A DNA stretch of 64,000 bases from Dysidea avara (taxonomy: Eukaryota; Porifera; Demospongiae; Dictyoceratida; Dysideidae): the NCBI RefSeq assembly GCF_963678975.1, contig NC_089277.1, positions 25,246,672-25,310,671 on the forward strand, in the 5' to 3' direction. A program made the position numbers and the translations under genes. Positions within the stretch are counted from its first letter, which is position 1. Every line of letters begins with the position of its first letter. This document shows positions 1 through 64,000 of the stretch, piece by piece. Under the pieces are notes generated by a model. That model was given only the letters and a program-made list of their open reading frames with translations. It did not search any database and had not been told where the DNA came from.

Positions 1-1007
1 AGTGCAAACCTCAATTGGTGGTTCCTATCAAAAGATATAAGCAAAAGAAGTTGACAGTGTAATGATTTTTGTGTACAGTGTTTTCAATGTTTTTTTACAT
101 ATATCGCATGGCACCAACACAATATTCAAAGTGTCATAAATCTAGATAGGAAACTAATAATGACATGAATTTTTCATCACATAACTATTTTATGGAGAAC
201 AGCATATGAGCTAGGTAATACCTCTCAAGAGTGACCACTTCTTTGTAGACTGACCACTCAGAATATTACATGAATAAAGCAAGTGATTCACAAATAAAAC
301 CGTGTGTATTATGTAGTACTAAGTATACACAGGTACCTAATACATTTTCAAGGATAACTAACTAGAAAAATCAGCAATATTAATTATATAAAATGGTAAG
401 TAGTGGCATCACAAGTCACAATCAACAAATACTTCGGAAACATGACAATCAGATAACAAAATGTAAGACTAATATTATTAATAAAATAGATTTGTTTGGA
501 CACTGTTCAGCTTTATTTGTCACATTGTGAGCACTAAGGATAATTATTAGTTTTTCTATTATTATTATCTATTTTGTCAAAAGACCGGGTTGTACAAAAG
601 GACAAGCCTGTAGGCGTACTTCCCACACATACACACCAGAAATTACTAAAACAATGACATAATTATTATTATATAACACAATGACATCACTATACTACAA
701 AGAGAAATTTTAAATAGTTTCTGACCAAAATTACAATCACTGAAGCTGCTATAAAACGGATCAAAACAGCAGTAAATACACCAGAATATAACATTAGGTA
801 TAAGCGTGAAGCCATGTAAGGTTGGTATCACAAACCAAGTCTCCACTTTTGAAAAGATTATGCTCAACCTTGAACCTTATATTGCAATTCCGCGCAAGAC
901 AACAAACTTCTCACCTTCAAACTATACTTGCATTGATGCAGAGGGATGCCTTGAAGTCCAGGGTAATTGTAATGCTGAATTCTGAACAGTGTTAGATGGC
1001 GACTTAC
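1..1007. other. AT-rich region with no recognised gene
   Basis: I see no convincing coding sequence on either strand apart from the LINE-tail remnant at about 556-625. The sequence lies upstream of the duplicated segment and has no counterpart elsewhere in the window. Confidence 0.4.
556..625 (-). mobile_element. LINE 3' tail remnant
   Basis: An ATT-rich run is followed by text (reverse strand: GGCTTGTCCTTTTGTAC, then ACCCGGTCT) that also occurs in the 50-bp insertion at 22089-22138. Read on the minus strand it ends in an AAT-type tail, as expected for a 5'-truncated non-LTR retroelement. The limits are approximate. Confidence 0.4.
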
Positions 1008-1098
1008 CTTTAAAAGGGCCATATTTTCGTTTATAAACGCATGTAGCTGGACTTGGAGCTCGTGATTGATGGAAAATGTTGAAGATAGTATAGCCACT
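1008..1098 (-). CDS. possible internal exon of an unrecognised minus-strand gene
   Basis: On the minus strand a 91-base stretch is bounded by an acceptor-like CATTGCAG and a strong donor GTAAGT. One frame reads 30 open codons with the segments HELQVQLHAF and NENMALLK; a second frame is also open, so frame alone does not settle it. No matching exon was found nearby. It would point away from the sulfotransferase gene, which starts about 370 bases to the right. It may be a chance arrangement. Confidence 0.2.
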
Positions 1099-1142
1099 CT
1101 GCAATGCGTGAGGTTAGCAGTTGCGTTTTTTGTGAGCGTGAG

Positions 1143-1464
1143 ATTGCATGCAGATGCGTGAGACTTGCGTGTCTGATAGTGATATATTAAATCTGCCTAA
1201 AAAATAATAAATAGCTTTGCCTGGCCTTATTGCTATAGCTACTTTATAAATTCTTTGTTGCTGAAATGAATAAAAAGTCACAAAATCTGCTATATCTATA
1301 GACGGTAAGGAGTGCCAAAGGGCTTTTTTTGCGCCGGCGCTTGTAATGCGCGAAAGAGTGGTCAGATATCTAACCGCAACCATTGTTCTGACGTACCGGA
1401 TAGACGCCTTAGTAGAGAACTATCATAGATTCTTTAACTGTAGTTTACCTGTGGTTTGATTGGT
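1143..1464 (+). promoter_or_regulatory. 5' flank of sulfotransferase copy 1
   Basis: This segment is shared with unit 2 and contains the perfect palindrome GCGCCGGCGC at 1331-1340 (25411-25420 in unit 2) in otherwise AT-rich DNA. It is the natural place for the promoter, but I see no TATA box or initiator I would trust. The duplication starts at 1143, so only this much upstream sequence was copied with the gene. Confidence 0.3.
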
Positions 1465-4400
1465 ATGTCTAATAAATATCGCTGCAAAATAATAGTAACA
1501 GTATTACTGGTTGTCGTGTTAGTGTGTTGCATTGGCTATGCTCCGTACGATGAAAGCCATGGAAGTGAAGTGTCCATCTCACAGTTCACTGACTTGAGTC
1601 GATCACACCGGAGATCACACGGTCGTAGACGAGGTCGTGCATCTCGAAGGCGTGGCCATACATCACTCTCTGATACGACATACGAAGCTGATAGCAAGCT
1701 TCCCAAGCAGCTGCCTACAATGTCAGAACTGATAACAGCAATTCAAAACGGAAAATACCCTCCGCTCATGGATTATAATCTCTCTGATGATGAGGTCACA
1801 ATGGTAGCTCAATTATTCAACATCAAAGGATTGAATTCAAGCGTTTCACTACAGCGAGAGTTCTTGGGATGCCCAGCAAAAACCGTTGTTCGTGATACGG
1901 GTATTCACGAGTTTGTGGATGGAAGATTTATTATTACCAAACAATATCAAACATGTAAGGAGTTGTCGTTCAAGAAGCAACGTGGTGTGGTTGGATTAGT
2001 CAGCTTCCCAGGATCGGGTAACTCCTGGGTACGTCAACTATTGGAGACCAGTACTGGTGTATTCACTGGATCTGTATATTGTGACAAAAGCTATGTTCAA
2101 ACTGGAATGGTTGGTGAGGGAGTTCGGTCAGAGTTTGTTGTAGCAGTTAAATGCCACAATTGTAATAGAGAATCTTTTAAAAAATTTACAAAACTAATAT
2201 ATGTCATTAGGAGTCCTTTTGATGCAATTTTGGCTGAATTTACAAGGAAAGCTGTTCATATTGATGGTACATCTACAAATGCTAGTTCAAAGCATGTTGC
2301 TGAACTCAGGAGCACAGACCTTAGTAAGTAGCATGTATTTATGTACTTGTGCATAAGTGGATGTTTTAACTAGATTTTAATTTTGTGTGCATGTCAGAGT
2401 TGGTATTGGGTCAGGTCATCCGGATTAGCTGATTTGGATAGAATTTTGTCTGGGTCTCATCTGCTTTATTGAGTATCTGGGTCTGACCCATACATTAGCA
2501 AGCTTGATTTTATTGGTGGAAATGTGGTTATGTAGCATACTCACCCACATGGAGCCACGCCCACCATTCAGAAAATATGTGTTTATGCTGTCAGTAGGAA
2601 TATGTGAAGCCATGCCCACTTATTGTGATTGCATACTACTATCTATGGGAATATATGAATCATATCCACTACTGGAATTGCTACCTGTAGCCATAGGTAA
2701 TGATTTGCAACAGCGACATCATGCATTCCCAAAGGAACTAATGGTTTTATGTACAAGCGCAATGGTCATTACAGGTCCAGATTTTGAGTGGTCATATCTC
2801 GCTAAGTCTATATTCTTGCTTCATGGATTAATCCAGTTTTCCTTTCACTGTTACATTGGGTCAGTTTTAACAAATCATGGTATTATGCAGCCAGTTTGTC
2901 TCCAACTTCATCGCTATGGCAACAATTTTTGCAGCATGACAAAGACAAGGTACGAGATTTTTTTTGGCATTACATTGAATTTGTGTTTGAATTCCTCCCA
3001 ACCTATATAAAATGCACTTTATGCTACTGCATATTAACTAAATAAAGGCGTAGTTATTTTGCTCTATTCCTTTTTATTGCTGTTCTTTAAACCTAAATTT
3101 CATGCCTTGTGACAGTTGGAGATGCTCAGTGGTGGGAGTAACGCGTTACGTAATATTATTACTTTTGTGGTAACAAAGTAATACAACGAAATACGCTATG
3201 AAAACAGGTAATATAACGCAAGATACTTTACTTACAAACGTAACGCGTTACCTAAGTAATATAATTACTGTAACGAGTCTAATATGACGTAATATTATTA
3301 CTTAAAGTAACGAAGTTACTAATCTCATTAGTAATCCTCTGAGTAACGCCTAACCACAATGAAGTCACGAGGCCTACTGAATGAAGCTTATTCACTAGCT
3401 TCTTACTTATAACCAAGATTTGCACATTGTCCAACAACGCAATCATGTCACGTGATAAGGTGGTAGTTTCACACGTGACAGCTTAAGGCTGTGGACACAA
3501 AGTAATATAATATGTAATATTATTACAGTTACTTTATTTTATGGGTAATATGTAACTGTAACTAAATAGTTCTGTTGCAAGTAATATGTAACTAGTTACT
3601 TTTACAAAGTAACTTGCCCAACACTGGAGATGCTATGACTCTATACATGTAACCATGTGAACTAAGGTTGAAATCTGTGACAGTGACATAGTCTTGCTTG
3701 ACAGTGACAATAAAAGCATATATCCTACCTTGCAAAATGTGCCTTGGGAGCATTATGTATATATCCTGATCATTTTTTCATGTTTAGCATTGGAAACAAT
3801 GCCATTAATTTTGCAGTTATTGCACCATTACAAACTCTCTGCAACTGGATGATAAGTTAGTTATCTTGATAGCTATCTAATCAGTTATCTTGATAACTAT
3901 CTGATCATCCAGTAGTGGAGCTGGTCTGTCCAGTAGTTATAAATGAGCCCGGCACTTTGAAACTCTCACACATATACACTGAGAGATAAAGCTGCATGCT
4001 ATGTAGTATAGTTCATGATGCTGTGAGCCAATTGAGTTTTTATCTTGTGCACCACCAGAGCAATTTGCATTTGATACATATGTGGTCCATATCAAGACTG
4101 AAAGTGGGACCTGGTTTACCTACTGACCCGAGTAGTAATCCAAATGGGCTCTAACACGGAAGTGACTAGGTTTAATTTGCATGTGTTAATAACTGGCATA
4201 AATCTGGGCTTGATTTTGAATGCAAGACCTGGTGACAGACTAGCTATACAGCTGTACTACAACATAAATCCTGCATTTATTGCATAAATTATAAAGGTTA
4301 TTATGATAGATAGGAAGGAGTGTCAGTAAAAGGAAATAATAAATGAGCAGTTATCAAACATTATTGTAAGCACAGATATAAGCAATGCTTGATAAATGGG

Positions 4401-7142
4401 AGTGCAACAACCTACATGACTCCAAGTACTGTATACATGCCTACAGACAGTAACAGGTAACCTTGACATTAAAGTGAGCATAGCTCTATGTACACTTACA
4501 GGCCACACTGAACTGTTTGTGCCCACATACGTAAATTAATATCACTTTGTTGTTAACACACAAATACTAGTAGACTTAGTCTTCTTAATATTTCCAATCC
4601 ATAAAAGGCATACTGTGAAGGATATATGTGACCTGGTCTGTGAAAAGGGGTCTTATAACCTTTTCAATTGCATGTACTTGGCAACCTGTAACTTGACTTG
4701 TGGATGTGGTATCATCCTGACATTTGGTCCCCGTATACCCGTAGCATATAATGCTATGGCTTGGTGTAATGTGAAGGGGATAGGGTGAAAACATGAGGAA
4801 TTATGATTAGTCAAACTTGACAGTGTGGAAAGGCTATCAGACCCCTTTTCGCGGACTGGATCACATAATTATGCACGTGTAGCGTAAGCTACTGATTATC
4901 GACTGGTATCTTTTATTGGCCTAACAATTTTGCATAAAAGCAATGAATTCTTGTGCATGTCTGTTGAATTATTCCAATGGATATACTGTCCTCTTTTATA
5001 AGACTTTAGGCATCAGAGAATAGGCCAAGACCAACAATATACCAGTGCTGTAAATATACAACCTCAGGTTTTATAGTAATGAATTGGCAGGTTGTTCTGT
5101 TTAATCTTCAAGAAGGTTAAAAACAAGGACCAATCTAAAGACTTGTAGTTTTCATTGTTGATGTAAAAATAGTTCATATTTGTTAACCTGTTTGTGGCTA
5201 TATCTCACATTTCAATTGGACACGTATGTTATTACACACTAAATTGCATCATTTATGGTGGAATCAGCCAGAGTTTCAGATGCATTGCAGATTAGCACTT
5301 GGTCACGATAATTTTATATTATGGAAATATATATATGTAATATATAAACCATGGCTACGAGGTGTATTGCACTTATATGCACCCTGACTCCGAAGTCAGA
5401 GGAAGTTTACTGTTGATAAATGCCAAGGTGAAGCCGAGGCATTTATCAACAGTAAACTTCCAATGACTGAGGAGGAGGGGTGTACATAAGTGCAATGCAC
5501 TGTGTTGAGCCATGGTTCATATGATATATACCAGGGGCAGATCCAGACTTATAGAAAGGGTGGGGGGGGGGGGTCAAAAATGAACTGAGGCACTACATTG
5601 TCTCTGGTTTGATAAAGGTGAGACCAAAAAAAAAACCATGTCACAGCCAGCTGACAATAGCTGCCCACCTCACCAACCACGCATTTATAGCTGATAAAGT
5701 ACATAAAAATCCTTAAATAGCTCACTACACACTGTTCTAATACTGTGACTGCTTTATTAGAGTAACTGCTCTATTAGAGTATCTCGATCTTGGTATACTA
5801 AACTTTTTGGGAGGGGAGCCCCTTTTGACCCCCCCCCCCCCCCCCATATCCACCCCTGATATATACCATGTTTTCTAAATTAATCTGCACTTTATTACTG
5901 GCTAACAACCCATATGCACACTAACCAACTTAAGGTATATGCTTACACTTAATTTCCCATAGTTTGGCATGGTAGACACACTGGTAGTGTTCCTCTCGCA
6001 ATTCAGTACACACTGAAGAATCGAATTGATTGTGGGACTTAGTAAACATATCTCCGTATATTCCCAGGACTTGTCCGTTCATATCAACAAATGTAGGAGC
6101 AACGTTACTTGCTGCAACCCATCATCGAAGTCGCGAGGTATGGTTATAAAATGAATCCAGAATCTTACTGGCTGGGGTGATTGATCGCCTAGCATGACAA
6201 AAGGCTATTAGCCTGAGTCATCTGGGTGATTAGTCATGCTAGTGTGGGCGTCGTTCATCCGCCCACGTTGGGCTATCAGCCCGTAATCATGACACAGTAA
6301 TGTGTCACGTGACTTCCCAGGTGAGTATATATATATACTTACCTGGGTGAGTATATATATACTCACTTCAAGTAGGTATATATATATATATATATATATA
6401 TACTCACCTGTGGAGTTGTGGTGTATATGCCCTATATGCAACCAGCGGCGCCTTTGAAGTTTCATATGATCATGGTATATATATATATTTGGCGGTGGAC
6501 AAAGATTAATAATACTACTTTGCATGGTTTAAGTCTACTACACAGAGCATTAAAACAAATCGGTATACAAAAATGGGACTACAATTAATTTATAGCTGAA
6601 GGTCCACCAGAAAGGATGGTGAATACTAGACATTCATAGGGCCTTTCTTCACTGAGTTAAGAATTAATAATCGGTCTACTTAGTTTGTGAGTACAGATTG
6701 ATATGTTATGGAATAGATTTTAGGCCATTGTTGTTTTTAAATGTAAATGTTTGCTACACCATGTTATAAATGACTTTGTATCGTTGCAGGTGAAGTTTCT
6801 GATAAGTGGCAAGAGAAAGTTATTCGGATGAAGAATGAATGGTTACGTCATATTACCACTTGTCTTCAGTCAGCAGAAGTCCCTATTTTAGTTGTAAAAT
6901 TTGAAAACTTGAAGTCAAATTTATTTGTGGAAGTAAAAAGAATGTTAGACTTCCTAGAAGTTCCTTATACAGACAGAGATATAGAGTGCACTATAAATTC
7001 AAATGTTGAAAGTTTTCACCGTCAACACCATGATAAGACTTTTGATCCTTACTCTCCACAGCAGAAGCAATCAATACTTGACATAATTAGAGAAGCTAAT
7101 GTAATACTAAATCAATTTGATGTGAATTATGACATAGATTAA
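1465..7142 (+). CDS. WSCD-like sulfotransferase, copy 1 (two exons)
   Basis: Exons 1465-2323 and 6790-7142 join in phase (donor GTAAGT at 2324, acceptor TTGCAG ending at 6789) to give 403 residues. The ATG at 1465 is the first in-frame one. Residues about 8-24 form a single hydrophobic signal-anchor, followed by an Arg-rich stretch (46-63) and a stem, so a type II Golgi membrane protein is likely. The sulfotransferase domain starts near 175: a PAPS-binding 5' loop FPGSGNSW (181-188), a 3'-phosphate-binding motif VIRSPFDA (247-254), and VKFENLK in exon 2. This arrangement matches the C-terminal domain of WSCD1/WSCD2, which are reported to sulfate sialic acids. The WSC domains themselves are absent. 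The substrate is unknown. The 4466-bp intron contains hAT, palindromic and microsatellite sequence. Confidence 0.85.
3127..3626. mobile_element. hAT-like non-autonomous element, 500 bp
   Basis: Begins CAGTGGTGGGAGTAACG and ends in the inverse of CAGTGTTGGGCAAGTTAC. It is flanked by the 8-bp duplication GAGATGCT (3119-3126 and 3627-3634). Unit 2 shows the empty site with a single GAGATGCT at 27204-27211. The interior is rich in GTAACGCGTTAC-like motifs and has no transposase ORF. Confidence 0.92.
3840..3915. repeat. small inverted repeat in the intron
   Basis: ACTGGATGAT near 3845 is mirrored by ATCATCCAGT near 3904, with TAGTTATC and GATAACTA inside. Both duplication units have it (27419-27490). 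Probably an old short foldback element. Confidence 0.5.
5347..5517. repeat. imperfect palindrome, ~170 bp (unit 1)
   Basis: The ends read AACCATGG and CCATGGTT, and the arms meet around GATAAATGCC and GGCATTTATC near 5412-5440. The structure fits an old foldback MITE. No coding content. Confidence 0.75.
5532..5858. mobile_element. hAT-like MITE, CAGGGG family (unit 1)
   Basis: Starts CAGGGGCAGATCCAGACTT, ends CCACCCCTG, and is flanked by the exact 8-bp duplication ATATATAC (5524-5531 and 5859-5866). It contains homopolymer G and C runs near its ends and, at about 5747-5790, the dispersed motif ATACTCTAATAGAGCAGTC in reverse orientation. Confidence 0.88.
6318..6404. repeat. TA microsatellite, expanded in unit 1
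   Basis: Several (TA)n blocks are separated by TCACCTG/CAGGTGA-like text. Unit 2 has only one short block here (29890-29912), so the tract grew in unit 1 or shrank in unit 2. Confidence 0.8.
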
Positions 7143-7863
7143 AATATATAAGTTTCATTTCTGAATCAGTAAATTAATTGCTCTATGCATATTACTTTGT
7201 GTCAAACTTGCAGTTAATATTATAAATGTACATTCATGCAACATTATTGGACACTTCGGAAGCATATGAAGGGAGTTTCTGGATGTTCAAAAATTCCTTT
7301 TTGGAATTAACTTTACATGTAGCAGGAATACCAAGTTATCAAAGTTTGGCAGTACAAAGGTACAGAAAAGTAGTTAAAATAACAGTGTAGCTAATGGGAA
7401 AGGTCAAAATTATAATAACGTGTTGAAAGTATTCTAATAGAACAGTCATGGAGACAATTGTAGTAAAATGCTTCCTGAAAAGAAGAGTGTTACAATAGGA
7501 CTAAAAGCTTTAGAATACTTCAAATTATCATAGCTAGATTTTTAGTCTTCTGTTTATTGAGAATTCAAGTTATATTTGATTTATTAATCTCTGTCAATTG
7601 TCGTGGATACTAATATCTCATGACCCATAAATTACATTAATTTTATTGAAATCATCCACTAATTCAAAAGTACAAGTTTCACTTTTGCATAGTCCTGGTA
7701 CCCTTGCATGGCAGGACACAGGTTTAATTTTTATGGCTGGTCAACCACTTGAAGTATAGCTCCACGAGGCAGAACCTTATAGGGGCAGATTTGGGAAGGG
7801 ATGGTGAAAATGTGGGTAAGGAATTATAACAATAGATACATGATAAATTATGGTGATAAAGGT

Positions 7864-8189
7864 ATCTAATCCAAAACAGCCAAGCTGTAAAAAAGTGTGC
7901 AGCCCTTAAAAAGGCTATGGTGAAAAAAGATGTGAAATCCAAGGTGGCGGCCAAGAAATGGCTGTGATGGTAGGTTAATGATAAAAATTTTAATAACGAA
8001 AATTCAGGTGAATTTGGTGCCGCTTGGTCTTGGTACAAAATTCACCTGAATTGCGTTATTAAAATTTTTACCATTAACATACCATCACAGCCATTTCTTA
8101 GCCGCCACCTTGGATTTCACATCTTTTTTCACCATAGCCTTTTTAAGGGCCGCACACTTTTTTTACAGCTTTGCTGTTTTGGATTAGAT
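7864..8189. repeat. terminal palindrome of E1
   Basis: Near-perfect inverted repeat of ~325 bp with ends ATCTAATCC and GGATTAGAT, a small ACAGC/GCTGT hairpin just inside each end, and a centre around GCCGCTTGGTCTTGG. Apparent ORFs inside it mirror each other across the arms, so I do not treat them as genes. Confidence 0.85.
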
Positions 8190-8331
8190 TTCATTTCTTT
8201 TTGTATTTGTATACCCCAACTATGGCCGGCTTTGAGACTTTATAACCTATTTTCTTTTTCTTTATCACAGGAAGAAGAAAAGATGAAGAAGATGTACTTT
8301 AAATATTTTATCAGTAAATGTACAAATTATA

Positions 8332-11300
8332 TCAACACACACGGTAGTGTGTCGAGCGGCCCAAGAAGCCGGCGCGTAACACCCGTGAGTATATTGACAG
8401 GAAGAAAGAAAACGCAATTTTCGAACCTCCGTAGCTCTGTGCTGCCTTGATGAAACATGACACATTTTGCTGTGGAGACTCCCTCCACCGTCAGCACTCC
8501 ACATTCCAAATTTGAGCGAAATCGCTTCAAGCGTTCCCGAGATATGCGACTTCAAAAATTGGCTTAGTTTCTTCCTTTTTTTCTTCTTATTTTTCTTCCT
8601 CTTTTCGCACACTTACAAAAACTGCTATAAAACGCGAACGCCATATCCGATCGCCTTGAAATTTGGCACACAGAAGGGGGGTATAAAGGCGCATCTCTGT
8701 ACCAACTTTGGCTGGAATACAATAAACAGGCAAAGAGTTATGAGTGATTATTCACGAAAAATAACACCAATATGTTGTCACGCCTACAGGGTAAACCGCG
8801 TATGGGAAGAAGCTGAAAATCGGTGGGTGAATAGGTTAACTATTGAACCTCAAACCTTTTGTGGTTTGAAAGAAATCGAGCTAAAAACCAGGAAGATACA
8901 CGAAAAAACCAACAGTGTGTAACAATTACGCAATCGAGATTAGCTAATAAAAACGACTGCTTGCCACGCCTACCAGGTAAACCGCTTGGGGTAATGTTTT
9001 GAAAATCGCTGTACAGATGGAGTTATCATCTTAGAAAGGCTCTTCAATGGTGTAGAAGAATCAGACTTAAAGCCACGGAGTTATAACACGAAATCCAACT
9101 TGGTGCAGCAAGTGCGAGATCGAGATACTCTAATAGAGCAGTCATCCTAATACAGCAGTCACCCGAAAAGAATTCAAGAGATCAGTTAGAAACAAATAAC
9201 CTGTATAGAGATCAGCTACAAACAATTCACCCTGTAGAGAGATCAACCACAAACAATTCACCCTATAGAGAGATCAGCTAGAAGAAGTTACCTTGTAGGG
9301 AATTCATGCAACTATAGAAAGAGATAATTCAGCTAGAAGAAATCACCTTGTAGAGTTCAGCTACAAAGAAACCACAATGTAGAGAGTTCAGCTACAAACA
9401 AATCGCCCTGTAGACAGATCAGCTAGAAGAAATTACCTTGTAGAGAGTTCATCTAAAAAGAAACCATCATGTAGAGAGTTCAGCTACAAACAAATCTCCC
9501 TGTAGAGAAATCAGCTAGGAGAAGTTTCCTTGTAGAGAGTTCAGTTACAAAGAAACCACCATGTAGAGAATTCATTTACAAACTAGTGACCCTGTAGAGA
9601 CATCAGCTAGAAGAAGTTACCTTGTAAAGAGTTCAGCTACATAGAAACCATTCTGTAAAGAGCTCAGCTGCAAACAAATCACCTGTACAGAATTCAGCTA
9701 CAAACAAATCACCCTGTAGAGAGATCAGCTAGAAGAAGTTGCCTTGTTGATAGTTCAGCTACAAACAAATCACCCTGTAGAGAGATCAGCTAGGAGAAGT
9801 TTCCTTGTAGAGAGTTCAGTTACAAAGGAACCACCATGTAGAGAATTCGTTTACAAACTAGTGACCTTGTAGAGACATCAGCTAGAAGAAGTTGCCTTGT
9901 AAAGAGTTCAGCTACATAGAAACCATTCTGTAAAGAGCTCAGCTGCAAACAAATCACCCTGTAGAGAGATCAGCTAGAAGAAGTTACCTTGTAGAGAGTT
10001 CAGCTACAAAGAAACCATTCTGTAAAGAGCTCAGCTGCAAACAAATCACCTGTACAGAATTCAGCTACAAACAAATCACCCTGTAGAAAGATCAGCTAGA
10101 AGAAGTCACCTTGTAGAGAGTTCAGCTACAAAGAAACCACCATGTAGAGAGTTCAGCTGCAAAGAAATCACCCTGTAGAAAATTCTGTCACAAACAAATT
10201 GCCCTGTAGAAAGATCAGTTAGAAGAAGTTATCTTGTAGAGAGTTCAGCTACAAAGAAACCACCATGTAGAGAGTTCAGCTAGAAGAAATTACCTTGTAG
10301 AGAGTTCAGCTACAAAGAAACCATTCTGTAAAGAGCTCAGCTGCAAACAAATCATCTGTAGAGAGTTCAGCTACAAACCAATCTCCCTGTAGAGAGATCA
10401 GCTAGAAGAAGTTACCTTGTAGAGAGTTCAGTTACAAAGAAACCACCATGTAGAAAGTTCAGCTACAAACTAGTGACCTTGTTGAGACATCAGCTAGAAG
10501 AAGCTACCTTGTAGAGAGTTCAGCTACAAAGAAACCATTCTGTAAAGAGCTCATGCAGCTGCAAACAAATCACCTGTACAGAATTCAGCTACAAACAAAT
10601 CACCCTGTAGAAAGATCAGCTAGAAGAAGTCACCTTGTAGAGAGTTCAGCTACAAAGAAACCACCATGTAGGGAGTTCAGCTAGAAGAAGTCACCTTGTA
10701 GAGAGTTCAGCTACAAAGAAACCATTCTGTAAAGAGCTCAGCTGCAAACAAATCATCTGTAGAGAGTTCAGCTACAAACCAATCTCCCTGTAGAGAGATC
10801 AGCTAGAAGAAGTTACCTTGTAGAGAGTTCAGTTACAAAGAAACCACCATGTAGAAACTTCAGCTACAAACTAGTGACCTTGTTGAGACATCAGCTAGAA
10901 GAAGCTACCTTGTAGAGAGTTCAGCTACAAAGAAACCATTCTGTAAAGAGCTCATGCAGCTGCAAACAAATCACCTGTACAGAATTCAGCTACAAATAAA
11001 TCACCCTGTAGAAAGATCAGCTAGAAGAAGTCACCTTGTAGAGAGTTCAGCTACAAAGAAACCACCATGTAGGGAGTTCAGCTAGAAGAAGTCACCTTGT
11101 AGAGAGTTCAGCTACAAAGAAACCATCATGAAGAGAGTTCAGCTGCAAACAAATCTCCCTGTAGAGAGTTTAGTTAGAAGAAGTTACCTTGTAGAGAGTT
11201 CAGCTACCAAGAAACCATTCTGTAAAGAGCTCAGCTGCAAACAAATCACCTGTACAGAATTCAGCTACAAACAAATCACCCTGTAGAGAGATCAGCTAGA

Positions 11301-13038
11301 AGAAGTTACCTTGTAGAGACTTCAGCTACAAATTTAAAGAAACCATCATGTGGATAGTTCAGCTGCAAACAAATCACCTGCAGAGAGTTCAGCTACAAAG
11401 AAACCACCATGTAGGGAGTTCAGCTAGAAGAAGTTACCTTGTAGAGAGTTCAGTTACAAAGAAACCATCATGAAGAGAGTTCAGCTGCAAACAAATCTCC
11501 CTGTAGAGAGTTCAGTTAGAAGAAGTTACCTTGTAGAGAGTTCAGCTACAAAGAAACCATCATGAAGAGAGTTCAGCTAAAAACAAATCACCCTGTAGAG
11601 AGATCAGCTAGAAGAAGTCACCTTGTAGAGAGTTCAGCTACAAAGAAACCGCTATATAGAGAGTTCAGATGCAAAAAAATCACCCTGTAGAAAAATCAGC
11701 TACAAACAAATCACCCTGTAGAAAGATCAGCTAGAAGAAGTCACCTTGTAGAGAGTTCAGCTACAAAGAAACCATCATGAAGAGAGTTCAGCTGCAAACA
11801 AATCTCCCTGTAGAGAGTTCAGTTAGAAGAAGTTACCTTGTAGAGAGTTCAACTACAAAGAAACCATTCTATAAAGAGCTCAGCTGCAAACAAATCACCT
11901 GTATAGAATTCAGCTACAAACAAATCACCTGTATAGAACTCAGCTACAAACAAATCACCCTGTAGAGAGATCAGCTAGAAGATATTACCTTGTAGATAGT
12001 TCAGCTACAGTAAAAAAAACCACCATGTAGAGAGTTCAGCTGCAAAGAAATCACCCTGTAGAAAATTCTGCCACAAACAAATTGCCCTGTAGAAAGATCA
12101 GTTAGAAGAATTTATCTTGTAGAGAGTTCAGCTACAAAGAAACCACCATGTAGAGAGTTCAGCTAGAAGAAATTACCTTGTAGAGAGTTCAGCTACAAAG
12201 AAACCATCATCTAGATGGTTCAGCTGCAAACAAATCACCTGTAGAGAGTTCAGCTACAAACAAATCTCCCTGTAGAGAGATCAGTTTGAAGAAGTTACCT
12301 TGTAGAGAGTTCAGCTACAAAGAAACCATTCTGTAAAGAGCTCAGCAGCAAAAAAATCACCTGTACAGAATCCAGCTACAAATAAATCACCCTGTAGAGA
12401 GAACAGCTAGAAGAAGTTACCTTGTTGATAGTTCAGCTACAAACAAATCACCCTGTAGAGAGATCAGCTAGAAGAAGTTCCCTTGAAGAGTGTTCAGTTA
12501 CACAGAAACCACCATGGACAGTTCTGTAATAAATATATGTATTATATATATATATATAATTTGTACATTTACTGATAAAATCAGAAATATTTAAGGTACA
12601 TCTGCTTCATCTTTTCTTCTTCCTGTGGTAAAGTAAAAAAGATAGGTTAAAAAGTCCCAAAGCAGGCCATAGGCCGGCTTTGGGGTATACAAATACAAAA
12701 AGAAGTGAAATCTAATCCAAAACAGCCAAGCTGTAAAAAAAGTGTGCGGCCCTCAAAAAGGCTATGGTGAAAAAAGATGTGAAATCCAAGGTGCCGGCCA
12801 AGAAATGGCTGTGATGGTAGGTTAATGGTAAAAATTTAATAACGACAATTCAGGTGAATTTTGTGCCAATTGACCAAGCGGCACCAAAATTCACCTGAAT
12901 TGTCGTTATTAAAATTTTTACCATTAACCTACCATCACAGCCATTTCTTGGCCGCCACCTTGGATTTCACATCTTTTTTCACCATAGCCTTTTTGAGGGC
13001 CGCACACTTTTTTTACAGCTTGGCTGTTTTGGATTAGA
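8332..13038 (+). mobile_element. satellite element E2 (plus orientation, inside E1)
   Basis: Starts TCAACACACACGGTAGTG after an A and ends GGATTAGA before a T. The order is conserved block (8332-9171), satellite (about 9172-12518), AT-rich tail with a reversed acceptor-like site (12519-12709), palindrome (12710-13039). In unit 2 the flanking AT tract runs on without E2 (it holds a small MITE instead). Length 4707 bp. No transposase is recognisable. Confidence 0.85.
9172..12518 (+). repeat. 30-31-bp satellite array of E2
   Basis: More than 100 monomers. A constant part TGTAGAGAG(T/A)TCAGCTA alternates with a variable part of three main kinds: CAAACAAATCACCC, GAAGAAGTTACCT and CAAAGAAACCACCA. 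Each unit is bounded by CTA(C/G)A and TGTAG, which can pair. Confidence 0.95.
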
Positions 13039-13039
13039 T
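12710..13039. repeat. terminal palindrome of E2
   Basis: Same ~325-bp inverted repeat family as 7864-8189. Centre around AATTGACCAAGCGGC near 12868. Its right end is the right end of E2. Confidence 0.85.
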
Positions 13040-13055
13040 ATATAATACATATATT

Positions 13056-13758
13056 GATTACAGAAATCTCCATGGTGGTTTCTTTGTAACTGAACACTCT
13101 ACAAGGTGACTTCTTCTATAGATGCTCTCTCTACAGGGTGAATTGTTTGTAGCTGAACGATCTACAAGGTAACTGCTTGTAGCTGATCTCTCTACAGGGT
13201 GATTTGTTTGTAGCTGAATTCTGTACAGGTGATTTGTTTGCAGCTGAGCTCTTTACAGAATGGTTTCTTTGTAGCTGAACTCTCTACAAGGTAACTTCTT
13301 CTAAATGATCTTTCTACAGGGCAATTTGTTTGTGGCTGAATTTTCTACGGGGTGATCTCTTTGCAGCTGAACTCTCTACATGGTTTTCTTTGTAGCTGAC
13401 CTCTCTGCAAGGTGATCCTTCTAGCTGATCTCTCTACCGGATGACTTGTTTGTAGCTGAACTCTCTAGAGGGTGATTTATTTGTAGCTGAACTCTCTACA
13501 AGGTAACTTCTTCTAGCTGATCTTTCTACAGGGTGATTTGTTTGTAGCTGAATTCTCTACAGGGCGATTTGTTTGTAGCTGAACTCTCTACATGGTAGTT
13601 TCTTTGTAGTTGAACTCTCTACGCTGTACCTTCTTCTAGCTGGACTCTCTACGGGTGGCCTGTTTCTAGCTGATCTCTTTACAGGGTGACTTGTTTCTAG
13701 CTGAACTCTCTACAAGGTAACATCTTCTAGCTGATCTTTCTACAGGGTGATTTGTGTG
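13056..13758 (-). repeat. satellite of E1, left part
   Basis: Reverse-orientation monomers (CTGAACTCTCTACAAGGTAA and relatives). The array stops abruptly at the TTTGTGTG duplication of the inserted transposon and resumes at 19508. Confidence 0.93.
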
Positions 13759-13899
13759 GGTGGGGACTATTCTACGGAACGGAACGGAATGATGGACTAA
13801 ACTACGGAACGGAACGCTTTCTCAAATTGAAGCTTGCAACTTACCATTGCTGAAACTGCCCTTACGAGTTATCAGTGGCACCTCCAGTGGGTGATTAAA

Positions 13900-16560
13900 C
13901 ATAGGATAAAAAGAATTAAAGGATCGATTGTGGGTTCTTGTTGGTTGTCATTAGTAACAAAGTATTAATTGTGGGATGAACTGTATCAGTGATGTTCATC
14001 CTTGGTTCATCTACGGATATACCAAGAAGGGAACTTTATGTGAGCTGGTTTGCTCATTTTGACTTTAGAAAACAGTCTGGGCTGGCTTTTCAAGTCATAT
14101 GTCAGTGTACAAATAAAGCAAGCAGGAAGACACTGGTAACAGGAAAGAGCCAGCTGAATTAAAACTTGAAGAATTTTGTGCAGTGTGAGAGGAGCAAATA
14201 TTTTGGCAGATCACAAAGTATTCTGCGAACATCACTGAATTGTATGCATGGAGTTATTAACAGCCGGTGCAGTGGACTAATGCTGTATGCAATAGTGAAC
14301 TGATTTTTTCTGTTGCACAAATTCAAGGATGTGTCTGACTGCTAGCCTTGAATCAGGCTAAATGCCAAAACTCCAAGATCAACCAAATCTCAATTATAAG
14401 CCTAGCTATGCATGTGAAACCATGCCCATAGCCACCAGGCAAATGTGATTTGGACCGAGATGTGTGTGTGATTTCAATGTATCTAGTCAGACCGGAAATG
14501 GAACACTCGCATTAATTACATACCACCTAAAAATCCTAGGATTTCTTAAGTGTAACATTTCACATGCTTCACTCCAAACAAAACAGGTTAAATTTGTTCA
14601 TCTATTTTCAAGTGATTCCCATGCAGTCCAGCTGCATGGTCCATGAAATTACAGTGGGATCTTACAGTGTGGGCTGCTCTGTGTTAGGGATGCGGCGATT
14701 ATGCTGGCATAATTTCGGGCATAATAGGTATGTGTGGGAATCAGGAATTATGCTAGCATTTTCAAGTGATTGTAAAGCTTTAACAGTAGGAAAATCTGCA
14801 GATTGCACAATTCCGTTAAAAAAGATCGAGATACTCTAATAGAGCAGTCAGAAACTCTAATAGAACAGTCACTGAATATTATTTACTATCATAAAGCAAT
14901 CACATTGAAACGAAATACTCTAATACAGCAACCAGCAAGACTATTGGAAGCTTAAACATCAATAAAAATGGTCTGGTACAGCAAAAAACTGGCATTATGG
15001 TAGCATAATTTTGGGAATAATGGGCAATTCTCAAAAGCATAATAGGTGATTTTCTGAGCACTGCTCAAAAGCATAATGCTCAATTTTTGGAGCATAATAG
15101 CCTCATGCCTACTCTGTGTTGGGTCTACTCTAGAGTTGAGATTTCAAGGTAGACTGCCAATGTACCGACACTGTTGTAGCATATTTAAGTGGAGGACAAA
15201 TGAATACAGTAATGCTAGATTATTTAAGTATACAAATTTTTCATAATGAAATTGATATCCCATTTTGATTTGTACCTCCACTTTGCAACATATTCAAGAA
15301 AAAGAAGTTACCACCCTTTTAATCTCCAACCGCTGTCATTAAATAACCAAGATCTCACCAGTCCTTGTTTTTTCCATCTACAGTTTTGCTTTGGAACAAT
15401 AATTATCTAAAGGCTCTAATTCATATTTAGTATTTAAATCTGTAATTCACCTTGTTATGGTTTTACTAATTTTATTCTTCATTTCCTTTGAAGCTGTACA
15501 GTATAGGTAAACAAAGATAAATTTTCTCTCCCATCTTATTCTAGGACTGAGAAAAATTTAATTATTTGTATACAGGCTCAAAATTGAGAAAATATAAAGC
15601 AAGTGAATTAATATTATACAGTCAGTTTGCTTTTTGTGAATCAGAGACCTTACAATTACTTTAATTATGATGTAATGTAATTATGATGTAATTTTGGACT
15701 ATAAAAACAGACTTTTTGATTGTAATTGTGCTGCTGTTTGCAGCTGTGAATAAAGATTGTTCTCTGCCTGTGTGTTAAAAACTGCGCTTTAGAGACTATC
15801 CTACCAGGGGAACCTTTTACATTTTGGATATTTAATGTCTCCAACTGTACCAAAAATTCAATGAATCCATGCATGCATCTCATCGCTGGTTGTCTGAACA
15901 TTCTGCAAGTGATACCTCACTCAATCAACCATATATTCTGTTTATTAGACTGAATAAAGTCATGATCACCTAGACTTTTCCTGTCACCAGTAACTTTCTA
16001 GTTAATTTCTCTGTGGATATTACGCTCTGAAACTGAAGAAATTGAGTGGTCTTCTAAACTATTTATCTTGTCAAGATCACCAGAAGCAACTGACATCCAA
16101 TCAGCTACTATATTGTAGTAACAAAACTTGCCTTGGTCATGCAATAAATGAATTGAAGAGACCTGCTTGATATATCAGGTAATAGAACAATGCACTGCAT
16201 GAAACAGCTATTAATATTTTATTATTATCCTATTCCATTTCCTGGAAGTTCCACTGATGAATGCAACTTCAGCAATGATAGTGGCTAGACAAGTTGTAAG
16301 TTTTGATTCAGAAAGCATTCCATTCTGTAAAATAGACCCCATCCTGGATTCAGCTCACTACTCAGGCTAAGATATCTGACATTATGTAGTCCACTATTCT
16401 GTTAATGAATCATTGATGTTCACACAATATAGCCTCCTTGAGGTATCTGAATGTTTGCTCTTCACACACTGCACAAAATTCATTTAGATTCTGTTTATCC
16501 TGACAGAGTTGATTCAGCTTGTCACCATACTTGTTTCCTTTGTAGTGTAGCTACATACTT
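13900..16560. other. transposon interior without recognised gene
   Basis: Holds one pair of ATACTCTAATAGAGCAGTC-type motifs (14824-14871) and several AGCATAATAGG-type motifs (about 14690-15110). The short open frames here have no motif I recognise. Confidence 0.5.
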
Positions 16561-19190
16561 AGTACCCAAAACACTGTATTATTGGGAGATTTAAATTTTC
16601 CTGACATAGACTGGAGTATCTACAGTGGTAGTTCCCCCACAGCTGATGATTTCGCAGAAGTAGTATATGGACTCAATTTGATTCAATGCATAACTGGCCC
16701 CACACATCGCGCTGGGAACACCCTAGACATAGCCTTGTCTAATATAAGTGGCCTTCAACATATTGAAACCTGCACAAACCTACCACCCAATCTCTCATCT
16801 GACCATTATTTGATAAAACTTCTCATTAACCATGTCCTCAACAAACCTACAAAAATACGTATACAAAGATTAGATTACAATAAAGTTAACTGGGAGGACA
16901 TGAACCAATTCCTTACAGAATATGACTTTACCTTAGCATTGAATTCTAAAAATGTCGAGTTTATCTGGCTATACCTGAAAACTGCCATAAGTAGTGCTTT
17001 AACCTAAGATCTCTATTAAAGAATCAAATCATCCTAAGTGGTTTAACTCAACAATCCATCACAAAATCAAGTGCCTCCGCACTGCTAAGAGACAACTTGT
17101 GAGACATCCTACAGAAAGGAAAAGACTTAAAGTGGAGGATCTACAAAGGGAACTACAACAGATGATAACTGAAGCTAAGCATGAATATGAAACAAATCTA
17201 GCTTTAAATTATGCTCACAGTAATAGCAACAAAATTTTTAAATATATATCAAGTATCAAAGGGCGAGAAAGCTTTCCTGCTAAAATGCACTACATAAATG
17301 AATCAGCATCCACTGACTCGGAAAAAGCTCAACTATTTAACAACTATTTCCACTCAGTTTTTTCTACATTTACAGGTTCAACATCATCTGTATCTGACTC
17401 ACAATCAAGCAGTGTCACTCCTCATGTCCAAGATATTCTGTTTTCTGATTCTGACGTCCTTGACTTACTCATATCTCTTGACGAAACCAAAGCTTGTGGC
17501 ATTGACAGCTTTAGCCCAAAAATCTTCAAACACTGTGCAGGGCCATTACTTCATATAATTTACCATCTTTTTCACACGAGTATATCATGCAGTTTTATTC
17601 CTCTTGACTGGCGCACTCATTGTGTGGTTCCTGTGTACAAATCTGGGGACAAAAGTTCTGTGAGCAGCTACAGACCCATCTCACTGTTATGTATTTTATC
17701 GAAGGTTCTAGAAAGAATTGTGTATAATAATATAATTAACCGTGTCAGAGAACAATCCACCAAACATCAGTTTGGTTTCTTTCCTAGAAGATCTACGTTA
17801 CAGCAGCTACTAGTATTTGCAGAAAAAGTCTTTGAACCTAACAAATGTGAAGTGGATGTAGTATACATGGATTTCAAGAAAGCTTTTGACTCTGTCTCTC
17901 ACCACCACTTACTTGGCAAATTACAAACCTTTGGAATAACTGGTAAAGCAAGACAGTGGTTTGAAGCATATCTACACAATCGCTATCAATGTGTCAAGAT
18001 AGGAGATTCGCTGTCAGAATTATGTTATGTACATTCAGGGGTGCCCCAAGGAAGTGTCTTAGGACCTTTGTTATTCGTCATTTTCATTAACAACCTACCC
18101 GAATTCATTCAATTTGCAACTCCTTTTATATACGCTGATGACACCAAACTTCTATATGCAATTAGATCTCGTGAAGATACTGCAAAGTTACAAACTGATA
18201 TCAACAGAGCTTCTAATTGGAGCACCCTGACTGACTTACTTTTCAACGAATCCAAATTTATTCATTTACGTTTCTTCTCGACTACAACAGTCCCCCCTAC
18301 ATACACCATCAATGGAAATCCTATTAAATGTCTAGCACAGCATAAAGATCTTGGAGTAACATTCACATCTGACTTCAGCTGGTCAGCACACTATAATAAC
18401 ATATGTACGAAAGCTTACCAAACCTTAGGACTTATCAGAAGAACATTCCAGGTTAACAGTGCTGAGGCAAAGAAACGTCTATACCTAGCACTAGTCAGAT
18501 CACAACTATTATATTGTTCACAACTATTGAGGCCTCAACTAATGAGAGACATTACTGCACTAGAACACATTCAATGAAGAGCCACTAAATATATTCTTAA
18601 CGATTATACATCCTCATACAAACTCAGACTGGAACAACTGCATCTCCTGCCTCTCATGTATCACTATGAACTCCAAGATATACTGTTTCTAATAAAATCA
18701 TTAAAGTCACCCACTGATAATTTTAACATCTACAACTACATCACTTTTGCAAGAGGCAACACCAGATCTGGGATTAACCAAAAGCTGAATCATCCAAGGA
18801 CATCATCAGTAACACAACATCATTTTTACTTTAACAGGATAGCCAGACTATACAATTACTTACCAGTCATTGATCTTTCACTGTCTACCAACACAATTAA
18901 ATATCGTTTAACTAACTATTTATGGTCGCATTTTACTAATAACTTCAACCCTGAGAGAGCTTGTACATTTCACCTTTTGTGCCCTTGCCACCCCTGCTCT
19001 AGAGCGCCAATTTCTACCAATTTTAACAAACTCTAGTTATCTATTGTAATTATAAGTAACTAATAGTTGTAATTAAATAGTTATTGCATTGGATTGTATG
19101 TATGTTTCTTTGGCAGTGGGTATCTATTACCCACTGACCTTTAATGCAGTCTTGAACTGCATTAAAAAGTATTAAAAAATAAAAAAATAC
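16560..19190 (+). mobile_element. 5'-truncated non-LTR retrotransposon (CR1/L2-like)
   Basis: Encodes the end of an apurinic-type endonuclease and a reverse transcriptase, followed by a short 3' UTR ending in A-rich repeats (ATTAAAAAGTATTAAAAAAT). The N-terminal endonuclease motifs are missing. The clade assignment rests on the RT motif wording and C-terminal style only. Confidence 0.85.
16576..19036 (+). pseudogene. LINE endonuclease-reverse transcriptase ORF with one frameshift and one stop
   Basis: The first segment (to 17007) shows endonuclease motifs GDLNFPDIDW and SSDHYLI. The frame then shifts at about 16998-17007, and the reading continues in the second segment through 18577 and on to 19036. 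RT motifs are intact: YMDFKKAFDSV, SGVPQGSVLGPLLF and YADDTKL. A single TGA at 18575-18577 stands where the family usually has Arg (CAA TGA AGA), and the same frame stays open for another 153 codons. So two small lesions inactivate an otherwise well-preserved ORF, suggesting a fairly young insertion. RT would copy the element's RNA at a nicked target. Confidence 0.88.
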
Positions 19191-19507
19191 TGCCGGATTT
19201 ATGCCTATTAGAAAGGCTGAGCCCCAGATTGTACATTCTAAAGTCAAAGTAAGCAAAAACAACTCACATATTCAGTAGCAAAAACAAGTCATGCATTAAG
19301 TTCCCTACTTGATACATCCGAAGATAAACAGCAAGAACCCACAATCGATCTTTATCTTTCTTGGGGTACGTTTGTTTACCAGCTGGAAGTGCCACCGATA
19401 ACTTGTACAGCAATGGTAAGCTGCAAGCTTCAATTCGAGAAGGCATTCCGTTCCGTAGTTTAGTCCATCATTCCGTTCCGTTCCGTTCCGTAGAATAGAC
19501 CCCACCA

Positions 19508-21020
19508 TTTGTGTGTAGCTAAATTCTCTACAGGGCGATTTGTTTGCAGCTGAACTCTCTACATGGTAGTTTCTTTGTAGCTGAACTCTCTACAATGTAA
19601 TTTCTTCTAGCTGAACTCTCTATGGGTGGCTTGTTTCTAGCTGATCGACCTCTCTACATAGTGACTTGCTTCTAGCTGAACTCTCTACAGGGTGACTTAT
19701 TTGTAGCTGAACTCTCTACAAGGTAACTTCTTCTAGCTGATCTTTCTACAGGGTGATTTGTTTGTAGCTGAATTCTCTACAGGGCGATTTGTTTGTAGCT
19801 GAACTCTCTACATGGTAGTTTCTTTGTAGCTGAACTCTCTACGCTGTAACTTCTTCTAGCTGGACTCTCTACGGGTGGCCTGTTTCTAGCTGATCTCTCT
19901 ATAGGGTGACTTGTTTCTAGCTGAACTCTCTACAACGCAACATCTTCTAGCTGATCTTTCTACAGGGTGATTTGTGTGTAGCTAAATTTTCTACAAGGCG
20001 ATTTGTTTGCAGCTGAACTCTCTACAATGTAACTTCTTCTAGCTGAACTCTCTACGGGTGGCTTGTTTCTAGCTGATCTCTCTACAGGGTGACTTGTTTC
20101 TAGCTGAAGTCTCTACAGGGTGATTTATTTGTAGCTGAACTCTCTACAAGGTAACTTCTTCTAGCTGATCTTTCTACAGGGTGATTTGTTTGTAGCTGAA
20201 TTCTCTACAGGGCGATTTGTTTGTAGCTGAACTCTCTACATGGTAGTTTCTTTGTAGCTGAACTCTCTACAATGTAACTTCTTCTAGCTGAACTCTCTAC
20301 GGGTGGCTTGTTTCTAGCTGATCTCTCTACAGGGTGACTTGTTTCTAGCTGAATTCTCTACAGGGTGATTAGTTTGTAGCTGAACTCTCTACAAGGTAAC
20401 TTCTTCTAGCTGATCTTCCTACAGGGTAATTTGTTTGTAGCTGAACTCTCTACAGGGCGATTTGTTTGCAGCTGAACTCTCTACATGGTAGTTTCTTTGT
20501 AGCTGAACTTTCTACAATGTAATTTCTTCTAGCTGAACTCTCTACAGGATGACTTGTTTCTACCTGATCTCTGTCCAGGGTGACTTGTTCCTAGCTGAAC
20601 TCTCTACAGGTGATTTGTTTGCAGCTGAACTCTCTTACATGGTGGTTTCTTTGTAGCTGAACTCTCTACAAAGTGACTTCTTCTAGCTGATCTATCTACA
20701 GGATGACTTGTTTCTAGCTGAACTCTCTACAGTGTGATCTGTTCATAGCGGAACTTTCTACTGGGTGATTTGTTTGCAGCTAAACTCTTTGCATGATTGT
20801 TTCTTTGTAACTGAACTCTCTACAAGGTAACTTCATCTAGCTGATCTCTCTACAGGGTAATTTGTTTGTAGCTGAATTCTCTACAGGGTGGTTTATTTGA
20901 GCTGAACTCTCTACATGATGATGGCTTCTTTGTAGCTGAACCCTCTATAAGGTACCTTCTTCTAGCTGATCTGACTACAGGGTGACTTGTTTGTAGCTAA
21001 ATTCTCTACAGAATAACTTG
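19508..21020 (-). repeat. satellite of E1, right part
   Basis: Continuation of the array at 13056-13758, with the same three monomer kinds in reverse orientation. It ends in degenerate monomers at about 21020. Confidence 0.93.
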
Positions 21021-22088
21021 CAATGTAATATTACTGAGTAAATTATAAATGCAGCTGAATGCTTTATTAGGGTGACTGTTCTATTAGAGTATCTCGATCT
21101 CGCATTTGCTGCACGTAGTTGCCTTTCGAATCATAACTCAGTGATTTGTAATTCGATTCTTCTTTACTACTGCAAGAACTTTCTATGATGATTATTCCAG
21201 CTACATACTGATTTTCAGCTCGTTGGTCTAAGCGGTTTGCCTGGTAGACACGAAAACTAATAGTTTTTATATTCATAAAAATCGATCGCGTAATTTTGAC
21301 ACTGGTTGGGTTTTGTGTCATATCTCCATGGTCTTTATCCCGATTCCTTTCAAACCAAAAAAGGCAGTCCTACGATAGTTGCTCCATCTACATATCAAGT
21401 TTCAACTGATTCCTCCAAGGGGTTTACCCTGTAGGCGTGACAGACCTTCGACCTTATTTTACGCAAATAATCGGTCATAACTCCGTGATTGGTCATCGGA
21501 TTCCTACCAAAGTTGGTACGGAGATCCGCCTTAATGAGACCATTAAGTGTGCCAAATTTCAGCCCAATCCGAGCACGAATTCGTGTTTTATGGCGAATTT
21601 TGCGAAGTGTGAGAAATGAAAAAGAAAAAAACGAAGAAATTAAAACGACATTTTGTTTGCTCGTATCTCGGAAATGGCTGGACCGATTTTCTTCAAATTA
21701 GGTATGTAGACTCCCCTAACTGGACGGCACGTCTCTAGAAAATTTAGTTCCAATCGGATAAGGGATCACAGAGCTACATAGGTGTGAAAATTGCGTTTTC
21801 TTTCTTCCTGTTAATATACTCACTGTGTGGCGCGCCGACTTCTTGGGCCGCACGACACACTACCGTGTGTCTTGATATTGTTCATTTTGACCTTGGTGCA
21901 AAGTATATACAATTCTGCCAATGGCACATTAATGTAAAGATTTGCATTTTAGTAGGCTAGGCTTGTGTCAAATATGCTAGCATAAAGCATAATAGGCTGG
22001 AATGCTATACTAGATGAGATACTATACTATACTAGATACTAATGCATAAAGCATATTAGATGGAGTGGATATAGATCGATACTCCTTA

Positions 22089-22138
22089 TTATTATCAATT
22101 TACCACAGACCGGGAAGGACAAGTACAAAAGGTGTAAG
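22089..22138 (-). mobile_element. 50-bp LINE tail insertion (unit 1 only)
   Basis: Absent from the matching place in unit 2 (around 35328). Flanked by CCTTA (22084-22088 and 22139-22143). It ends in an AAT-type tail on the minus strand and matches the remnant near 556-625: a very short, 5'-truncated retro-insertion. Confidence 0.8.
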
Positions 22139-22143
22139 CCTTA

Positions 22144-24007
22144 ATAGAGCATTCAGTGGAAATTACAATCATAGATAATAGACAAGGGGTGTCTATCATC
22201 TGTGCTGCAATAGAGTACCCAAACGCAATAAATAGATATATTATACTCTCTAATAGTACAGTCACTTTGTGGTGAAATACTCTAAAAGAGCATTTTACTG
22301 ATTAGAATATTAATGTTCCAAGATAATTGTATGAAATGTTGCTAACCTAGGAACATAATGCAAGCATAATGGGAACATTGAAGAGCATAATAGGTGAAAA
22401 TTTGGGGAATTCCTGAAGGCGTTTTGGGTTAAATTCTGAGCATGTTTGACTCAGTCCTACATTTTGAGCATGTATTAAATTATACAGTGGAATCTCGAGT
22501 ACCCTTATCCGAACCTCTATTATCCTTGTAGTTTATATTGACCATGATAAACTTTGAGTTAGATAGAGGGAGCCTGCATTTATACAGCCCAAGGGAGTGA
22601 CCATGAGTGCTATGTAGTGATCATGACTCCCCCTCAGCCCACTAAACTGCATATAGCACTAACTGATAACAACATTACTTTTATTTAGGTTATAATATAG
22701 CATATAATAGCATGAATTTCTAGTTACGTACATTTCTGAGATACAGATGGTACTATGTACCAGACTGCTCAGATAAGAGAGGTTCCACTGTAAAAGACAC
22801 GTAGCTAGGAAAGTATATATATATAGTAGCTAGTTAGAATATATAGGTTCCAGCCAATCTCTAGCAGATTGTTCAATATTCTTGTAATGCTTATAATATG
22901 CCTATATACAAGTACGTGACATGAGTAAAATGTTGTAATGCAGAAAATTTATATCTTTATAGTGCAGCGACATCTTTTTTTAAATTGTAGACTTTAGTCA
23001 TCTACAATTGTCAGTTGCATTGTAGCTAGGTGGCTAGCTAGTTGCTAACATTAGCCTTTCCAACATATGCATGCATATATAATTATTATATATATGTGTA
23101 ACAAAATGAAGCACCATAAATAATTATTATGAGTGCTCTATAAAGCCACATTATCGGTGTCTGTGTTGCCATCACAGTTCATTGGATCTCAGTGCTACTT
23201 GCATTTTTACTGGTCTCTCTCTATGTAGCTCACATGCATGTTTATGCTTGCATGCTAGCATGGAACTTGTCACAGGTTGGTGGATCCTTGTATGCCGGAG
23301 ACAGATTTTGTTGCACTTCAGTACCAATCAGCAATTGCAGGTGTACATGTCTATATTATTATTGAATTTCCAAATTTTAAAAGAATAAAGCATGTACTGT
23401 GTATGCTTTGGTACAGCTATGCCAAAAAGGCACCTGTTGAGCTGAAATGGTCGATGTTAAGTAGTGAACTGCAAAAATCAAGCTTGTAGCCCTAGCTTTC
23501 ATTTGCATTAGTTATATAGTAAGACAGAGTCAGTCAGCAGAAAATTCCACTTGTATATAAATTATGACTTACAACATTAGTCACAATTACAACCACCAGG
23601 AGTAGCATCTCTCATGGCCTAGTTTATCGTCATTAATTTGTTGGAGCAATCCTCTGTTTGGCTTGCTTGGACATGTTTCCATATTTTTCAGTTTGTTGCC
23701 TGGTACTCCTTTGTGGGAGTGCTTCATTTTCCCACTCCCTGCAGTGTGCTCAATAGACTGCAGGGCTTTCTGGTTAAAGCCACTGTTAGGGGTTGATTGT
23801 GTGTTGGCTGGCAGTTCATGCAGTGTTTTGTAGGTTAGTTCTTAATTTTCTTTTTTTGCACACAATACTAGTTAAGGCCACTTCAACTAAATTACTTGTT
23901 TCTCGGACCCGACCGACCCATAAGATTTGTAAATGAAATGTTTTTGTTCATTTTTAAAGATCACGTGTTCGATCGCATGAGTTTACGGCATCAATAATAT
24001 TGTTGGC
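22144..24007. other. shared flank B, unit 1; no gene recognised
   Basis: Duplicated at about 35334-36646 plus 42284-42838. It holds AGCATAATAGG-type motifs (22360-22400), small TA repeats (22815, 23085) and a dispersed repeat (about 23690-23870) that recurs inverted at 44040-44170. The short open frames near 23180-23490 differ in frame between copies and look non-coding. Confidence 0.5.
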
Positions 24008-24502
24008 CATCCGGCGGATCTAGATGGGTTTCTGGGGTTTCGACAGAAACCCCCTTTTAAATTTTGCTCAGTGGCTGTCTAAATACATAAACATTGTTGT
24101 ACTGACAATTTATCATAGCAAACAACTATATATACCATTGTATTTCAGTAGAATGCATACAGTTGCACTTTACTAACACCATTTATAGCTATTATATCCT
24201 CTCAGCAACACTTCACTTTTCATCTCCCACTGCATTAAAAACGATCGAGATACTCTAATAGAGCAGTCATGTAACTACTCTAATAGAGCAATCAAAGCTA
24301 CAGCTTGTAGTCACTATATGTGCCCTATAGTTAGCTACGGTATTTACTATGTAAAGCATTGGATTTATTGTAATTGGTAACTAAAAATCGCCTAAAATCC
24401 GATCTCAGAGCTTCTAAAATTTCCAAATTTTCCAGAGAAATGTCATCAGATGCCTTATTCAGCTGTACTAGCCCCCTTTTAAAAATCCTAGATCCGCCAC
24501 TG
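24008..24502. mobile_element. hAT-like element, GGCGGATCTAG family (unit 1)
   Basis: The right end is the inverse of CAGTGGCGGATCTAGGATTT, a typical hAT terminus. The left end reads CATCCGGCGGATCTAG. No clean 8-bp duplication is visible, so it is old or one end is altered. A pair of ATACTCTAATAGAGCAGTC motifs lies at 24241-24293. The duplication breakpoint lies a few bases beyond its right end. Confidence 0.65.
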
Positions 24503-24542
24503 ATATCTGCTATTGCATGCAGATGCGTGAGACCGCTTGCAT

Positions 24543-25242
24543 CAGCGTTGAAACCGGGTCACTACTGCTGACCCGGATGACCCACTGACCCGGATAGCAA
24601 TCCGGGTCAGACCCGGATTTGACCCGGATGTGACCCGGATTAAATTAAACCGAGGCGCGCGATAAGAGCTATGTTTCGGGTATTCTCGAGCGACTCAGGC
24701 GGCGAGACTACGTTTTGAGCGTTCGATTCGTGTTGAGTAAACGAGTAGTTATGTGATAACTAAGCCGGTAAGTTTATAATTTAAAATCAGTCAGTGGGTT
24801 TGGTTCCACGTAGCTACTGTGAGTTTACAGACAGCAATTGAGTGTGGCTTCGTACATACTTAGTATTGCAATTTCCCAATATATTAAAATGGGTGTGGCT
24901 CACAAAAGTACTTATCCTGCTGCAAGACTAGACCTAGACTATATACAACTCATACATTAATCGATTAGTGGGCGTTGCCCCACGTAAGCTTGCAGACAGA
25001 AACGGACACAGTTTCATGCTACAGACTGTACTTATTAATGAATTGGCGTGGCTGAGCGTATGTTTGTAACGCGATAAGTGGGCGTGGCTCACGAAAGAGC
25101 TACGCGACTAGCGTTTATAGGTTCCACGTCGTCAAACGATCAATTTCGTTTCTCACGTGATCCAATCCGGGTCAGACCCGGATAATTTGTAAACCGGGTC
25201 AGACCTGGATGACCCGGTTGACCCGATCCGGTTTCAACGCTG
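24543..25242. mobile_element. hAT-like non-autonomous element, 700 bp (unit 2 only)
   Basis: Starts CAGCGTTGAAACCGGGTCAC and ends GGTTTCAACGCTG, flanked by the exact 8-bp duplication GCTTGCAT (24535-24542 and 25243-25250). Unit 1 lacks it. The ends carry many GACCCGGAT repeats in both orientations. No transposase ORF. It lies in the 5' flank of sulfotransferase copy 2. Confidence 0.93.
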
Positions 25243-25532
25243 GCTTGCATGTCTGATAGTGATATATTAAACCTGCCTAAAAAATAATAAATAGCTATGA
25301 GAAACTTTGCCAGGCCTTATTGCTATAGAATTCTTTGTTGCTGAAAGGAATCAAAAAGTCACAAAATCTGCTATATCTATAGCCGGTAAGGAGTGCTAAA
25401 GGGCTTTTTTGCGCCGGCGCTTATTACAAGCACCTGCGCGAAAGAGTGGTCAGGTATCTAACCGCAACCATTGTTCTGACGTACCGGATAGACGCCTTAG
25501 TAGATAGATTCTTTAACTGTAGTTTGATTGGT

Positions 25533-28500
25533 ATGTCTAATAAATATCGCTGCAAAATAATAGTAACAGTATTACTGGTTGTCGTGTTAGTGTGTTGCAT
25601 TGGCTATGCTCCGTACGATGAAAGCCATGGAAGTGAAGTGTCCATCTTACAGTTCACTGACTTGAGTCGATCACACCCGAGATCACACGGTCGTAGACGA
25701 GGTCGTGCATCTCGAAGGCGTGGCCATACATCACTCTCTGATACGACATACGAAGCTGATAGCAAGCTTCCCAAGCAGCTGCCTACAATGTCAAAACTGA
25801 TAACAGCGATTCAAAACGGAAAATACCCTCCGCTCATGAATTATAATCTCTCTGATGATGAGGTCACAATGGTAGCTCAATTATTCAACATCAAAGGATT
25901 GAATTCAAGCGTTTCACTACAGCGAGAGTTCTTGGGATGCCCAGCAAAAACCGTTGTTCGTGATACGGGTATTCACGAGTTTGTGGATGGAAGATTTATT
26001 ATTACCAAACAATATCAAACATGTAAGGAGTTGTCGTTCAAGAAGCAACGTGGTGTGGTTGGATTAGTCAGCTTCCCAGGATCAGGTAACTCCTGGGTAC
26101 GTCAACTATTGGAGACCAGTACAGGTGTATTCACTGGATCTGTATATTGTGACAAAAGCTATGTTCAAGCTGGAATGGTTGGTGAGGGAGTTCGGTCAGA
26201 GTTTGTTGTAGCAGTTAAATGCCACAATTATAATAGAGAATCTTTTAAAAAATTTACAAAACTAATATATGTCATTAGGAGTCCTTTTGATGCAATTTTG
26301 GCTGAATTTACAAGGAAAGCTGTTCATATTGATGGTACATCTACAAATGCTAGTTCAAAGCATGTTGCTGAACTCAGGAGCACAGACCTTAGTAAGTAGC
26401 ATGTATTTATGTACTTGTGCATAAGTGGATGTTTTAACTAGATTTTAATTTTGTGTGCATGTCAGACTTGGTATTGGGTCAGGTCATCCGGATTAGCTGA
26501 TTTGGATAGAATTTTGTCTGGGTCTCATCTGCTCTTTATTGAATATCTGGGTCTGACCCATACATTAGCAAGCTTGATTTTATTGGTAGAAATGTGGTTA
26601 TGTAGCATACTCACCCACATGGAGCCACGCCCACCATTCAGAAAATATGTGTTTATGCTGTCAGTAGGAATATGTGAAGCCATGCCCACTTATTGTGATT
26701 GCATACTACTATCTATTGGAATACATGAATCATATCCACTACTGGGATTGCTACCTGTAGCCATAGGTAATGATTCGCAACAGCGACATCATGCATTCCC
26801 AAAGGAACTAATGGTTTTATGTACGAGCGCAATGGTCATTACAGGTCCAGATTTTGAGTGGTCATATCTCGCTAAGTCTATATTCTTGCTTCCTGGATTA
26901 ATCCAGTTTTCCTTTCACTGTTACATTGGGTCAGTTTTAACAAATCATGGTATTATGCAGCCAGTTTGTCTCCAACTTCATCGCTATGGCAACAATTTTT
27001 GCAGCATGACAAAGACAAGGTACGAGATTTTTTTGGCATTACATTGAATTTGTGTTTGAATTCCTCCCAACCTATATAAAATGCACTATATGCTACTGCA
27101 TATTATAGTCTTAACTAAATAAAGGCTCAGATTAGTAGTTATTTTGCTCTATTCCTTTTTATTGCTGTTCTTTAAACCTAAATTTCATGCCTTGTGACAG
27201 TTGGAGATGCTATGACTCTATACATGTAACCATGTGAACTAAGGTTGAAATCTGTGACAGTGACATAGTCTTGCTTGACAGTGACAATAAAAGCATATAT
27301 CCTACCTTGCAAAATGTGCCTTGGGAGCATTATGTATATATCCTGATCATTTTTTCATGTTTAGCATTGGAAACAATGCCATTAATTTTGCAGTTATTGC
27401 ACCATTACAAACTCTCTGCAACTGGATGATAAGTTAGTTATCTTGATAGCTATCTAATCAGTTATCTTGATAACTATCTGATCATCCAGTAGTGGAGCTG
27501 GTCTGTCCAGTAGTTATAAATGAGCCCGGCACTTTGAAACTCTCACACATATACACTGAGAGATAAAGCTGCATGCTATGTAGTATAGTTCATGATGCTG
27601 TGAGCCAATTGAGTTTTTATCTTGTGCACCACCAGAGCAATTTGCATTTGATACATATGTGGTCCATATCAAGACTGAAAGTGGGACCTGGTTTACCTAC
27701 TGACCCGAGTAGTAATCCAGATGGGCTCTAACACGGAAGTGACTAGGTTTAATTTGCATGTGTTAATAACTGGCATAAATTTGGGCTTGATTTTGAATGC
27801 AAGACCTGGTGACAGACTAGCTATACAGCTGTACTACAACATAAATCCTGCATTTATCGCATAAATTATAAAGGTTATTATGATAGATAGGAAGGAGTGT
27901 CAGTAAAAGGAAATAATAAATGAGCAGTTATCAAACATTATTGTATAAGCAATGCTTGATAAATGGGAGTGCAACAACCTACATGACTCCAAGTACTGTA
28001 TGCATGCCTACAGACAGCAACAGGTAACCTTGACATTAACGTGAGCATAGCTCTAAGTACACTTACAGGCCACACTGAACTGTTTGTGCCCACATACGTA
28101 AATTAATATCACTTTGTTGTTAACACACAAATACTAGTAGACTTAGTCTTCTTAATATTTCCAATCCATAAAAGGCATACTATGAAGGATATATGTGACC
28201 TGGTCTGTGAAAAGGGGTCTTATAACCTTTTCAATTGCATGTACTTGGCAACCTGTAACTTGACTTGTGAATGTGGTATCATCCTGACATTTGGTCCCCG
28301 TATACCCCTAGTATATAAAGCTATGGCTTGGAGTAATGTGAAGGTGATAGGGTGAAAACATGAGGAATTATGATTAGTCAAACTTGACAGTGTAGAAAGG
28401 CTATCAGACCCCTTTTTGCAGACTGGATCACATAACTATGCACTTGTAGCATAAGCTACCGATTATCAACTGGTATCTTTTATTGGCCTAACAATTTTGC

Positions 28501-30648
28501 ATAAAAGCAATGAATTCTTGTACTTGTCTGTTAAATTATTCTAATGAATATACTCTCCTCTTTTATAGGACTTTAGGCATCAGAGAATAGGCCAAGACCA
28601 ACAATATACCAGTGCTGTAAATATACAACCTCAGGTTTTATAGTAATGAATTGGCAGGTTGTTCTGTTTAATCTTCAAGAAGGTTAAAAACAAGGACCAA
28701 TCTAAAGACTTGTAGTTTTCATTGTTGATGTAAAAATAGTTCATATTTGTTAACCTGTTTGTGGCTATATCTCACATTTCAATTGGACACGTATGTTATT
28801 ACACACTAAATTGCATCATTTATGGTGGAATCAGCCAGAGTTTCAGATGCATTGCATATTAGCACTTGGTCACGATAATTTATATTATGGAAATATATAT
28901 ATGTAATATATAAACCATGGCTACGAGGTGTATTGCACTTATATGCACCCTGACTCCGAAGTCAGAGGAAGTTTACTGTTGATAAATGCCAAGGTGAAGC
29001 CGAGGCATTTATCAACAGTAAACTTCCAATGACTGAGGAGGAGGGGTGTACATAAGTGCAATGCACTGTGTTGAGCCATGGTTCATATGATATATACCAG
29101 GGGCAGATCCAGACTTATAGAAAGGGAGGGGGGGGGGGGGGGGGGGGGTCAAAAATGAACTGAGCACTACATTGTCTCTGGTTTGATAAGGTGAGACCAC
29201 AAAAAAAACCATGTCACAGCCAGCTGACAATAGCTGCCCACCTCACCAACCACGCATTTATAGCTGATAAAGTACATAAAAATCCTTTAATAGCTCACTA
29301 CACACTGTTCTAATACTGTGACTGCTTTATTAGAGTGACTGCTCTATTAGAGTATCTCGATCTTGGTATACTAAAATTTTTGGGAGGGGAGCCCCTTTTG
29401 ACCCCCTCCCCCCCCCATATCCACCCCTGATATATACCATGTTTCTAAATTAATCTGCACTATATTACTGGCTAACAACCCATATGCACACAAACCAACT
29501 TAAAGTATATGCTTACACTTAATTTCCCATAGTTTGGCATGGTAGACACACTGGTAGCGTTCCTCTCGCAATTCAGTACACACTGAAGAATCGAATTGAT
29601 TGTGGGACTTAGTAAACATATCTCCGTATATTCCCAGGACTTGTCCGTTCATATCAACAAATGTAGGAGCAACGTTACTTGCTGCAACCCATCATCGAAG
29701 TCGCGAGGTATGGTTATAAAATGAATCCAGAATCTTACTGGCTGGGGTGATTGATCGCCTAGCATGACAAAAGGCTATTAGCCTGAGTCATCTGGGTGAT
29801 TAATCATGCTAGTGTGGGCGTCGTTCATCCGCCCACGTTGGGCTATCAGCCCATAATCATGACACAGTAATGTGTCACGTGACTTCCCAGGTGGGTATAT
29901 ATATACTCACCTGTGGGTTGTGGTGTATATGCCCTATATGCAACCAGCGGTGCCTTTGAAGTTTCACATGATCATGGTATATATATATATATATTTGGCG
30001 GTGTACAAAGGTTAATAATACTACTTTGCATGGTTTAAGTCTACTACACAGAGCATTAAAACAAATCGGTATACAAAAATGGGACCACAATTAATTTATA
30101 GCTGAAGGACCACCAGAAAGGATGGTGAATACTAGACATTCATAGGGCCTTTCTTCACTGAGTTAAGAATTAATAATCGGTCTACTTAGTTTGTGAGTAC
30201 AGATTGATATGTTATGGAATAGATTTTAGGCCATTGTTGTTTTTAAATGTAAATGTTTGCTACACCATGTTATAAATGACTTTGTGTCGTTGCAGGTGAA
30301 GTTTCTGATAAGTGGCAAGAGAAAGTTATTCGGATGAAGAATGAATGGTTACGTCATATTACCACTTGTCTTCAGTCAGCAGAAGTCCCTATTTTAGTTG
30401 TAAAATTTGAAAACTTGAAGTCAAATTTATTTGTGGAAGTAAAAAGAATGTTAGACTTCCTAGAAGTTCCTTATACAGACAGAGATATAGAGTGCACTAT
30501 AAATTCAAATGTTGAAAGTTTTCACCGTCAACACCATGATAAGACTTTTGATCCTTACTCTCCACAGCAGAAGCAATCAATACTTGACATAATTAGAGAA
30601 GCTAATGTAATACTAAATCAATTTGATGTGAATTATGACATAGATTAA
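25533..30648 (+). CDS. WSCD-like sulfotransferase, copy 2 (two exons)
   Basis: Exons 25533-26391 and 30296-30648 join exactly as in copy 1 and encode 403 residues, 397 of them identical. The changes, all in exon 1, are S39L, R49P, E88K, D103N, T213A and C233Y; exon 2 is identical at every base. The PAPS-binding motifs FPGSGNSW and VIRSPFDA are intact, so both copies look functional. The intron is 3904 bp because it lacks the 500-bp hAT of copy 1 and has a shorter TA tract. Upstream, a 700-bp hAT element (24543-25242) sits about 290 bases before the ATG, which may alter expression relative to copy 1. Confidence 0.85.
28913..29083. repeat. imperfect palindrome, ~170 bp (unit 2)
   Basis: Counterpart of the palindrome at 5347-5517, with the same arms and centre. 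It predates the segmental duplication. Confidence 0.75.
29098..29429. mobile_element. hAT-like MITE, CAGGGG family (unit 2)
   Basis: Same element as 5532-5858, present before the segmental duplication, with ATATATAC at 29090-29097 and 29430-29437. The G run is longer here. Confidence 0.88.
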
Positions 30649-31370
30649 AATATATAAGTTTCATTTCTGAATCAGTAAATTAATTGCTCTATGCATATTA
30701 CTTTGTGTCAAACTTGCAGTTAATATTATAAATGTACATTCATGCAACATTATTGGACACTTCGGAAGCATATGAAGGGAGTTCCTGGATGTTCAAAAAT
30801 TCCTTTTTGGAATTAACTTTACATGTAGCAGGAATACCAAGTTGTCAAAGTTTGGCAGTACAAAGGTACAGAAAAGTAGTTAAAATAACAGTATAGCTAA
30901 CGGGAAAGGTCAAAATTATAGATAGTCCAAAATAACGTGTTGAAAGTATTCTAATAGAACAGTCATGGAGACGATTATAGTAAAATGCTTCCTGAAAAGA
31001 AGAGTGTTACAATAGGACTAAAAGCTTTAGAATACTTCAAATTATCATAGCTAGATTTTTAGTCTTCTGTTTATTGAGAATTCAAGTTATATTTGATTTA
31101 TTAATCTCTGTCAATTGTCATGGATACTAATATCTCATGACCCATAAATTACATTAATTTTATTGAAATCATCCACTAATTTAAAATTACAAGTTTCATT
31201 TTTGCATAGTCCTGGTACCCTTGCATGGCAGGACATTTATGGCTGGTCAACCACTTGAAGTATAGCTCCACGAGGCAGAACCTTATAGGGACAGATTTGG
31301 GAAGGTATGGTGAAAATGTGGGTAAGGAATTATAACTTATAGATACATGATAAATTATGGTGATAAAGGT

Positions 31371-31697
31371 ATCTAATCCAAAACAGCCAAGCTGTAAAAA
31401 AGGTGTGCGGCCCTTAAAAAGGCTACGGTGAAAAAAGATGTGAAATCCAAGGTGGCGGCCAAGAAATGGCTGTGATGGTAGGTTAATGATAAAAATTTTA
31501 ATAACGAAAATTCAGGTGAATTTGGTGCCGCTTGGTCTTGGCCCAAAATTCACCTGAATTGCGTTATTAAATTTTTTACCATTAACCTACCATCACAGCC
31601 ATTTCTTGGCCGCCACCTTGGATTTCACATCTTTTTTCACCATAGCCTTTTTAAGGGCCGCACACTTTTTTTACAGCTTGGCTGTTTTGGATTAGAT
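31371..31697. repeat. terminal palindrome of E3
   Basis: Same family as 7864-8189, with ATCTAATCC and GGATTAGAT ends and a small ACAGC/GCTGT hairpin at each end. Confidence 0.85.
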
Positions 31698-31841
31698 TTC
31701 ATTTCTTTTTGTATTTGTATACCCCAACTATGGCCGGCTTTGAGACTTTATAACCTATCTTCTTTTTCTTTATCACAGGAAGAAGAAAAGATGAAGAAGA
31801 TGTACTTTAAATATTTTATCAGTAAATGTACAAATTATATA

Positions 31842-32092
31842 TGTGACTGGGCTTGCGAAAACAGGGCGTGTGGGCACATGATTTTTGCCTACTTTTTCAA
31901 ACGTCCTTGGCTCATAATGTTTTATACCACTATGCTATGACAATGAAACTTTTAGTACTTAGTAAGCATGTAATTGGATTTATGATGCAAGTTACAGAAT
32001 GCAAATATTCTGTTCCAGTACTGAGATATTACCTTCTGTGTGACAGGGTGTAGTTTGTGCTCACATACCCTGTTTTTGCAGGCCCGGTCACA
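31842..32092. mobile_element. 251-bp MITE with TA target duplication
   Basis: Inverted ends TGTGACTGGGCTTGCGAAAA and (reversed) TGTGACCGGGCCTGCAAAAA, ~40 bp each. The flanks are TA in an AT tract, so the exact limits are uncertain by a few bases. It sits in the same AT tract of the tail that received E2 in unit 1. Possibly Tc1/mariner-like. Confidence 0.8.
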
Positions 32093-32106
32093 TATATAAT
32101 ACATAT

Positions 32107-34290
32107 ATTGATTACAGAAATCTCCATGGTGGTTCTTTGTAACTGAACACTCTACAAGGTGACTTCTTCTATAAATGCTCTCTCTACAGGGTGAATTGTT
32201 TGTAGCTGAACGATCTACAAGGTAACTTCTTGTATCTGATCTCTCTACAGGGTGATTTGTTTGTAGCTGAATTCTGTACAGATGATTTGTTTGCAGCTGA
32301 GTTCTTTGCAGAATGGTTTCTTTGTAGCTGAACTCTCTACAAGGTAACTTCTTCTAAATGATCTTTCTACAGGGCAATTTGTTTGTGGCTGAATTTTCTA
32401 CGGGGTGATTTCTTTGCAGCTGAACTCTCTACATGGTGATTTCTTTGTAGTTGACCTCTCTGCAAGGTGATCCTTCTAGCTGATCTCTCTACCGGATGAC
32501 TTGTTTGTAGCTGAACTCTCTAGAGGGTGATTTATTTGTAGTTGAACTCTCTACAAGGTAACTTCTTCTAGCTGATCTTTCTACAGGGTGATTTGTTTGT
32601 AGCTGAATTCTCTACAGGACGATTTGTTTGCAGCTAATCTGCTGAACTCTCTACAATGTAACTTTTTCTAGCTGAACTCTCTACGGGTGGCTTGTTTCTA
32701 GCTGATCTCTCTACAGGGTGACTTGTTTGTAGCTGAACTCTCTACAGGGTGATTTGTTTGTAGCTGAACTCTCTACAAGGTAACTTCTTCTAGCTGATCT
32801 TTCTACAGGGTGATTTGTTTGTAGCTGAATTCTCTACAGGGCAATTTGTTTGAAGTTGAACTCTCTACATGGTAGTTTCTTTGTAGCTGAACTCTCTACA
32901 ATGTGACTTCTTCTAGCTGAACTCTCTACAGGATGACTTGTTTCTAGCTGATCTCTCTACGGGTGACTTGTTTCTAGCTGAACTCTCTACAGGGTGATTT
33001 CTTTGTAGCTGAACTCTCTACAAGGTAACTTCTTCTAGCTGACCTTTCTACAGGGTGATTTGTTTGTAGCTGAATTCTCTACAGGGCAATTTGTTTGCAG
33101 CTGAACTCTCTACATGGTAGTTTCTTTGTAACTGAACTCTCTACAATGTAACTTCTTCTAGCTGAACTCTCTACAAGGTGACTTGTTTGTAGCTGAACTC
33201 TCTACAGGGTGATTTGTTTGTAGTTGAACTTTCTACAAGGTAACTTCTTCTAGCTAATCTTTCTACAGGGTGATTTGTTTGTAGCTGAATTCTCTGCAGG
33301 GCGATTTGTTTGCAGCTGAACTCTCTACATGGTAGTTTCTTTGTAGCTGAACTCTCTACAATGTGACTTCTTCTAGCTGAACTCTCTACGGGTGGCTTGT
33401 TTCTAGCTGATCGATCTCTCTACATAGTGACTTGTTTCTAGCTGAACTATCTACAGGGTGACTTATTTGTAGCTGAACTCTCTACAAGGTAACTTCTTCT
33501 AGCTGATCTTTCTACAGGGTGATTTGTTTGTAGCTGAATTCTCTACAGGGCGATTTGTTTGTAGCTGAACTCTCTACATGGTAGTTTCTTTGTAGCTGAA
33601 CTCTCTACAATGTAACTTCTTCTAGCTAAACTCTCTACGGGTGGCTTGTTTCTAGCTGATCTCTCTACAGGGTGACTTGTTTCTAGCTGAACCCTCTACA
33701 GGGTGATTTGTTTGTAGCTGAACTCTCTACAGGGCGATTTGTTTGCAGCTGAACTCTCTACATGGTAGTTTCTTTGTAGCTGAACTTTCTACAATGTAAT
33801 TTCTTCTAGCTGAACTCTCTACAGGATGACTTGTTTCTAGCTGATCTCTGTCCAGGGTGACTTGTTCCTAGCTGAACTCTCTACAGGTGATTTGTTTGCA
33901 GCTGAACTCTCTTACATGGTGGTTTCTTTGTAGCTGAACTCTCTACAAAGTGACTTCTTCTAGCTGATCTATCTACAGGATGACTTGTTTCTAACTGAAC
34001 TCTCTACAGTGTGATCTGTTCATAGCGGAACTTTCTACTCAGTGATTTGTTTGCAGCTAAACTCTTTGCATGATTGTTTCTTTGTAACTGAACTCTCTAC
34101 AAGGTAACTTCTTCTAGCTGATCTCTCTACAGGGTAATTTGTTTGTAGCTGAATTCTCTACAGGGTGATTTATTTGAGCTGAACTCTCTACATGATGGCT
34201 TCTTTGTAGCTGAACCCTCTATAAGGTACCTTCTTCTAGCTGATCTGACTACAGGGTGACTTGTTTGTAGCTGAATTCTCTACAGAATAA
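32107..34290 (-). repeat. satellite array of E3
   Basis: Reverse-orientation 30-31-bp monomers of the same three kinds. The first and last monomers match those of E1, as expected for a shared ancestral array. Confidence 0.93.
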
Positions 34291-36737
34291 CTTGCAATGT
34301 AATATTACTGAGTAAATTATAAATGCAGCTGAATGCTTTATTAGGGTGACTGTTCTGTTAGAGTATCTCGATCTCGCATTTGCTGCACGTAGTTGCCTTT
34401 CGAATCATAACTCAGTGATTTGTAATCCGATTCTTCTGTACTACTGCAAGAACTTTCTATGATGATTATTCCAGCTATATACTGATTTTCAGCTCGTTGG
34501 TCTAAGCGGTTTGCCTGGTAGACACGAAAACTAATAGTTTTTTTTATTCATAAAAATCGATCGCGTAATTTTGACACTGGTTGGGTTTTGTGTCATATCT
34601 CCATGGTCTTTATCCCGATTCCTTTCAAAAAGACACTCCTACGATGGTTGCTCCATCTACATATCAAGTTTCAACTGATTCCTCCAAGGGGTTTACCCTG
34701 TAGGCGTGACTTACCTTCGACCTTATTATACGCAAATAATCGGTCATAACTCCGTGAATGGTCATCGGATTCCTACCAAAATTGGTACGGAGATCCGCCT
34801 TAATGAGACCGTTAAGTGTGCCAAATTTCAGCCCAATCCGAGCACGAATTCGTGTTTTATGGCGAATTTTGCGAAGTGTGCGAAATGAAGAAGATGAAGA
34901 AGAAAAAAAACGAAGAAATTAAAACGAAATTTTGTTCGCTCGTATCTCGGAAATGGCTAGAGCGATTTTTTTCAAATGTGGTATGTAGATTCCCCTAACT
35001 GGGCGGCACGTCTCTAGAAAATTTGGTTCCAATCGGATAAGGGATCACAGAGCTACATAGGTGTGAAAATTGCGTTTTCTTTCTTCCTGTTAATATACTC
35101 ACTGTGTGGTGCGCCGACTTCTTGGGCCGCACGACACACTACCGTGTGTCTTGATATTGACCTTGGTGCAAAGTATATACAATTCTGCTAATGGCACATT
35201 AATGTAAAGATTTGCATTTTAGTAGGCTAAGCTTGTGTCAAATATGCTATACTAGATGAGATACTATACTATACTAGATACTAATGCATAAAGCATATTA
35301 GATGGAGTGGATATAGATCGATACTCCTTAATAGAGCATTCAGTGGAAATTACAATCATAGATAATAGACAAGGGGTGTCTATTATCTGTGCTGCAATAG
35401 AGTACCCAAACGCAATAAATAGATATATTATACTCTCTAATAGTACAGCCACTTTGTGGTGAAATACTCTAAAAGAGCATTTTACTGATTAGAATATTAA
35501 TGTTCCAAGATAATTGTAAGAAATGTTGCTAACCTAGGAACATAATGCAAGCATAATGGGAACATTGAAGAGCATAATAGGTGAAAATTTGGGGAATTCC
35601 TGAAGGCGTTTTGGGCTAAATTCTGAGCATGTTTGACTCAGTCCTACATTTTAAGCATGTATTAAATTATACAGTGGAACATCGAGCTCCCTTATCTGAA
35701 CCTCTATTATCCTTGTAGTTTATATTGACCATGATAAACTTTGAGTTAGATAGAGGGAGTCTGCATTTATACAGCCCAAGGGAGTGACCATGAGTGCTAT
35801 GTAGTGATCATGACTCCCCCCTCAGCCCACTAAACTGCATATATAGCACTAACTGATAACAACATTACTTTTATTTAAGTTATAATATAGCATATAATAG
35901 CATGAATTTCTTAGTTACGTACATTTCTGAGATACAGATGGTACTATGTACCAGACTGCTCAGATAAGAGAGGTTCCACTGTAAAAGACAGGTAGCTAGG
36001 AAAGTATATATATAGTAGCTAGTTAGAATATATAGGTTCCAGCCAATCTCTAGCAGATTGTTCAATATTTTTGTAATGCTTATAATATGCTTATATACAA
36101 GTACGTGACATGAGTAAAATGTTGTAATGCAGAAAATTTATATCTTTATAGTGCAGCAACATCTCTTTTTTTTATTTGTAGACTTTAGTCATCTACAATT
36201 GTCAGTTGCATTGTAGCTAGGTGGCTAGCTAGTTGCTAACATTAGCCTTTCCAACATATGCATGCATATATATATATATATATATATATGTAACAAAATG
36301 AAGCACCATAAATAATTTTTATGAGTGCTCTATAAAGCCACATTATCGGTGTCTGTGTTGCCATCACAGTTCATTGGATCTCAGTGCATTTTTACTGGTC
36401 TCTCTCTCTATGTAGCTCACATGCATGTTTATGCTTGCATGCTGGCATGGAACTTGTCACAGGTTGGTGGATGCTTGCATGCCGGAGACAGATTTTGTTG
36501 CACCTCAGTACCAATCAGCAATTGCAGGTGTACATGTCTATATTATTATTGAATTTCCAAATTTTAAAAGAATGAAGCATGTACTGTGTATGCTTTGGTA
36601 CAGCTATGCCAAAAGGCACCTGTTGAGCTGAAATGGTCGATGTTAAGGCCCCTATTCGGTGATTATTAGTTTCTCAGCCAGCCTTTCTAATTATTATGAT
36701 GCGGGCGAGAGGGTATTACCATTATACCATTATTTTA

Positions 36738-39700
36738 TCAAGACACACGATAGTGTGTCGTGCGGCCCAAGAAGCCGGCGCGCCACACCGTGAGTATATT
36801 GACAGGAAGAACGAAAACGTCATTTTCACACCTTTGTATCTCGGTGATCACTTATCTGATTGGAACCAAATTTGCTACACAGTTGCCCGCCAGCCAAGGG
36901 AGTCTACATTCCAAATTTGAAGGAAATCGCTCCAGCCATTTCCGAGATACGAGCTGCCAAAGTTTCGTGTTTTTTTTCTTCGTTTTTTTTCTTCTTCGTC
37001 TTTTCGCACACTTGCAAAAATTGCTATAACAAGCAAACGCGTACTCCGATCGCCTTGAAATTTGGCACACAGAAAGGGAGTCCAAAGGCGAATCCTAGCA
37101 TCAAATTTGGTACAAATCCGATGAATGGTTCAGGAGTTATGACCGATTATTCGCGTAAAACAAGATCGATTTGTTGTCACGCCTACAGGATAAACCGCTT
37201 CATGGAATGAGTTGAAAATTGCTATGTAGATGGAGTAACCATCGTAGGAGTGCCTTTTAGTGGTTTGAAAGGAATCGAGATAAAGACCACGGAGATATGA
37301 CACAAAACCCAACCTGTGTCACAATTACGCGATCGATTTTTAGTAATAAAAAAAGTATTAGTTTTCACGCCTACTAGGCAAACCGCTTAGAGCAATGAGC
37401 TGAAAATCGGTGTATAGCTGGAATAATCTTCATAGAAAGTCCTTGCAGTAGAACAGAAGAATCGGATTACAAACCACTGAGTTATGATTCGAAAGCCAAC
37501 TCCGTGTAGCAAATGCGAGATCGAGATACTCTAATAGAACAGTCACCCTAATAGAGCATTCGGCTAATTTATTTACTCCATTATAGAATTTTATTACATC
37601 ACAAGTTATTCTGTAGGGAGTTCAGCTGCAAACAGTTAATCTTATAGACAGTTCAGCAAGAAGACAGTCACCATGTGGAGAGTTAAGCAAATATATCACT
37701 ATAGAGATTCAGAACATTACAAGTCACACTGAAGAAAGTTCAGCTATAAACAAGTCATGCACTGTGTAGAGAATTCAGCTACAATTAAGTCACTCTCTAG
37801 AGAATTCAGTTACACAGAATTCAGCTACACACAAGTCACTGTGGAGAGAGTTCAGCTACAAACAAATTACCCTTTAGGGTGATCAGCTACAAACAAAACA
37901 CTTTGCAGGGTGTTCAGCTGAAACAAATCAACCTTTAGAGCGATCAGCAATGAACAAATCAACACAAATCTACCTGTAGAGAGATCAGCTAGAAACAAAT
38001 CACCCTGAAGAGAGTTCAGCTACAAAAAATCACCCTGTAGAGACATCAGCTAGAAACTAGACACAATGTAAGGAGTTCAGCTACAAGCAATCACCCTGTA
38101 GAGAGTTCAGCTAAAACAAATCAACCTGCAGAGAGATCAGCTACAAACAAATCACCTTATAGAGAGTTCAGCTACAAACAGATTACCTGTAGATAGATCG
38201 GCTACTAACAAATCAACCTGCAGAGAGATCAGCTACACACAAATCACCCTGTAGAGAGATCAGCTAGAAACTACACACAATGTAAGGAGTTCAGCTACAA
38301 ACAAATCACCCTGTAGAGAGATCAGCTACAAACTAGACACAAAGTAAGGAGTTCAGCTACAAGTAAATTACCCTGTAGAGAGTTGATCTACAAACAAATC
38401 AACCTGTAGAGCAATCAGCTAGAAACAAATCACCCTGAAGAGAGGTCAGCTACAAAAAATAACCCTGTAGAGAGATCAGCTAGAAACAAATCACCCTGAA
38501 GAGAGGTCAGCTACAAAAAATCACCCTGTAGAGAGATCAGCTACAAACAAATTGCCCTGTAGAGAGATCAGCTACAAGCAAAACACCCTGTAGAGAGTTC
38601 AGCAACAAAGAAACCACCATGTAGAGAGTTCAGCTACAAACAAATTACCCTATAGAGAGATCGGCTACAAACAAATCAGCCTGTAGAGAGTTCAGCTAAA
38701 ACAAATCAACCTGCAGAGAGATCAACTACAAACAAATCACCTTATAGAGAGTTCAGCTACAAACAAATTACCCTATAGAGAGATCGGCTACAAACAAATC
38801 AACCTGCAGAGAGATCAGCTACACACAAGTCAACTTATAGAGAGATCAACTACAAACAAATCACCCTGTAGAGAGATCAGCTAGAAACTACACACAATGT
38901 AAGGAGTTCAGCTACAAATAAATCACCCTGTAGAGAGTTCAGCTAAAACAAATCAACCTGCAGAGAGATCAGCTACAAACAAATCACCTTTTAGACAGTT
39001 CAGCTACGAATAAATTACCTTGTAGAGAGATCGGCTACAAACAAATCAACCTGCAGAGAGATTAACTACACACAATTCAACTTGTAGAGAGATCAGCTAG
39101 AAACTAGACACAATGTAAGGAGTTCAGCTACAAGCAAATCACCGTGTAGAGAGATCAGCTAGAAACTAGACACAATGTAAGGAGTTCAGCTACAAGCAAA
39201 TCACCGTGTAGAGAGTTCAGCTACAAACAAACCAACCTGTGGAGCAATCAGCTAGAAACAAATCACCCTGAAGAGAGGTCAGCTACATAAAATCACCCTG
39301 TAGAGATATCAGCTAGAAACAAATCACCCTGAAGAGAGGTCAGCTACAAACAAAACACTTTGCAGAGAATTCAGCTACAAACAAATCAGCTTGTAGAGAG
39401 ATCAGTTACACACAAATCAACCTGTAGAGAGATAAGCTAGAAACAAATCACCCTGTAGAGAGTAGCTACAAGCAAAACACCCTGTAGAGAGTTCAGCAAC
39501 AAAGAAACCACCATGTAGAGAGTTCAGCTGCAAACAAATCACCTTATAGAGAGTTCAGCTACAAACAAATCACCCTGTAGAGAGATCAGCTAGAAACTAG
39601 ACACAATGTAAGGAGTTCAGCTACAAGCAAATCACCCTTTAGTGAGTTCAGCTACAAACAAATCAACCTGCAGTGAGATCACCTACATAAAAGCACCTTG

Positions 39701-41928
39701 TACAGAGTTCAGCTACAAACAAATTACCCTGTAGAGAGATCGGCTACAAACAAATCAACCAGTAGAAAGATCAGCTACACACAAATCAACTTGTAGAGAG
39801 ATCAGCTACAAACAAATCACCCTGTAGAAAGATCAGCTAGAAACTAGACACAATGTAAGGAGTTCAGCTACAAGTAAATCACCCTGTAAAGAGTTCAGCT
39901 AAAACAAATCAACCTGCAGAGAGATCAGCTACAAATAAATCACTTTACAGACAGTTCAGCTACAAACAAATTACCTTGTAGAGAGATCGGCTGCAAATTA
40001 ATCAACCTGCAGAGAGATCAGCTACACACAAATCAACTTGTAGAGAGATCAGCTACAAACAAATCACCCTGTAGAGAGATCAGCTAGAAACTAGATACAA
40101 TGCAAGGAGTTCAGCTACAAGCAAAATCGCCCTTTAGTGAGTTCAGCTACAAACAAATCAACCTGCAGTGAGATCACCCACAAAAACGCACTTGTACAGA
40201 GTTCAGTTACAAACAAATCACCCTGTAGAGAGATCAGGTAGAAGAATTCACCTTGTAGAGAGTTCAGCAACAAAGAAACCACCATGTAGAGAGTTCAGCT
40301 GCAAACAAATCACCCAGTAGAAAGATCAGCTAGAAGAAGTTACCTTGTAGAGAGTTCAGTTACAAAGAAACCATCATATTGAGAGTTCAGCTACAAAGAA
40401 ATTACCCCGTAGAGAGTTCAGCTAGAAGAAGTCACCTTGTAAAGAGTTCAGCTACAAAGAAACCATCATGTACAGAGTTCAGCTACAAAGAAACCACCTG
40501 TACAGAATTCAACTACAAACAAATTACCCTGTATAGAGATCAGCTAGAACAAGTTACCTTGTAGATAGTTCAGCTTCAACAATTCACCCTGTAGAAAGAT
40601 CAGCTAGAAGAAGTCACCTTGTAGAGTGTTCAGTTACAAAGAAACCATCATGTAGAGAGTTCAGCTGTAAACAAATCACTCTGTAGAGAGTTCAGCTACA
40701 AAGAAACCGCCATGTAGAGAGTTCAGCCTCATACAAACCACCTTGTAGAGAATTCAACTACAACAAATCACCCTGTAGAGAAGAAGTTACCTTGTAGAGA
40801 GTTCAGCTACAAAGAAACCACCTAGTAGAGAGTTTAGCTGCAAACAAATCACCTGTAGAGAGTTCAGCTAGAAACAAATCACCCCGTAGAGAGATCAGCT
40901 GGACGAAGTCACCTTGTAGAGAGTTCAGCTACAAAGAAACCATCATGTAGAGAGTTCAGCTGCAAACAAATCACCCTACAGAGAGTTCAGCTACAAAAAA
41001 TCACCCTGTAGAGAGTTCAGCTAGATGAAGTCACCTTATAGAGAGTTCAGCTACAAAGAAACCATCATGTAGAGAGTTCAGCTGCAAACAAATCACCCTA
41101 CAGAGAGTTCAGCTACAAAAAATCACCCTGTAGAGAGTTCAGCTAGATGAAGTCACCTTATAGAGAGTTCAGCTACAAAGAAACCATCATGTAGAGAGTT
41201 CGGCTACAAAGACACCACCATGTAGAGAGTTTAGCTGCAAACAAATCACCTGTAGAGAGTTCAGCTAGAAACAAAATACCCTGTAGAGAGACCAGCTAGA
41301 AGAGGTTACCTTGTAGAGAGTTCAGCTACAAAGAAACCATCCTGTATATAGTTCAGCTACATTTCAAGTCACCTAGTAGAGAGATCAGCTGCAAAAAAAT
41401 ACCCTGTGGGGAATAATGGGCATGTAATAAATATATGTATATAATTTGTATAATTACTAATAAAATCAAAAATAATTGAAGTACTAAAATTCTTCTTTAA
41501 GTTCTTTTCTTCTTCCTGTAGTAAAGAAAAAAACACATGGGTTAAAAAGCCCCAAAGCCAGCCATAGGCCGGCTTTGCAGTATACAAATACAAAAAGAAG
41601 TGATATCTAATCAAAACAGCCAAGCTGTAAAAAAAAGGTGCGGCCCCCAAAAAGGCCATGGTGAAAAAAGATGTGAAATCCAAGGTGGCAGCCAAGAAAT
41701 GGCTGTGATGGTAGGTTAATGGTTACATTTTAATAACGGCAATTCAGGTGAATTTTGTGTCGCTTGGTCTTGGCACCAAATTCACCTGAATTGTTGTTAT
41801 TAAAATGTAACCATTAACCTACCATCACAGCCATTTCTTGGCCGCCACCTTGGATTTCACATCTTTTTTCACCATGGCCTTTTTGGGGGCCGCACCTTTT
41901 TTTTACAGCTTGGCTGTTTTTGATTAGA
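36738..41928 (+). mobile_element. satellite element E4 (plus orientation, inside the Harbinger MITE)
   Basis: Starts TCAAGACACACGATAGTGTG after an A and ends GATTAGA before a T. Conserved block 36738-37565, satellite about 37600-41400, tail 41410-41604, palindrome 41605-41929. Length 5191 bp. Its satellite is rich in CAAACAAATC and GAAACTAGACACAATGTAAG variants that are scarce in E2. Confidence 0.9.
37600..41400 (+). repeat. satellite array of E4
   Basis: About 120 monomers of ~30 bp. Several higher-order blocks recur, for example around 40920-41180, where a ~120-bp run is repeated nearly exactly. Confidence 0.94.
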
Positions 41929-41929
41929 T
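41605..41929. repeat. terminal palindrome of E4
   Basis: Same family as 7864-8189, ending TTTTTGATTAGAT. Its arms are closest to those of E6. Confidence 0.85.
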
Positions 41930-42838
41930 AATATTAACACACTGATGTACAGACCTTGTCCAAATTGTCTTTTTTCTTACTACAAACATTTCCTTCACTA
42001 CTTTTCGTGATCGCCAACTGTTTTTCGACAGTCAACTGAAAGCCTGCTTTGATGAAGTCGATAGAGCACGATTGCAACTGGCACTGCAGCAATTTGCTAA
42101 GGAAAAAAACAGTTCTCCTGGTGATATATAGCGCATTGTAGCGTTCATCAACAAAAATTATAACAGTTTGGTATCACGTGTTCTTCTGAGCATGCGCAGA
42201 GTAAATAATGGCTTACCATGCGGTAGCTTAAGAAGGATGCGGGCGGTGGATGAGAAACTAATAATCACCAAATAGGGGCCTAAGTAGTGAACTGCACAAA
42301 TCAAGCTTGTAGCCCTAGCTTTCATTTGCATTAGTTATATAGTAAGACAGAGTCAGTCAGCAGAAAATTCCACTTGTATATAAATTATGACTTACAACAT
42401 TAGTCACAATTACAACCACCAGGAGTAGCATCTCTCATGGCCTAGTTTATCGTCATTAATTTGTTGGAGCAATTCTCTGTTTGGCTTGCTTGGACATGTT
42501 TCCATATTTTTCAGTTTGCTGCCTGGTACTCCTTTGTGGGAGTGCTTCATTTTCCCACTCCCTGCAGTGTGCTCAATAGATGCAGGGCTTTCTGGTTAAA
42601 GTCACTGTTAGGGGTTGATTGTGTGTTGGCTGGCAGTTCATGCAGTGTTTTGTAGGCTCTGTAGGTTAGTTCTTAATTTTCTTTTTTTGCACACAAAACT
42701 AGTTAAGGCCACTTCAACTAAATTACTTGTTTCTTGGACCCGACCGACACATAAAATTTGTAAATGAAATGTTTTTGTTTATTTTTAAAGATCACGTGTT
42801 CGATCGCGTGAGTTTACGGCATCAATAATATTGTTGGC

Positions 42839-42860
42839 CATCCGGCGGATCTAGATGGGT

Positions 42861-42900
<40 letters not shown>

Positions 42901-42951
42901 AACTCAATCATGAGTATATTCGTACATATGTAGTTAGCTACTTATTTACAA

Positions 42952-42994
<43 letters not shown>

Positions 42995-43620
42995 ACTTTA
43001 CAGAACTGTACAGATCAATAAACAAAATTAAACAAAATTTAAGAGCTTATAACAATTAAATTACAGAATTGAAGGTCTACCAGTGTCTTGCACTGGTAGC
43101 CATATAATTGTTAAATAAATCAAGAGATGGAGCTTGGGTTTCTGGGGTTTCGACAGAAACCCCTTTTAAATTTTGCTCAGTGGCTGTCTAAATACATAAA
43201 CATTGTTGTACTGACAATTTGTCATAGCAAACAACTATATATACCACTGTATTTCAGTAGAATGCATGCAGTTGCACTTTACTAACACCATTTATAGCTA
43301 TTATATCCTCTCAGCAACACTTCACTTTTCATCTCCCACTGCATTAAAAACGATCGAGATACTCTAATAGAGCAGTCATGTAACTACTCTAATAGAGCAA
43401 TCAAAGCTACAGCTTGTAGTCACTATATGTGCCCTATAGTTAGCTACAGTATTTACAATGTAAAGCATTGGATTTATTGTAATTGGTAACTAAAAATCGC
43501 CTAAAATCCGATCTCAGAGCTTCTAAAATTTCCAAATTTTCCAGAGAAATGTCACCAGATGCCTTATTCAGCTGTACTAGCTTTCAGAAACCCCCTTTAA
43601 AAATCCTAGATCCGCCACTG
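42839..43620. mobile_element. hAT-like element, GGCGGATCTAG family (unit 2, interrupted)
   Basis: Counterpart of 24008-24502, with the ATACTCTAATAGAGCAGTC pair at about 43352-43400. It is split by the LINE-tail insertion 42862-43134. Confidence 0.65.
42862..43134 (-). mobile_element. 273-bp LINE tail insertion (unit 2 only)
   Basis: Flanked by TGGGTT (42856-42861 and 43135-43140). Unit 1 has the empty site at about 24026-24032. On the minus strand the start resembles the end of a LINE ORF, followed by a 3' UTR and a long (AAT)n tail. An adjoining (TA)n tract lies at 42862-42898. Confidence 0.8.
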
Positions 43621-43626
43621 ATATCT

Positions 43627-44231
43627 ACTTGGTTAATACAAAAAGAGTTGTAAAAGCAGACTTTGGATGGACGTACTATCAATTATCGCGCACTATGGTT
43701 TTCGATCAGCTGCCACTCACTTCATAGAAATCCAACAGCTTAGGTTATTATACCACAACGTAGCCTACACTAAGCAGCAATTATCCTCCAATAATCAGGT
43801 ATGCAGGATTAATAGCGTGAGAGCTGCAGCTAATAGTATGCAAGGTCCGATAAATTCCAGGTTCGAACAAAACTTTTTAAAAAATATATATAATTATTTT
43901 AAATATTTTTTTTTATACCGGCCCTAATGGCACTCACATCCTCCCCGATCTCTAGCTAGAAGTTAAACCTAATTTAATTTATAAATGACAAAAAGCAGAA
44001 AAAAGTAAAAGCAGCTAAACCTACAGAGCCTACACAGACCTACAAAAACACCGCATGGACCGCCAGCATACACACAGCAAAACCCCCGGACAGGGGCCTT
44101 AAGAAGAAAGCCCTGCAGACTACTGATCAAACTGCAGGGAGTGGGAACATGAAACAGAGTTCAACAAAACCATTCATTTACTAACATTGCGTTTTACTAC
44201 CAGAAAACAATGCCCAATTTTTTTTTCCATA
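43627..44231. repeat. left arm of a large inverted repeat
   Basis: About 43688-43884 and 44165-44225 are the inverse of 50875-51115, together surrounding E5 and a foldback element. The left arm has ~280 extra bases (43885-44165) bounded by GAACAAAAC and CAACAAAACC; part of these recurs in flank B (23690-23870). The open frame at 43667-43927 is not preserved in the other arm. Confidence 0.6.
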
Positions 44232-45065
44232 TCAAGACGCACAGTAGTGTGTCGTGCGGCCCAAGAAGCCGGCGTGCCACCCGTGAGTATGTTAACAGGA
44301 AGAAAGAAAACGCAATTTTCACACCTATGTAGCTCTGTGATCCCTTATCCGATTGGAACCACATTTGCTACAGACGTGCCGGCCAGCTAGGGGAGTCTAC
44401 ACACCAAATTTGAAGAAAATCGCTCCAGCCATTGCCGAGATACGAGCGAACAAAATTTCGTTTTAATTTCTCGTTGTTTTCTTCTTCTTCTACTTCTTCA
44501 TTTCGCACACTTCGCAAAATCCGCCATAAAACACGAATGCGTGTTCGGATCGGGCTGAAATTTGGCACACTTAAAGGGCTCATTAAAGCGGATCTCTGTA
44601 CCAACTTTGGTAGGAATGCGATGAACATTCACGGAGTTATGACCGATCATTTGCGTAAAATAAGGTCGAAGGTCTGTCACGCCTACAGGGTAAACTCCTT
44701 TGAAGAATCAGTTGAAAATTGATATGTAGATGGAGCAACCATCGTAGGAGTGCCTTTTTGTGGTTTGAAAGGAATCGGGATAAAGACCATGGAGATATGA
44801 CACAAAATCCGATCTGTGTCAAAATTACGCGATCGATTTTTATGAATAAAAAAACTATTAGTTTTCGTGTCTACCAGGCAAACCGCTTAGAGCAACGAGC
44901 TGAAAATCAGTGTGTAGCTGGAATAATTATCATAGAAAGTCCTTGCAGTAGTACAGAAGAATCGGATTACAAACCACTGAGTTATGATTCGAAAGACAAC
45001 TACGTGTAACAAATGCGAGATCGAGATACTCTAATAGAACAGTCACCCTAATAAAGCATTCAGCT
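44232..45065 (+). other. conserved ~830-bp block of the E family (E5 copy as example)
   Basis: Present in all six elements next to the hairpin end. Two diverged ~170-bp modules lie in tandem. Each has CACGCCTAC or GTCTACCAGG, then GTAAAC or CAAACCGCTT, then GAGCTGAAAAT, a TGGAG or TGGAA stretch, and a closing GAGATATGAC or GAGTTATGAT. Open frames with LKFGT, GVMTD and CHAYRVN recur in E2, E4 and E5 but carry no known domain. The block ends at the ATACTCTAATAGAGCAGTC-type motif just before the satellite. Confidence 0.6.
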
Positions 45066-45109
45066 GCATGTATAATTTACTCAATTATATTACATTGCAA
45101 GTTATTCTG

Positions 45110-48100
45110 TAGGGAATTCAGCTACAAACAAGTCACCCTGTAGTCAGATCAGCTAGAAGAAGGTACCTTATAGAGGGTTCAGCTACAAAGAAGCCATCAT
45201 GTAGAGAGTTCAGCTCAAATAAATCACCCTGTAGAGAATTCAGCTACAAACAAATTACCCTGTAGAGAGATCAGCTAGAAGAAGTTACCTTGTAGAGAGT
45301 TCAGTTACAAAGAAACAATCATGCAAAGAGTTTAGCTGCAAACAAATCACTGAGTAGAAAGTTCCGCTATGAACAGATCACACTGTAGAGAATTCAGTTA
45401 AAAACAAGTCATCTTGTAGAGAGATCAGCTAGAAGAAGTTACCTTGTAGGGGGTTCAGCTACGAACAGATCACCGTGTAGAGAGTTCAGCTACAAACAAA
45501 TCACCCTGTAGAGAGTTCAGCTACAAACAAATCACACTGTAGAGAGTTCAGTTAGAAAAAAGTCATCTTGTAGAGAGATCAGCTAGAAGAAGTCACATTG
45601 TAGAGAGTTAAGCTACAAAGAAACTACCATGTAGAGAGTTCAACTGCAAACAAATCACCGTGTAGAGAACTCAGCTACAAACAAATATTCCCTGTAGAAA
45701 GATCAGCTAGAAGAGTTACCTTGTAGGGTGTTCAGCTACGAACAGATCACCTTGTAGAGAGTTCAGCTACAAACAAATAACCATGTAGAGAGTTCAGCTG
45801 CAAAAAAATCAATCACTCTGTAGAGAGTTCAGCTAGAAGAAGTCACCTTGTAGAGAGTTCAGCTGCAAATAAATCACCTTGTAGAGAATTCAGCTACAAA
45901 CAAATATTCCCTGTAGAAAGATCAGCTAGAAGAGTTACCTTGTAGGGTGTTCAGCTACGAACAGATCACCTTGTAGAGAGTTCAGCTACAAACAAATCAC
46001 CATGTAGAGAGTTTAGCTGCAAAAAAATCAATCACTCTGTAGAGAGTTCAGCTAGAAGAAGTCACCTTGTAGAGAGTTCAGCTGCAAATAAATCACCTTG
46101 TAGAGAATTCAACTACAAACAAATCACCCTGGAGAAAGATCAGCTAGAAGAAGTTACCTTGTAGAGAGTTCAGCTACAAAGAAACCACCATGTAGAGAGT
46201 TCAGCTGCAAACAAATCATCTGTAGAGAGTTCAGCTAGAAACAAGTCACCCTGTAGAGAGATCAGCTAGAAACAAGTCACCCTGTAGAGAGTTCAGCTAG
46301 AAGAAGTCACATCGGAGAGAGCTCAGATACAAAGAAACTACCATGTAGAGAGTTCAGCTGCAAACAAACACCCTGTAGAGAACTCAGCTACACACAAATA
46401 TTCCCTGTAGAGAGATCAGCTAGAAGAAGTTACCTTGTAGGGAGTTCAGCTACGAACAGATCACCCTGTAGAGAGTTCAGCTACAAACAAATCACCCTGT
46501 AGAGAGTTCAGTTACAAAGAAACCACCATGTAGAGTTCAGCTGCAAAAAAAATCAATCACTCTGTAGAGAGTTCAGCTAGAAGAAGTCACCTTGTAGAGA
46601 GTTCAGCTGCAAATAAATCACCTTGTAGAGAATTCAGCTACAAACAAATCACCCTGTAGAAAGATCAGCTAGAAGAAGTTACCTTGTAGAGAGTTCAGCT
46701 ACAAAGAAACCACCATGTAGAGAGTTCAGCTGCAAACAAATCACCTGTATAGAGTTCAGCTAGAAACAAGTCACCCTGTAGAGAGATCAGCTAGAAACAA
46801 GTCACCCTGAGTTCAGCTAGAAACAAGTCACCCTGTAGAGAGATCAGCTAGAAACAAGTCACCCAGTAGAGAGTTCAGCTAGAAGAAGTCACATTGTAGA
46901 GAGTTCAGCTACAAAGAAACTACCACGTAGAGAGTTCAGCTGCAAAGAAACACCCTGTAGAGAACTCAGCTACAAACAAATCGCCCTGTAGAAAGATCAG
47001 CTAGAAGAAGTTACCTTGTAGGGAGTTCAACTACAAACAAATCACCCTGTAGAGAGTTCAGCTGCAAACAAATCACCTGTAGAGAGTTCAGCTAGAAACA
47101 AGTCACCCTGTAGAGAGATCAGCTAGAAACAAGTCACCTTGTAGAGAGTTCAGCTAGAAGAAGTCACATTGTAGAGAGTTCAGCTACAAGCAAATCACCT
47201 GTAGAGAGTTTAGCTACAAACAAATCACCCTGTAGAGAGATCAGCTAGAAGAAGTCACCTTGTAGAGAGTTCAGCTATAAAGAAACCACCATGTAGAGAG
47301 TTCAGCTAGAAACAAGTCACCCTGTAGAGAGATCAGCTAGAAACAAGTCACCCTGTAGAGAGTTCAGCTAGAAGAAGTCACATTGTAGAGAGTTCAGCTA
47401 CAAAGAAACTACCATGTAGAGAGTTCAGCTGCAAACAAATCACCCTGAAGAGAACTCAGCTACAAACAAATTGCCCTGTAAAAAGATCAGCTAGAAGAAG
47501 TTACCTTGTAGGGAGTTCAGCTACGAACAGACTAGTCTCGCGTGCCAGACGGTTTGTGTGGGGGCGGCAAATAAACCGTCTGGTCACTGTTGCACACATT
47601 CCGGGACCACTGCCGGAATGTTGGCAGAGCCAATCAGATCGCTTCGCGCACTCTGTGACGAAACAACCACTAATAATTCAAATTCTTAGTGTAATAAAGA
47701 ACTGAATCTCGGCTACAGATCACTTTTTCGAAAGTTTAACAACGCCATGGGCTTAGGATCTTTGTTTCCCTAGTACAGGGCTCTTAAAAGTGTTCGTATA
47801 AGAACGATCGTGGTTCGCTACGGATTTGTGAAACGACAGAATTGTCGAGGAAGACGTTCAGCAATGTTTCGAATACGTCACCAGGACATTACCAGTACAA
47901 TTATTGTCTTAGTCTGCTCAAAGAGGTGATTGGAACGATTATTGCATCATCCTTGGCGTAAAACAATGCCGTGATGTAATCTAATTGTATTCCAGTGAGT
48001 TCACGGAAAGTGTGCAACAGTGACCAGACGGTTTATTTTCCGCCCCCCACACAAACCGTCTGGCACGCGAGACTACGAACAGACCACCCTGTAGAGAGTT

Positions 48101-48590
48101 CAGCTACAAACAAATCACCCTGTAGAGAGTTCAGTTACAAAGAAACCACCATGTAGAGAGTTCAGCTGCAAACAAATCATCCTGTAGAGAGTTCAGCTAC
48201 GAAAAGATCACCTTGTAGAGAGTTCAGCTAGAAGAAGTCGCCTTTTTGAAAGTTCAGCTACAAAGCAACCACCATGTAGAGAGTTCAGCTGCAAACAAAT
48301 CACCCTGTAGAGAATTCAGCTACAAACAAATCGCCCTGTAGAGAGACCAGTTAGAAACAAGTCACCCTGTAGACAGATCAGCTAGAAGATTTTACCTTGT
48401 AGAGAGTTCAGCTGACAAATCACCCTGTAGAGAATTCAACTACAAACAGATAACCCTGCAGAGAGTTCAGCTAGAGTCAAGTCACCCTGTAGAGAGAATC
48501 CTGTAAAGAGTTCATCCACGTACAAGCAAATCACCCTGTAGAGAGTTCAGCTACATTTCAAGTCACCCAGTAGAGAGATCAGCTGCAAAT
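45110..48590 (+). repeat. satellite array of E5 (interrupted)
   Basis: 30-31-bp monomers on both sides of the insertion 47533-48075. A higher-order block of about 240 bp repeats at 45650-45890 and 45890-46130. Confidence 0.94.
47533..48075. mobile_element. Mutator-like foldback element, 543 bp
   Basis: Inverted ends of ~70 bp start TAGTCTCGCGTGCCAGACGG and are flanked by the exact 9-bp duplication CGAACAGAC (47524-47532 and 48076-48084). Each end also holds an inner hairpin, CCAGACGGTTT paired with AAACCGTCTGG. No ORF of note. A 9-bp duplication suggests the Mutator superfamily. Confidence 0.88.
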
Positions 48591-48784
48591 TATCTTGTGG
48601 GGATTAATTGACATGTAATAAATATATGCTATAATTTGTACATTTACTGATAAAATCAGAATGAGTTAAAGTATTTATAAAATCTGCTTCATCTTTTTCC
48701 TGTGGTAAAGAAAAAAATAGGTTAAAAAGTCCCGAAGCTGGCCATAGGCCAGCTTTTGGGTATACAAATACAAAAAGAAGTGAA

Positions 48785-49114
48785 ATCTAATCAAAAACAG
48801 CCAAGCTGTAAAAAAAGGAGTGCGGCCCTTGAAAAGGCTATGGTGAAAAAAGATGTGAAATCCAAGGTGGCGGCCAAGAAATGGCTGTGATGGTAGGTTA
48901 ATGGTAAAATTTTAATAACAACAATTCAGGTGAATTTTGTGCCAATTGACCAAGCGGCACCAAATTCACCTGAATTGTTGTTATTAAAATTTTTACCATT
49001 AACCTACCATCACAGCCATTTCTTGGCCGCCACCTTGGATTTCACATCTTTTTTCACCATAGCCTTTTCAAGGGCCACACTCCTTTTTTACAGCTTGGCT
49101 GTTTTTGATTAGAT
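48785..49114. repeat. terminal palindrome of E5
   Basis: Same family as 7864-8189. Centre around AATTGACCAAGCGGC near 48944. Confidence 0.85.
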
Positions 49115-49403
49115 AATATATATACCTGTGTTCATTAGCTACCAATGACCAGAAAATGGTTTCGATATCTTTAGCATAGAGCTCGATTGAGTACGGGCCT
49201 TACGATATTTGGCGATATATTTTCGAACGCCATTTATTTTTATTTAGCCATGCCCACCAGTAGATTTTATGCTTCTGCAATAAATGCACCAGTGCTAAAG
49301 TACATGAACCAGTAAATAAGCACCTTGCATGTATAGAACTGTACTGTGAACTTGATATCAAGGATATTTTCGTTGTTGCAATGCATGTTAAGCTGTATGC
49401 ATG

Positions 49404-50280
49404 CAGATGACACTTTAGTACATACACAACTGAAGACATAGCAATGTTACAAAGAGACTTGGACATCTTATCTGAAAGGGCAAAGAAATGGCTAATGAGT
49501 TTTAATCCTTCCAAATGTATACATTTAACTATCACCCGTAAGACACATCCGCTACCATCAAGATATTCAATCTGTGACTCAGTTATTAAACAAAGCAACA
49601 GTGCAAAATACCTTGGTGTTACTATTACAAACAATCTCTCATGGTCTTAACACATTAACAAGATGACCAACAAAGCCAATTCAACTAGAGCCTTCTTGCA
49701 AAGAAACTTAATTAAATCAGTGCTAACCGTCTGTCAAGTCAGCTTGCTACACTACTTACATCCGCCCTACACTTGAGTATGCTTCAACTGTCTGGTCTCC
49801 ACATCTATAGTTGGAGATATAAATAGAATTGAAATGGTCCAACGTTGCTCAGCGAGGTTTGTGCATAACATGTACAACTTCAACCGAACAGCTAGTGTAA
49901 CATTAATGCTAAACCATCTGAACTGGCCAACTTTAGAGCTCAGAAGAAATCAAACCAAGTTACATAATTATGTTTTATAAAATTATCAATAATTTTATAT
50001 CAGTACCACAAAACCATCTTATCCAATCATCTACAACCACACGCGGTCACAGTGTGAGATTCATACACCTGGCAGCAAGAACTAACACGTACCTACACTC
50101 CTTTTTTCCCTCCACCGTCCGACTTTGGAACACCCTCCCAGAACATATTGTTACATCACCAGATTTGGACAAACTCAAAGCACTTTTAGAAAATTACTTA
50201 TTTAACTAATCATTTGCATGTTTACATGTACCATATATACTCAATTCTGAGTCCTGTACATTACAAATAAATAAATTTTT
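49404..50280 (+). pseudogene. LINE reverse-transcriptase C-terminal fragment
   Basis: Starts near the ADDT motif (GCAGATGACACT at 49404). It continues as DLDILSERAKKWLMSFNPSKC and KYLGVTITNNLSWS, then a stop at 49648-49650, further frame changes, and ends with STVRLWNTLPEHIV to a stop at 50207-50209. A 3' tail of TACAAATAAATAAATTTT follows. It belongs to a different LINE lineage from the one at 16560-19190. Confidence 0.8.
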
Positions 50281-50608
50281 AGCTCATACATGAAGGAGAT
50301 GCAAAAAAGTGAAAAAATAAAGTAAGGAGAACCAACCTCCTGACCATCCCTATATGTTAGTCTAGATGGCCCACCACAAATACAACCATAAAATTTAAAG
50401 GGCATTGCTTTATTTACCTTATATGGGTGCATAAAGTAGCAAAATTTTGCATCTTTATGTGCCCATATAAGGTAGAAAAAGGAAAGCCCCTCATTTTTTA
50501 TGATGATATTTGTAGTGGGCCACCTAGACTAACATATATAGGGATGGTCAGGAGGTTGCTTCTCCTTACATCATTTTTTCACTTTTTTGCATCTTCATGT
50601 ATGAGCTA
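50281..50608. repeat. ~330-bp hairpin inside the foldback element
   Basis: Ends GCTCATACATGAAG and CTTCATGTATGAGC. The arms mirror each other with a centre near 50430-50450 (GCAAAATTTTGC). Possibly a separate MITE that landed at the LINE tail. Confidence 0.8.
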
Positions 50609-50868
50609 AAAATGCAGTGCAACAACGAAAATATCTTTGATATCAACTTCACAGTACAGTTCTATACATGCAAGGTGCTTATTTACCGGTTCCTGCACTT
50701 TAGCACTGGTGCATTTCTTGCAGAAGCATAAAATCTACTGGTGGGCATGGCTAAATAAAAATAAATGGAGTTCGAAAATACCGCCAAATATCGTAAGGCC
50801 CGTACTCCCTCTATGCTAAAGATATCAAAACAATTTTCTGGTCATTGGTAGCTAATGAACACAGGTAT

Positions 50869-51130
50869 ATTGTACATAAATTTGAAAAAAATTGGGAATT
50901 GATTTCTGGTAGTAAAACGCAATGTTCGTAAATGGATGGTTTTGTTCGAACCTGGAATTTATCGAACCTTGCATACTATTAGCTGCAGCTCTCACGCTAT
51001 TAATCCTACATACCTGATTATTGGAGGATAATTGCTGCTTAGTGTAGGCTACTTTGTGGTATAATAACCTAAGCTGTTGAATTTCCATGAAGTGAGTGGC
51101 AGCTGATCGAAAATCATAGTTGACTCTAAT
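50869..51130. repeat. right arm of the large inverted repeat
   Basis: Inverse of 43688-43884 and 44165-44225, lacking the ~280 extra bases of the left arm. Confidence 0.65.
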
Positions 51131-51880
51131 AGTTTGTCAATCAAACGCCATAGTTACACGTGCTGCCATAACTTCAGTTTAAAAAATTATTACCACCTAT
51201 TATTATTCCTACCTACCGACGCACTATTCAACTAGTTTCAGTCCGAGAAACAAAAGATTTAGTTGAAGTGGCCTAACTTTCACTTGTAGCTAGAGATCAA
51301 GGAGGATGGAATTTACCGTAATAGAGCCGGAAAAATTTTAACCCTTTTTTAAAAACAAACTAGAGCGAACAACAAAATAGAGCGATAACTATTACGTCAC
51401 AAAATTACGTTAAAATACGTAACCGCAACTTCCGCGGGGCACCTTCAAGAGGCTACAACTCGGCTTCTGGTGCTTCATTCGGCATGAAACTTACTCAGAA
51501 CAGAACAGAAGTTGGGAAACATGATAAAAAACGTCACTTGGGCATCAGGGAAAAGCATTGTCACTAAACAACACTTCAGTAAGAAAGAATGAACAATAAT
51601 GAACCATTGTATGTCAATTTGTCAATATAAACGTTGTGGGACTTCTATCGCACTTTTCAGAAGTGTCAAAATCCTCGGCTTGTTCCCACGCAATTATCAG
51701 CCATAACGATGACTCGCCCAGCACGGTTCAAACTAACCTGCACTAGCTACTTAAATATCTGTTATACTACTCTCTTCCTTGTTCCTGACAACGTTAGAAA
51801 TACAGTCTCAGGCGAAGTAAACTCGTGCCCCATGCAATGGCATGCGTACATTTTCTGCCCCGCGGAAGTGATTATGTATA
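51131..51880. other. unique region with CRE- and ETS-like motifs
   Basis: No coding sequence recognised. It contains ATTACGTCAC (about 51391), ACTTCCGCGG (about 51427) and CGCGGAAGTG (about 51861), which resemble CREB/ATF and ETS sites, and lies upstream of the first USP exon seen. A promoter role is possible. Confidence 0.35.
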
Positions 51881-51883
51881 ACG

Positions 51884-52157
51884 ACTGTGACGTCACACTG
51901 TGAAAATTTAGTAGTGAATTGCTCTACCACAATAATCACTACTTTTTAGTAGTGACGTTCACTACTTTTTGTAGTGAACGTCACTACTTTTTGTAGTGAA
52001 CGTCACTACTTTTTGCAGTGAACGTCACTACTTGGTGATCAATGTAGTGACGTTCACTACAAAATTAGTAGTGAACGTCACTACACAAAAATAGTGAGTA
52101 TTGTGGCAGACATTAGTAGTGACGTTCACTACATTTAGTAGTGACGTTCACTAGTTT
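51884..52157. promoter_or_regulatory. array of alternating 17-bp TGACGT-core motifs
   Basis: A perfect CRE, TGACGTCA, lies at about 51888. About eight copies of GTAGTGACGTTCACTAC or its inverse GTAGTGAACGTCACTAC follow, some imperfect, with TTTTT-type linkers. The array stops some 15 bases before an exon acceptor. It could bind bZIP proteins or be an inverted-repeat element; function is unproven. Confidence 0.5.
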
Positions 52158-52172
52158 GTTTTTACTGTGCAG

Positions 52173-55100
52173 GAGTTACCGCTCCTACACCGTACGCAAG
52201 GAAATTCAAGGACCATTAACACAAGAATCGTTTGACTTTTTTGGTCAAATCCACTTGGTGAACCATCCGGTGGTTGCTGCATATGGAATAGTGAGAGAAC
52301 TGAGAAAGAGGTAAAAACACTTGGCTGTGACAGTGACACACTATAAGGCTATAATATATGTAGTAGCTACAAGGCTGGCGTATATGGGTTGGCCGTGTTC
52401 TGGCTTGGGCCACACCACTTCTTGGATACACATTATCACTCATGATACTCTAGACATCATCATCTCTGAACTTGAAGTTATTGTTTTTATCTGACCAAAG
52501 TTTCCATTGGTCCTGCATCTAGGCAGTAGGCAGCCACCCATTATAAATATTGAATAATGCTCTATTAAAATATTTCACTTCAAAAAGTGACAGATCTGTT
52601 AGAGCTAAGGAGCTATGTACAATGCATTTGAGTGCTCTATGTATTTCAGTTTGCATTTTCCACTGACTGCTCTATTAGGGAGTACCAATCTATTTTCAAG
52701 TAATTGACCCCATGGTTTGAAATATCCACCTAATATGCTAGCATAGGACTCCAGCCTATTATGCTTTATTATGCTGGCATATTTGACACATGCCAGTAAT
52801 TGTACTGCACTACCGCATGGGGTATTTGATATATGGTGTTCCATTGGCCCATTGTGAACACAAAATGACCCACACATCTCATAGCTTCTGCTCCAATTTT
52901 CTCAGCAGTAGTTCAGCTTTGTCACTAATACACATCAAACATAAGCTGATTGGCCCAGTGGTATACTACTGGTGGAGCAGTAGATGTCTGGGTTGGGCTA
53001 GTTTGGCTCAGAGTTGAAATACTTATCAAAAACCCTACTACTGCATGTAATCAGAGTACATCATTCACTTTCATGGTCAATAGCAGTAGTAATGATCTCT
53101 GTGTACATTAGAAATCCATGCTTTGGACGAGGACCAGAAGAAGACAGTCATGAAGCATTGAGGTGTTTATTGGATGGCCTGAAAATGGAAGAAATTGATG
53201 TAAGTACAATACTGACCCTGCTCTTCTGGTTTATCTGCAGCCAATTAAAATGATCATTTAATTGTTTTCATTGTAATTGTATTTTCTATTGGTCTGTCAG
53301 AGTAGTTGTATCACCATTAATTATATAGTAAAGGAATGACCCAATTATTCCAACATTTGACTAGTTTGTTCCTCTGATCACATGACATGATGAAGAAAAA
53401 GTTTTTTGCTCTCTTATATTAGTGACTGGATTTGTGAAAAGAAGCCTTCCACACACATCCAATTCTATGAACTTGGAAGACCATAACTTAAGTTTCAAGA
53501 AAGATACAAACAAAAAAGTGGCCATCTCAGCAAAACCCCAACTTGTTCGCACATGAGACCAACAATGTTTTAAAACAATTATGCATGCTAAAATGAAAAA
53601 AATACGTAATTTTTATTGGGCCATTACTCAGAGAAAGAAGACTCAAATCAACTAAAACAATACACCATCTTATTTGCCGAGCTCTTTGTTTTGGTTCTGT
53701 AGCCCCAACGGTATGCATGTCACGTGCATTTATTTACGATGCTGTAAAACATAAACAAGATTGTCATCATTTCTTCAACTAAACTGCCTTCACACCCATA
53801 TATGTAAGTGACTACAGGGCTAATACTACAAGTAGAAGGAAAAATTAGGAATTTTAAGCTGGATTAGGGATCAAAGAACAAAAAAACAGGGAAACAAGGG
53901 AACAGCTAAAATGTTATGAAACAAGGGAGGTTGCCTATACCTGCAGATATACTAGTGGACATCTAATCCCTACTCTTCAGTCTACATGTATAACCATGAC
54001 TGAATCAAACAGTGCAGTAGTACAGTTTAAGTAGGGATCCCTCAAAAGTTTCATGCGGTTCCCAAAATTCCACCTTCAAATATCATCATCCTAGAGACAT
54101 TTTATGCGACAAAAATCACCTTTACGGAATAGTACTAGTCCATATCAGAGTTGAAACCGGGTCACTACTGCTGACCCGGATGACCCATTGACCCGGATAG
54201 CAATCCGGGTCAGACCGGATTTGACCCGGATTAATTAAAGCTGAGGCGTGCGATAAGAGCTATGTTTTGGCTAGTCTCGAACGAGCGAGTGAAACTACAT
54301 TTTGAGCGTTCGATTCATGTTGAGTAAACAGGGGCAGATCGAGACTTTTAAAAAGGGGGGGGGGGGGGTTTCACTTTGGAATTGCAACTTCAGCCTAGTT
54401 GCAGGTTGAAGACAAAAAAAAAAAAAAAAAGGTCATCACCTACTGACAATAGCTACCCCTCACCATAGATACTCTCAGTTTTGTGCTACATACTGCACTT
54501 ACTAATAAATGAGCGTGGCTGAGCGTACAAGCTTAATATATTAGCTACATTATTATTCTAAAGGAGACAGGTGCATGCCCCTCAGCAACAGCAAGGTCGA
54601 CAGCTGGAGGCACACAGGAATGCTTGGATCTAGAACGTGATCCCCTGATACACAATTTACTGAAGAGTGCAACAAGGAGAAAAGCGAAGCCTGCCCATAA
54701 CCACAGAATATAGGGAACTCCACTGCTCATTGAGAAAAAGTGCAAGATGTTTATAAGTGATGGTATCTACCTTCCACATACCTACAGATGTGGAAAATAC
54801 AGGTGGACTAATACAAGTTACTTTGTAGCTAGCTGTGCCATAACTAAATAAACTAGTATTTTAAATAATTAATTAAGTAGGGATCTATGCAATAAAAAAG
54901 TAATGAAACAAGAGATGAATGATGGTGTTACAGCAGAGCTCAGTGGGAAAGTCTCTACTTTGGCACATTAGCTATTATTATTTTGTTCAATGCCAAAGTA
55001 GGGACTTCCCACTGAGCTATGCTGTAACACCATCATTCATCTCTTGTTTCACTACTCTTTATTGCATAGATCCCTACTTCATATCTAAATTAACAATTAA

Positions 55101-58100
55101 AAAAAATACTAGCTAGGGATTACATGTCCACTAGTATATCTGCAATCCAGCTTATAATTCCTAATTTTTCCTTCTACTTGTTTGTTTACTTTTTATAACA
55201 CAATTATGACTACTGAATCCATATGTACCACATTAAAAGAAAGAATGGTGCCAGGCATTCCATAAAATAATTTTCCATCAGTCTGAACGTGAATTCCAAT
55301 AATCAATTATGCACTGAAAAGTGAGGTTACCATTACGCTTCATTTGTAGCTATGCTCCGCTTGTTACACAGCATTTCAAATGAAGAACAGTACAAGAAAC
55401 GTCTCTGCAATGAATCCAGTCGCTAGGGAAAATGTAGATGAAAGCATGACAAGGGACCAAAGAAAAAAAAGCAGGGAAACAAAGGAACAGCTAAAAGTTG
55501 TGAAACAAGAGAAGTTTCCTATACCTCAGCCAGAGGGAAGCCATATTGCACTATCACAAATTGACACCTTGCATTGTCAGCAAAAAGAACTCAAATACAA
55601 AGGAGGACAAAGGTAAGTCCATGGTACATGCATTGTACTTACTGTACATGTGGTTGATGAAAAGGCACATCTCGGGACAAAGTGACGTTGAACAGTGAAA
55701 AAATCAAACCCTTAGCCTTATCCATTGTCAAATTATGCTTGGCTGAAGGCATCAGTTGGTTAGTCAGTAGATAATTAAGTTAAGTAGGAAATTTTTAAAA
55801 TTCTATAGAAACCTGTTTGAAGGGTTTAGGGTCACTCTAAAGGAATTTTTGGGCTTGGCTATGCCTAACAAATACTGCCAAGCTGTTATGAAGGAAATTT
55901 GAGGCTGGTTTAAGGGTAATATTTTTGGGAAAGAAAGCCCAAAACTGCATGATCCCTGTAATGGTTGATTTGCTAATCTATGGTGAACATATTAAACCAA
56001 ATTCCAATATTGTAGACTAATGCAAACGGAAGTTGTGGCTGCATATGTAAGAGCCTGTAGTTAATTTAGTCACTGTACAAATCGGTTTTTTCTCTCTCTC
56101 TTTCTACTCTAATTCCAAAACTACGCACCACAATAGGTTAAAAAACTTTGGTAATCCATCGCTAGACAATGCTGAAAAAAACCTGAAAATTGTGCAAGCA
56201 AGTCAGGTTTTGTTGAGATGGTTACAAATACAATTTGTATTATTTTTTACCCTGAACAGAAAATCAAAGAATTCTTTTATGCTAAATATAAGTATGGAGT
56301 CACTAAAGATCCTGATTCTCAGAAGCATCTTGATGGAGAAGATAAGTTGATGTTAAAACGTTAGAAGACATCATTAATTTTGTATTCAGCAACATGCATC
56401 CACAATAAAATTTCATAACTAGTAACCTGTACGATTCTTTGTCTTTTTACCATTACCTTGTGACCACAGAATATTTACGTCTGGCTGCTAAACAGAAAAT
56501 TCCTATTGAAACCATAGTTGGTGGGGCACAAGTTAGCACTTCAATCTGCTGAGAATGCTGCATGGTAAGTCCTACTGTCTGTATGAAATATGTTGAGAAT
56601 ACTGTACTTAAGCTGTGTAATCTTTTTGTAGGCTATTCAAAATGAAGAAAACTTTTTGACATCTCTCTCTCTCTTTGCCAGCAATTAAGGTATGATATTT
56701 ACTACAAATTGATAAGATCTATTACAATACGTATAAATGTACATATCTTGTACAGACCAAAAGTTATCTGTAATTGTGCTATCTATAGCCACACACGGTA
56801 TCTGAGTATGCTATCTAATCACTGTCCAAAAGTGGAACACACAATCATGGTGATGATATTCTTATTGCCAACGAGTCTAGTGTCCCACCTGTATTGGACA
56901 GATCTACAAATATGAGTGTTATTGTACATGTAGATTCAGAAGTTCCAGTTGGAAATTATCACTCCCAAGAAGATGAACAACAGTATGGAGATGATACTGG
57001 TGTACACTATGTTACTGCTGAAGGTGATTTTCCTTCTGCACATAATTCTTCTGTTAATAATATCTAATCAAAAACAACCAAGCTGTAAAAAAAGATGCGG
57101 CCCCCATAAAGGCCATGGTGAAAAAAGATGTGAAATCCAAGGTGGCGGCCAAGAAATGGCTGTGATGGTAGGTTAATGGTTACATTTTAATAACAACAAT
57201 TCAGGTGAATTTGGTGCCAAGACCAAGCGGCACAAAATTCACCTGAATTGCCGTTATTAAAATGTAACCATTAACCTACCATCACAGCCATTTCTTGGCC
57301 GCCACCTTGGATTTCACATCTTTTTTCACCATGGCCTTTATGGGGGCCGCACCTTTTTTTACAGCTTGGCTGTTTTTGATTAGATATCACTTCTTTTTGT
57401 ATTTGTATACTGCAAAGCCGGCCTATGGCTGGCTTTGGGGCTTTTTTAACCCATGTGTTTTATTCTTTACTACAGGAAGAAGAAAAGAACTTAAAGAAGA
57501 ATTTTAGTACTTCAATTATTTTGATTTTATTAGTAATTATACAAATTATATACATAATATATTTATTACATGCTCATTATTCCCCACAGGATTTTTTTTG
57601 CAGCTGATCTCTCTACTGGGTGACTTGAAATGTAGCTGAACTATATACAGGATGGTTTCTTTGTAGCTGAACTCTCTACAAGGTAACCTCTTCTAGCTGG
57701 TCTCTCTACAGGATATTTTGTTTCTAGCTGAACTCTCTACAGGTGATTTGTTTGTAGCTAAACTCTCTACATGGTGGTGTCTTTATAGCCGAACTCTCTA
57801 CATGATGGTTTCTTTGTAGCTGAACTCTCTATAAGGTGACTTCGTCTAGCTGAACTCTCTACAGGGTGATTTTTTTGTAGCTGAACTCTCTGCAGGGTGA
57901 TTTGTTTGCAGCTGAACTCTCTACATGATGGTTTCTTTGTAGTTGAACTCTCTACAAGGTGACTTCGTCCAGCTGATCTCTCTACGGGGTGATTTGTTTC
58001 TAGCTGAACTCTCTACAGGTGAATTGTTTGCAGCTAAACTCTCTACATGGTGGTTTCTTTGTAGCCGAACTCTCTACAAGGTAACTTATTCTCTACAGGA

Positions 58101-61100
58101 TGATTTGTTGTAGTTGAATTCTCTACAAGGTGGTTTGTATGAGGCTGAACTCTCTACATGGCGGTTTCTTTGTAGCTGAACTCTCTACAGAGTGATTTGT
58201 TTGCAGCTGAACTCTATACATGATGGTTTCTTTGTAACTGAACACTCTACAAGGTGACTTCTTCTAGCTGATCTTTCTACAGGGTGAATTGTTTTAGCTG
58301 AACTATCTACAAGGTAACTTCTTCTAGCTGATCTCTATACAGGGTGATTTGTTTGTAGTTGAATTCTGTACAGGTGGTTTCTTTGTAGCTGAACTCTGTA
58401 CATGATGGTTTCTTTGTAGCTAAACTCTTTACAAGGTGACTTCTTCTAGCTGAACTCTCTACAGGGTAATTTCTTTGTAGCTGAACTCTCTATATGATGG
58501 TTTCTTTGTAACTGAACTCTGTACATGGTAACTTCTTCTAGCTGATCTTTCTACTGGGTGATTTGTTTGCAGCTGAACTCTCTACATGGTGGTTTCTTTG
58601 TTGCTGAACTCTCTACAAGGTGAATTCTTCTACCTGATCTCTCTACAGGGTGATTTGTTTGTAACTGAACTCTGTACAAGTGCGTTTTTGTGGGTGATCT
58701 CACTGCAGGTTGATTTGTTTGTAGCTGAACTCACTAAAGGGTGATTCTGCTTGTAGCCGAACTCCCTGCATTGTATCTAGTTTCTAGCTGATCTCTCTAC
58801 AGGGTGATTTGTTTGTAGCTGATCCCTCTACAAGTTGATTTGTGTGTAGCTGATCTCTCTGCAGGTTGATTAATTTGCAGCCGATCTCTCTACAAGGTAA
58901 TTTGTTTGTAGCTGAACTGTCTATAAAGTGATTTATTTGTAGCTGATCTCTCTGCAGGTTGATTTGTTTTAGCTGAACTCTCTACAGGGTGATTTACTTG
59001 TAGCTGAACTCCTTACATTGTGACTAGTTTCTAGCTGATCTCTCTACAGGGTGATTTGTTTGTAGCTGATCTCTCTACAAGTTGATTTGTGTGTAGCTGA
59101 TCTTTCTACTGGTTGATTTGTTTGTAGCCAATCTCTCTACAGGGTAATTTGTTTGTAGCTGAACTCTGTACAAGGTGCTTTTTTGTAGGTGATCTCACTG
59201 CAGGTTGATTTGTTTGTAGCTGAACTCACTAAAGGGTGATTTGCTTGTAGCTGAACTCCTTACATTGTGTCCAGTTTCTAGCTGATCTCTCTACAGAGTG
59301 ATTTGTTTGTAGCTGAACTCTCTATAAGGTGATTTATTTGTAGCTGAACTCCTTACATTGTGTGTAGTTTCTAGCTGATCTCTCTACAGGGTGATTTGTT
59401 TGTAAATGATCTCTCTACAAGTTGATTTGTGTGTAGTTGATCTCTCTGCAGGTTGATTTTTTGTAGCCGATCTCTCTATAGGGTAATTTGTTTGTAGCTG
59501 AACTCTCTATAAGGTGATTTGTTTGTAGTTGATCTCTCTGCAGGTTGATTTGTTTTAGTTGAACTCTCTACAGGCTGATTTGTTTGTAGCCGATCTCTCT
59601 ACAGGGTAATTTGTTTGTAGCTGAACTCTCTACAAGTTGATTTGCGTGTAGCTGATCTCTCTGCAGGTTGATTTGTTTGTAGCCGATCTCTCTGCAGGGC
59701 AATTTGTTTGTAGCTGATCTCTCTACAGGGTGATTTTTTTGTAGCTGACCTCTCTTCAGGGTGATTTGTTTCTAGCTGATCTCTCTACAGGGTGATTTTT
59801 TGTAGCTGACCTCTCTTCAGGGTGATTTGTTTCTAGCTGATTGCTCTACAGGTTGATTTGTTTGTAGATGAACTCTCTACAGGGTAATTTGCTTGTAGCT
59901 GAACTCCTTACTTTGTGTCTAGTTTGTAGCTGATCTCTCTACAGGGTGATTTGTTTGTAGCTGATCTCTCTACAAGTTGATTTGTGTGTATATAGCTGAT
60001 CTCTCTGCAGGTTGATTTGTTTGTAGCCGATCTCTCTACAGGTAATCTGTTTGTAGCTGAACTCTCTATAAGGTGATTTGTTTGTAGCTGATCTCTCTGC
60101 AGGTTGATTTGTTTTAGCTGAACTCTCTACAGGGTGATTGCTTGTAGCTGAACTCCTTACATTGTGTCTAGTTTCTAGCTGATGTCTTTACAGGGTGATT
60201 TTTTTGTAGCTGACCTCTCTTCAGGGTGATTTGTTTCTAGCTGATTGCTCTACAGGTTGATTTGTTTGTAGATGAACTCTCTACAGGGTAATTTGCTTGT
60301 AGCTGAACTCCTTACTTTGTGTCTAGTTTGTAGCTGATCTCTCTACAGGGTGATTTGTTTGTAGCTGATCTCTCTACAAGTTGATTTGTGTGTATATAGC
60401 TGATCTCTCTGCAGGTTGATTTGTTTGTAGCCGATCTCTCTACAGGTAATCTGTTTGTAGCTGAACTCTCTATAAGGTGATTTGTTTGTAGCTGATCTCT
60501 CTGCAGGTTGATTTGTTTGTAGCTGAACTCACTAAAGGGTGATTTGCTTGTAGCTGAACTCCTTACATTGTGTCCAGTTTCTAGCTGATCTCTCTACAGA
60601 GTGATTTGTTTGTAGCTGAACTCTCTATAAGGTGATTTATTTGTAGCTGAACTCCTTACATTGTGTGTAGTTTCTAGCTGATCTCTCTACAGGGTGATTT
60701 GTTTGTAAATGATCTCTCTACAAGTTGATTTGTGTGTAGTTGATCTCTCTGCAGGTTGATTTTTTGTAGCCGATCTCTCTATAGGGTAATTTGTTTGTAG
60801 CTGAACTCTCTATAAGGTGATTTGTTTGTAGTTGATCTCTCTGCAGGTTGATTTGTTTTAGTTGAACTCTCTACAGGCTGATTTGTTTGTAGCCGATCTC
60901 TCTACAGGGTAATTTGTTTGTAGCTGAACTCTCTACAAGTTGATTTGCGTGTAGCTGATCTCTCTGCAGGTTGATTTGTTTGTAGCCGATCTCTCTGCAG
61001 GGCAATTTGTTTGTAGCTGATCTCTCTACAGGGTGATTTTTTTGTAGCTGACCTCTCTTCAGGGTGATTTGTTTCTAGCTGATCTCTCTACAGGGTGATT

Positions 61101-63588
61101 TTTTGTAGCTGACCTCTCTTCAGGGTGATTTGTTTCTAGCTGATTGCTCTACAGGTTGATTTGTTTGTAGATGAACTCTCTACAGGGTAATTTGCTTGTA
61201 GCTGAACTCCTTACTTTGTGTCTAGTTTGTAGCTGATCTCTCTACAGGGTGATTTGTTTGTAGCTGATCTCTCTACAAGTTGATTTGTGTGTATATAGCT
61301 GATCTCTCTGCAGGTTGATTTGTTTGTAGCCGATCTCTCTACAGGTAATCTGTTTGTAGCTGAACTCTCTATAAGGTGATTTGTTTGTAGCTGATCTCTC
61401 TGCAGGTTGATTTGTTTTAGCTGAACTCTCTACAGGGTGATTGCTTGTAGCTGAACTCCTTACATTGTGTCTAGTTTCTAGCTGATGTCTTTACAGGGTG
61501 ATTTTTTTGTAGCTGAACTCTCTTCAGAGTGATTTGTTTCTAGCTGATCTCTCTACAGGTAGATATGTGTTGATTTGTTCATTGCTGATCGCTCTAAAGG
61601 TAATTGATTTGTTGCAGTTGAACACCCTGCAAAGTGTTTTGTTTGAAACTGATCACTCTAAAGGGTAATTTGTTTGTAGCTGAACTCTCTCCACAGTGAC
61701 TTGTGTGTAGCTGAATTCTGTGTAACTGAATTCTCTAGAGAGTGACTTAATTGTAGCTGAATTCTCTACACAGTGCATGACTTGTTTATAGCTGAACTTT
61801 CTTCAGTGTGACTTGTAATGTTCTGAATCTCTATAGTGGTATATTTGCTTAACTCTCCACATGGTGACTGTCTTCTTGCTGAACTGTCTATAAGATTAAC
61901 TGTTTGCAGCTGAACTCCCTACAGAATAACTTGTGATGTAATAAAATTCTATAATGGAGTAAATAAATTAGCCGAATGCTCTATTAGGGTGACTGTTCTA
62001 TTAGAGTATCTCGATCTCGCATTTGCTACACGGAGTTGGCTTTCGAATCATAACTCAGTGGTTTGTAATCCGATTCTTCTGTACTACTGCAAAGACTTTC
62101 TATGAAGATTATTCCAGCTATACACCGATTTTCAGCTCATTGCTCTAAGCGGTTTGCCTAGTAGGCGTGAAAACTAATACTTTTTATTCATAAAAATCGA
62201 TCGCGTAATTGTGACACAGGTTGGGTTTTGTGTCATATCTCCGTGGTCTTTATCTCGATTCCTTTCAAACCACTAAAAGGCACTCCTACGATGGTTAATC
62301 CATCTACATAGCAATTTTCAACTCATTCTATGAAGCGGTTTACCCTGTAGGCGTGACAACAAATCGATCTTGTTTTACGCGAATAATCGGTCATAACTCC
62401 TGAACCATTCATCGGATTTGTACCACATTTGATGCTAGGATTCGCCTTTGGACTCCCTTTCTGTGTGCCAAATTTCAAGGCGATCGGAGCACGCGTTTGC
62501 TTGTTATAGCAATTTTTGCAAGTGTGCGAAAAGACGAAGAAGAAGAAAAAAAAAAAACGAAGAAAAAAAAAACGAAACTTTGGCAGCTCGTATCTCGGAA
62601 ATGGCTGGAGCGATTTCCTTCAAATTTGGAATGTAGACTCCCTTGGCTGGCGGGCAACTGTGTAGCAAATTTAGTTCCAATCAGATAAGTGATCACCGAG
62701 ATACAAAGGTGTGAAAATGACGTTTTCGTTCTTCCTGTCAATATACTCACGGTGTGGCGCGCTGGCTTCTTGGGCCGCACGACACACTACCGTGTGTCTT
62801 GATAGTAATGGATGATGCTGAAACACACTCCAGCTTAAAGGAACACAGTACTACTACCATTGTTATTACAAATGACGAAGGAAACGAATCAAATAAAACT
62901 GTTTCTGATAACCAAAGATATCCTGTTTCTGACAAAGAGAATAGTTTGGATAGTGATGGAAAGGAATTGACCGTTGCATGCATTGATGGTTCCTCTGCTA
63001 ATAATCAACCACATATAGCCAAGTCTAGTTCCTCAAAAGAAAAGAAACCTACCAATTCAAATTTTGATAAGGAAAACAAAATACATGCACCTCCTACGAG
63101 TGATCAAGATTCTTCTATTGTAGATCAGGACAAAGGATTTAATATTGCCACATCAGTCATTACAGATCCAATGAATATGGATCAAGATGTTTTCCCATCA
63201 GATCAATATACAAACTCTTATCTCACTATTGCACAACACACTGAAGACCCCAAAGAAGATTCTAGCACATACGCTGATGCCAGACAAGATCAAGATGAAA
63301 AATTAGATCATGATGTCAAACACAATCAAGCAGATGTTGATTCTAAATTTGATAACAGTCATGCTGAGTTTAATCCAGACACAGGTCACACAGAATTTGA
63401 AGTTGTTGGTAACAAAGCAAAACTGAATAAATATCTAGAACACAAATGTATGCATTTTCAGCCAAACCATCAAATAGAAATTGAGTCATCACAATTAACA
63501 GGCTTGGAATCATCTCTACAAGATTTTACTAATTTGGACATTTTAGATGATGACAACAAATTTTTTTGCAATACTTGCACTGAAAATA
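52173..63588 (+). CDS. USP16/USP45-like ubiquitin hydrolase, partial, split by E6
   Basis: Exons seen: 52173-52310 (with EIQGPLTQESFDFFGQ), 53112-53199 (FGRGPEEDSHEALRCLLDGL; phases join as Arg), 55372-55612 (Lys-rich linker KKSRETKEQLKVVKQEKF, less certain), and an acidic exon from about 56833 to 63588 interrupted by E6 at 57063-62802. It ends SLQDFTNLDILDDDNKFFCN plus TCTEN at donor GTAAGT (63589). The wording matches the catalytic domain of USP16/USP45, which remove ubiquitin (USP16 from histone H2A). The Cys-box exon, the zinc-finger FGG/CxxC exon expected between 53199 and 55372, and everything after the first CxxC are not seen; the last lies beyond the window. The phase mismatch between 53199 and 55372 also implies a missing exon. 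As it stands this allele could not make a full protein. Confidence 0.72.
52311..53111. other. intron of the USP-like gene
   Basis: Contains a dispersed repeat at about 52640-52800, with CTGCTCTATTAGGGAGTA and ATGCTAGCATAGG...AGCATAAT-type motifs. No other feature recognised. Confidence 0.5.
54146..54530. mobile_element. broken hAT with a nested CAGGGG-family hAT
   Basis: CAGAGTTGAAACCGGGTCAC and the following bases match the left part of the element at 24543, and 54480-54525 matches its interior near 25015-25050. A truncated copy of the CAGGGGCAGATC family (see 5532-5858) interrupts it from 54329 to about 54475. Confidence 0.7.
54874..55082. mobile_element. 209-bp foldback MITE
   Basis: Ends GTAGGGATCTATGCAATAAA and its inverse. 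The arms mirror through GATGAATGATGGTGTTACAG and meet near 54975. Neighbouring AT-rich text is also partly inverted, suggesting nesting. Confidence 0.8.
55613..56832. other. intron with possible degenerate exons
   Basis: Three stretches look exon-like but are broken: 56263-56400 (after acceptor GAACAG; KIKEFFYAKYKYGVTKDPDS with a later frame change), 56473-56572 (EYLRLAAKQKIPIETIVGG, then a stop, before donor GTAAGT), and 56632-56690 (AIQNEENFLTSLSLFASN, then a stop). I do not recognise the family. They could be a decayed insert in the USP intron. Confidence 0.35.
57062..57385. repeat. terminal palindrome of E6
   Basis: Same family as 7864-8189. Centre around GCCAAGACCAAGCGGCAC near 57215. 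Confidence 0.85.
57063..62802 (-). mobile_element. satellite element E6 (minus orientation, inside the USP exon)
   Basis: Starts TCTAATCA after an A and ends GTGTGTCTTGA before a T. Palindrome 57062-57385, tail with acceptor-like site 57386-57590, satellite 57595-61925, conserved block about 61970-62802. The coding frame of the host exon resumes exactly across it if no target duplication is assumed. Length 5740 bp, the longest complete copy here. Confidence 0.93.
57595..61925 (-). repeat. satellite array of E6 with a 1.3-kb higher-order repeat
   Basis: About 140 reverse-orientation monomers. About 1.0 kb starting near 59203 recurs almost exactly from 60506 (offset 1303), and a shorter block recurs at offset ~404 (59821 and 60225). 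Confidence 0.94.
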
Positions 63589-64000
63589 GTAAGTACCACA
63601 ACAATAATATATAAGATTTTATGATATTACTGGAACTATATTATAATGCTTAAGCTTGTGCCTGGCATAGCATAATGCGCCAGCAAAAGCATCAAGCATT
63701 GTACCACCATAATAGGATCATTGTCAAGATTTTTAATTAAAATGCAAAATGCACTTGCCAGTAATAATGCAACTTTTCTTGCAAACAGTGTCCCCCACCT
63801 ATGATGCAAAACATGAACACAATACACAACATTGCTGCATTTCATATTATTTTTACTGTTCCTTGGCTAATTCTGTACATTTCTCTAAAATAAGATCGAG
63901 ATACTCTAATGGAGCAGTCACTCTTATACAGCAGTCAGGAAATGCTGTTGAGTTTGTAAGAATAAGTTTGAGCATAATAGGCTTGAGCTAGGCTATTTTT
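63589..64000. other. start of the next USP intron, with a dispersed repeat
   Basis: After the donor at 63589 there is no coding sequence. AGCATAAT-type motifs (63655-63690, 63970) and an ATACTCTAATGGAGCAGTC pair (63894-63938) mark a copy of the dispersed repeat seen near 14700 and 52640. Confidence 0.5.

Follow-up and report, generated by a model that had tools for sequence, protein, structure and literature searches.

In AT-rich genomes, the flanks of an inserted element cannot separate a 2-bp TA duplication from a clean insertion into TATA. Among the described systems closest to the locus studied here, the HINE/DINE-1 elements are non-autonomous Helentrons (PMC4067079, PMC7492417). The insertions that Helraiser produced in cells had direct junctions, A|TC at one side and end|T at the other, with nothing duplicated, and Helraiser preferred AT-rich sites (PMC4778049). 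The authors of the FoHeli study faced the same register ambiguity at T/A sites that is met below (PMC5148889). Here we describe an inserted element, E6, that splits a coding exon; such an exon is a built-in ruler for the insertion, as the frame must close. From the sequence, we consider E6 to be probably a non-autonomous rolling-circle-type element that entered a TATA target within one coding exon of a putative USP gene, with neither duplication nor deletion.

Six related elements (E1–E6) were found by matching both ends of E6 in the window, the whole 64-kb stretch of DNA that was analysed. Their positions, together with the parts of E6, are as follows.

57063..62802, + strand: E6, the inserted element, 5740 bp, TCTAATC...CTTGA, with ends common to five other copies
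57063..57384, + strand: 322-bp palindrome at the 5' end of E6, with 93.8% identity between its arms, beginning at element base 1
57593..61719, + strand: minisatellite core of E6 with a repeat unit of about 31 bp (TRF)
62781..62798, + strand: 3' hairpin of E6, 7-bp stem and 4-nt loop, 4 nt from the element end
8332..13038, − strand: E1, nested within E2
7865..21875, + strand: E2, the outer copy, broken twice, once by E1 and once by a 5.7-kb insertion (about 13757-19506)
31372..35154, + strand: E3, duplicate of E2 from the same insertion event, with a 250-bp TIR element at the position that E1 occupies in E2
36738..41928, − strand: E4, the copy nearest to E6, within a TIR element of about 440 bp
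44232..49113, − strand: E5
50590..51120, − strand: element-free paralogue of the E5 flanks, in pieces about 91-97% identical

The family begins with TCTAATC at the 5' end and carries CGACACACTACCGTGTGTCTTGA at the other. Because the other copies show the same ends, those of E6 are known independently of the host frame, and they match the family ends base for base at both borders (...GTTAATAATA(57062)|TCTAATC... and ...CTTGA(62802)|TAGTAATGGATGATG...). Since E2 and E3 share their flanks via a segmental duplication, the six copies represent five independent insertions.

The 5' palindrome is present in each of the six copies, with a length of 322-328 bp and a within-copy arm identity of 90.8-95.8%. 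The 3' terminus reads CTTGA or GTTGA and is preceded by a small hairpin. In the four copies that were folded, the stem is 7 bp in E6 and E4 and weaker in the other two, E1 and E5; z is about -2 in three of the four and only -0.83 in E5; E1 entered both this folding and the end-to-end inverted-repeat comparison without its last base. The E6 minisatellite holds an internal repeat (59179-59478 and 60482-60781, 99% identical, 1303 bp apart). In the left arms of all six copies, the centre of the palindrome arm, which runs from AAAAAGATGTGAAATCC to AGGTTAATG over about 57 bp, shows no variation and is conserved beyond the rest of the element, which may reflect either inter-arm conversion or a candidate conserved binding site; the E2 piece used in this comparison included one base of E1. 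A 44-nt motif of the right module (61974-62017 in E6) also occurs outside the elements, at 5747-5790, 14823-14887, 29320-29363 and 63893-63936, and is present in the intron following the split exon. Stretches of 25 nt from the 3' end, 32 nt from the palindrome and 28 nt from the minisatellite had no exact match in viral and genome contig collections, a search of plasmid DNA returned nothing similar to the element, and a literature search that included its repeat words gave no account of it among the matches listed.

TA lies directly outside both ends of all six copies. Outside the elements, 377 of the 3008 AT dinucleotides in the window fall in TATA (12.5%); under a bare A|T rule, the chance that five of five independent insertions would do so is about 3e-5. 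Given TA on both flanks, an insertion that duplicated nothing implies TATA as the target, whereas the alternative is a TA target that was duplicated. The flanks alone would suggest the latter, because TA stands on both sides of every copy, and only the frame at E6 argues against it, favoring the former. The alternative thus supposes a cut-and-paste insertion with a 2-bp duplication at a Tc1/mariner-like TA target, followed by an indel near the E6 junction that restored the frame. Clean insertion predicts the pre-insertion site AATAATATAGTAATG, while TA duplication predicts AATAATAGTAATG, with TA once.

The register of the insertion is ambiguous. AT|ATAG, ATA|TAG and ATAT|AG yield an identical joined sequence at E6, because the first T and the last A of the element equal the adjoining flank bases. 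The original prediction placed E6 between A and T, which is one of the three consistent registers, but T|A one base to either side is indistinguishable from it in all six copies.

Two further sites were considered as empty-site references and dropped: the E1 position within E2, with E3 as the reference, as the corresponding (TA)n run of E3 is occupied by a TGTGAC...GTCACA element, and E4, as it sits in another TIR element wholly absent from the segmental duplicate. The E1/E3 loci align best if both insertions duplicated an equal number of bases, and a duplication of TA or TATA would fit this (TA)n site. At the diverged junction of the E5 paralogue, the joins score 210 without duplication, 209 with TA duplicated and 214 with both TA pairs removed.

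The segmental duplication is a tandem one (1164-24508 versus 25244-43626), with pieces 95-97.5% identical. It contains sulfotransferase-like exons, with a Sulfotransfer_1 match in the 30280-30648 copy (E 1.4e-05); Pfam gave no match on 1444-2331. The insertion at 13757-19506 lies within the E2 minisatellite, is bounded by inverted ends that span about 190 bp (80%) and carries endonuclease and reverse transcriptase frames (PF14529, PF00078). At 31841-32092, the TGTGAC...GTCACA element of about 250 bp in E3 occupies the same (TA)n run as E1 in E2, and the duplicated loci have thus taken two different insertions at one (TA)n site. The TIR element holding E4 (36648-36737 and 41929-42290) has GGCCCCTATTCGGTGATTATTAG ends and TTAAG flanks, and the other duplicate lacks it at 23459.

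The frame at E6 belongs to a putative ubiquitin-specific protease gene, for which the following parts were recognized.

53112..53199, + strand: putative exon A, EDSHEALRCLLDG text, no PDB match
56260..56359, + strand: putative exon B, splice phase compatible with exon C, no database match
56470..56564, + strand: putative exon C, with an in-frame TGA at 56550-56552 within CxxC
56632..56689, + strand: putative exon D, same gene, frame shifted
56833..57062, + strand: left part of exon E, following the acceptor AAAAG
62803..63588, + strand: right part of exon E, ending at the donor A|GTAAGT, with last codons FFCNTCTEN that resemble a USP finger

On the left, the frame is open from stop to stop over 56819-57061; on the right, no stop interrupts it between the junction and the donor after 63588. 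E6 itself brings a TAA, at 57065-57067, two codons in. With 57062 joined directly to 62803, exon E comprises 230 + 786 = 1016 nt and 338 whole codons with no stop, and the translation reads ...SSVNN-IVMDDAETHS... across the junction, as had been claimed for the two sides and for their join. Counted after the last intact left codon, a stop arises in codon 2 if one base is dropped, in codon 4 if two are dropped, as the TA-duplication model requires, and in codon 2 if four are dropped (both TA pairs). The early stop foreseen for the TA-duplication join was therefore confirmed, at the fourth codon. Since the exon frame continues only without duplication, the host gene appears to record the mode of insertion.

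Because putative exon C has a stop and putative exon D a frameshift, the premise of an otherwise intact exon needs evidence from codon usage. Scored by the codon frequencies of the right half, the left 75 codons reach 0.41 per codon, a value attained by none of 1107 open 75-codon stretches elsewhere in the window (best 0.03), although these stretches overlap and are not independent. Close to the junction, with training on the right half, the score per codon on the left is 0.75 over the final 5 codons, 0.58 over 10 and 0.56 over 30. On the right, with training on the left half together with right codons 61 onward, it is 0.81 over the initial 5 codons, 0.47 over 10 and 0.31 over 30. The two alternative frames score below zero on either side in windows of 10, 20 and 30 codons. 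As the coding signal reaches the junction from both sides, and in that frame only, a hidden intron or a compensating indel there is unlikely. The best reading of the sequence is that the two halves are one exon, with few codons of room for a compensating indel, and both would lie in one exon of the transcript. The shared ends, the open frame and the codon score on both sides thus support the original prediction that E6 interrupts a former single exon.

These results also weigh on TA duplication. The in-frame join is the one without duplication, and a join that keeps TA only once breaks the frame. The coding signal on either side confines the required indel to about five codons, and its probability, as we infer from one frameshift in about 1.27 kb of putative exons B-E, is estimated at about 1%. 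Moreover, the element ends are not mutual inverted repeats, with a longest match between the first and last 60 nt of 6-9 bp that is not terminal. On the other hand, exon D already has one frameshift, the TATA context recurs in five independent insertions, and the argument against duplication comes from a single locus in a damaged gene, with the E1/E3 site compatible with duplication. For these reasons, a duplicated TA with a restoring indel is improbable but keeps an appreciable weight. The earlier claim of no target duplication is accordingly favored by the frame over TA duplication, but TA stands on both flanks and the E1 and E5 sites do not decide. If clean insertion is true, classifying such families by their flanks alone goes wrong.

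It might also be supposed that the halves were never contiguous and that E6 landed at the edge of an exon or within a short intron, the in-frame join being a matter of luck (one in three). The TAG at 62803-62805 is usable as an acceptor, with GT donors in phase at 57000 and 57024, but the high codon score up to the junction on both sides leaves no ancestral intron of normal length, and we regard such a history as unlikely. Alternatively, E6 may be spliced out as a new intron, from the donor at 57024 or 57000 to the AG at the junction, with 14 or 22 codons lost in frame. The splice phases match; however, the splice sites are weak, and the lesions in exons C (stop) and D (frameshift) would persist, making this very unlikely.

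The identity of the host gene was assigned with less strength. Exon A, with its EDSHEALRCLLDG text, is presumably USP-like, and the gene may be a USP16/45, a deubiquitinase with a long acidic insert in its USP catalytic domain. For the last 36 residues before the donor, all three PDB chains at E up to 10 were USP46, with weak E of 0.13-0.14, and the putative upstream-exon read-through gave one PDB match, USP35, in the same finger region (weak E, 0.83). Pfam searches of the exon halves, ten pieces and the read-through gave no USP family, and four of the ten pieces gave weak, unrelated Pfam matches. Two weak but concordant PDB matches and the splice phases thus tentatively suggest a USP gene.

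Apart from E6, this copy carries two lesions, a stop (exon C) and a frameshift (exon D), implying that it is either multiply broken or affected by assembly errors. The shift in exon D sits in a T run, as uncorrected long-read errors or an assembly artefact at the junction or in the exons could explain. Nevertheless, both ends of E6 agree with the family ends in every base and exon E is stop-free over its 338 codons; such an artefact or such errors, at the junction or in the exons, are highly improbable.

Clean insertion into TATA within the exon therefore remains our preferred reading. In this process, E6 would have been moved by single-stranded rolling-circle transfer of the HUH Rep/Helicase type, with the enzyme supplied in trans; no RepHel gene was seen within the window. 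The rolling-circle reading is suggested by the asymmetric hairpin ends, the 5'-TC start, the flanking A and T and the probable lack of duplication. The TC start beside a flanking A is found in all six copies, with the register assumed.

We compared the family with known systems. Helraiser/Helibat and E6 share the A|TC...|T junction, in E6 probably likewise without duplication, a 3' hairpin and AT-rich surroundings (PMC4778049). In contrast to the canonical Helitron 3' CTRR, all six copies end in TTGA followed by a flanking T, and the 18-nt hairpin of E6 and E4 lies 4 nt from the end, whereas the canonical palindrome is 16-20 nt long and about 11 nt from it (PMC4778049). The large 5' palindrome of E6 and the lack of RepHel in the window also differ from Helraiser/Helibat as canonical Helitrons (PMC4778049). 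The family is Helitron-like in its TC start, flanking A/T and hairpin, but not in its 3' terminus or hairpin distance.

Spy of the PHIS group inserts without duplication, as in our reading of E6, but targets AAATTT rather than TATA, and ISL2EU of the same group duplicates AT in AT-rich targets (A|AT|T), while the E target would be TATA; the E ends, unlike those of Spy and ISL2EU, are not terminal inverted repeats (PMC4482050). A flanking TA, as in Tc1/mariner-like elements, is present in six of six copies, and no Tc1/mariner-like terminal inverted repeats were found in the first and last 60 nt of the copies.

The Helitron2-type FoHeli elements resemble the E copies in their hairpins at both ends and in the register ambiguity at T/A sites, and FoHeli1/2 likewise start with TC; however, FoHeli1/2 end in ATTTT and insert at TNAT|A, whereas E6 ends in CTTGA (PMC5148889). 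The asymmetric inverted repeat of the Helitron2 type (PMC5148889) is weak in the E copies, with 8-9 bp in three of six. These subterminal repeats occur in E3, E4 and E6 (equalled by 4, 3 and 13 of 300 shuffles, respectively), and those of 6-7 bp in E1, E2 and E5 are not unusual relative to shuffles. HINE/DINE-1 elements share with E6 the lack of a transposition coding sequence, central tandem repeats, a 3' palindrome and, in our reading of E6, no target duplication, and their architecture of a left module, tandem repeats and a right module with a terminal palindrome is matched by E6 (PMC4067079, PMC7492417). Unlike the E copies, which have A/T flanks in TATA in six of six cases and a 322-328-bp palindrome from base 1, HINEs favor TT or T-rich sites and carry subterminal repeats of 12-15 bp at a distance of 2-4 nt from the 5' end (PMC4067079, PMC7492417).

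Because the family lacks CTRR, the canonical hairpin distance and a TT target, and the subterminal repeat is convincing in only three of six copies, we do not file the family as Helitron or HINE. It is conceivable, though we hold it only tentatively, that it forms a distinct rolling-circle-type lineage that recognizes TATA, inserts at its centre without duplication and has a 5' end consisting wholly of the 322-328-bp palindrome; in such a lineage, a folded single-strand 5' end would replace the short unstructured TC end. The nearest known kind appears to be HINE/Helitron2, and the E element probably works like these without being a member.
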